Part shown: one piece after another, positions 1-32,535 of the stretch
Position numbering within the stretch: the first letter of the stretch is position 1
How the letters are laid out: each line of letters begins with the position of its first letter
NCBI GenBank assembly: GCA_002070215.1
Contig: MWCV01000027.1
Coordinates: 1 to 32,535, forward strand
Origin: Chloroflexi bacterium ADurb.Bin180
GTDB taxonomy: Bacteria; Chloroflexota; Anaerolineae; UBA2200
DNA: 32,535 bases
Reading direction: 5' to 3'
Notes under the pieces: generated by a model
What the model was told of the DNA's origin: nothing
Databases searched by the model: none
What the model saw: the letters and a program-made list of their open reading frames with translations, nothing else
Position numbers and translations under genes: made by a program

Positions 1-74
1 TAGCGCTCGTCAATGGTCATCTGTTCGTCTTCCGGCATGGTCCCCTCGGTGACATTATCATTTGAGTGAACCAT
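1..74 (-). CDS. 5' end of a gene running off the left edge, possibly a transposase
   Basis: A minus-strand ATG at 74-72 opens a frame that stays open to the window edge (24 codons). The product starts with an acidic stretch and then reads MPEDEQMTIDER. MTIDER-like starts are common in integrase-type transposases of Chloroflexota, and the DNA just upstream carries two copies of GTGACATT, as insertion-sequence ends often do. Only the N-terminus is visible, so the transposase idea is an inference from memory of similar starts. It could equally be an unrelated acidic protein. Confidence 0.4.
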   Translation of the reverse strand, partial: MVHSNDNVTEGTMPEDEQMTIDER

Positions 75-91
75 AGCATCCTAGTGACATT
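49..91. repeat. Two GTGACATT direct repeats, possible insertion-sequence end
   Basis: The octamer GTGACATT occurs at 49-56 and 84-91, 35 bp apart, around the start codon of the partial leftward gene. Repeated short motifs next to a transposase start would fit transposase binding sites near an element end. No terminal inverted repeat or target duplication can be tested, because the other end lies outside the window. Confidence 0.25.
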
Positions 92-113
92 TTAGCTGAT
101 AGAATACGAGCAC

Positions 114-142
114 TTGCATTCTGGCCGCATTTGTCCTATACT
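114..142 (+). promoter_or_regulatory. Promoter of the aldehyde oxidoreductase operon
   Basis: TTGCAT (114-119) and TATACT (137-142) are separated by exactly 17 bp, which fits a housekeeping sigma factor. The predicted transcript would start near 149, about 14 nt before the riboswitch-like RNA, so the whole aptamer would be transcribed. Confidence 0.7.
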
Positions 143-162
143 GAAGGCAGTTCCATAGCAGT

Positions 163-266
163 GCGTCTCCGACCCAACGTCCCTCTGGACGAGAATGCCC
201 GTGGGCGTTGGGCGACAGGGTATGGTGGGAAACCGCCATGCCTCCCGTGTCTGGAAAGGAGATTGC
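163..266 (+). promoter_or_regulatory. Moco/Tuco-type riboswitch aptamer upstream of mop
   Basis: The RNA closes with TCTCC (166-170) pairing GGAGA (258-262). Inside are a 7-bp helix (173-179 with 206-212) and a 7-bp hairpin with a GAAA loop (222-239). The hairpin is followed directly by GCCTCCC (240-246) and TCTGGAAAGG (250-259). As I remember it, the E. coli moaA leader has the same arrangement: a hairpin, then GCCTCCCGTATCTGGAAAGG. That RNA is the molybdenum-cofactor riboswitch (Rfam RF01055). A molybdenum enzyme lies directly downstream, and a second copy sits at 13,262-13,381. Whether it senses the molybdenum or the tungsten cofactor cannot be decided by eye. Confidence 0.82.
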
Positions 267-279
267 CCCTGGCCTTGCG

Positions 280-317
280 CGCGGCGTCTCCTATTGCAGA
301 ACGCCGCGTTTTGTTTT
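280..317 (+). terminator. Intrinsic terminator in the mop leader (riboswitch expression platform)
   Basis: A perfect 8-bp GC-rich stem (280-287 with 301-308) around a 13-nt loop is followed by TTTTGTTTT (309-317). It begins 14 nt after the aptamer and lies about 200 nt before the mop start codon, so it probably makes readthrough dependent on the cofactor-bound state of the RNA. I did not identify the antiterminator pairing. Confidence 0.75.
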
Positions 318-514
318 GCCTCCGGGCGGGCAACACCGCGAGCGTGATCTTGCTCAACCGGCGACAGGGCCCGCTGAGGCAGCGGGACAGGCCGGTAGGA
401 AAGGCGAAAGGAGGTGGCTGGCAGAACAGTCTATGGCATCCGCAGGTGAACGGCCAGTGCAAGGACGCAGGATCGTTTGCGTTCGGAACCAGACTACCAC
501 CAAAGGAGCAATGA
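318..514 (+). other. Long structured leader between terminator and mop start
   Basis: No convincing gene lies in this ~200-nt stretch. It contains a two-tier hairpin: CCGGC (358-362) pairs GCCGG (391-395), and CCCGCTG (370-376) pairs CAGCGGG (380-386) around a 3-nt loop. An AAAGGAGG run at 407-414 sits too far from any good start codon. The working ribosome binding site is AAAGGAG at 502-508, 6 nt before the mop ATG. I do not recognise this RNA. Confidence 0.5.
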
Positions 515-3241
515 ATGCTGAAAAAGAAGCTAATCGTCAACGGGATGCCGCGGAATCTGGTTGTGGACCCGGAGGCCAGTCTCGCTGAGGTACTGCGCAA
601 CCAGTTATTCCTCCTGGGCACCAAGATCGGTTGCGGCACCGCGATGTGCGGCGCGTGCAACGTGATCCTCGACGGCAAATTGATGCGCTCGTGCGTCGTC
701 AAGATGTCCGCTGTGCCGGACGAGGCCCAGATCACCACGGTCGAGGGCATCGGACAGCCCGGCAACCTGCACCCCATTCAGGCCGCTCTGGTGGCCCATG
801 GCGCCCCGCAGTGCGGCTACTGCATGTCGGGCATGGTCGTCTCGGCCAAAGCCTTTCTGGATGAGAACAAGAATCCCACGCGTCAGCAGGTGCGCGACTG
901 GCTGACCAAGTACCACAACGCCTGCCGCTGCAACGGTTACAAGCCCATCGTCGATTCGGTGATGGATGCGGCCAAAATCCTGCGCGGTGAACTGACCGTC
1001 AAAAAGCTCGAATTCAAACTGCCCAAGGATGGCCGCATCTGGGGCAGCAAGTACCCCCGCCCCTCGGCCATCGCCAAGGTAACCGGCACCTTTGATTACG
1101 GTGCCGACGCCGGCGCCAAGCTGCCGCCCGATACGCTGCAGTTGGCCCTGGTACAGGCCAAGGTTTCCCATGCCAACATCAAGGGCATTGACACCTCCGA
1201 AGCGGAAAAGATGCCCGGCGTGTTCAGAGTACTGACCCACAAGGACGTCAAGGGCAAGAACCGCATCACCGGCCTGATCACCTTCCCGACCAACAAGGGC
1301 GACGGCTGGGACCGCCCGATCCTGTGCGACAAGAAGGTGTTCCAGCTCGGCGACGCCATCGCCATCGTCTGCGCCGATACAGAGGCCCACGCCCGGGCCG
1401 CGGCCGACAAGGTGAAGGTGGATCTGGAAGTGCTGCCCGCTTACCTGAGTGCCCCCGCGGCGATGGCCGAAGATGCGCTGGAGATCCATCCCGGCACGCC
1501 CAACGTCTACTTTGAGCTGCCCATCGTCAAGGGCGCGGATACCGCGCCGCTGATGAAGAAGGCGGCCTACGTTGTGGAGGACGAGTTCTATCTGCAGCGG
1601 CAGCCGCACCTGACCATCGAGCCGGACGTGGGCTTCGCCTATATGGACGAAGAGGGCCGCCTGACCATCCACTCCAAGAGCATCGGTATTCACCTGCACC
1701 ATGCCATGATCCAGGCCGGGCTCGGCATTCCGGCGGACAAGCTGCGCCTGGTGCAGAACGGAGCCGGCGGCACCTTTGGTTACAAGTTCAGCCCCACGAT
1801 GGAAGCGCTGCTGGGCGTGGCCTGCATGGCCACGAACCGGCCGGTGTTCCTCAAGTACAACTACTACCAGCACATCACCTACACCGGCAAGCGTTCTCCG
1901 TTCTGGATGAAGATCAAGATGGGTGCCGACAAGAAGGGCAAGCTCATCGCCATGGAGACGGACTGGACCGTGGACCACGGGCCCTACTCCGAGTTTGGCG
2001 ACCTGCTGACCCTGCGCGGCGCGCAGTACATGGGTGCTGGCTACAACATCCCGAACATCCGCGGCACGGGCCGCACCGTGGCCACCAACCATGCCTGGGG
2101 CTCGGCGTTCCGCTCCTACGGTTCACCGCAGGCCTTCCTGGCCAGCGAGAGCCTGATGGACGAACTGGCGGAAAAGATCGGTATGGATCCGCTGGAACTG
2201 CGCTACCTCAACGTCTACCGCAAGGGCGATACCACCCCCACCGGCCAGACGCCCGAGGTGCTCTCGTTCCCCAAGATGATCGAAAAGCTGCGCCCGGCCT
2301 ACAAAGCCGCCCTGGCCAAGGCCAAGAAAGAGTCCACCGCCGAGGTCAAGAAGGGCGTTGGCGTATCCGTCGGCATCTATGGCTGCGGTCTGGACGGCGT
2401 CGACTCGTCCGAGGTGTTTGTGGAGCTGACCAAGGAGGGAGTGACCGTCGGTGCCAGTTGGGAGGATCACGGCCAGGGCGCGGACATGGGTCTCCTGGGC
2501 ACGGCGCACGAGGCCCTGCGGCCCCTGGGGCTCAAGCCGGAACAGATCAAGCTGGTGATGAACGACACGGCGATCACGCCCAACAGCGGTCCGTCTGGCG
2601 GCAGCCGGCAGCAGGTGGTCACTGGCAACGCCATCAAGAATGGCGCCGAGGCCCTGCTCGCGGCGATGAAGAAAAAGAGCGGCAAGTACCGCACCTACGA
2701 GGAGATGGTCAAAGCCAAACTGCCTCTGCGCTATGCCGGCAAGTGGGCTGCTTCAATGAACGCCGGCTGCGACCTGCAGACTTCGCAGGGCAAGCCGTTC
2801 GCGGTGTATATGTACGGTGTGTTCATGGCCGAAGTGGCCGTGGAGGTCAAGACCGGCAAGGTGACGGTCGAGGGGATGACCCTGGTCGCCGATGTCGGCA
2901 AGATCAATAACCGGCTCGTCGTCGATGGTCAGATCTATGGCGGCATCGCCCAGGGCATCGGCCTGGCCCTCAAGGAAGACTTTGAGGACCTGACGAAGGA
3001 CGTCAACATCAAGGCCTGCGGCATTCCTTACGCCAACGACATCCCCGACAAGCTCGATATCCTCTACGTCGAAACACCGCGACCGAACGGCCCGTTTGGC
3101 GCGGCCGGGGTTGGCGAGCTGCCCCTGACCTCGCCGCACGTTTCGATCATGAACGCCATCAACAACGCCTGCGGGGTGCGCATCAAGCACCTGCCGGCGC
3201 GCCCGGAGAAGGTACTGGCCGCCCTCAAGGCCAAGAAGTAG
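515..3241 (+). CDS. mop: Molybdenum aldehyde oxidoreductase (Mop-type, xanthine oxidase family)
   Basis: This 908-aa protein should oxidise aldehydes to carboxylic acids with a molybdopterin cofactor and two [2Fe-2S] clusters. It aligns end to end, from memory, with D. gigas aldehyde oxidoreductase (907 aa). The plant-type cluster ligands are C40, C45, C48 and C60. The helical-domain cluster ligands are C100, C103, C137 and C139. The molybdenum domain follows from about residue 180, with the GGTFGYKF and GSAFRSYG segments near the cofactor. The catalytic glutamate is about E868, in GVGELPLTSPH. No signal peptide is seen, so it is probably cytoplasmic. The ATG at 515 follows AAAGGAG by 6 nt; the ATG at 511 is out of frame. 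It is the first gene of the operon and lies behind a probable cofactor riboswitch and terminator. The substrate cannot be read from sequence. Confidence 0.95.
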   Translation: MLKKKLIVNGMPRNLVVDPEASLAEVLRNQLFLLGTKIGCGTAMCGACNVILDGKLMRSCVVKMSAVPDEAQITTVEGIGQPGNLHPIQAALVAHGAPQCGYCMSGMVVSAKAFLDENKNPTRQQVRDWLTKYHNACRCNGYKPIVDSVMDAAKILRGELTVKKLEFKLPKDGRIWGSKYPRPSAIAKVTGTFDYGADAGAKLPPDTLQLALVQAKVSHANIKGIDTSEAEKMPGVFRVLTHKDVKGKNRITGLITFPTNKGDGWDRPILCDKKVFQLGDAIAIVCADTEAHARAAADKVKVDLEVLPAYLSAPAAMAEDALEIHPGTPNVYFELPIVKGADTAPLMKKAAYVVEDEFYLQRQPHLTIEPDVGFAYMDEEGRLTIHSKSIGIHLHHAMIQAGLGIPADKLRLVQNGAGGTFGYKFSPTMEALLGVACMATNRPVFLKYNYYQHITYTGKRSPFWMKIKMGADKKGKLIAMETDWTVDHGPYSEFGDLLTLRGAQYMGAGYNIPNIRGTGRTVATNHAWGSAFRSYGSPQAFLASESLMDELAEKIGMDPLELRYLNVYRKGDTTPTGQTPEVLSFPKMIEKLRPAYKAALAKAKKESTAEVKKGVGVSVGIYGCGLDGVDSSEVFVELTKEGVTVGASWEDHGQGADMGLLGTAHEALRPLGLKPEQIKLVMNDTAITPNSGPSGGSRQQVVTGNAIKNGAEALLAAMKKKSGKYRTYEEMVKAKLPLRYAGKWAASMNAGCDLQTSQGKPFAVYMYGVFMAEVAVEVKTGKVTVEGMTLVADVGKINNRLVVDGQIYGGIAQGIGLALKEDFEDLTKDVNIKACGIPYANDIPDKLDILYVETPRPNGPFGAAGVGELPLTSPHVSIMNAINNACGVRIKHLPARPEKVLAALKAKK

Positions 3242-3262
3242 TCTTCCTTCTCCAGTTCGCCA

Positions 3263-3298
3263 ATGCGGGCGGGTGAGGCCATTCTCACCCGCCCGCAT
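3263..3298 (+). other. Strong stem-loop between mop and the next gene
   Basis: A perfect 15-bp inverted repeat (3263-3277 with 3284-3298) surrounds a 6-nt loop in the 71-bp gap after mop. No T-run follows, so it is not a standard intrinsic terminator. It could stabilise or process the mop message, giving more Mop than downstream products. Confidence 0.65.
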
Positions 3299-3312
3299 CC
3301 ACAGGAGCGTAG

Positions 3313-5649
3313 ATGGAACAGCACAAGCTGCGCGAACTCGAGGCAATGTGCATCCAGGAGGCCCCGCCGGCCTGTACTGCGGCCTGCCCGCTGCACGTGG
3401 ATGTGCGCGGCATGATTCTGGAGCTGCGCCGGGGGGATCTGGACGCAGCGCTCAGAATCGTGCGCAAAGCGCTGCCCTTCCCGGGCATCATCGGGCGAAC
3501 CTGTGCCGCTCCCTGTACCTCTGCCTGCCGACGTAACGAGGCGGGGGAGGCGCTCGCCATCCGGGCACTGGAGCGCGCCTGCGCCGACCTCGGTCGTCAC
3601 AGTCCACCGGCGCTGCTGCCATCACGAGGGCAGCGCGTGGCAGTGGTGGGCGGGGGACCGGCCGGGTTGGTGGCGGCCTACGACCTGAGGCGCAAAGGCT
3701 ATACAGTGGTGCTGCTGGAGGCGGAGGCTCATCTGGGGGGGCGCTGGCGAGACCTGCCCGAGCGGGAGCTGCCGCGAAGCGTGCTCGAAGGTGAGCTATC
3801 CGAGCTGGAGGGCCTGGGGGTCGAGGTGCGGCTGCGCTCGGCCGTGGCTGGTGGCGGGCTGGACGAACTGCGCGCCGAGTACGATGCGGTGATTCTGGCC
3901 ATGGGTGGTTTGTCGAACGAGACGTTCGGGTTGGAAAGGACCCCCGACGGCCGCATTCGGGTGGATTCCGTTACCTGTGCTACCAGCCGTGAGGGAGTCT
4001 TTGCCGCCGGTAGCCTGGTGCTGGGCCAGGGCGAGGGCTCGGCCATCCAGTCGATGTGCGACGGACGGCGTGCGGCAACTACGGTGGATCGCTTTCTGCA
4101 GGGCGCGTCGCTTACCGCCTCACGTCAGGGAGAGGGCCCTTATCCCAGCCAGCTCTATGTGCGCACCGAGGGTTATGCGCCGCTGCCGGTGGTTGCGGCT
4201 GCCGATGCGCAGGCCGGCTACACGGCAGAAGAGGCCAGGCGCGAGGCAGAGCGCTGCTTTCCCTGCGCCTGTCTGGAGTGCGTCAAGGTGTGCGAATACC
4301 TGGCGCAGTACGAGAGCTATCCCCGCAAGTACGTACGTGAGATCTACAACAACTTGTCCATCGTCGCCGGCACTCGCCATTCGAACCAGTTCATCAACTC
4401 GTGCAGTCTGTGCGGGCTGTGTGGCGAGGTGTGCCCCAACCACCTGGATATGGCCACCGTGTGCCGCGAGGCGCGGGAGACCATGGTGGCGCAGGGGCGA
4501 ATGCCGCCATCGGCGCACGATTTCGCTCTGCGCGACATGGCGTGGAGCAACAGCAGCCAGTTCTCCCTGGCACGCCACGCGCCGGGCACCACGAGCAGCG
4601 AGTATGTGTTCTTTCCCGGCTGTCAGCTCTGTGGCTCGGCCCCGGAGCAGGTTCGCCAGATGTACGGCCACCTGCGCGAGAGGCTGGGCAAGGTCGGTTT
4701 GATGCTGGGGTGCTGCGGCGCACCGGCGGAATGGGCCGGACGCCAAGATCTGCTGGCAGAGCAGGTGGCCCGCCTCTCTGCCGGGCACCAGTCGCTGGGG
4801 CAGCCGGAAGTGATCCTGGCCTGCTCGACCTGCTATCGTCTGTTCAAGAACCATCTGCCGGAGGCCAGGGTGCGCTCGCTGTGGGAGGTGCTGGACGAGG
4901 TAGGGCTGCCTGCTGGGGCTCGCGCGCCGCAGGACAAGGTGGCGCTGCATGACCCCTGCACCACGCGCCAGGAGCCGCAGATGCATCAGCACGTGCGCCA
5001 CATTCTGCAGCAACTGGGCTGCCGGGTAGAGGAGCTGCCGCTCAGCCGCGAAAAGACCGAATGCTGCAGCTTTGGCGGCCAGATGTGGCTGGCCAACCGC
5101 GACCTGGCCAGGGCGGTGGTGCAGCGGAGAATCGCCGCCAGCGACACGGATTACATTACCTATTGCGCCGTGTGCCGCGATTTCTTTGCCGCGCAGGGCA
5201 AACCAACGCTGCACTTGCTCGACTTGCTGTACGGCAAGGATATCGCAGAACGGGCGCACCGCCCGGCGCCGGGCTGGTCGGACCGCCACGAGAACCGTGT
5301 GCGGCTCAAGCGCGCCATGCTCAAAGAATTGTGGGGAGAGGAAATGCCAGACCAGCCGTCCTACGAGTCGATTCGTTTGCTCATTTCGCCCGAGGTGCGC
5401 CAGCGAATGGAGGAGCGATTGATCCTGGTGGAGGACGTCCAGCAGGTCATCGAGCATGCCGAGCGCAGCGGCGCGCGCTTCCAGAACCGCCAGAGCGGCC
5501 ACTATCTGGCCGGCCACAAGCCGGCTGCGGTGACCTACTGGGTCGAGTACAGCCCACTGCCCGCTTCAGGCCAGGACCAGGAGCCGCAGTTCGTGGTGCA
5601 CAATGCCTACAGTCACCGTATGACGGTGGAATCGAGCCAGCCAGGATGA
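3313..5649 (+). CDS. GltD-like Fe-S flavoprotein fused to HdrB/GlpC-type CCG domains (DVU_1558-like)
   Basis: This 778-aa probable electron-transfer protein has several parts. The N-terminal di-cluster region resembles the glutamate synthase small subunit (C13, C21, C25, C64, C68, C72). An FAD Rossmann motif, VAVVGGGPAGLVAA, spans 109-122. A cysteine-rich segment (CFPCACLECVKVC) and a ferredoxin-like CSLCGLCGEVCP follow. The C-terminal half has HdrB/GlpC-type cysteine motifs (FFPGCQLCG, LGCCGAPAEW, HDPCTTRQEP, ECCSFGGQ). The tail of about 150 residues is unrecognised. I see no second GxGxxA nucleotide-binding motif, so NAD(P)H may not be the direct partner. I recall this architecture from the DVU_1558 family beside mop in Desulfovibrio. 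It probably exchanges electrons with Mop or a cofactor maturation step. The ATG follows an AGGAG site and the stop overlaps the next gene by 4 bp. Confidence 0.85.
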   Translation: MEQHKLRELEAMCIQEAPPACTAACPLHVDVRGMILELRRGDLDAALRIVRKALPFPGIIGRTCAAPCTSACRRNEAGEALAIRALERACADLGRHSPPALLPSRGQRVAVVGGGPAGLVAAYDLRRKGYTVVLLEAEAHLGGRWRDLPERELPRSVLEGELSELEGLGVEVRLRSAVAGGGLDELRAEYDAVILAMGGLSNETFGLERTPDGRIRVDSVTCATSREGVFAAGSLVLGQGEGSAIQSMCDGRRAATTVDRFLQGASLTASRQGEGPYPSQLYVRTEGYAPLPVVAAADAQAGYTAEEARREAERCFPCACLECVKVCEYLAQYESYPRKYVREIYNNLSIVAGTRHSNQFINSCSLCGLCGEVCPNHLDMATVCREARETMVAQGRMPPSAHDFALRDMAWSNSSQFSLARHAPGTTSSEYVFFPGCQLCGSAPEQVRQMYGHLRERLGKVGLMLGCCGAPAEWAGRQDLLAEQVARLSAGHQSLGQPEVILACSTCYRLFKNHLPEARVRSLWEVLDEVGLPAGARAPQDKVALHDPCTTRQEPQMHQHVRHILQQLGCRVEELPLSREKTECCSFGGQMWLANRDLARAVVQRRIAASDTDYITYCAVCRDFFAAQGKPTLHLLDLLYGKDIAERAHRPAPGWSDRHENRVRLKRAMLKELWGEEMPDQPSYESIRLLISPEVRQRMEERLILVEDVQQVIEHAERSGARFQNRQSGHYLAGHKPAAVTYWVEYSPLPASGQDQEPQFVVHNAYSHRMTVESSQPG

Positions 5650-5858
5650 GTGAGAACCAGAAAGCAACTGCAACGCCAGAGTGGGTCTGCGTCCGCTGTG
5701 GAGTGCCGCTGGAGCCGGGCAAGGTCAACGTGGGCTATCTCGACAGCGCCTTTCCGGTGGACTTGCCGCGCTGTCCCCGGTGCGGGCAGGTGTTGATCGC
5801 GGAAGAGCTGGCGCTGGGCAAGATGGCCGACGTCGAGAAGCAGTTGGAAGACAAGTAG
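5646..5858 (+). CDS. Small two-CxxC zinc-ribbon/redox protein (DVU_1557-like)
   Basis: This 70-aa protein has paired CVRC (C15, C18) and CPRC (C43, C46) motifs, typical of a zinc ribbon or a rubredoxin-like metal site. Its ATG overlaps the stop of the upstream flavoprotein gene (ATGA), which implies translational coupling. It matches the DVU_1557 family redox proteins in size, motif spacing and position. Its role is unknown; a small metal or electron carrier for the neighbouring flavoprotein or Mop is the simplest guess. The C-terminal ~25 residues are helical and charged. Confidence 0.8.
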   Translation: MSENQKATATPEWVCVRCGVPLEPGKVNVGYLDSAFPVDLPRCPRCGQVLIAEELALGKMADVEKQLEDK

Positions 5859-5860
5859 CA

Positions 5861-6595
5861 GTGGGCGTGGCCGGCTGGGAAGGGCTGCAGCGGCTCACCG
5901 GCGTGATGCGGCCGGGCGGGCTGGAGCTCACCGAACGGGCTCTGCGCGCCAGCCGACTGAGCGCCGGCTCGCGGGTGCTGGACGTGGGCTGCGGCGCCGG
6001 CGCCAGCCTGGCCCTGCTGGCGCAGTGGAACCTGGTCGGCGTGGGGGTGGACGTGATGCCGCTGGTGGGGCAGCCTGGCGCAGCAGGCGGCGCACCACGG
6101 TTAGTTCAGGCCGGGGGCCAGCGCTTGCCGCTGCGCGAGCGGTCGTTCGATGCGGTGCTGGCCGAGTGCAGTCTGTCGCTGATGCCGGTGCGAGGGGCAC
6201 TGGCCGAGTTCGCCCGGGTGCTGCGGCCGGGAGGCCGGCTGCTCCTGAGCGACCTCTACCTGCGGCGACCCGAGCAAGCCCCAGCCCTGCGAGCCCTGGC
6301 GCTCGACGGCTGCCTGGCCGGTGCGAGGGGCAGGGACGAGTGGCTCTCTCTGCTTGGCGACGCGGGGTTTGCCGTGCTCGAGTGGGAGGATCACTCCGCC
6401 GCGCTGCGCCAAACGGTTGGACAGTGGATGATGGCCGGCGGTGCACCCGAGCAGCTCTGGTGCGGCGGGGCAAGTTGCTGCTCGCTCGATGCGGTGGAGC
6501 AAGTGCGGGCGGCGGTCGCGGCGGCACGGCCCGGGTACTATCTGCTGGTCGCTGCGTATCGGGGTGCGTCAGCCGTTCACGGGGAGGACCAATGA
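5861..6595 (+). CDS. SAM-dependent methyltransferase (DVU_1556-like)
   Basis: This 244-aa class I methyltransferase has motif I VLDVGCGAGASLALL, a central segment ending SFDAVLAECSLSLM, and the post-motif RVLRPGGRLLLSDLYLR. The start is taken as GTG 5861, two bases after the upstream stop; GTG 5867 is also possible. ATG 5906 would remove the N-terminal WEGLQRLTG segment, which I think is conserved in the DVU_1556 family. The C-terminus has an unusual CGGASCC cluster. The methyl acceptor is unknown. Position in the operon suggests work on a cofactor or partner of the Mop system rather than general metabolism. The stop overlaps the next gene by 4 bp. Confidence 0.82.
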   Translation: MGVAGWEGLQRLTGVMRPGGLELTERALRASRLSAGSRVLDVGCGAGASLALLAQWNLVGVGVDVMPLVGQPGAAGGAPRLVQAGGQRLPLRERSFDAVLAECSLSLMPVRGALAEFARVLRPGGRLLLSDLYLRRPEQAPALRALALDGCLAGARGRDEWLSLLGDAGFAVLEWEDHSAALRQTVGQWMMAGGAPEQLWCGGASCCSLDAVEQVRAAVAAARPGYYLLVAAYRGASAVHGEDQ

Positions 6596-7035
6596 GCAAC
6601 GATGCGGCGCGTATCGCCGAGTTGAGCCTGCAGGGATTCTGTTGCAGCCAGGTGCTGGCCCTGATGGGCCTGGAACTCATGGGCACCAGCAGCCCCGAGC
6701 TGGTGCGGGCAATGATGGGTCTGTGCGGCGGCATCGGCTCGTCCGGCGCCACCTGCGGGGCGCTCACCGGGGGAGTCTGTGTATTGCATCTGTTTGCCGG
6801 CAAGGGTGCGCCGGAGGAAAAGGTCGACTTTCAACTCGGCCTGATGACCAGTGAGCTGATCGAGTGGTTCACCGCCGAGTACACCGCCAGTTACGGCGGC
6901 ATCCTGTGTCGTGAGATCCTGGCCGGTAACCCGATGCATCAGCGAACGCGCTGTCCGCAGTTGGTAGTAGCCACCTGGGAGAAGGTCAAAGAGATCCTGC
7001 TGGCCAACGGCTATCCCAGGGCGAGGGGGAGATGA
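6592..7035 (+). CDS. C-GCAxxG-C-C family protein (DVU_1555-like)
   Basis: This 147-aa protein has the family signature: an N-terminal FCCSQ, then LCGGIGSSGATCGALTGG, and a C-terminal RCPQLV cysteine. Other family members are thought to bind a metal or act in redox reactions, with the cysteines as ligands. A GGAGG site lies about 6 nt before the ATG at 6592, and the gene overlaps both neighbours by 4 bp (ATGA at each end). The family is common beside radical SAM and oxidoreductase genes in anaerobes. No specific reaction can be assigned. Confidence 0.88.
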   Translation: MSNDAARIAELSLQGFCCSQVLALMGLELMGTSSPELVRAMMGLCGGIGSSGATCGALTGGVCVLHLFAGKGAPEEKVDFQLGLMTSELIEWFTAEYTASYGGILCREILAGNPMHQRTRCPQLVVATWEKVKEILLANGYPRARGR

Positions 7036-8414
7036 ACGGCGAAGAAACGCGGCTCGGTGAGACCGAGAGCGTTTGCCCGGAGTGCCTGCAACGGATTCCG
7101 GCGCGCCGGGTCGGCCGCGGAGGCGACGTGTTCCTGGTGCAGGAGTGCCCGGTCCACGGCCGCTTCGAGGCGGTGCTCTGGCGCGGCGAGCCGGATTATG
7201 CCTCCTGGATCAGACCCAAGACGCCCAGCTCGCCCAGGCAGCCGTTCACCGCAGTTGACCGCGGCTGCCCGCTGGATTGCGGGCTGTGCCCCGAGCACCG
7301 GCAGCATACCTGCACGGCGCTGCTGGAGGTGACGGGACGCTGCGACCTGGGCTGTGCCTACTGCTTTGCCAGCTCCGGCGGCGACGCGCCACCGGATCCT
7401 TCGCTGGAGGTGATCGCTGGCTGGTACGCCGCTCTGCTGCAAGCGGGCGGCCCGTACAACGTGCAGCTTTCCGGCGGCGAACCGTGCCAGCGCAACGACC
7501 TGGCCGGGATCGTGCGGCTGGGCAAGTCGATGGGATTTGGTTTCATCCAGCTCAACACCAATGGCCTGCGACTGGCCAGCGACCCTGACCTGGGGCGTGA
7601 GCTCAAAGACGCCGGTCTGTCATCGGTGTTTCTGCAGTTCGATGGCACCGAGGACGAGATCTACCGCGCGCTCCGTGGCCGGCCGCTGTGGGACATCAAG
7701 CGGGCCGCAGTGGAGCGCTGTGCCGAGCTGGAGCTCGGCGTGGTGTTGGTGCCCACACTGGTGCCGGGCGTGAACGTACACAACATTGGCCAGATCATTC
7801 GTTTCGCCCTGGCCCACCAGCCGGCAGTGCGGGGAGTGCATTTCCAGCCGGTGAGCTATTTCGGGCGATTTCCCCGCGGAGTGGACGACAGCCGCCGGGT
7901 GACCCTGCCCGAGGTAATGCGGGAGATCGAACGGCAGATGGATGGCCAGATGGCGGTGCGGGATTTCCGGCCGTCGGGGTGCGAGAACTCGCACTGCTCG
8001 TTCCACGCCGACTACCTTCCCCTACCGGATGGCCGGCTGTACTGCCTGCCGGCCAGGCCCGCGGCTGGCTGTGGCTGCTCACCGGAGCGGGCCGAGGAAG
8101 GAGCGGCGCGCACCCGCGCTGTGACCGCCAGACGTTGGTCCTTCCCCGCCGCTACGGCTGTCGAGTGCGGGGCGGAACCCGCGCCGGGGCCCGGGCTGGG
8201 CGAGTGGGAGGTGATTCTCCGTCAGGTCAAGACGCACACTCTGACCATATCGGCGATGGCCTTCCAGGACGCCTGGACGCTGGATCTCGAGCGCCTCAAG
8301 GATTGCTGCATCCACACGGTGCATCCGGATGGGCGCCTGATCCCGTTCTGTGCCTACAACCTTACCAGTGCCAGCGGCCAGCCGCTGTACCGCCGCGTGG
8401 AGCGGCACCAGTGA
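7032..8414 (+). CDS. trsS: Radical SAM protein, TrsS-like
   Basis: This 460-aa radical SAM enzyme has the [4Fe-4S]-SAM motif CDLGCAYC (C104, C108, C111). It is preceded by CPLDCGLCPEHRQHTC (C79, C83, C86, C94), a signature shared with the Tes/MJ0619 group that couples lipid chains. The N-terminus has a CPEC pair (C15, C18) with a later ECPVHG, which suggests a zinc site. LSGGEP follows the radical SAM motif as expected. The C-terminus holds another cysteine group (DCCIHTVHPDG, PFCAYN). I recall the cluster member being named TrsS, sometimes a selenoprotein; here every visible position is cysteine and there is no in-frame TGA. Its substrate is unknown. It overlaps both neighbours by 4 bp. Confidence 0.88.
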   Translation: MNGEETRLGETESVCPECLQRIPARRVGRGGDVFLVQECPVHGRFEAVLWRGEPDYASWIRPKTPSSPRQPFTAVDRGCPLDCGLCPEHRQHTCTALLEVTGRCDLGCAYCFASSGGDAPPDPSLEVIAGWYAALLQAGGPYNVQLSGGEPCQRNDLAGIVRLGKSMGFGFIQLNTNGLRLASDPDLGRELKDAGLSSVFLQFDGTEDEIYRALRGRPLWDIKRAAVERCAELELGVVLVPTLVPGVNVHNIGQIIRFALAHQPAVRGVHFQPVSYFGRFPRGVDDSRRVTLPEVMREIERQMDGQMAVRDFRPSGCENSHCSFHADYLPLPDGRLYCLPARPAAGCGCSPERAEEGAARTRAVTARRWSFPAATAVECGAEPAPGPGLGEWEVILRQVKTHTLTISAMAFQDAWTLDLERLKDCCIHTVHPDGRLIPFCAYNLTSASGQPLYRRVERHQ

Positions 8415-9787
8415 GAATCACCCCTCTGGACGCCTGGATCGCCGGCAAGGTCGGTCACCAAGGCGAGCTGCTGACCCGGTCGGCGATCCAGGCCTGGCAA
8501 CTGAACAGGCTGCGGGAGACACTGGCGCTGGTGCGCGAGAAGAGCGCTTTTTATCGCGAGCACCTGTCGGCGGCTCCGACCGAGCTGGGCCGTCTCGACG
8601 ACCTGGCGCAGTGCGGCTTTACCACACCAGAGGACATTGCCCGGGAAGGGCAGCGGATGCTGTGCGTATCACAGGGGGAGATCGAGCGGGTGGTGACGCT
8701 GGACAGCTCGGGCACCACCGGCGCGGCCAAGCGCCTCTATTTCACCCGGGAGGATCAGGAGCTGACCATCGACTTTTTCCGGGTGGGAATGTCGACCCTG
8801 GTGGAGCCGGGCGACAGGGTGCTGATCCTGCTGCCCTGCGAGCGGCCGGGCAGTGTGGGCGACCTGCTGGCCAAAGGCCTGGAGCGCCAGCGTGCCTGCC
8901 CGCTCAAGCACGGGCCGGTGCGTGACCTGGCCGAGACGCTCCAGTTGCTGGCGCAGGAGAAGGTGGATGCGCTGGTGGGCGTGCCGGTGCAGGTGCTGGC
9001 GCTGGCGCGTCAGCGGAACGACCAGGCGCGGCGCGCCCTGCGCCTCCAGAGCGCACTGCTCTCGACGGACTATCTGCCGCCTGCCATCGCCGTGGCGCTG
9101 GAAGAGGCCTGGGGCTGCCGCGTGTTCGATCACTATGGCATGACCGAGATGGGTCTGGGCGGCGGGGTGCAGTGCGAGGCCAGGCGCGGCTATCACCTGC
9201 GCGAAGCAGACCTGTACGTGGAGGTCGTCGACCCGGCCACGGGCCGCGAGGTGCCAGAGGGGGAATACGGTGAGGTGGTCTTTACCACGCTCACCAGGCG
9301 CGGGATGCCCCTGATCCGCTACCGCACCGGCGACCTGAGCCGCTTCATTCCCGAACGGTGTGCCTGCGGCACGGCGCTCAGGAGCCTCGAGCCGGTCCGT
9401 CAGCGCCTGTCCGGTCGCGCCGCGCTGGGCGCGAGCCTGACCCTGTCCCAGGCCGACCTGGACGATGCGCTGTTTCCGTTCGCGGAGGTTCTGGATGTGC
9501 GGGCAGAGCTCTCGCACCAGGGCGACCGCGACCACCTGTCGGTGCTGGTGCGAACGGTACCCGGCGCCGGCAATGCTCTGCGGCCGCGGCTCAAAGCGGC
9601 ATTGTGGTCGGTGCCCGCACTGGCCGAGGCGCAGAGCAGGGGAGTGCTGGACCTGGCCTTGCAGGTCGATGCGTCGGGATACGCTCCGCCGCTCAGTGCG
9701 GCCAAGCGGGCGATCAAAGACACGAGAGGCCCAACTGGAATGAGCAAAAGCGAGCAGTGCCTGAGCCGGGCAGGTTCTTGCCGCTGA
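8411..9787 (+). CDS. PaaK-like AMP-forming acyl-CoA ligase (DVU_1553-like)
   Basis: This 458-aa ANL-superfamily enzyme activates a carboxylate with ATP, normally to give an acyl-CoA. Visible motifs are the phosphate loop LDSSGTTGAAKR, the DHYGMTEMG segment and RYRTGDLSRF, with a candidate catalytic lysine near the C-terminus in SAAKRAIKD. A CACG pair lies before the C-terminal domain. Size and motifs resemble phenylacetate-CoA ligase. The start is GTG 8411, overlapping the upstream stop as GTGA; an upstream extension in this frame would cover the radical SAM gene. One idea is that it activates the acid made by Mop; another is that it adenylates a maturation intermediate. Confidence 0.85.
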   Translation: MRITPLDAWIAGKVGHQGELLTRSAIQAWQLNRLRETLALVREKSAFYREHLSAAPTELGRLDDLAQCGFTTPEDIAREGQRMLCVSQGEIERVVTLDSSGTTGAAKRLYFTREDQELTIDFFRVGMSTLVEPGDRVLILLPCERPGSVGDLLAKGLERQRACPLKHGPVRDLAETLQLLAQEKVDALVGVPVQVLALARQRNDQARRALRLQSALLSTDYLPPAIAVALEEAWGCRVFDHYGMTEMGLGGGVQCEARRGYHLREADLYVEVVDPATGREVPEGEYGEVVFTTLTRRGMPLIRYRTGDLSRFIPERCACGTALRSLEPVRQRLSGRAALGASLTLSQADLDDALFPFAEVLDVRAELSHQGDRDHLSVLVRTVPGAGNALRPRLKAALWSVPALAEAQSRGVLDLALQVDASGYAPPLSAAKRAIKDTRGPTGMSKSEQCLSRAGSCR

Positions 9788-9830
9788 TTCGACAGCCGCA
9801 CCCGGCAATCAGAATGAAAGGAGAAAGACA

Positions 9831-11003
9831 ATGGATCGCCGAAGAATGTTGAGATGGATGCTGGCCGTTCTGCTGCTGGGAGTGTTGGCTCAGGCCTGCC
9901 GGCCCGAGCCGACGCCGACGCCGGTGCCCACGCCCACGCCGCGGCCCACCGCCACGCCGACGCCGCTGCCGCCGCCAACGCCGACGCCCGTGCCTACCCC
10001 GGAGAGCATCAAGATCACCGACTCGCTGGGCAACACGGTCGAGTTCAAGACGCTCCCGCAGCACATTGTCATCGCCGGCAAGAACCCGCTGCCCGTGGTC
10101 GAGAACCTGTTCCTCTATCCGGAAGCGAACGAGCGACTGGCAGGTTATGCGATGGGCGGGAAGCAGAATCCGGCCACTTTCTTGTCGCTGATGCACCCGA
10201 CATTCAAGGACAAGCCGACCCTGCAGACCGGCGCCACGGCAGAGCAGATCACTGCCCTGCAGCCAGATGCGGTGGTGATGAAGAGCCTGAACTATGAGGC
10301 CCTCGGCAAGCCGCTGCAGGCGCTGGGTATCCCGGTGATCGCCCTCGACCTGGAGACGCCAGAGCAGTTCACCCACGACCACGTGATCCTGGGAGAGTTG
10401 TTCGGGAATCCGACGCGCAGTCAGGACATCCTGGCCTACTACGAGGCCAAGCTGGCGCCAGTGGCTCAGGCCACCGAGGGGCTCAAGCCAGAAGAAAAGC
10501 CTACCGTGCTGCTGATGCAGTACAGCCTGAGCGGCGGGGAAGTCGCCGTGAGCGTTCCTCCGGGGTCCTGGCTCCAGACGCTGATGGTCGAGCTGTCCGG
10601 CGGAAACCCGGTGTGGAAGGACACGGTCAGTGGCAGCGGCTGGGCTGTGGTCAACCTGGAGCAGATCGCGGCCTGGGATCCGGAGGTCATGCTGGTGGTG
10701 GACTATACCGCTAACCCGAAAGAGGCGGTGGCCAAGCTCAAGGCCGACGCGCGCTGGCAGGAGCTCAAGGCGGTGAAAGAAAACCGCATCTATGGCTTTG
10801 CTGGCGACTTTTTCAGCTGGGACCAGCCGGATCCGCGCTGGATTCTCGGAGTCAACTGGTTGGCGGCCAAACTGCACCCGGAGAAGTTCCCTGGATTTGA
10901 CCTGACGCAGATGGTCACCGAGTTCTTTGTGCAGATGTACGGCATGAGCGAGTCGCAGGTGCAATCTGGGGTTCTACCTAAACTGACCGGCGACGTGAAG
11001 TGA
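9831..11003 (+). CDS. Substrate-binding lipoprotein of a FecCD-type ABC importer
   Basis: This 390-aa protein has a signal peptide ending in LAQAC (C23 lipidated), a Thr-Pro linker over residues 24-59, and a periplasmic-binding fold of the BtuF/FepB type starting at KITDSLGNTVEF. Thr-Pro linkers of this kind are typical of surface lipoproteins in Anaerolineae. AAGGAG lies 8 nt before the ATG. A 43-bp gap separates it from the ligase gene, the largest after the one behind mop. The ligand is unknown. The mop operon and the leader riboswitch make molybdate or tungstate (as in MolBCA) a reasonable inference. Iron-siderophore or cobalamin are alternatives. Confidence 0.88.
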   Translation: MDRRRMLRWMLAVLLLGVLAQACRPEPTPTPVPTPTPRPTATPTPLPPPTPTPVPTPESIKITDSLGNTVEFKTLPQHIVIAGKNPLPVVENLFLYPEANERLAGYAMGGKQNPATFLSLMHPTFKDKPTLQTGATAEQITALQPDAVVMKSLNYEALGKPLQALGIPVIALDLETPEQFTHDHVILGELFGNPTRSQDILAYYEAKLAPVAQATEGLKPEEKPTVLLMQYSLSGGEVAVSVPPGSWLQTLMVELSGGNPVWKDTVSGSGWAVVNLEQIAAWDPEVMLVVDYTANPKEAVAKLKADARWQELKAVKENRIYGFAGDFFSWDQPDPRWILGVNWLAAKLHPEKFPGFDLTQMVTEFFVQMYGMSESQVQSGVLPKLTGDVK

Positions 11004-12058
11004 GCCGGTCCCATCAAGTGGGGATGGCGCAGGGTCGTTCCGCGGCCCGCGGGGGCGCTGCCGGGGGTGTCTCGAGCCGCAAGAGCCGGGATCTGCTTCT
11101 GCTGCTGATTCTGCTCGTGGTGATGGGGGCGTCGCTGCTGATCGGGCGGTACCCGGCGCCGTACTGGATGACGCCGGCCCGCCTGGCCCGGGATCCACTG
11201 GCGCAGCGATTGGTGCTGACGCTGCGACTGCCGCGGCTGATCAGCGCCTGCCTGCTGGGCATGGTCTTGTCGGCCTGCGGCACGGTGCTGCAGATGATCT
11301 TTCGCAATCCCCTGGTCGAGCCGGGCTTTCTGGGGGTATCGCAGGGCGCTGCCTTTGGTGCAGCCCTGGCGATCATCTTCCTGGGAAGGGGAGCCCTCAT
11401 CGTGGAGGGCTCCGCGGCTCTTTTTGCCTGCCTGGGGCTGATCATCACTTACAGTCTGGCCAAACGCACTCGGTTCGGCGGCTGGATCCTGCGCCTGGTG
11501 ATGTCGGGCATCGTGGTGTCGGCACTCTTCTCGGCCGGCGTGGGTGTGCTCAAGTACATGGCCGACCCGCTGACCCAGTTGCAGGACATTGTGTTCTGGA
11601 TGATGGGCGGGCTGTGGAGCGTGCAGTGGGAGGACGTAGGATACCTGCTGCCGGTGGCCGTGATCGGGCTGACCATCGTCTACCTGATGCGCTGGCGGCT
11701 GAACCTGCTGTCGCTGGATGACGACACCAGCTTTTCGCTGGGAGCTGCTCCGGGCAGGGAACGGGCACTGATCCTGGCCGCAGCGGTGGGGGCCACCGCG
11801 GCCGCCGTGTCTGTTGCCGGCATCGTGGGCTGGGTGGGACTGCTGATTCCGCACATAGCGCGGCGGATCAGCGGAGCCGACGCGCAGGCCTCGGTGCCCA
11901 CTTCGATCCTGTTGGGGGGCGTGTTCGCCGTGCTGTGCGACGACCTGGCGCGCACGCTGATGACCGGCGAGATCCCGCTGGGCATCCTCACTTCGCTGCT
12001 GGGCGGGCTGCTCTTTTTGTGGCTGATGGTGGCTGGCGAGCTGAGGGTGCAACGATGA
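11000..12058 (+). CDS. FecCD/BtuC-family ABC importer permease
   Basis: This 352-aa multi-pass membrane protein of the type II importer family is about the usual length, with a basic N-terminus of ~30 residues before the first membrane segment. Family features include RLPRLISACLLGM, the NPLVEPGFLGVSQGAAFG segment, and GWVGLLIPHIARR, the cytoplasmic loop that contacts the ATPase. The start is taken as GTG 11000, overlapping the binding-protein stop as GTGA; ATG 11024 is a weaker alternative. The stop overlaps the ATPase gene by 4 bp. It forms the membrane channel for the lipoprotein's ligand. Confidence 0.92.
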   Translation: MSRSHQVGMAQGRSAARGGAAGGVSSRKSRDLLLLLILLVVMGASLLIGRYPAPYWMTPARLARDPLAQRLVLTLRLPRLISACLLGMVLSACGTVLQMIFRNPLVEPGFLGVSQGAAFGAALAIIFLGRGALIVEGSAALFACLGLIITYSLAKRTRFGGWILRLVMSGIVVSALFSAGVGVLKYMADPLTQLQDIVFWMMGGLWSVQWEDVGYLLPVAVIGLTIVYLMRWRLNLLSLDDDTSFSLGAAPGRERALILAAAVGATAAAVSVAGIVGWVGLLIPHIARRISGADAQASVPTSILLGGVFAVLCDDLARTLMTGEIPLGILTSLLGGLLFLWLMVAGELRVQR

Positions 12059-12834
12059 GCCAGGCACCGGCGGTGAGCCTCTCAGAGGTAAGCTTTGGCT
12101 ACGGAGCGAGCCCCAGGCCGGCGCTCAGCCAGGTCTCGCTCGAGATACCGGCGGGGCGCATCACGGCCATCCTGGGGCCGAACGGGTCCGGCAAGACCAC
12201 GCTGCTGCGGCTGCTGCTGGGCGTTCTCCAGCCGGTCGGGGGGCAGATCCTGCTGGGCGGGCGGGCCCGGTCGGCCTACTCGCGGGCCGAACAGAGTCGT
12301 CTGGTGGGCCTGGTGCCGCAGAGCGAGCACGTGCCTTTCGACTTTACGGTGTTGGAGTACGTCCTGCTGGGGCGGGCGCCCTACCTGGGGCCGCTGGACC
12401 TGCCCGGCCCTGAGGATCGAGCCATCGCACGAGAGGCACTGGAGATGGTGGGCATCGGCCATCTGGCAGAGCGGGCGGTGCCCAACCTGAGCGGAGGCGA
12501 GCGGCAGTTGGCCACCATCGCCCGCACGCTGGCCCAGGCGCCGGCCATGCTGCTGCTGGATGAGCCAACGGCTCATCTGGACCTGGGCAACCAGAGCCGT
12601 TTGCTCCAGATCATGCGCGACCTGCGCGACGCGGGCGGGACGCTGCTGGTGACCACTCATGACCCGGACCTGGCCGCCAGCGTGGCCGACCTGACCGTGC
12701 TGATGAAGGGTGGCCAGGTGCTTTGCGCCGGTCAGACGGAGGCGGTGCTCACTGCCGAGTGGCTGACGCGAGTGTACGAGACGCCCATTTTGGTGTACCG
12801 GGTCGACGGACACTACTTGATCTGCCTGGCCTAG
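12055..12834 (+). CDS. ABC importer ATPase (FepC/BtuD type)
   Basis: This 259-aa ATPase has Walker A GPNGSGKTT, a Q-loop in GLVPQSEHVPFDF, the signature LSGGERQ, Walker B MLLLDEPT and the switch histidine in TTHDPD. Length and motifs fit siderophore, cobalamin or molybdate importers of the FecCDE type. The ATG overlaps the permease stop. It is the last gene of the operon and ends 14 bp from the stop of a convergent minus-strand gene. No clear terminator is visible in that short gap. Confidence 0.93.
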   Translation: MSQAPAVSLSEVSFGYGASPRPALSQVSLEIPAGRITAILGPNGSGKTTLLRLLLGVLQPVGGQILLGGRARSAYSRAEQSRLVGLVPQSEHVPFDFTVLEYVLLGRAPYLGPLDLPGPEDRAIAREALEMVGIGHLAERAVPNLSGGERQLATIARTLAQAPAMLLLDEPTAHLDLGNQSRLLQIMRDLRDAGGTLLVTTHDPDLAASVADLTVLMKGGQVLCAGQTEAVLTAEWLTRVYETPILVYRVDGHYLICLA

Positions 12835-12848
12835 GGGCAGGGCGCGGG

Positions 12849-13142
12849 TCAGGCCGCGAGGCGAGCCTCCCCCTCACTGGCCGCCGCCTGCAGGCGTGCT
12901 TCCAGGGCCACGGCGGCGATATCGGGCAGCATGGCCGCCTCAAAGACCGCGTAGGTGCGGTGATCTGGCGCATCGATGATCAGCGTGACCTGCTCCGGCC
13001 GCGGGCCTGGCTCGACGCGGAAACCCAGACGCTGAAAGAGGCGTACCGAGTCCTCGAAGGAGAGGCGCAGCGCAGGGCCAGGGAGGGTATCGGCCGGAGG
13101 GCCGGCGTCGGACGCGCACTTGTCTGTGGGCACGTGATCCAA
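12849..13142 (-). CDS. Unrecognised 97-aa protein under a Moco/Tuco-type riboswitch
   Basis: The gene reads from TTG 13142 to 12849. The start is fixed by AAGGAG (13155-13150) 7 nt upstream; the frame runs further upstream, but there it crosses the aptamer and a hairpin. The first ~25 residues look disordered. The rest reads as a compact alpha/beta domain (SFEDSVRLFQRLGF, then EQVTLIIDAPDHRTYAVFEA) with a helical alanine-rich tail. The one cysteine is C9. I recognise no family. The upstream RNA links it to the cellular state of molybdenum or tungsten cofactor, so a role in cofactor handling or Mop-operon function is likely but unproven. Confidence 0.75.
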   Translation of the reverse strand: MDHVPTDKCASDAGPPADTLPGPALRLSFEDSVRLFQRLGFRVEPGPRPEQVTLIIDAPDHRTYAVFEAAMLPDIAAVALEARLQAAASEGEARLAA

Positions 13143-13149
13143 GGGCGGT

Positions 13150-13155
13150 CTCCTT
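13150..13155 (-). promoter_or_regulatory. Ribosome binding site fixing the TTG start of the 97-aa gene
   Basis: The minus strand reads AAGGAG, then a 7-nt spacer, then TTG at 13142. No ATG or GTG with a comparable site is nearby in this frame. Confidence 0.7.
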
Positions 13156-13197
13156 AAGGTGAAAAGAAGACGCGCCGGCTGCCCTGGCCGGCCAGAC

Positions 13198-13244
13198 AAG
13201 CAACGCGGCGGCATCCAGAAAGTGGACGCCGCCGCGCTTTGCTT
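13198..13244 (-). terminator. Large hairpin after the second riboswitch aptamer
   Basis: On the minus strand a near-perfect stem of about 19 bp (13244-13224 with 13216-13198) encloses a 7-nt loop, between the aptamer and the ribosome binding site. It occupies the same relative place as the terminator in the mop leader and is similarly GC-rich (both contain a CGCGGCG core). The following bases are only moderately T-rich, so it may end transcription weakly or act through another mechanism. Confidence 0.5.
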
Positions 13245-13261
13245 CCCTGGCCACGAGCAGC

Positions 13262-13381
13262 GCATCTCCTTTCCAAGGATGGGAGGCGCTGCCGTTTCCA
13301 GCAGGGCCTTGCCGGTGTGGTGCCGTGGCTGCAGCTCGCGCGCTGCGAGCGTCAGCGGTAGGTCACCAGACTCGGAGATGC
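13262..13381 (-). promoter_or_regulatory. Second Moco/Tuco-type riboswitch aptamer
   Basis: The RNA closes with a perfect 8-bp helix, GCATCTCC (13381-13374) with GGAGATGC (13269-13262). It contains a 6-bp GCTCGC/GCGAGC hairpin and a CTGCTG-GAAA-CGGCAG hairpin (13304-13289), followed by CGCCTCCC and then TTGGAAAGGAG. The order of elements is the same as in the aptamer at 163-266 and, from memory, the E. coli moaA leader. The extra internal hairpin favours the Moco form, which I recall having a P3 helix absent in the tungsten form. Divergence from copy 1 in the helices with retained pairing argues for a conserved RNA structure. Confidence 0.8.
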
Positions 13382-13409
13382 TAACGAACAACGGATTCGA
13401 TTGACCATC

Positions 13410-13438
13410 AGTGTACCACAAGCGGGGCGGAAGGTCAA
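13410..13438 (-). promoter_or_regulatory. Promoter of the 97-aa gene and its riboswitch
   Basis: The minus strand has TTGACC (13438-13433), a 17-bp spacer and TACACT (13415-13410). The predicted start near 13403 lies about 20 nt before the aptamer. It is back to back with the promoter at 13447-13475. Confidence 0.75.
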
Positions 13439-13446
13439 AAGCGCGG

Positions 13447-13475
13447 TTGACCGGCGTGCGGCGGGGGAGTATGCT
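13447..13475 (+). promoter_or_regulatory. Promoter of the isoprenylcysteine-type methyltransferase gene
   Basis: TTGACC (13447-13452) and TATGCT (13470-13475) have a 17-bp spacer. The leader to the start codon at 13699 would be about 215 nt; I see no recognised RNA element in it. Confidence 0.6.
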
Positions 13476-13698
13476 GGTTCCAGCCTGGCGGCTGCACCGC
13501 CATCATCCACAGCGGGCATTGTGGCCAGGGTGCTGACCGCTTACGCTGCGTGGACCGGAGCGATCCGCACCCCGGCCGGGACCAGCGCGGGAGTCTCGGC
13601 CCAGTGGGGGGCGTCGCTGGACACGCTGCCTGCTCGCCAGCTCGGTGAACTGAGCGGCGATTCGGCTGTGGCGCAGATCAGGCACAGGAGGTACAACG

Positions 13699-14394
13699 AT
13701 GTCCGCAAAACCCGTGTTCACGCTCGGGGTGATCGTGCGCGTCGTGTTCTTTGTGGTGGTGATCCCGCTGCTGGCGGTGCTCGTGTCGGGGGAGTGGGGC
13801 TGGTGGCAGGCCTGGGCCTATGCCCTGGTGTACATCGGCGGATTCGTGGCCAGCCGGGTGGCCATCGCGCGCAAGAACCCCGATCTCATTGCCGAGCGGG
13901 CGCGGTTCACCGACCAGCAGGGCGCCAAAGCGTGGGACCAGGTGCTGGCGCCGCTGCTGGCGCTGGGCGGCAACGTGGTGCCTCTGGTGGCGGGCTTTGA
14001 AAAGCGCTGGTGGCCGACCCAGCCCTACGGCCCCAGCGGCTCCTGGGCAGGGCTGATTCTGCTGCTGGCGGGGTATGCGTTTTCCACCTGGGCTGTGTAC
14101 GAGAATCGATTCTTTTCCGGCGTGGTGCGCATCCAGAAAGAGCGGGGTCATCACGTGGTCGACAGCGGGCCCTATCGCTGGGTGAGACACCCGGGGTACG
14201 CCGGCGGGCTGCTGGCCTTTCTTGGCACGCCGCTGCTGCTCGACTCGCGCTATGCCTGGCTGCCGCTGGTGCTGTTTGTCGGGGCTACGGTGCTGCGCAC
14301 GGCGCTGGAGGATCGCACGCTGCAGGAAGAGCTGCCGGGGTACCGGGAGTACGCGCAGAGGGTGCGCTATCGGCTCGTGCCTGGGGTGTGGTAG
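13699..14394 (+). CDS. Isoprenylcysteine carboxyl methyltransferase (ICMT)-like membrane protein
   Basis: This 231-aa membrane protein has about five hydrophobic segments. The C-terminal core is typical of ICMT/phospholipid-type methyltransferases: VVDSGPYRWVRHPGYAGG, then ALEDRTLQEELPGYREYA and a terminal VRYRLVPGVW. The family transfers a methyl group from SAM to small lipophilic or thiol acceptors inside the membrane, and bacterial substrates are mostly unknown. AGGAGG lies 7 nt before the ATG. It appears to be a single-gene unit with its own promoter. Confidence 0.88.
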   Translation: MSAKPVFTLGVIVRVVFFVVVIPLLAVLVSGEWGWWQAWAYALVYIGGFVASRVAIARKNPDLIAERARFTDQQGAKAWDQVLAPLLALGGNVVPLVAGFEKRWWPTQPYGPSGSWAGLILLLAGYAFSTWAVYENRFFSGVVRIQKERGHHVVDSGPYRWVRHPGYAGGLLAFLGTPLLLDSRYAWLPLVLFVGATVLRTALEDRTLQEELPGYREYAQRVRYRLVPGVW

Positions 14395-14409
14395 GCGGGA
14401 AGCGTGTCG

Positions 14410-14571
14410 ATGAATGGCAAGTGGGGTTGGTTCTGGCGTCTGGTAGTGCTGCTGCTGGTGGCGAGTTGGACAAGGTCGCCCCTGCGCAGCTCGGTTTGTT
14501 GCCGGCGCCCTTGTGCTACGAGGGAGCCGCCATCCAGTGGATGTAGAAGCCAGACTTACAAAGTCTCCTAG
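14410..14571 (+). CDS. Doubtful small ORF or gene remnant with a signal-like N-terminus
   Basis: A 53-codon frame begins ATG 14410 (GTG 14404 also in frame), 16 bp after the methyltransferase gene. Its N-terminus looks like a signal or membrane anchor (WRLVVLLLVASW). The rest is rich in Arg, Ser and Cys and runs into a repeat element, which is unlike a real protein. A neighbouring frame reads more naturally (DKVAPAQLGLLPAPLCYEG, stop near 14546), so this may be a frameshifted remnant of a secreted protein. Confidence 0.3.
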   Translation: MNGKWGWFWRLVVLLLVASWTRSPLRSSVCCRRPCATREPPSSGCRSQTYKVS

Positions 14572-14585
14572 ACTTTGGAAGTCTT
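14552..14585. repeat. Degenerate copy of the 35-nt palindromic repeat
   Basis: AGACTTACAAAGTCT, a CCT spacer and AGACTTTGGAAGTCTT form a weakened version of the palindrome found intact at 14939, 21621, 21896 and 23850. A TGATGTCAGGCGGGG tail, shared with the two copies to the right, follows it. Confidence 0.7.
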
Positions 14586-14756
14586 GATGTCAGGCGGGGC
14601 CAGCGACTCTTCCGTGCCTGGCGCACGCCTGATGGCGATGTGAGGCGGGAGGGCCGAAGGTGTCCGGGCGAAAGCGCAGACGGGGAAGCTCCGTCCCTGC
14701 TGGTCGCGCGTAAGCTGCGTCGACTGTGGCGATGGGTTGGGGGACGGGCGGGTCTG

Positions 14757-14920
14757 AGACCCGCCCCTACGACGTGGCTGATAGGTCGGAGCCGCGGCGC
14801 ACCAGCGCAGACGCACAGACCCGCCCCTACGAGGTGGCTGATAGGTCGGAGCCGCGGCGCGCCAGCGCAGACGCAGAGACCCGCCCCTACGAGGTGGCTG
14901 ATAGGTCGGAGCCGCTGCGC
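14757..14920. repeat. 60-bp tandem repeat, about 2.7 units
   Basis: Units begin AGACCCGCCCCTACGA at 14757, 14817 and 14877, with an exact 60-bp period and only a few substitutions; the third is cut short near 14920. The unit carries ATAGGTCGGAGCCG. There are no unique spacers, so this is not a CRISPR array. Reading frames across it are by-products of a period divisible by three. No gene is seen between 14,572 and 15,113 apart from these repeats. Confidence 0.9.
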
Positions 14921-14938
14921 GCGGGCCGCCTGTTTTTC

Positions 14939-14969
14939 GACTTCCGAAGTCTCCCAGACTTCGGAAGTC
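14939..14969. repeat. Intact copy of the palindromic repeat
   Basis: A 14-bp perfect inverted repeat (14939-14952 with 14956-14969) surrounds CCC, followed by TTGATCTCAGGCGGGG. As RNA it would form a very stable hairpin. Confidence 0.9.
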
Positions 14970-14998
14970 TTGATCTCAGGCGGGGTCGCCTGTTTCTG

Positions 14999-15030
14999 GA
15001 CTTGAAGTCTCCCAGACTTTGGAAGTCTTG
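14999..15030. repeat. Imperfect copy of the palindromic repeat
   Basis: The left arm is shortened (GACTTGAAGTCT) and the right arm is AGACTTTGGAAGTC, with the CCC spacer kept. TTGATCTCAGGCGGGA follows, matching the tail of the copy about 60 bp to the left, so the two may be a local duplication. Confidence 0.75.
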
Positions 15031-15113
15031 ATCTCAGGCGGGACCGCCGCAAAGGGCGTAACGGCAAGATCTGGTCTGGCGGCCCGGGGTGCTCCGGCGG
15101 GGGATTCGCGCTG

Positions 15114-18100
15114 CTACGAGTCGCCCGGCTCGTACAGGCGCACTGCGCCGGCCACGTTGAGGAAACAGAGCACCGCTCGCGGACGAGAGCTCAGCAGTCG
15201 CTCGATGGCCCGGACGTAGGTCCGGCTCTGGGCTACATAATCTCTCTCCCCGAGCACCCGCTGGAGTGCCGCCTCGTCGCGCAGCTCGTCGGTCTTGAAC
15301 TCGACCAGGGTCCACTGCTCCCCGCGGCGGTAGAGGGCGTCGATGATGCCGCTTTCGACGCGGCCGTCGGTCTCGAGGTGATAGGGCACTTCGTGCACTA
15401 GCTGGTCGGCGGTGTTCATCTCGGCGTACAGGGAGTGCGCCTGGAAGCGCCGCAGGAGGCGGGCTGTGGAGCGCACGGCGTCGGTCAGTTGGTCGGCGTC
15501 GGCCAGGCCGTAGGACCGGGCGCGGGACTCGGCCCAGCGGGTGAAGGACTCGTCTGCAGCATCTGGACCGACAAACCGCCACGACGCCAGAGCCTCGTGC
15601 ACGAGCGAGCCGAGCACCCAGGCCGGTACGGTGGGCCGTTTGGCCTCTGGCACCACGCGCCAGACGCGCTGGGCGGGGATCCGCTCGGACTCGACAGTGC
15701 GGGGATCCAGCTTTTCCGGTGCTTTGACCAGGGAGCCCAGCAGGGGCGGCGCAGCGGGCGCTTCGGTCTCCCCCGGCCGGGCAGCAGGCGCGACGGGCGT
15801 GGCGGCCGGGCGGTGCAGCTCGTCGAGCGTGCCGGGCTGGGGCCAGTAGATGGTGCAGGTCACGGCCGTCTGGCCCACGGTGCGGTCCAGTCGCTGCTCG
15901 GCCTGGCCCGGGGCGTTGGGAGCCCACGGCGTCTTGGCCAGGTTCAGCAGGTTCACCCCCAGCAGGGCCTCGAGCCATTCGTTCAGCCGCGTGGGCTGGT
16001 TGTTCTTGCCCAGGCCCACGCGGCCGCTGATGAGCAGCTTTTCCCTGGCGCGGGTGCAGGCCACGTAGAGCAGACGGTTGGACTCGGCGGCCTCGCGGTC
16101 CCTGTCGCGCGACTGGGCCAGCTCGTGTACGGCGCCCTTTTCCTTGTCCTCGCCCTTGATGGGCAGGGCTACCCCCAGCTCGTCGTCGAGGAAGAGCGTG
16201 GAGCGGTTGGAAGTGCCGTGGCCCACGTCGCCCACGACGACGATGGGGAACTCGAGGCCCTTGGCCTGGTGCACGGTCATGATCTGCACCGCGCCCTCGA
16301 CGGCGGCGCGGGCTTCGCCCTCACGGGCGCCCGAGTCCTTCAGCCCCTGCACGTACTCCAGGAACTCGCCCACCGAGACGATGCCGCTGGTAAAGGCGGC
16401 GGCCAGCAGCTTGTCGACGTTGCGCGTGCTGCGCGGGTTGCCCGACAGCAGCAGGGCGGCCTTGTAGTCGGTGCGGTCGAGCCACAGCTTGAGCACGTCG
16501 GCCACGGCGGTGCGGCCTACCAGAGCGTGCAGCTCGCTCACCCAGGCCGCGGCGCGCTCGGCGGCGGCGCAGTCGGCAGGGGTCCAGCCGTCGCGGGAGG
16601 CGGGGTCCGGCAGCACGTCCCACAGAGCAGTGGAGGGCGTGGGCCGGGCGCGGGTCAGCCGGTAGAGCGCCGCGTCGGACAGGCCGATGACCGGCGAGCG
16701 CAGCAGGCCGACCAGGGCCAGGTCGTCCGTGGGGTCGGACAGGGCCAGCAGGGTGTTGAGCAGGTCGCGGATCTCGGGGCGGTTCCAAAAGCCGCGCCCG
16801 GCCACAGTGAGGAAGGGCAGGCCGGCATCGCGCAGGGCGTTCTCATAGGCTGGGAAGGAGGTCGAGGCGCGGCAGAGGATGGCCACGTCGCCATAGCCGA
16901 GCGGGCGGGTGGCGCCGTTCTCCTCGAGCTGAATGCCCGACTCGACCAGCTCTTTGATGCGCGCCACGAGGTAGCGGGCGGCCACGTCGTGCGCGCCCTC
17001 TTTGGCCGTGCCGGGCACGAGGTGCAGCTCGATGTGCGGCGCAGCGAGGCCCTGGGCCGGCTGCTTGCGGCAGTGCGCCAGCGGCTCAAAGGGCTGGACG
17101 TAGGGACGGTCGGGGTCGGCAGACTCGCCCAGCACCGGCCGCAGCAGGTCGTTCAGGCCCTCGACAAGCTCTCGGTGGGCGCGGTAGGAAGTGGACAGCG
17201 TGACGCACAGTCCACCCGTGTCCTCAATGTGGTCACGTTCGTGGCGGAGCGCGGCCACATCGGCGCCCTGGAAGCGGTAGATGGACTGCTTGGCGTCGCC
17301 CACGAGGAACAGGCGGCCGGGGAACCGGTCAGGGTCGCCGCGGAGCTGCTTGATCAGCTCGACCTGGCGGTGGTTGGTGTCCTGAAACTCGTCGACCAGG
17401 ATGGAAGAGATGGTACTCTGCCAGTGGTCGAGCACGGCCTGGTTCTGGAGCAGCTCCAGGGTGCGGCCCTCGAGGTCGGCAAAGTCGAGCGCCTGGCGCT
17501 CGGCCTTGAGGGCGGTGAGGCTCTCCAGGGCCATCTGGAACACGGAGCGCAGGAGCGGCACGGCGTGGGCTGCTTTGCGGTCCAGCTCGTTGAGCTCGGC
17601 CGCGGGATCGTAGCGCTGCAGCGCTTCGGTCCAGTGGGCCAGCAGGTCAGCGGGCAGGCGCTCAAAGGCGGCGGCGGCCTCGAGGCGTTTGCCCAGCAGC
17701 TCGGTGAGCATCCGGCGCAGGGTCCTTTCGCCGAGCAGGGTAAAGAGCTCGGCTGCCTCGCGGTCGTTGGCGGCGCGGGCCAGGGCTTCTTCGATGGCCC
17801 GGGATTGGAGCAGGTTGGTCTGGCCCTCTTCGAGCACCTCAAAGCGCGGGTCGAGGCGCGCCTCCACCGGGTGGGTGCGCAGGATCTCGCCGCACAGGCT
17901 GTGGATGGTGCCGATGCGCGCCGCGTCGAGGGCATTGTAGATCTCGAGCCAGCGGCCGTGCCCGGCGGGGTCGAGGCCGCCTTTCTTGAGATAGTCGCGG
18001 ACGGCCTGGCGTACGCGGTTGCGCATCTCGCGGGCTGCCTTGCGGGTGAAGGTGATGGCTACGATCGAACGGAGGTCGTCGACCTCCGTCAGCACCGACA

Positions 18101-18230
18101 GGTAGCGTGCGACCAGGGTCCGCGTCTTGCCCGTGCCGGCGCCAGCGGTGACGACGACGTCGCCACCGCGGGCCTCGATAGCCGGGAGCTGCTCTTCGCT
18201 GGGTTTCAACAGGTCAACGATTGGGATCAT
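15114..18230 (-). CDS. addA: AddA-type UvrD helicase-nuclease
   Basis: This 1038-aa superfamily 1 helicase has a C-terminal RecB-type nuclease and should process double-strand breaks with AddB. Helicase motifs in order are AGAGTGKTRT (Walker A, K35), AITFTRKAAREM, ILVDEFQDTN (Walker B), FLVGDAKQSIYRFQGAD, VTLSTSYRAH, IMTVHQAKGLEFP and NRLLYVACTRAREKL. The nuclease core is GIIDALYRRG followed by LVEFKTDEL. It is shorter than Bacillus AddA (about 1230 aa). The ATG lies 3 nt after the AddB stop, so the two are cotranscribed. A free-standing UvrD/RecB-like helicase is the alternative, but the partner gene makes AddA the better call. Confidence 0.88.
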   Translation of the reverse strand: MIPIVDLLKPSEEQLPAIEARGGDVVVTAGAGTGKTRTLVARYLSVLTEVDDLRSIVAITFTRKAAREMRNRVRQAVRDYLKKGGLDPAGHGRWLEIYNALDAARIGTIHSLCGEILRTHPVEARLDPRFEVLEEGQTNLLQSRAIEEALARAANDREAAELFTLLGERTLRRMLTELLGKRLEAAAAFERLPADLLAHWTEALQRYDPAAELNELDRKAAHAVPLLRSVFQMALESLTALKAERQALDFADLEGRTLELLQNQAVLDHWQSTISSILVDEFQDTNHRQVELIKQLRGDPDRFPGRLFLVGDAKQSIYRFQGADVAALRHERDHIEDTGGLCVTLSTSYRAHRELVEGLNDLLRPVLGESADPDRPYVQPFEPLAHCRKQPAQGLAAPHIELHLVPGTAKEGAHDVAARYLVARIKELVESGIQLEENGATRPLGYGDVAILCRASTSFPAYENALRDAGLPFLTVAGRGFWNRPEIRDLLNTLLALSDPTDDLALVGLLRSPVIGLSDAALYRLTRARPTPSTALWDVLPDPASRDGWTPADCAAAERAAAWVSELHALVGRTAVADVLKLWLDRTDYKAALLLSGNPRSTRNVDKLLAAAFTSGIVSVGEFLEYVQGLKDSGAREGEARAAVEGAVQIMTVHQAKGLEFPIVVVGDVGHGTSNRSTLFLDDELGVALPIKGEDKEKGAVHELAQSRDRDREAAESNRLLYVACTRAREKLLISGRVGLGKNNQPTRLNEWLEALLGVNLLNLAKTPWAPNAPGQAEQRLDRTVGQTAVTCTIYWPQPGTLDELHRPAATPVAPAARPGETEAPAAPPLLGSLVKAPEKLDPRTVESERIPAQRVWRVVPEAKRPTVPAWVLGSLVHEALASWRFVGPDAADESFTRWAESRARSYGLADADQLTDAVRSTARLLRRFQAHSLYAEMNTADQLVHEVPYHLETDGRVESGIIDALYRRGEQWTLVEFKTDELRDEAALQRVLGERDYVAQSRTYVRAIERLLSSRPRAVLCFLNVAGAVRLYEPGDS

Positions 18231-18233
18231 GGC

Positions 18234-21200
18234 TCAGCCCTCAAAGCGCGGGTCGTAGAGCCAGCAGATGCCGGTTGCAGCGCAATAGGACGGGCAGCCC
18301 CCGTCCGGCACGGACGGAGCGAAGGCGCCGGCGCGCACGCCCCACACGGCTGCAGTGGCGGCGGTGACCGCGGCGGCTATCGCTCCCTGCGGGCCGTTGC
18401 CGAACTGCTCGGACTTGAACTTGCTCAGGGAAAAGCCGCTGCGTTTGGCATCGAGGATGTGCCAGTAAAAGCCCTCTATCGGCTGGCCGCGCTTTTCCCG
18501 GTCGATGGCGTCTCGGGCGGCCAGGGCGTAGAGCGGGAGCTGCAGCTTTTTGCCCTTTTCCACGGAGGGAGCGGTGTAGGTGCCCGCACCGCCAGACTTG
18601 TAGTCGATGATGCGCAGCCGGCGCGCCTCCTCCTGCTCGGGCAGGAGGTCGATGCGGTCGATGATGCCGTGGAGGAGCAGCGGGGGATCCCCGTCGATCA
18701 CGAGCGGCGGGCTGCCGTGACGGCCAAAGGCGGCTTCGAAGAGGACGGGCCGCCACTGCCCCTTTTCCCGGTCCAGCTCCTCCAGCGTGCGCCGAATGTT
18801 GACCTCGATCTCCTCGCGGGTCCGTTCCCACCATTGCGTCTGGCGAAAGCCCAGCTCCCGCGGCGCCGCGTCGAGCACCTCGAGCGCCACGGCGGGCAGG
18901 GCATCCTGAAGCTGAGCGAGGTCACGCGGGTTGGCGACCCTCCGGAAGAGCTTTTCCAGGATCTGATGGTAGATGGTGCCGAGCTGGGTCGGTTCGGGGC
19001 CGACGGTGGGCTCGGGCCGCGGCTCGAGGCCGAGCAGGTTGGCAATGAAGAAATGGAAGGGGCAGCAGCGGTAGACCTCGAGGCGGCTGGGGCTCCACAC
19101 GTGCGCCGGGCCAAAGGTCTGGCCCAGCTCGGACGACAGGCAGGACAGGTCGCCATCGCTGGCGGGACCGCGGCCCAAGCGCTGGCCGTGCAAGGCCGCA
19201 GCCAGGCGCAGGTGCTCCAGGCGCGGGGCGTCGGCGGCCAGGGCCCAGGCCCGTTGCGCGGCAGGCGGGTCAAGAACCGCAAGAGACTCCATCAGCTCGG
19301 GCCAGGAGGCCACCTCTTCCGGCGCCAGGCGCGCATCGCTCGTCAGCGTGAGTGGCGCGATGCGCGTGACGCGGCGGACCTCCTCCCACAGGGGCGAGGC
19401 CTCCCAGGGTGCGCCGTTCTCGGCCAGGCGCGGACGCGTGAGCAGCAGGCGGTGCGAAGGGCGCGTGACGGCCTCGTAGAACGCCTGCACCTCGGCACTG
19501 TCGATGGAGGACTCGAGGCGCAGGCCGCATGCGCGCAGGGCGGTGCGGTCCGACTCGCGCAGGAAGGGGTCCTCGTGCTGAGTCTTGGGGAACTCGCCTT
19601 CGGCCAGGCCGAGGATGGCCGCCGCTGCCAGGGGCAGGCCGCGGGCCGAACGAACGCCGGCCACGAGCAGCTCGTCCCGGCCGGGGTCCACCGGCGGCAG
19701 ATAGACCTCGCTCTCGATCACGCCGCTCAGATCCTCGAAAAAGCGGGCATAGTCCACCTGGCCCGGGCTGCCCTCGAAAGCCTCCTCCGCCCAGACCAGG
19801 CCGCGCAGGATGTCCTTGAGTGCGCGCAGGGCGGCCACGTCGAGGTGGCAGCCGGGAGGGGGGCCTTCTTTGGCGCGGGTCACCACCTGGAGCGAGGTGG
19901 GTTCCGGGAGGGCGGGGAAGGGCGACGTGCCCGGGTCCGGGTCGGCGCCGATGAGGTCCTCGAGCCAGGCCACCAGGGTGCGGTAGGAAAGCAGAGTCGC
20001 GCCGGTGGCGGCGGGAGGCCGCAGGCGGTCCACAAAGCGCTCAAAGCGTCCCCGGAGCAGCAGTGCCTGCTCGGGCGAGGGCAGGTCGGGCGGGGTGTGG
20101 TCGTTGTCGTTCTCGTCGCCAAGGGTGGCGGAGCGCGCGGCGGCACGGTCGAGCGCCTCGCGCCACTGGGCCTCTCCGCCCACCACCTGACCCCAGCGGG
20201 CGATGGCGGCCAGACGGTCCGCGTCGCCGGGGCCGATGCCAATCGGTTCTGTACTGTCCTCGGCGGGCAGGGCCGACCAGTCAAAGTAGGGCGAACGCCA
20301 GGCCTCGACGACCAGGCGGTACGGCAGAGCGTACTCGGGGGGAGAGGCGGCATCTGACAGCCGTCCCGCATCGGCAGGGCCTCCCGCCAGGGCGGTCTCT
20401 GCCTCGGCGGGAAGCATCAGGCGCAGGAGGTCGAGCAGCGCGGCGATGACCGGGCTGCTCTTGAGCGGCAGGCCCTCTACCAGGCGCACTGGCAGCTCGA
20501 ACTCGGCGGCGGTCTGCTGGATGAAGGGGCGGTACGGGGCGATGTCGCGGGCCAGCAGGGCCACCGAGTGCAGCGGCAGGTGATCCCCCAGCAGGCGGGC
20601 CTTGAGCCAGCGCACGGCGGCGCGCACTTCGGCGGCGCGGTCCGGTGCTTCGATGAGCTCGATGGCCGGTTCGGGTGCCGGCTCTGGTGCCGGCTCTGGC
20701 GCCGGCGGTGCGGGCGGCGGGAACAGGCCGGCCTCGAGGGTGCGCAGGCCCGGAGCGATGGGCGGCAAGGGATGCCGCAGGGCCTCGGCCTGGATGCCCA
20801 GGGCCGACTCGAGCTCGGCTCTGGTGCGCTCGAAGCGGCGCCACACCAGCGGGCGCGCGGGGTCTCCGACCGAGCCGGTCAGGGTGATGATCATACGGTC
20901 CACGCGGCCGGCCAGCTCCACGAGAAGGGCCAGCTCGAGCGGGGTGAAGGAGTCAAAACCGTCGATGACCAGGAGCGGCCAGTCGCGGCCGAGGTCAGGC
21001 GTGGCGCGCAGCACCTCGAGCGCCAGCCAGCCCAGTCCGATGCGGTCGGCCGAGCTCTGCGCGTGGAGCTGCTGCTGATAGCGGGAGTAGATGAGGGCCA
21101 GCTCGGCAAGGCGGGCGTCGTTGCCGAGGGCGGCCACGGCGGCGGTGAGGTCCTCCGGTGTGATCAGCGCGGCCTTGAACTCGGCGAACAGCGACTGGAG

Positions 21201-21539
21201 CGAGGAGGTAAAGCCCGGCAGGTTGACCAGCGGGGCGTAGTAGGTGAGGTGGTCGAGCTGCGAGCGGATGAGGCGGTAGAGCACCGGCTCGCTGAGCTCG
21301 GTATAGGCCTGGCCGGCGGCGTCGAGGCACTCGGCGTAGAGGCGGTCAAAGGTGAGGAGGCGAACGTTCAGGGCGCCGCCTGCCAGCGCCAGTCGGCGGC
21401 GCAGGGCGCGCACCTGGAGGTGGCTGGGAACCACCACACGCGGCGTGCTGGCCAGGCCGGCGGCGGCGCTGCGGAGCAGGTCAACCACGGCGGCGGTCTT
21501 GCCGCCGGCAGCGGGCGCCAGCCAGAGAGAAACGTGCAC
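18234..21539 (-). CDS. addB: AddB-type PD-(D/E)XK nuclease subunit
   Basis: This 1101-aa protein starts at GTG 21539, following a GGGGGG-rich ribosome site and a promoter 30 bp upstream. The longer open frame to 21671 would run through the promoter and a palindromic repeat, so it is rejected. A degenerate Walker A (PAAGGKTAAVVD) lies at the N-terminus. The C-terminus has the nuclease motif RIIDYKSG and four cysteines placed like the AddB iron-sulfur staple: one in YRCCPFHFF and three in GGCPSYCAATGIC. It pairs with AddA in end resection for recombination. Confidence 0.85.
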   Translation of the reverse strand: MHVSLWLAPAAGGKTAAVVDLLRSAAAGLASTPRVVVPSHLQVRALRRRLALAGGALNVRLLTFDRLYAECLDAAGQAYTELSEPVLYRLIRSQLDHLTYYAPLVNLPGFTSSLQSLFAEFKAALITPEDLTAAVAALGNDARLAELALIYSRYQQQLHAQSSADRIGLGWLALEVLRATPDLGRDWPLLVIDGFDSFTPLELALLVELAGRVDRMIITLTGSVGDPARPLVWRRFERTRAELESALGIQAEALRHPLPPIAPGLRTLEAGLFPPPAPPAPEPAPEPAPEPAIELIEAPDRAAEVRAAVRWLKARLLGDHLPLHSVALLARDIAPYRPFIQQTAAEFELPVRLVEGLPLKSSPVIAALLDLLRLMLPAEAETALAGGPADAGRLSDAASPPEYALPYRLVVEAWRSPYFDWSALPAEDSTEPIGIGPGDADRLAAIARWGQVVGGEAQWREALDRAAARSATLGDENDNDHTPPDLPSPEQALLLRGRFERFVDRLRPPAATGATLLSYRTLVAWLEDLIGADPDPGTSPFPALPEPTSLQVVTRAKEGPPPGCHLDVAALRALKDILRGLVWAEEAFEGSPGQVDYARFFEDLSGVIESEVYLPPVDPGRDELLVAGVRSARGLPLAAAAILGLAEGEFPKTQHEDPFLRESDRTALRACGLRLESSIDSAEVQAFYEAVTRPSHRLLLTRPRLAENGAPWEASPLWEEVRRVTRIAPLTLTSDARLAPEEVASWPELMESLAVLDPPAAQRAWALAADAPRLEHLRLAAALHGQRLGRGPASDGDLSCLSSELGQTFGPAHVWSPSRLEVYRCCPFHFFIANLLGLEPRPEPTVGPEPTQLGTIYHQILEKLFRRVANPRDLAQLQDALPAVALEVLDAAPRELGFRQTQWWERTREEIEVNIRRTLEELDREKGQWRPVLFEAAFGRHGSPPLVIDGDPPLLLHGIIDRIDLLPEQEEARRLRIIDYKSGGAGTYTAPSVEKGKKLQLPLYALAARDAIDREKRGQPIEGFYWHILDAKRSGFSLSKFKSEQFGNGPQGAIAAAVTAATAAVWGVRAGAFAPSVPDGGCPSYCAATGICWLYDPRFEG

Positions 21540-21568
21540 TGTTGCCCCCCTCAGGTGTTGATGGGGCC

Positions 21569-21597
21569 ATTGTAGCGCCGGGAGGTGGATGTGGCAA
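21569..21597 (-). promoter_or_regulatory. Promoter of the addB-addA operon
   Basis: The minus strand has TTGCCA (21597-21592), a 17-bp spacer and TACAAT (21574-21569). The start codon at 21539 lies about 23 nt after the predicted transcript start, which supports the GTG start. Confidence 0.72.
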
Positions 21598-21604
21598 GAG
21601 GAAG

Positions 21605-21730
21605 GACGGCGGGTACGAATAAGACTTCCGAAGTCTCCCAGACTTCGGAAGTCTTGATTTGGCTGGCCCATCGAGAAACGGGCGGGTCTCTCCGTCTGCG
21701 CCGTTGCGCCGGCGCCTTCGGCCCGCTCCT
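21605..21730. repeat. 126-bp direct repeat, copy A
   Basis: It begins GACGGCGGGTACGAA and ends CGGCCCGCTCCT, and it matches 21880-22005 with about four substitutions. It contains the palindrome at 21621-21655 (16-bp perfect arms, CCC spacer) and a CGAGAAACGGGCGGGTCT segment. The 149 bp between the copies hold no gene. Confidence 0.9.
21621..21655. repeat. 35-nt palindromic repeat, perfect copy
   Basis: AAGACTTCCGAAGTCT and its exact reverse complement surround CCC, followed by GATTT. It lies upstream of the addB promoter. Each arm itself contains the palindrome AGACTTCCGAAGTCT, so several alternative folds exist. Confidence 0.93.
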
Positions 21731-21879
21731 ACAGGGTCTCGCCAGGCGGGTGGCACAGCCGAAGGGTCGGGGGATGGTCAGCCCCGTCTTTGCGCCTCGC
21801 CTGAGGCGAGACGAACAGCCACAAGGGCGGCCCCTGCTCGTTGCGCTGAAGGGGCGGTCACGGTGGCGATGGGATGGGA

Positions 21880-22005
21880 GACGGCGGGTACGAACAAGAC
21901 TTCCGAAGTCTCCCAGACTTCGGAAGTCTTGATTTGGCCGGCCTATCGAGAAACGGGCGGGTCTGTCCGTCTGCGCCGTTGCGCCGGCGCCTTCGGCCCG
22001 CTCCT
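21880..22005. repeat. 126-bp direct repeat, copy B
   Basis: This is the second copy of the block at 21605-21730, offset by 275 bp. High identity across non-coding DNA suggests recent duplication or spread as one unit. The remaining bases up to 22,068 hold no recognisable feature. Confidence 0.9.
21896..21930. repeat. 35-nt palindromic repeat, perfect copy
   Basis: It is identical to 21621-21655, with 16-bp arms and a CCC spacer, and sits at the same place within the 126-bp repeat. Confidence 0.93.
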
Positions 22006-22068
22006 GCCGGGTCAAGAGCGGCGGAAGGCACGGGCAACGGGCCGGGGCGACGGGCGACGTACATAGAA

Positions 22069-22103
22069 AGCGGGGCGGAGCACCGTGAGGTGCCCGCCCC
22101 GCT
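22069..22103 (-). terminator. Terminator of the lipoprotein/SGGSIGG-protein operon
   Basis: A 15-bp GC-rich stem with one bulged base and a 4-base loop lies 18 bp beyond the stop at 22121. It is followed on the minus strand by TTCTATGT. The T-run is short, so it may be only partly efficient. Confidence 0.6.
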
Positions 22104-22120
22104 TCTGTCATTACGCGGGA

Positions 22121-22558
22121 TCAGCCGCCGAACGAACCGCCGCTCTTTATCTTGGGGTCGTCGACGCGGCCCGAGCTGCCCTTGTCCTCCTGGCGCGGTG
22201 AGGACGAGCCGCTGTCAAAGCGGCCGGTGGACCAGCCGTCGTCGCTGGAGCGCGACGGGCCGGGCCGGCTGCCCACGCTGGGGCCGCCGCCGATGCTCCC
22301 ACCGCTGTCGATATCGGGATGGTCATGGGCGCGGTGCTCGCGCTGGCCGCCAATGCTGCCGCCGCTGTTGATCCTCTTGTCGTCGTAGGCGCGGTGCTCG
22401 CGCTGGCCGCCGATGGAGCCGCCGGACTGGATGCGCTTGTCGTTGTAGGTGCCCTGCGGCGGCTCAGACGGCTTGAACAGCCCGCCAAAGAGCTTCCACA
22501 GAATCAGCAGACCAACGACGACGATGATGCCGAAGCACAGACTACCAAGGTCGGGCAT
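22121..22558 (-). CDS. Small membrane-anchored protein with SGGSIGG repeats
   Basis: This 145-aa protein has one N-terminal membrane segment (about residues 8-28) and a hydrophilic tail. Two full 20-residue repeats (38-57, 58-77) and a partial third (78-92) each contain I-x-SGGSIGG, with DKRI and QREHRA in the full units. A fourth variant, KIKSGGSFGG, forms the exact C-terminus. The DNA repeats with a 60-bp period. GGAGG lies 4 nt before the ATG. It is 13 bp downstream of the lipoprotein gene and presumably cotranscribed. I recognise no family. The repeated Gly-Gly motifs, with one at the very end, invite thoughts of a processing or binding site, but nothing shows this directly. Confidence 0.8.
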   Translation of the reverse strand: MPDLGSLCFGIIVVVGLLILWKLFGGLFKPSEPPQGTYNDKRIQSGGSIGGQREHRAYDDKRINSGGSIGGQREHRAHDHPDIDSGGSIGGGPSVGSRPGPSRSSDDGWSTGRFDSGSSSPRQEDKGSSGRVDDPKIKSGGSFGG

Positions 22559-22571
22559 GATACCTCCCCAG

Positions 22572-23042
22572 CTACTGCAGCTTGAAGGCGACCGTCTTGA
22601 CCGGGTTGCCGTTCACATAGATCTTGACGGTATAGTCGCCCTTCTTGAGCACGTTCAGGCTGACCGGCTCAATGTGGAACTCGACATAGGTGTTGGTATA
22701 GTTGCGGTCGGCGGTGATGGTGGGCGTGTCCTCAAAGGGCTCGCCCTGATAGGACCAGCGGGCGTACAGGCTGGTGCCCGAGTCGATGCGCTTGCAATAG
22801 GCCACGACATAGATCACGTCTTCGGACACGCTAAAGGTGCTGGTGATGCTGAGCGGCTTGTTGCCTTCGCCAATGCCCTTGGCCATGACCACATCGCCGA
22901 ATTCGACGCCGGACACGAGGGGCTGGTTATCCTGCTGGCGCTTGGCAGTGAGGCTGGAGCACAGCGAGCAGCAAGAGGTGGCTGCCAGGGAGAGGGCGAG
23001 CAACACGAGGGTGAGTGTAACCAGGAGATGCTTCTTGTTCAC
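22572..23042 (-). CDS. Secreted lipoprotein of unknown function
   Basis: This 156-aa protein starts at GTG 23042, placed 6 nt after GGAGG. A signal peptide ends in LAATSC, with C24 the likely lipidated residue in an unusual CCSLC cluster. The rest reads as a beta-sandwich-like domain ending GDYTVKIYVNGNPVKTVAFKL, as in small extracellular domains that bind or coat surfaces. A longer frame to 23132 is possible but lacks a ribosome site and would include the spacer after the promoter. It is the first gene of a two-gene operon with the SGGSIGG-repeat protein. No family was recognised. Confidence 0.78.
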   Translation of the reverse strand: MNKKHLLVTLTLVLLALSLAATSCCSLCSSLTAKRQQDNQPLVSGVEFGDVVMAKGIGEGNKPLSITSTFSVSEDVIYVVAYCKRIDSGTSLYARWSYQGEPFEDTPTITADRNYTNTYVEFHIEPVSLNVLKKGDYTVKIYVNGNPVKTVAFKLQ

Positions 23043-23122
23043 AATGAACCTCCACGACAGATTCGGCCAGGACCCGTCCCTGCGGCTGCAAGCGGACGGC
23101 GGCGCCCAAGCCAGTGCAGGTG

Positions 23123-23151
23123 ATGGTAACACCCGCGGGCCGAAATGTCAA
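23123..23151 (-). promoter_or_regulatory. Promoter of the lipoprotein operon
   Basis: TTGACA (23151-23146), a 17-bp spacer and TACCAT (23128-23123) lie on the minus strand. The -35 box overlaps the stop codon region of the acetyltransferase gene. The leader would be about 75 nt. Confidence 0.72.
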
Positions 23152-23675
23152 CTCCGAGAAGGGACACGGTCGATGCGCAGCGAAATGCCGGTCTCGCTCT
23201 CTTCGTAGGCGACCATCCCGGCCTTGGCCGCCACGCGGAGCGAGGCCCAGTTGGCGGGGTCGATGTTGCGGGCGAGCACCGCCTTGCAGGCCGGGTCGCC
23301 AAAGGCCCAGGCGATCAGGCGCTGCACGGCTTCGGTGGTATAGCCCTTGCGGCCGTAGGCGGGATCGATGCCATAGCCGATGTCCACTTCGCCGTTGGCG
23401 TCGGGCACGCCCTTGAAGCCGATCAACCCGGCGCCGAAGGAAGCCGCGGTCACCACCACCAGCCAGTAGGTGAGCCAGGGGTGGAGTTCCGGGTCGAGCG
23501 AAAGCAAGAGTTCCAGCTTGGCGCGAATCGCCTGCTGCACTGGCTCCGTGAGAATGGCGCGGGAGACGGGCACGCGCAGCACGGTTTCCAACGCGGCCGG
23601 GTCAGACAGGTACAGCTCGAGCTGCTCGGCGGTCAGCGGAATGAGCTCCAGGCGTTTGGTTCGAAGCACGGCCAT
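23148..23675 (-). CDS. GNAT N-acetyltransferase, RimJ/RimL type
   Basis: This 175-aa protein has the GNAT acetyl-CoA region: EVDIGYGIDPAYGRKGYTTEA, where the R/Q-x-x-G-x-G/A signature is varied to GRKGYT. The usual helix (QRLIAWAF) and the late N-x-x-S-x-x-x-x-x-K-x-G-M segment (NWASLRVAAKAGM) follow. It resembles enzymes that acetylate protein N-termini or small amines; the substrate is unknown. AAGGA lies upstream of the ATG. It has its own promoter and seems to be a single-gene unit upstream of the lipoprotein operon. Confidence 0.85.
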   Translation of the reverse strand: MAVLRTKRLELIPLTAEQLELYLSDPAALETVLRVPVSRAILTEPVQQAIRAKLELLLSLDPELHPWLTYWLVVVTAASFGAGLIGFKGVPDANGEVDIGYGIDPAYGRKGYTTEAVQRLIAWAFGDPACKAVLARNIDPANWASLRVAAKAGMVAYEESETGISLRIDRVPSRS

Positions 23676-23741
23676 AGCAAGTGTCCTTGGGGTTGGCTGA
23701 GCGTCAGTCCGACAGGGCGGTGGTGAGCAGCGATTGGCGCT

Positions 23742-23770
23742 ATTTTAGGGGCGATTGGTCGGGAGGTCAA
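23742..23770 (-). promoter_or_regulatory. Promoter of the GNAT acetyltransferase gene
   Basis: TTGACC (23770-23765), a 17-bp spacer and TAAAAT (23747-23742) lie on the minus strand, giving a leader of about 60 nt to the ATG at 23675. Confidence 0.72.
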
Positions 23771-23849
23771 TTGGGGGCGGGAGACGGTGAGGCGCGGTGC
23801 TGGCGGTCGTGCTTTCCGCGGGACTGGCGGGCACGACCCACGGCACGCC

Positions 23850-23883
23850 AAGACTTCCGAAGTCTGGGAGACTTCGGAAGTCT
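23850..23883. repeat. 35-nt palindromic repeat in inverted orientation
   Basis: The arms match those at 21621, but the spacer reads GGG, so this copy lies on the opposite strand. It sits between the end of the BaiN-like gene and the acetyltransferase promoter and may end transcription of the former. Confidence 0.9.
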
Positions 23884-23950
23884 GAGGAAGTAGCGGGCAC
23901 GCCTCGCGGAGCTAACCGGTGCGGTCGCGCTTGTCTTGGTGGCGTGACGT

Positions 23951-25201
23951 CTACCGGGCAGCCGCCCCGCCGGCCACGGCACCGCTGCTGAAAGCGAACT
24001 GGAGGTTGAATCCGCCGCAGGGGCCGACCACGTCGAGCGTCTCGCCGGTCAGATACAGTCCTGGCAGGCGTAACGACGCCATGGTGGCGGGATCCACCTC
24101 GGTGACCGGTACGCCACCCGCGCTGAGCTGACAATAGTCCCACTCGCGTACGCCCTGCACTAGGAGACGGGTGTCGTTGAGGCGCCTGGTGAGGCCAGCA
24201 AGCCGCGCCGGTGAGAGCTGGTTGAGCGGAGCCTGGTCGGGCAGGCCGGCGTTACGAGCAAAGGTGAGCGCCGCCTTGGGTGGAAAGAACGCGCCGAGCA
24301 AGACGCCTACCGGCAGGGAAGTGGAGCCGCGTAGCTGCAACAGCCGGTCGTATTGCTGCTGGAAGGGAGCCAAAAAGTCGAGGGCCAGCATCAACCGGGC
24401 GCCGGGGCGGGCCGAGACCAGGTGGCTCAGGTCCATCACCGCCGGGCCGTTGAGGCCCCAGGCGGTGACGATCAGGTTGCCGGTGGTGCGGCCGAGGAGC
24501 TCGCCGCCCGCAAAGAGCGACGCGGCCACGTCGAAATGCAGCCCCTGCAGCGGCTTTATTCGGACCAGGTCGACCAGCAGCGGTGCCAGCGCCGGCCGCA
24601 GGGGCAGCACGGTGTGGCCCAGGCGCGCGAGCTCGGCAAACAGCTCGCCACGCGAGCCGAGGTTGGGCATCGCCTTGCCGCCCGCGGCGAGGATCACCCG
24701 GTCGAAGGACCAGGAGTGGCCGGTGCCGCCGGAGGTAAAGGTCACCAGCCAGCGGTCATCACGGCGCTCCAGACTGCTCACCGGCGAGGCCATCTGGCGG
24801 GTCACGCCGGCTGCGTCCAGCGCAGCCGAGAACGCTGCTACCACCGACTGGGCTGACTCGGACAGGGGATAGTACCAGCCGTCGTGGGTGGCGCGGGTGG
24901 GCACGCCGATGCGCTCCAGGGTCTCCAGCAGGTGGCTGCGGCCAAAGATGCGGAACAGCGCTTCTAGCCAGGATGGGTCCGCGCAGGCGTAAGCGGCAGG
25001 GGCGACCGCGGCGTTGGTGAGGTTGCAGCGGCCGCTGCCGGTGATCAGCAGCTTGCGGCCGAGCGAGTTGTTGCGCTCGAACAGGGTCACCGCGGCGCCC
25101 TGCCAGGCGGCGAAGAGGGCGGCCATGAGGCCAGAGGCGCCGGCGCCGATGACGGCCACGGAGGGGGCGTGGGTTGGGGATTCAGGCGCAGGTGCGACCA
25201 T
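23951..25201 (-). CDS. HI0933/BaiN-family FAD-dependent oxidoreductase
   Basis: This 416-aa flavoprotein has the FAD Rossmann motif VAVIGAGASGLMAALFAA near the N-terminus. The family signature RKLLITGSGRCNLTN follows, with a later VILAAGGKAMPNLGS, and it ends with a second FAD-contacting segment (LPGLYLTGETLDVVGPCGG). Known relatives include bile-acid dehydroxylation BaiN and E. coli YhiN, mostly of unknown substrate. The start is ATG 25201. The frame can extend to GTG 25219, but that would overlap the -10 box, so the transcript is probably leaderless. A truncated homologous gene start sits at 32208-32420, beyond the helicase operon. Confidence 0.88.
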   Translation of the reverse strand: MVAPAPESPTHAPSVAVIGAGASGLMAALFAAWQGAAVTLFERNNSLGRKLLITGSGRCNLTNAAVAPAAYACADPSWLEALFRIFGRSHLLETLERIGVPTRATHDGWYYPLSESAQSVVAAFSAALDAAGVTRQMASPVSSLERRDDRWLVTFTSGGTGHSWSFDRVILAAGGKAMPNLGSRGELFAELARLGHTVLPLRPALAPLLVDLVRIKPLQGLHFDVAASLFAGGELLGRTTGNLIVTAWGLNGPAVMDLSHLVSARPGARLMLALDFLAPFQQQYDRLLQLRGSTSLPVGVLLGAFFPPKAALTFARNAGLPDQAPLNQLSPARLAGLTRRLNDTRLLVQGVREWDYCQLSAGGVPVTEVDPATMASLRLPGLYLTGETLDVVGPCGGFNLQFAFSSGAVAGGAAAR

Positions 25202-25209
25202 TGCCGGAG

Positions 25210-25238
25210 ATGATAGCACCGGCTGGGAGATGGGTCAA
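25210..25238 (-). promoter_or_regulatory. Promoter of the BaiN-like gene, probably leaderless
   Basis: TTGACC (25238-25233), a 17-bp spacer and TATCAT (25215-25210) lie on the minus strand. The -10 box ends only 8 nt before the ATG at 25201, so the transcript should begin at or next to the start codon. Confidence 0.75.
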
Positions 25239-25317
25239 CCTGGGTTCGAGATCTCACGCTGGCGCAGGAGTAGGCCAGCTCGTCGCCTGACTCGAGTAGT
25301 GTTCCGACCAGGTCGAA

Positions 25318-28300
25318 TCAGCGTTTCGCGTCGTCTTCATCCTCGGTGGCTGACGAGTCGCTCGCAATCAGTGCCCTGACGTCCACAAGATGAGTCAGGG
25401 TGAAATACACTTTGAAATCCTTCTGTGCCAGGATGACATCCAGCTCCTGACCAGACATGTCGAGGAACATGTCCAGCATCATGTCCCTTGAGCCGTGAGC
25501 GTGCTGGAACATGGCGGCGTGATTCGGACACAGGGCCAGATAGTTCTGGTAGTGCCGCTTCCTCAGCTCTGGAAGGAACTCGACCTTCTCGACATAGTAG
25601 GAGCCATCGTCTAGCTTAAACGGCAGATGAGCATGGCACACCTGACAGATCATCTCACCGTCGTCGTTCGTGTACTGGTGACGCAGGTACTGCTCTGCCT
25701 CTTGCTTCACCCGCTCACGGGCCAGCGAGACAGCGCGGGGGCGCTGCTCGGTCTCCCGGCCCGGGGCGCCTGCGGCCTCGTCTGCAACGCGATTAGCTCG
25801 CCCATGTGGATCGCGTGGCTCACGGCCCGGCAACTCCGTGCCCTGCCTATCAAGGTACTCGGTTAGGAGACGCTCCTGCTCCTGTTCGGGAAGTGCTGCG
25901 AACCTCTGTGCTCGTTCCAGGGTCTTGGCATTGCCAAAGCCCAGCTGCTCGGCAAGCGCCCGTTTTTGACGCTGCTCCTCGGACTTTTTCTCTGCATCCA
26001 CGCCAAAGTTGACAGCGCGCAGCCACTGCTGCCCGGTATCGAAAGGAAAGCCCTCGGGCAGAAGGGCGCGACAGGCGTCACGGGGCCGGACAAAGGCCCC
26101 ACCGGTCTGAGGAACCCACGCAGCGTCTCGGAGCAGGCAAGCGAGCTGCGAATCCGCAGAATAGCCAGGGTTCCTTTGGTTGTATCGATAGTGTGCCGTT
26201 AGGCAATCGGACCATTTGGGCAACGAGCACATCATCTGCCAGATGAGACGCGATAGGTTCACCGTCGGTGTTTGCAATACCTTCTCCAGGCCGGGAACGG
26301 TAGAGTCTCGGTCAATGCCACTGGTTGTGAAGTGAACTCCCGGTGCCGTGCGAAGGTGGTCCCATCGAGGGTTGCCGCGACAGCTCGTCCGAAGTACCTC
26401 GAGTTGTGTCTGCACGCCGGTCGCTTGGCAGAATCTGACCAGACTCTCCAACGGGACTCCACTTCGCGCGTAGTCGGACGACACCGCTACCCGCGTTGCG
26501 TGTTCACCCACGGCTTCATAGTAGGCAGCCAGTCCGGTTTCACGTAAAGGAGCGTCCACAAACAGCCTTTGAGGTCTCTGCATTTGCCCAGTGACTGACC
26601 TGATGATGGAGTAGTGCCTGAAAACTTCTGCTTGATTCGGATTGGTCTCGACCAGTTTCACGAATCGCTTGAGGTCCGCCAGATGGATCTTCCAGTCGGC
26701 TAGCTCAACCTCACCAGAGTAGCGCCGCTTCAGAATAGCCTGAAGCTCCTCAGCCTCGCCGACCTCGCGTACACCGACTTGCTCCAGGAAGCGGCGAGCT
26801 GCGTCTTGTTGTGGCTTGCTCCTACCCGACGTATAGACACCTCGTGCAACACGAGGCAGCTCTTCGTCATCCTCCACGTGCTCAGTTGGGAAGTACGATT
26901 GGCTGCCGATACCATACGTTCCGTCGCTCAGCCGAATGATCTTCTTGTTCCGCAGGTGGAGGAAAGACGAGCTGCGGTCAGACTCGGGGTTCAACAGAGC
27001 GTACATCTGCTGGTGCCAGGCTTCGGACTTGGCCGCGAGCCAGGCTTGGAAGTCAGGATCTGGTCCGTAGAAGTACCGGTCTCCTTGCCACCGCCCAGCG
27101 TCGCCCGAAGCCTCTCTGAGCGCGTCCATGAACTCATCGATATCCCAAGGCTGTATCGCGAGTGCGGAAAGCAAGCGGTCCGCGTTACTATTGCGCTGCG
27201 ACGCCGATATCGCCCATTGACCACGTGGCACTCTGTGCTGCCTCAGCACGTCGAGATCATCTGGAGAAAGCAGGTCTTTCAGCGCTGCTCTCGCCTGAAG
27301 CAACTGGCGCGCAGGAGCGTGCGACTTGGCGTAGGTCGGTGTTAGTCTCTCATTGTTCATCGAGTTGATTATGGCATCACGGATGGGTTGATAGCGCGCT
27401 GGCAGTGCGTCTTGTGGATTCGGAAGAACGCCCAGAAAATCGCCGGTCAGCAAGCCCACGTCGCGCACGAGCGGAAGGGACGCGGCAGCCAGATGCGCCA
27501 GTTGGGCAAATAGGGGATTATTGTTCGCTGTCTCCTTGATGCTGGCGCGGCTGAGCTCAGGGACAAACGGGGCGTGCAGATGGAATCGTAGCCCCGAGGT
27601 TTCTTTCTCCGCCGGAAAGTACACGGCGACCCGTCCAGGGTTTGCCGGGACAATCCTCAGTTGCTTGGCCAGTGGATCGTTGGCATGATACTCAGTGACC
27701 TCCGGCAGGAAGCCAAGCTCAAAGGCGATAGCTACACGCTGCCTTTCCAGACCGGCGATAGCGTCAGAAAACTGGAGGTAGTGCGAGCTCGTGGTATCGC
27801 GCCCGTTGCTTTTCTTCAAGACTTCAATGTGATGCTCAGAGTGATTGATCCGCAAGACCTCGCCGGAGGACTGGCTTCCAATCCGCCAGGCGACGGAATC
27901 CAGGTGAGAGAGAAAGAGCAGCGTTGTTTCAGCTAGCTCTTCCAGCCCCGCCGCCACCTCTTGCCACGCGACACGTGGCGGTTTCTCTGGATTGTTGAAA
28001 GGGAAGTAGAAGCGGGTCCTGCCAGCCAGGTCGCTTGTCGGCTCTAGTTCCGTCGGCAACACGAGGTCTGCAATCCTGAACGAATAGCTTGGAGACCATA
28101 TGTGCGGCGTTTCGGAATAGGCAAAGACGGCCTTGAAGCCGATCCCAAAGCGGCCGATTGTGTCTTCTTGGTCCTTCTTTGCGCCTTTGCCGATGTTGGT
28201 GATCGCCCATACATCGTCTTGACTGAAGGCGTGTCCGTCGTGCTCGAACCAGAGACCTTCCTCGGACAGGTTGAAGCAGGCATCTGAGGCGCCTGTGTCT

Positions 28301-28446
28301 TCCGCATTCTGAAGTAGTTCATAGATGAAATGAGCCCGGTCGGGATAAAGCTGCTCGACGATCTCTCGAATCCCGGAGTACTCTTCGTCGGCCAGGACAT
28401 CGGCCAGTTTCTGGCGTTTGGCGCGTACTTGATCAACAAAACTCAC
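25318..28446 (-). CDS. Sacsin/Hsp90-type (GHKL) ATPase with C-terminal HNH-like zinc motif
   Basis: This 1042-aa protein has an N-terminal GHKL ATP-binding domain of the sacsin type. The N-box ELLQNAEDTGA spans 43-53, the G1 region FEHDGHAF follows near 67-74, and the G2 box IGRFGIGFKAVFAYS spans 97-111. The middle ~800 residues are unrecognised. Near the C-terminus C934, C937, C973 and H976 form a CxxC...CPNH pattern in the layout of an HNH nuclease, though the usual catalytic His-His pair is not evident. The start is GTG 28446, with AAGGAGG just upstream and a GTGA overlap with the helicase stop. Sacsin-like ATPases occur in bacterial defence loci, and tight coupling to a HEPN-helicase supports that role here. 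Confidence 0.82.
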   Translation of the reverse strand: MSFVDQVRAKRQKLADVLADEEYSGIREIVEQLYPDRAHFIYELLQNAEDTGASDACFNLSEEGLWFEHDGHAFSQDDVWAITNIGKGAKKDQEDTIGRFGIGFKAVFAYSETPHIWSPSYSFRIADLVLPTELEPTSDLAGRTRFYFPFNNPEKPPRVAWQEVAAGLEELAETTLLFLSHLDSVAWRIGSQSSGEVLRINHSEHHIEVLKKSNGRDTTSSHYLQFSDAIAGLERQRVAIAFELGFLPEVTEYHANDPLAKQLRIVPANPGRVAVYFPAEKETSGLRFHLHAPFVPELSRASIKETANNNPLFAQLAHLAAASLPLVRDVGLLTGDFLGVLPNPQDALPARYQPIRDAIINSMNNERLTPTYAKSHAPARQLLQARAALKDLLSPDDLDVLRQHRVPRGQWAISASQRNSNADRLLSALAIQPWDIDEFMDALREASGDAGRWQGDRYFYGPDPDFQAWLAAKSEAWHQQMYALLNPESDRSSSFLHLRNKKIIRLSDGTYGIGSQSYFPTEHVEDDEELPRVARGVYTSGRSKPQQDAARRFLEQVGVREVGEAEELQAILKRRYSGEVELADWKIHLADLKRFVKLVETNPNQAEVFRHYSIIRSVTGQMQRPQRLFVDAPLRETGLAAYYEAVGEHATRVAVSSDYARSGVPLESLVRFCQATGVQTQLEVLRTSCRGNPRWDHLRTAPGVHFTTSGIDRDSTVPGLEKVLQTPTVNLSRLIWQMMCSLPKWSDCLTAHYRYNQRNPGYSADSQLACLLRDAAWVPQTGGAFVRPRDACRALLPEGFPFDTGQQWLRAVNFGVDAEKKSEEQRQKRALAEQLGFGNAKTLERAQRFAALPEQEQERLLTEYLDRQGTELPGREPRDPHGRANRVADEAAGAPGRETEQRPRAVSLARERVKQEAEQYLRHQYTNDDGEMICQVCHAHLPFKLDDGSYYVEKVEFLPELRKRHYQNYLALCPNHAAMFQHAHGSRDMMLDMFLDMSGQELDVILAQKDFKVYFTLTHLVDVRALIASDSSATEDEDDAKR

Positions 28447-31400
28447 TTGGCCTCCTTACTTGTCACCAGAATCGTGCCGAAGACCACCGGGCTCGTCAGG
28501 ATGTCGGCGCTGCTGGCTGCTCGCTGAGTCTCCTCGCGACGACGGCCAAAATCAGCGTTGGCTCGCGCCAACTCGCTTTCCTTCATCAGGCGGATCTTCT
28601 GGTTCGTGGCGCCTTCAACTTGGTCCTGGATGGCTTGGCAGCGCGCGCGGTGGCTGACCGTCAAACTCTGCAATCGGTGTTCTACGAATAGACCGTTCTC
28701 GGCGATATGGTTCGCGCGAGCCTCCATCCACTTGTCGTGGTGCCGGACATCCAGAGCCTCGCACAGAGCGGCATCGGGTAGCGCGAGCTGTTCGGCATCT
28801 GTGGCAGATTGCAGCAACGTCAGCAGGGCAGCCTCGATCTTCGGCTCTGCTGCCACGGCGACGAGAACCTCATCGCGTTTGACTCCATCCTTCGTCCATT
28901 TGTACAGGGCAAAGGCATGTTCACCTCGCGGTAGCCCGGGGCAATGTGCCTCTAGCGCGACGTAGACTGGCTCGTCCAAGGCCAGGAAGCGTGCCGCCTG
29001 GCGCACCAGTGGATGCACAACCGACAGGTGTACTGCTTGTGGATTCGCGACCGCTGTCTGCTGATCGAAGGTGATCGTGATGGTGGGTTGTGCACCTTTG
29101 AGCCACTTCTCCCATTCTCGGGCGAGGGGCTCGACGGAGCGCGGCAGACGCCTAAAGTCCTGGAGCAGCCGGTCTCTGGCATCCTGACTCAGCCGGAGAG
29201 TCTTGAGCTGCTTTTCTCCCAATACGTGGTCCAGTCCGCTCTGGAGCAGTGCAGCCAGGTAGGTCTCCACGCTGCTCTGAATTGCCGTGGGCGACAACCA
29301 GAAGCTCTCGGCCGCCTCGATCTCTTCTCGCCAAGTCTGCCTGGGAATGCTCAGGCCAAAGAGCTCTGCTTCCCGAGATTCAAGTTCCTGCTCCTCGCGG
29401 ATTTGGCGAATGCCGTTGTCGGCGAGCTGCCTGAGCCGGTGCGCACGTTCGTCGGCGGTCAGCTCGAAGCTCTCGGCGATGTGATGCAGTTCCTGTGTAA
29501 TTTGGCCGAGTATCTCTTCGCTTCCACCCACGGCATGATGAAAGACGCCAATGCGCCACAGGCAACGCTCATAGATCTCAGCATCGACGGTACCCGGGGT
29601 AATCAGGTTCACGACCGCCACCGCTTCGCTCTTCTGCCCATACCGATCAATACGGCCGATGCGCTGCTCGATGCGCATTGGGTTCCACGGCAGGTCATAG
29701 TTGATCAGGAGATCGCAGACCTGGAAATCGAGGCCCTCGCAGCCCACCTCGGACGATAGCAGAACGTCAAGCGCGTCCGGGTCTTCCTTGGGCAATGCGA
29801 ATCTGCGACGCAACTCAACCCGCTCTTCATCTGGCACATCACCATGTATGAGCCCGTAACGCAGGCCCGCACGGCGCGTATGCGTGACCAGGTAGCTCAA
29901 GGTGTGGCGAAAGGTGCTGAACACGAGCGCTTTGTTGTTCTCCAGCTTGCTCTTGTCGCTCAGGGCTCTGACAAAGGCCTCGACCTTGGGATCAAGGGGA
30001 TCGAGGGTGCGCGCCAGCCCAAGCAGCGCTTCGATGTCGCAGCGCACCTCATCGACAAAGTCCAAGTTGGCGTCTAGGTCGCCATCGCTGGCCTCCATCA
30101 ATTCGAGTCGGTCAAGCTTGCCGGCCAAGATGTCGCTCAGAAGTGGCGCCAGACCGTACAGACAACTAGCCGCCTGTCGACGGATGGTCGTCATCAGAAA
30201 CTTGACGTTCTGTTGGCCATGACAGTAGGCTAAGATTCGCGCGATGACATCTAGCAGGCCGTCGTGTAGCTGCTTTTGCTCGGTTGTGAACTCTACGGTA
30301 ACGGTCTCTGGTTTGCGGGTGGTGAATTCACCAATGTCGCGGCGTCGCGTCCGATTGATCAGTGAGCTAAAGGTGTAGAGTTCTTCGATGCCACGCGTGA
30401 GCCCAACCCGAGTTGAATCGTCCAGCGCAACGTCCCGCAGTTGGTCGTAGATGTGCTGAAAGGGTGGTGATTCGCGAATGAACAGTCTACCCCACTCGGT
30501 GCGGGCAACCTCATCGAGGCTGTCCCGCACTTTGCCTTGCCATCCTGCCTGGGCTGCGCGGCAGTGCTGAACGGCGGTGTAGATGTGGCGATTTGGCTCA
30601 GCCATCTGCTCGAAACTAGCGCGGTCGATCACCAGATCGGGCCGAAGCACGTTGAGCAATGTAAAGAGGTCTTCGCTGCCAAGTTGCACTGGCGTGGCTG
30701 TGAGCAGCAGTAACGCCTGGGCATTCTCGGAGAAAAAACGCACGCCTTGATGCAGGTAGGTGTCGACGTTTCGAATGTGATGGGCCTCATCTACAATAAC
30801 CAGGTCGAATCTCGGCGGAGGGTCAAGGCTGAGCAAGCCCTGACCGCCGGCCCTGTTGCGATTGTGCTGGCCAAACAAGAGGTCGGAGTCAAACAGCGAA
30901 AAAGGCAAGATAACCTTTGCGTACTGCTCGGGCCATTCACCCTCGAGATGCGTTTCACGGAGGCAATGCCGCAGTAGCGGACCATCCAGGGCAGCAAAGT
31001 GCTGGTCGAAGCGCTTCATTTCGGCAAACCACTTGCGTTCTGCAACCAGCGGCTTGGGGCAGATAACCAGTATCGAGGAGATATCCATCCGAGCCTGCAG
31101 CTCCCTAATAATCAGACCGGCCTCGATAGTCTTGCCTACACCTACCTCATCTGCAATCAGTAGACGGGGGCGTTCAGCACGAATGAGCTTGAGCACGGGA
31201 CGGCATTGATAAGGCACAAATTGCACCCGACCTGAGCGTAGCGAGAACAGATTCGCAGTGGAGGGCGATAGGATCTGCAGACTTGTCAGACAGGCGCGCA
31301 GCTCGGCAGCGCTCAGCGTTCTGCGCTTCTGTGAAGGTGGGCGCAACTGCAGCTGCCGCTCGTAGTACACGACCGTGGTGTTGTTCTGGAACACCTGGTA

Positions 31401-32033
31401 GCGGCACTCTGCGCCGCCAGGAAGCACCGCAATTACCGGCATCAGCGCAGATGGGTTTGATCGCAGCGCAACCAGATCGCCTAGCTTGAACAACGGGCCG
31501 CCAGGCGCTAGAGATGCGGGTGAGGGACGGACGGAGTCCTCCATCGCACGATCCGCCCTCCTGGGTTGTTCTGACCCCTGTGCTCCATGGCTACCGGAGC
31601 CAGCCATTGTGGAAAGTGCGACAGCCTTGGCCGCTGCGACCGCCGACGTCACGGTAGGCGCAGCGCCTATCATGTCCAGCAGACGCTCAAGAGTGTCGGC
31701 GTCACGGTAGACCTCACTGACCGGCATTGATCGCGCCGGAAGATGCGCCCACTTGTTACGCACGGTTTGCAGTTCCTTAACCCATGTGCGGCCCTCGCGT
31801 GGTAGCCTGGCCGAGTCGGACAACTCGTACCAGTTCTGATCGAATACCCGCAGCAGCGCAGCAAAGTCGAGCTGTTGTAGTTCGTGGTAGCCCTGTTCCT
31901 GCACTACCCGCTGCTGCTGGAAGCTGAGGCGATCCACCACAAGCTTCTGCCACCAATCTGCAGACAAGTCAGGGAGTCTGGCATTGAGGAAGTGCGCCAG
32001 CTCAGCCGTCGCAAGGAGAATGAGCTCGTTCAC
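28443..32033 (-). CDS. SNF2-family helicase with N-terminal Swt1-like HEPN domain
   Basis: This 1196-aa protein begins with a helical domain of about 125 residues containing VRNKWAH, an RX4H motif (R92, H97) typical of HEPN ribonucleases and matching Swt1-type HEPN domains. A variable linker follows. The SNF2 motor has ADEVGVGKT (K301), VDEAHH (D415-H418), LLTATP (about 443), the C-terminal lobe segment SSEVGCEGLDF (760-770) and QRIGRIDRYGQ (790-800). The last ~390 residues are charged and helical. The start is GTG 32033, with GGAGG 6 nt upstream and a GTGA overlap with a 48-aa gene. The architecture suggests a nucleic-acid-sensing translocase with a toxin-like RNase domain. DISARM DrmD and other defence helicases are relatives by fold only. 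Confidence 0.88.
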   Translation of the reverse strand: MNELILLATAELAHFLNARLPDLSADWWQKLVVDRLSFQQQRVVQEQGYHELQQLDFAALLRVFDQNWYELSDSARLPREGRTWVKELQTVRNKWAHLPARSMPVSEVYRDADTLERLLDMIGAAPTVTSAVAAAKAVALSTMAGSGSHGAQGSEQPRRADRAMEDSVRPSPASLAPGGPLFKLGDLVALRSNPSALMPVIAVLPGGAECRYQVFQNNTTVVYYERQLQLRPPSQKRRTLSAAELRACLTSLQILSPSTANLFSLRSGRVQFVPYQCRPVLKLIRAERPRLLIADEVGVGKTIEAGLIIRELQARMDISSILVICPKPLVAERKWFAEMKRFDQHFAALDGPLLRHCLRETHLEGEWPEQYAKVILPFSLFDSDLLFGQHNRNRAGGQGLLSLDPPPRFDLVIVDEAHHIRNVDTYLHQGVRFFSENAQALLLLTATPVQLGSEDLFTLLNVLRPDLVIDRASFEQMAEPNRHIYTAVQHCRAAQAGWQGKVRDSLDEVARTEWGRLFIRESPPFQHIYDQLRDVALDDSTRVGLTRGIEELYTFSSLINRTRRRDIGEFTTRKPETVTVEFTTEQKQLHDGLLDVIARILAYCHGQQNVKFLMTTIRRQAASCLYGLAPLLSDILAGKLDRLELMEASDGDLDANLDFVDEVRCDIEALLGLARTLDPLDPKVEAFVRALSDKSKLENNKALVFSTFRHTLSYLVTHTRRAGLRYGLIHGDVPDEERVELRRRFALPKEDPDALDVLLSSEVGCEGLDFQVCDLLINYDLPWNPMRIEQRIGRIDRYGQKSEAVAVVNLITPGTVDAEIYERCLWRIGVFHHAVGGSEEILGQITQELHHIAESFELTADERAHRLRQLADNGIRQIREEQELESREAELFGLSIPRQTWREEIEAAESFWLSPTAIQSSVETYLAALLQSGLDHVLGEKQLKTLRLSQDARDRLLQDFRRLPRSVEPLAREWEKWLKGAQPTITITFDQQTAVANPQAVHLSVVHPLVRQAARFLALDEPVYVALEAHCPGLPRGEHAFALYKWTKDGVKRDEVLVAVAAEPKIEAALLTLLQSATDAEQLALPDAALCEALDVRHHDKWMEARANHIAENGLFVEHRLQSLTVSHRARCQAIQDQVEGATNQKIRLMKESELARANADFGRRREETQRAASSADILTSPVVFGTILVTSKEAK

Positions 32034-32176
32034 GCGCCGCCTCCATTACCATAATCGAGCTCGCGCAACTCGCTGCCTTGCACTATGGGGTGCAGCAGCT
32101 GACCCGCAACCTGCGCGCCCCTGGGCGCGTGTCGGACTGCGCCTGCCGTGAGCGCTGAGCTGCTCGATGCGTTCAT
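32030..32176 (-). CDS. 48-aa leader gene of the HEPN-helicase operon
   Basis: An ATG at 32176 follows GGAGGTGA by 4 nt, close to an ideal ribosome site. The 48-codon frame ends at a TGA that overlaps the helicase GTG by 4 bp (GTGA). The product has a Ser/Ala-rich start, a basic middle and the segment LLHPIVQGSELRELDYGNGG; it has no membrane segment or cysteine. The precise overlap and ribosome site support translation. It could be an antitoxin-like partner of the HEPN domain, a coupling leader peptide, or the remnant of a longer upstream gene. Confidence 0.62.
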   Translation of the reverse strand: MNASSSSALTAGAVRHAPRGAQVAGQLLHPIVQGSELRELDYGNGGGA

Positions 32177-32207
32177 CGGATCACCTCCGGCAGAACGTCG
32201 TAACGAG

Positions 32208-32420
32208 CTACCGTTCAGAGTCCCTTATCCCTGCAGACTCACTTGGAGTGGCGTGCGCGCTACCAGGCCGGCACATGCGAGCCACGGCGCGTCTTCTGCC
32301 GGTGCCAACCACGGAGGCCAGCGCGCCGCCCCACGCGGCATGAAGGGCGGCCATCAGGCCGGAGGCGCCGGCGCCGATGACGGCCACGGAAGGGACGGAG
32401 GGTTGGGTGAGTGCGGTCAC
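32208..32420 (-). pseudogene. Truncated 5' end of a second HI0933/BaiN-type gene
   Basis: From GTG 32420 the frame reads PSVAVIGAGASGLMAAL and AAWGGA (to about 32322), matching the intact flavoprotein gene at 23951-25201 nearly residue for residue. After that the match stops abruptly, and an unrelated tail ends at 32208. The RKLLITG signature and everything after it are missing. The upstream promoter is also homologous. The fragment lies in the same orientation as the intact gene, on the far side of the HEPN-helicase operon. Confidence 0.8.
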
Positions 32421-32426
32421 AGGGAT

Positions 32427-32455
32427 ATGATAGCGCGGTGCAAGGAAAGGGTCAA
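32427..32455 (-). promoter_or_regulatory. Promoter of the truncated BaiN-type gene, may now drive the HEPN-helicase operon
   Basis: TTGACC (32455-32450), a 17-bp spacer and TATCAT (32432-32427) lie on the minus strand, with the same boxes as the intact gene's promoter. The GTG at 32420 begins 6 nt after the -10 box, as in a leaderless gene. No better promoter is visible between here and the 48-aa gene. Confidence 0.7.
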
Positions 32456-32487
32456 TGCCCGAGAGTGTTGAAAAACGACCTGGCGTT

Positions 32488-32516
32488 TTGTGTGCAGGCG
32501 GTGAATCCGGTACACT
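32488..32516 (+). promoter_or_regulatory. Possible rightward promoter at the window edge
   Basis: TTGTGT (32488-32493), a 17-bp spacer and TACACT (32511-32516) fit the pattern seen elsewhere in the window, although the -35 box is weak. A short AAAACG/CGTTTT inverted repeat lies just before it. Confidence 0.45.
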
Positions 32517-32520
32517 GGGT

Positions 32521-32535
32521 ATGGTGCCACGGCGC
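32521..32535 (+). CDS. Possible start of a rightward, leaderless gene cut by the window edge
   Basis: ATG 32521 and GTG 32524 lie in one frame (MVPRR), 4 and 7 nt after the -10 box, the spacing seen at the two BaiN-type starts. Only five codons are visible, so no product can be named. Confidence 0.22.

Follow-up and report, generated by a model that had tools for sequence, protein, structure and literature searches.

Organization of the importer locus

The window analysed here is a 32,535-nucleotide stretch of DNA from Chloroflexi bacterium ADurb.Bin180. Three open reading frames on its plus strand (9831–12834) together encode a class III binding lipoprotein, a FecCD-type permease and an ATPase; these genes and the surrounding features are listed in Table 1. 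The three genes are tightly packed, with 4-base overlaps at both the binding protein/permease and the permease/ATPase junctions, and a spacer of 43 bases separates the preceding gene from the binding-protein gene. The lipoprotein has a lipobox-like LAQAC motif at residues 19–23 followed by a Pro/Thr-rich linker, both read by eye.

Table 1. Coordinates and supporting evidence for the importer genes, the gene run and the riboswitches of the window.
Feature	Coordinates	Strand	Evidence
Moco/Tuco riboswitch, P3 absent, heading the gene run	155–277	+	RF01055, 62.1 bits (gathering score 36); fold
Terminator-like GC-rich hairpin with T-rich tail, directly after the riboswitch	280–318	+	Sequence, fold
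Molybdopterin-dependent aldehyde oxidoreductase	515–3241	+	NF045668, 1653.6 bits (cut-off 1100)
Pyridine nucleotide-disulfide oxidoreductase/dicluster-binding protein	3313–5649	+	NF045663, over cut-off
DVU_1556 family methyltransferase	5903–6595	+	NF045667, over cut-off; start from profile match
DVU_1555 family C-GCAxxG-C-C protein	6604–7035	+	NF045669, over cut-off; start from profile match
Radical SAM protein TrsS	7032–8414	+	NF045646, 666.7 bits (cut-off 490)
DVU_1553 family AMP-dependent ligase	8420–9787	+	NF045666, over cut-off; start from profile match
Class III substrate-binding lipoprotein (MolA-like)	9831–11003	+	390 aa; Pfam Peripla_BP_2, 71.6 bits
FecCD-type permease (MolB-like)	11000–12058	+	352 aa; FecCD, 255.5 bits
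ABC ATPase (MolC-like by position)	12055–12834	+	259 aa; ABC_tran, 113.8 bits
Small ORF preceded by the second riboswitch	12849–13142	-	TTG start set by eye from a ribosome-binding-site-like sequence
Second Moco/Tuco riboswitch, without P3, pointing towards the transporter genes	13250–13389	-	RF01055, 50.1 bits; fold

The importer genes are the last of a same-strand run headed by a Moco riboswitch and an aldehyde oxidoreductase. Intergenic gaps within the run are no longer than 253 bases, a figure that is an upper bound because the starts of three genes come from profile matches. The terminator scan returned no site in the gap before the binding-protein gene (9787–9831), and the plus-strand terminator-like sites that it listed upstream of 9787 (at 2391, 5162 and 8720) are all intragenic. 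The hairpin directly after the first riboswitch is absent from the scan list, its loop being too long for the scan. The sequence-only reading had placed the importer in a molybdenum-enzyme operon behind a cofactor riboswitch, and its position in such a gene run is confirmed. Since the riboswitch lies 9.5 kb and six genes upstream, a transcript shared with the importer is presumed, and the importer's link to the riboswitch runs via this putative operon rather than by direct adjacency.

The second riboswitch precedes a small ORF on the opposite strand. This ORF has tblastn matches near a related transporter in two loci (L052 and L054), matched no Pfam or NCBIfam family, and was seen in G000 only among the 301 genomes sampled. 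A cspA match in the Rfam scan was below the gathering score and was set aside. A fixed association between the transporter and the TrsS operon was also considered and is not supported: only G000 and G215 of the 301 genomes of the phylum pass the TrsS cut-off, and the latter (86% complete) gave no FecCD match.

Phylogeny of the permease

The permease trees draw on 34 binding-protein relatives taken from named genomes; all but two of these (L033 and L056) contributed a permease row. A search of 100 genomes in the same class supplied further FecCD loci, namely the 30 with the best Pfam scores (L067–L096) and 20 more places chosen by hand with scores nearer that of the window. The outside references were BtuC, FhuB, FecC, FecD, FepD and FepG of Escherichia coli K-12, and the MolB sequence was taken from the PDB.

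In the resulting 93-row tree, a group of 48 rows (SH-aLRT 96) contains the permease of the window, its paralogues at loci C29 and C70, MolB, and all of the rows with a Moco riboswitch link. The E. coli permeases BtuC, FhuB, FecC/D and FepD/G fall outside the group, as do the systems with cobalamin riboswitches. Removal of 12 near-duplicate rows gave an 81-row tree with the same split, in which the group of 40 rows has support of 100/96 and recurs in each of 200 bootstrap trees. Haem permeases rank directly behind MolB as PDB matches, and BhuU was therefore added to the 81-row set. BhuU was placed outside the group, which retained a support of 97; MolB and BhuU are both long branches flagged by the program for unusual composition. 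A match of phylogeny to BtuF or siderophore-type systems had been named beforehand as the result that would speak against a MolBCA-like importer; the trees instead group MolB with the set of the window and leave the Btu, Fhu, Fec and Fep permeases of E. coli outside.

Pairwise comparisons point the same way. The best PDB match of the window permease is MolB (2nq2, 1.1e-54), followed by HmuU (2.6e-45), BhuU (8e-44), FhuB (1.3e-43) and BtuC (about 1e-33). By BLAST, the window permease scores 182 bits against MolB and 105–108 bits against E. coli FecC, FecD and BtuC. MolB itself scores 253 bits (45% identity) against the C70 permease and 127 bits against its best E. coli relative, and these pairwise scores agree with its position in the tree. 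The permease nearest to that of the window is the one at L114, with 66–68% identity.

Riboswitches and neighbours of related systems

The genome, which is 95% complete, has three FecCD and three Peripla_BP_2 matches, and these fall in the same three loci: the window, C29 and C70. A Moco riboswitch is linked to all three systems, in the case of C29 and C70 directly. At both of these loci the riboswitch is followed by a terminator-like hairpin, a ribosome-binding-site-like sequence and the binding-protein gene, in that order, with start codons assigned by eye. The only cobalamin riboswitch found in the genome lies before genes for a cyclase-like lipoprotein and an ECF transporter.

Rfam searches at gathering scores covered all 34 relatives, 20 of the 30 best-scoring class loci (L067–L086) and the 20 chosen class loci. 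Moco riboswitches were found in 6 of the 34 relatives, upstream and on the same strand in each, in none of the 20 class loci and in one of the 20 chosen loci. Cobalamin riboswitches showed the opposite distribution (0/34, 12/20 and 5/20, respectively). The remaining 28 relatives gave no riboswitch match in Rfam, where at least 500 bases upstream of the match were present in 30 of the 34 loci. Placed on the permease tree, all 10 Moco-linked systems, including the window and its two paralogues, lie inside the MolB group and all 17 cobalamin-linked systems lie outside it. The probability of such a split of labels at random among independent rows is 1.2e-7, a value that overstates the evidence because the rows of a tree are related.

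In the fixed protein-set search most of the 34 relatives show the importer alone, and the loci that show molybdenum or tungsten neighbours are those examined most closely. At L049 a TupA-like gene is followed by the binding protein, permease and ATPase and then by MoaA, MoaC and MoaE. The order at L102 is XdhC, binding protein, permease, ATPase, an NTPase and ModA (TIGR01256, over cut-off), while L114 has a PadR-like regulator (named by eye), the three importer genes, a MoCF_biosynth protein and XdhC. L051 consists of a riboswitch, the importer, an aldehyde oxidase and XdhC, and MocA-like, YqeC and XdhC genes are the neighbours at L063. Oxidored_molyb-like stretches lie just before the binding protein at L046, L051 and L064, and at L065 the binding-protein reading frame is split into two ORFs. 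At L052, the importer is convergent with a TrsS operon that it adjoins, and the small ORF also has a match there.

By record titles, the group extends beyond the Anaerolineae to Aminicenantes, Acidobacteriota, Coprothermobacterota, a spirochaete and one Bacillota MAG. The importers of this group, found mainly in Anaerolineae, are probably for molybdenum or tungsten.

Substrate assignment

Taken with the permease trees, the genome context and the neighbours and riboswitches of the relatives support the MolBCA-like oxyanion importer that had been suggested from the window alone; it is the substrate that we infer. Most likely, the system is a MolBCA-type ABC importer (type II) for molybdate and/or tungstate, one that would serve enzymes with a pterin cofactor. 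It is best filed as MolBCA-like on its phylogeny and context, not on binding. The lipoprotein would capture the oxyanion at the cell surface and dock on a dimer of the MolB-like permease, with uptake powered by the ATPase. Finished cofactor, when abundant, would bind the P3-lacking riboswitch at the head of the run and favour the hairpin behind it, and this hairpin would lower transcription of the enzyme, the accessory genes and the importer. We infer this direction of control.

For the binding protein, a profile built from 43 relatives ranks PDB entries in the order 4ovk, 4hn9, 4pag, MolA (3psa, 4.2e-36), 4mo9 and YiuA (6.5e-26), with BtuF at 4.5e-14. MolA is therefore the best PDB relative of stated ligand by sequence, behind three entries of unstated ligand (4ovk, 4hn9 and 4pag). 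Scores against the family profile are 127.8 bits for MolA, 94 for YiuA and 55 for BtuF. The entry 4hn9 carries an iron-transport name. An AlphaFold2 model of the binding protein (mean pLDDT 96.0, pTM 0.92) gave 4ovk as its first and MolA as its second Foldseek hit. Z scores from VIA-align were 31.6 for 4hn9, 31.2 for YiuA, 30.4 for 4ovk, 30.0 for MolA (rmsd 2.7, 301 aligned) and 21.2 for BtuF. The protein is thus nearest to a set of structures containing MolA as well as YiuA; these two tie by fold, and the fold does not separate an oxyanion from a siderophore.

For this reason we retain as a weak rival an iron-siderophore importer, YiuA- or CeuE-like, that would supply the operon's Fe-S and molybdenum enzymes. 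Besides the fold score of YiuA, the NCBIfam names nearest to the binding protein include those of haem, B12 and iron families, with every one of these matches well short of its cut-off. Against it, the siderophore permeases of E. coli lie outside the group (the permease partner of YiuA is not among the tree rows), and the relatives adjoin molybdenum or tungsten genes and Moco riboswitches. We consider a siderophore substrate improbable.

Bulky chelates are the usual ligands of class III binding proteins. The importer might accordingly take up a metal chelate, such as a molybdophore or tungsten complex, or a pterin-bound metal instead of the free oxyanion. The binding protein of C70 bears Oxidored_molyb-like repeats, to which the stretches at L046, L051 and L064 are similar, and these would fit such a substrate. 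However, Pfam found no Oxidored_molyb domain in the binding protein of the window, and MolA, from the same group, is described as binding free oxyanions (PMC4031551). Uptake of a chelate is thus quite improbable in our view.

A BtuCDF-like importer of cobalamin or another corrinoid would account for the weak similarity to BtuF and BtuC, and B12 is probably the substrate of many FecCD systems in the class, to judge from the cobalamin riboswitch at more than half of the control loci. The 34 relatives show no such riboswitch, the cobalamin-linked permeases are outside the MolB group, and in this genome the cobalamin riboswitch precedes ECF genes; by tree, riboswitch class and ECF system we reject a B12 importer and give the corrinoid reading very little credence. 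A haem importer is rejected on the position of BhuU outside the MolB group.

Stem P3 and the choice between molybdenum and tungsten

Moco RNAs without the P3 stem are described as going with tungsten-cofactor genes, and a response of P3-lacking RNAs to the tungsten cofactor has been proposed from this correlation (Regulski 2008, PMC2408646). In both riboswitches of the window the P3 columns are deleted in the RF01055 alignment and the folds contain no P3 helix. The genome has ten Moco riboswitch matches, nine of them over the gathering score. By our own reading, P3 is absent from eight: two in the window, three on C29, and one each on C7, C19 and C17, where the C17 match scores 27.8 bits and its lack of P3 was judged from sequence and fold only. 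Four of the P3-lacking riboswitches precede enzymes of the aldehyde-ferredoxin-oxidoreductase kind, called by Pfam on C19 and C17 and by NCBIfam matches below cut-off for the two on C29. Behind the C19 oxidoreductase comes a radical SAM maturase for tungsten enzymes, over its cut-off. The C7 riboswitch precedes a moaA-like gene along with further genes of apparent cofactor function, and the rest precede the C29 importer, the gene run of the window and the small ORF. P3 is present in two matches, on C16 before an Oxidored_molyb protein and on C70 before the third importer. The distribution of P3 in this genome matches the 2008 rule.

The absence of P3 from the riboswitches of the window, as from those before the tungsten-type oxidoreductases of the genome, hints at tungsten. 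Two observations count against a simple tungsten reading. Seven riboswitches in the relatives all retain P3, by our own reading of single-sequence folds, and the aldehyde oxidoreductase of the window belongs to a family generally counted as molybdenum-dependent. The genome also has TupA-like and TupB-like genes and a WtpB-like gene, all of which score below NCBIfam cut-offs, and a WtpA that passes the cut-off of TIGR03730, so the genome could import tungstate without the importer of the window. A preference of this importer for tungstate is a further and weaker step, a plausible refinement whose chances we put at about even. A stricter division of labour, with the C29 and window importers dedicated to tungstate (P3-lacking) and that of C70 to molybdate (P3-bearing), is possible but doubtful; if true, the window would hold a FecCD-type importer tuned to tungsten. 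P3-bearing and P3-lacking riboswitches before paralogous importers in one genome offer a direct test of the 2008 proposal on tungsten sensing.

Comparison with known systems

Iron or B12 is the usual label given to FecCD importers, and members of the MolB group may be misnamed in databases. Search listings of open-licence papers showed none that describes a FecCD importer controlled by a Moco riboswitch. The window copies of RF01055 (Regulski 2008) are over the gathering score and belong to the P3-lacking subtype described there as tied to the tungsten cofactor.

The closest known system is MolBCA of Haemophilus influenzae (HI1470–HI1472). MolA is described as binding molybdate and tungstate, and MolBC-A as a type II importer (PMC4031551, PMC5117765, PMC3928620). 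The binding reported for MolA is in the range of about 100 uM (PMC3928620). Like the importer of the window, MolBCA combines a class III binding protein with a FecCD-type permease and one ATPase, and the permeases are 37% identical. In contrast to MolBCA, the importer of the window sits in a riboswitch-headed run with an aldehyde oxidoreductase and is one of three paralogues in its genome. BtuCDF and the haem and Fhu/Fec/Fep importers have a superfamily and fold in common with it but lie outside the supported permease group. TupABC and WtpABC probably have the same function as the window importer, and genes like both occur in the genome, but they have permeases of the ModB/CysT kind and binding proteins of another class.

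Moco and cobalamin riboswitches in the ADurb.Bin180 genome

The genome holds ten matches to Moco-type riboswitches (L007–L016). Two bear the P3 stem, and each of these lies ahead of a protein with an Oxidored_molyb domain. Riboswitches that precede the tungsten-type enzymes are among those lacking P3. A cobalamin riboswitch at locus L032, on contig C4, is followed by genes for a cyclase-like lipoprotein and an ECF transporter, and this ECF system is likely a B12 importer.

The second Moco riboswitch of the window also lacks P3 and is separated from an ORF of about 97 codons by a long terminator-like hairpin at approximately 13243–13198. The ORF belongs to no known family, and of 300 further genomes sampled from the phylum none has a match. 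Small-ORF matches at L052 and L054 adjoin the same type of importer as is found in the window.

Features of the window
Feature	Position	Strand	Basis
Second Moco riboswitch (P3-lacking), hairpin and small ORF	12849-13389	-	Riboswitch match, fold, ORF
tRNA-Pro(cgg) call	18959-19043	+	ARAGORN
Overlapping genes: sacsin-type ATP-binding-domain protein and SNF2 helicase	25318-32033	-	Profile matches

An accessory domain of the binding proteins

Oxidored_molyb-like domains are fused to the binding protein of the paralogous importer on contig C70, and a TupA-like protein carries the same Pfam domain as a C-terminal fusion. At L046, L051 and L064, similar stretches lie immediately upstream of the binding protein. 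With these three loci, the sites of this observation are L005:1032-3497 and L028:3657-5030. A single accessory domain is thus common to two binding-protein classes. By cluster counts, a PadR-like regulator (named by eye) occurs in 12 of the 49 examined loci of importer relatives and an NTPase_1-like protein in 10.

Other observations

Two nearby proteins on contig C29 (L006:5254-6723 and L004:2602-4197) have 355 identical residues in common, and their genes an identical stretch of 1026 bases; recent duplication, gene conversion or an assembly effect could each account for this.

In the window, the tRNA-Pro call, antisense to which lies an AddB-like gene, was not reported over the gathering score in the Rfam scan and is probably false. 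The sacsin-type protein matched TmtA profiles and its partner helicase is DrmD-like; the pair is possibly a defence module.

Follow-up and report, generated by a model that had tools for sequence, protein, structure and literature searches.

A riboswitch of known family that stands before a gene of no known family raises the question of whether that gene is real and, if so, what it does in the pathway that the riboswitch controls. Chloroflexi bacterium ADurb.Bin180 (GCA_002070215.1) poses this question with an aptamer of the molybdenum/tungsten cofactor (Moco/Tuco) family, RF01055, that precedes a frame of only 97 codons. The window, that is, the whole stretch of DNA that was analyzed, comprises 32,535 nt (MWCV01000027.1, positions 1 to 32,535). 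A first-pass annotation had read from its minus strand a promoter, a Moco/Tuco-like aptamer with an 8-bp closing helix, a GAAA-loop hairpin and two further motifs, a long hairpin, a ribosome site, and a TTG-started gene for a protein of no known family, and had proposed a new member of the Mo/W regulon. All of these elements were recovered, and the features of the locus and of its neighborhood are as follows.

155 to 277, plus strand: second RF01055 aptamer, at the head of the mop gene run (covariance model, 62.1 bits)
515 to 3241, plus strand: mop, molybdopterin-dependent aldehyde oxidoreductase (NF045668, 1653.6 bits, cut-off 1100)
3313 to 9787, plus strand: remainder of the mop/Trs gene run, with small and other genes interspersed
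3313 to 5649, plus strand: NF045663 oxidoreductase in the mop/Trs run
7032 to 8414, plus strand: TrsS radical SAM protein in the mop/Trs run
about 8411 to 9787, plus strand: CoA-ligase-like gene, last of the mop/Trs run (named by reading the translation)
9831 to 12834, plus strand: MolABC-like importer, three genes
9831 to 11003, plus strand: importer binding protein (matches MolA HI1472, 3psa; top match 4ovk)
11000 to 12058, plus strand: importer FecCD permease (best PDB match MolB HI1471, 2nq2, E 1.1e-54)
12052 to 12834, plus strand: importer ATPase
12849 to 13142, minus strand: 97-aa gene, TTG start, undescribed family (predicted alpha-beta-beta-beta-alpha core, residues 29-96)
13150 to 13155, minus strand: Shine-Dalgarno site AAGGAG, 7 nt upstream of the TTG (predicted to be covered by GUCUUCUU in the aptamer-bound fold)
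13163 to 13175, minus strand: putative switching strand GCGCGUCUUCUUU, able to pair with the aptamer 3' segment or the Shine-Dalgarno site
13174 to 13192, minus strand: hairpin GCCGGC-CAGGGCA-GCCGGC with GCGTCTTCTTTTC after it, resembling a terminator (weak, of doubtful role; 1 found, 0.4 expected)
13190 to 13252, minus strand: long G+C-rich hairpin, putative expression platform (z -6.9 and -6.3)
13260 to 13272, minus strand: aptamer 3' segment AAAGGAGAUGCGC, P1 side, partner in the anti-aptamer pairing
13250 to 13389, minus strand: RF01055 Moco/Tuco aptamer, P3-less, with GGAAAC P4 loop (50.1 bits)
13410 to 13438, minus strand: sigma-70-like promoter TTGACC-N17-TACACT with extended -10 TG (9/12 matches)

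A cmscan analysis of the whole window returned two RF01055 matches, and the one before the 97-aa gene covers the full model length with an E value of 2.7e-9 and a score well above the curated gathering score of 36. Its closing helix of 8 bp is formed by GCAUCUCC/GGAGAUGC, and it contains the GGAAAC-loop hairpin together with CGCCTCCC and GGAAAGGAG; the optional P3 stem is absent. P3-less Moco/Tuco RNAs have been linked to tungsten users (Regulski et al. 2008, PMC2408646), which makes Tuco a possible ligand. The 1.1-kb region contains two promoter-like sites, whereas shuffled sequences average 0.1. The RNA belongs to the same aptamer family as those described by Regulski et al. and resembles them in its classes of neighboring genes (moa, Mo/W importers, and molybdoenzymes) and in a putative expression platform of the translation or termination type; unlike them, it lies directly before a lone, undescribed small gene. 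It has the P3-less form, yet its core motif is of the type that is seen here before moa, mop, and importer genes.

Ten RF01055 matches are present in the genome as a whole, nine of them above the gathering score. Their targets are moaA, the mop run of the window, two further FecCD-type importers, a PF00174 lipoprotein, four AOR-type loci, and the 97-aa gene, with the AOR and moa names assigned partly by reading translations. Behind nine of the ten copies stand genes for moa, mop, importer, AOR, or PF00174-domain functions, and the 97-aa gene is the only one behind an RF01055 copy that is not a recognizable target.

Two side observations concern these RNAs and their targets. The RF01055 loci of genomes G000 and G001 (L056, L057, L058-L062, and L065-L071) fall into two clear types: those before moa, mop, and importer genes combine a GGAAAC P4 loop with GGAAAGGAG (or GGAAAGGGG), those before AOR-type and similar genes carry GCAAAGGAG and mostly an AGCAAY loop, and the GG/GC motif separates the types in 17/17 cases. 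The motif types may mark Moco versus Tuco specificity better than the P3 stem does. PF00174 (Oxidored_molyb) domains occur in binding proteins of RF01055-led or Mo/W importers as well as in lone lipoproteins (L058:1032-3497(+), L084:45-1394(+), which is just under the cut-off, L059:7222-8388(-), and L083:11642-12631(-)), and extracytoplasmic capture of cofactor or oxyanion is a possible function for these proteins.

The frame of the small gene is open from the TTG at 13142 to the stop at 12849; however, it is also open upstream through the aptamer, and openness alone is therefore no evidence of a gene. The 97-aa protein matches nothing in Pfam, NCBIfam, or PHROGs, as the first-pass annotation had anticipated, and six other genomes of the order contain no homolog. 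In a sample of 396 genomes of the class, a search with the single sequence identified clear homologs (best E value 1e-21) in six other genomes, namely G291 (twice), G389, G348, G342, G354, and G379, and two more, in G748 and G749, came from a profile search of the order to which G348 belongs. Beyond the window's own copy, the family thus has nine copies in eight Chloroflexota (Anaerolineae) genomes, which brings the total to ten loci and nine genomes of a single class, and none of nine members has a match in Pfam. A scan with a three-sequence alignment traced two of them to the public records Chloroflexi bacterium FK_Sedi_B_Bin.16 and Anaerolineae bacterium Zod_Metabat.1210, on which the naming of the class as Anaerolineae is based. 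The conserved core reads LSFEEAVRLFxxWGFxVEPGPRxxEVTLILxTPxxRTYAVHPAAxLPxMAAxALxVRWRNG, and a comparison of the G748 and G749 copies gives a dN of 0.131, a dS of 0.904, and a dN/dS of about 0.14. The G379 copy is broken, being split over two frames. Since the homologs are conserved and under purifying selection, the 97-aa gene is real and represents an undescribed protein family. The significant covariance match and the conservation of the frame are the opposite of the two outcomes that the first-pass annotation had named as counting against its proposal.

The family is rare and patchy, with 7/396 genomes of the class carrying the gene. Most other members begin a few residues ahead of the core, and the first ~25 residues of the window protein, which have low pLDDT, are thus an extension specific to its lineage; even so, the best start is the TTG that the Shine-Dalgarno site precedes. 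Two sets of weak matches were rejected: many hits of 74 and 111 aa (E values 0.008 to 0.1 in the first search for relatives) are chance matches to reverse-strand frames of an apparent ABC permease gene, and a PheT B5 domain fell from an E value of 0.006 with one sequence to 0.37 with the family profile and has no Pfam match. Single-protein scans of named genomes, viral contigs, and plasmids gave nothing usable, and literature on the mop/Trs cluster and on Moco riboswitches in Chloroflexi yielded nothing on the gene.

A Mo/W gene or riboswitch adjoins, or shares a gene run with, every copy of the family, in neighborhoods taken from draft MAGs of genomes that are not phylogenetically independent. 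In G354, RF01055 (77.7 bits), WtpA, WtpB, WtpC, and, 51 nt later, the gene follow each other on one strand, with WtpA above its cut-off and WtpB and WtpC slightly below theirs. The run in G389, again on one strand, consists of WtpA, a WtpB-WtpC fusion, the gene 16 nt later, and MoaA. In G748 and G749 the gene ends a run that is led by RF01055 (74.4 and 69.4 bits, respectively) and consists of mop, NF045663, a methyltransferase, a C_GCAxxG_C_C-like gene, TrsS, a ligase-like gene, a second SAM methyltransferase, and the gene, where genes for which no family is cited were named from their translations. The gene end of the G749 run meets a convergent MolB-type importer, as in the window. G348 encodes a binding protein, a MolB-type permease, an ATPase, a methyltransferase, and the gene with an 8-nt overlap, G379 has the methyltransferase and broken gene pair beside an importer, and G342 has the order methyltransferase, gene, RF01055. 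Of the two copies in G291, one adjoins WtpA-WtpB and the other a ThiS/MoaD-like gene; RF01055 was not detected in this genome, which is 70% complete. The expectation that homologs would recur behind the same RNA or beside mop is borne out by the RF01055-wtpABC-gene order in one genome and the RF01055-mop run-gene order in two, and the Mo/W genes that adjoin the remaining copies agree with the proposed new regulon member.

In the window, the importer, which is a probable Mo/W importer by its sequence matches, and the 97-aa gene are convergent, with 14 bp between the stop codons of the ATPase gene and the small gene; this orientation of the gene away from the importer was counted against an importer-linked accessory role. 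MolABC (H. influenzae HI1470-1472) and WtpABC importers are genomic partners of the family, and the 97-aa protein, which matches none of their families, is a component of neither. Separately, one family of genomes encodes a third protein without assignment (about 125-146 aa, MNERKIHIYGSGRGFIITPV...) next to either the small gene or its importer (L105:9690-10067(-), L106:9180-9578(-), L088:8646-9020(+), and L086:1209-1649(-)). Elsewhere in the window, a double palindrome of 33-47 nt, GACTTCCGAAGTCTCCCAGACTTCGGAAGTC, occurs in six copies (14553, 14939, 14997, 21623, 21898, and 23852) between genes or at gene ends, and a 60-bp triplicate lies at 14757-14936. A tRNA-Pro(CGG) called by ARAGORN at 18959-19043(+) lies inside a long minus-strand gene (18234-21671) and is probably false.

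One class I SAM methyltransferase family accompanies the gene closely. The start of the gene overlaps the methyltransferase stop in G748, G749, G348, and G342 (by its ATG in the first two), and the same junction precedes the broken copy in G379. The methyltransferase family is encoded in 20/396 genomes of the class and in 5/7 of the gene carriers (Fisher p 4e-6, in a test that ignores the relatedness of the genomes and takes both 396-genome scans as the same sample). In the genome of the window it is not adjacent to the 97-aa gene and follows an RF01055-led MolB-type importer on another contig (C29); because each of the two genes stands behind RF01055, both would be under the same signal. This methyltransferase family (L057:1090-1932(-) and homologs L113-L130) also recurs beside Mo/W importers and, by reading, beside XdhC-, MocA-, and ModA-like genes.

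The leader between aptamer and gene folds far more stably than shuffled sequences (z -6.9). Its strand GCGCGUCUUCUUU (13175-13163) can pair with AAAGGAGAUGCGC (13272-13260) in 13/13 positions, 11 Watson-Crick and two G-U, which none of 5,000 shuffles reached; this match is inflated because GGAAAGGAG resembles a Shine-Dalgarno site, so that any anti-Shine-Dalgarno strand partly matches it. When the aptamer is enforced in the fold, GUCUUCUU pairs with the Shine-Dalgarno sequence AAGGAGAC, and in an RNA that ends at the switching strand, as a nascent transcript would, the lowest-energy fold contains the anti-aptamer pairing. Modeled in this way, the two pairings are mutually exclusive, and the layout is probably that of a translational OFF switch, in which cofactor binding would let the aptamer close P1 and release GCGCGUCUUCUUU to mask the Shine-Dalgarno site, and with cofactor absent, GCGCGUCUUCUUU could pair with AAAGGAGAUGCGC and free the ribosome site. 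The thermodynamic minimum of the full-length leader masks the Shine-Dalgarno site even without ligand, and the ON state would therefore need co-transcriptional kinetics. Transcription termination by way of the hairpin at 13192-13174 is possible; this hairpin lies outside the predicted minimum free energy structures. We infer both the direction of the switch and its ligand.

AlphaFold, run with three sequences, predicts the protein with a mean pLDDT of 80.5 and values >90 through most of the core, and the model confidently places a helix (29-38), three strands (41-45, 51-57, and 62-68), and a second helix (69-96) in an alpha-beta3-alpha arrangement. Foldseek found no convincing relative (best E value 0.16), and the best VIA-align match, a COMM-domain chain, reached a Z of 4.1 over 51 residues at 2.7 A rmsd, with many unrelated folds within 1 of that Z; because such matches are weak and unrelated folds score alike, no fold was assigned. 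A PDB search with the sequence gave weak matches only. The calculated pI of 4.7 and a mean hydropathy near zero suggest a soluble protein. Molbindin/Mop (TOBE) proteins are likewise small, Mo/W-linked, and probably cytosolic, but they form a TOBE barrel, unlike the predicted alpha-beta3-alpha core, and no TOBE domain was found by Pfam profile in nine members of the family.

Three other explanations were weighed against a Mo/W accessory factor. The main rival, which we regard as rather unlikely, is that the 97-aa protein is chiefly a subunit or activator of the SAM methyltransferase, which would modify some target of the mop/importer system. The stop/start overlaps, the co-occurrence in five of seven carriers, and the presence of both genes behind RF01055 in the window's genome although they lie far apart all fit such a partnership, but the gene also stands within Wtp importer runs, in G354 and G389 (69% and 90% complete), two genomes in which no methyltransferase was detected, and 15 of the 20 methyltransferase genomes are without the gene.

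It is also conceivable, if improbable, that the riboswitch acts in antisense, i.e., that a transcript from 13410 passes the gene into the antisense strand of the importer and mop genes and tunes the convergent importer. The short distance between the stop codons, the finding of no terminator between 12700 and 12849 on either strand, and the enrichment of Moco riboswitches among predicted antisense-acting riboswitches (24 vs 834 sense; PMC9943018) would suit it; against it, the gene is conserved and elsewhere lies in sense behind RF01055 or in Mo/W runs, and the expression platform is predicted to act on the gene's own ribosome site. Antisense control is compatible with an accessory factor, to which an effect on the importer would be a possible extra. 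That the riboswitch is a relic that outlived the gene it first served, and that the frame is a chance ORF in G+C-rich DNA, could explain the frame open through the aptamer, the many long chance ORFs in the window, and the lack of homologs within the order, but it is contradicted by same-frame homologs, a conserved start region, synteny, and purifying selection, and we give it hardly any credence.

We therefore favor, with a probability of roughly 0.6, a one-gene transcription unit of the Mo/W-cofactor regulon whose P3-less aptamer would sense Moco or Tuco and control translation of the 97-aa protein as an OFF switch. The product would be a small, acidic, soluble alpha-beta3-alpha protein that is produced together with Mo/W importers and the SAM methyltransferase or in response to the signal that governs them. 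We infer that its biochemical role is most likely that of a cytosolic accessory factor in molybdate/tungstate uptake or in early cofactor handling or loading. A bolder version, in which the family is a cytosolic factor that ferries molybdate/tungstate or finished cofactor from importer to enzyme, or gates this transfer, in concert with a dedicated SAM methyltransferase, is a doubtful proposition; if it were true, Mo/W handling in these bacteria would have a step unknown elsewhere.

The regulon (Moco/Tuco) is a known one, and the encoded protein family is an undescribed, new member of it. Even where protein homology is lacking, a riboswitch can point to a gene as part of a known pathway, and in this case independent copies next to wtpABC, moaA, and mop confirm what the riboswitch indicates. 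Together, the small protein and the methyltransferase make up a short list of unassigned Mo/W-homeostasis genes in a little-cultivated phylum.
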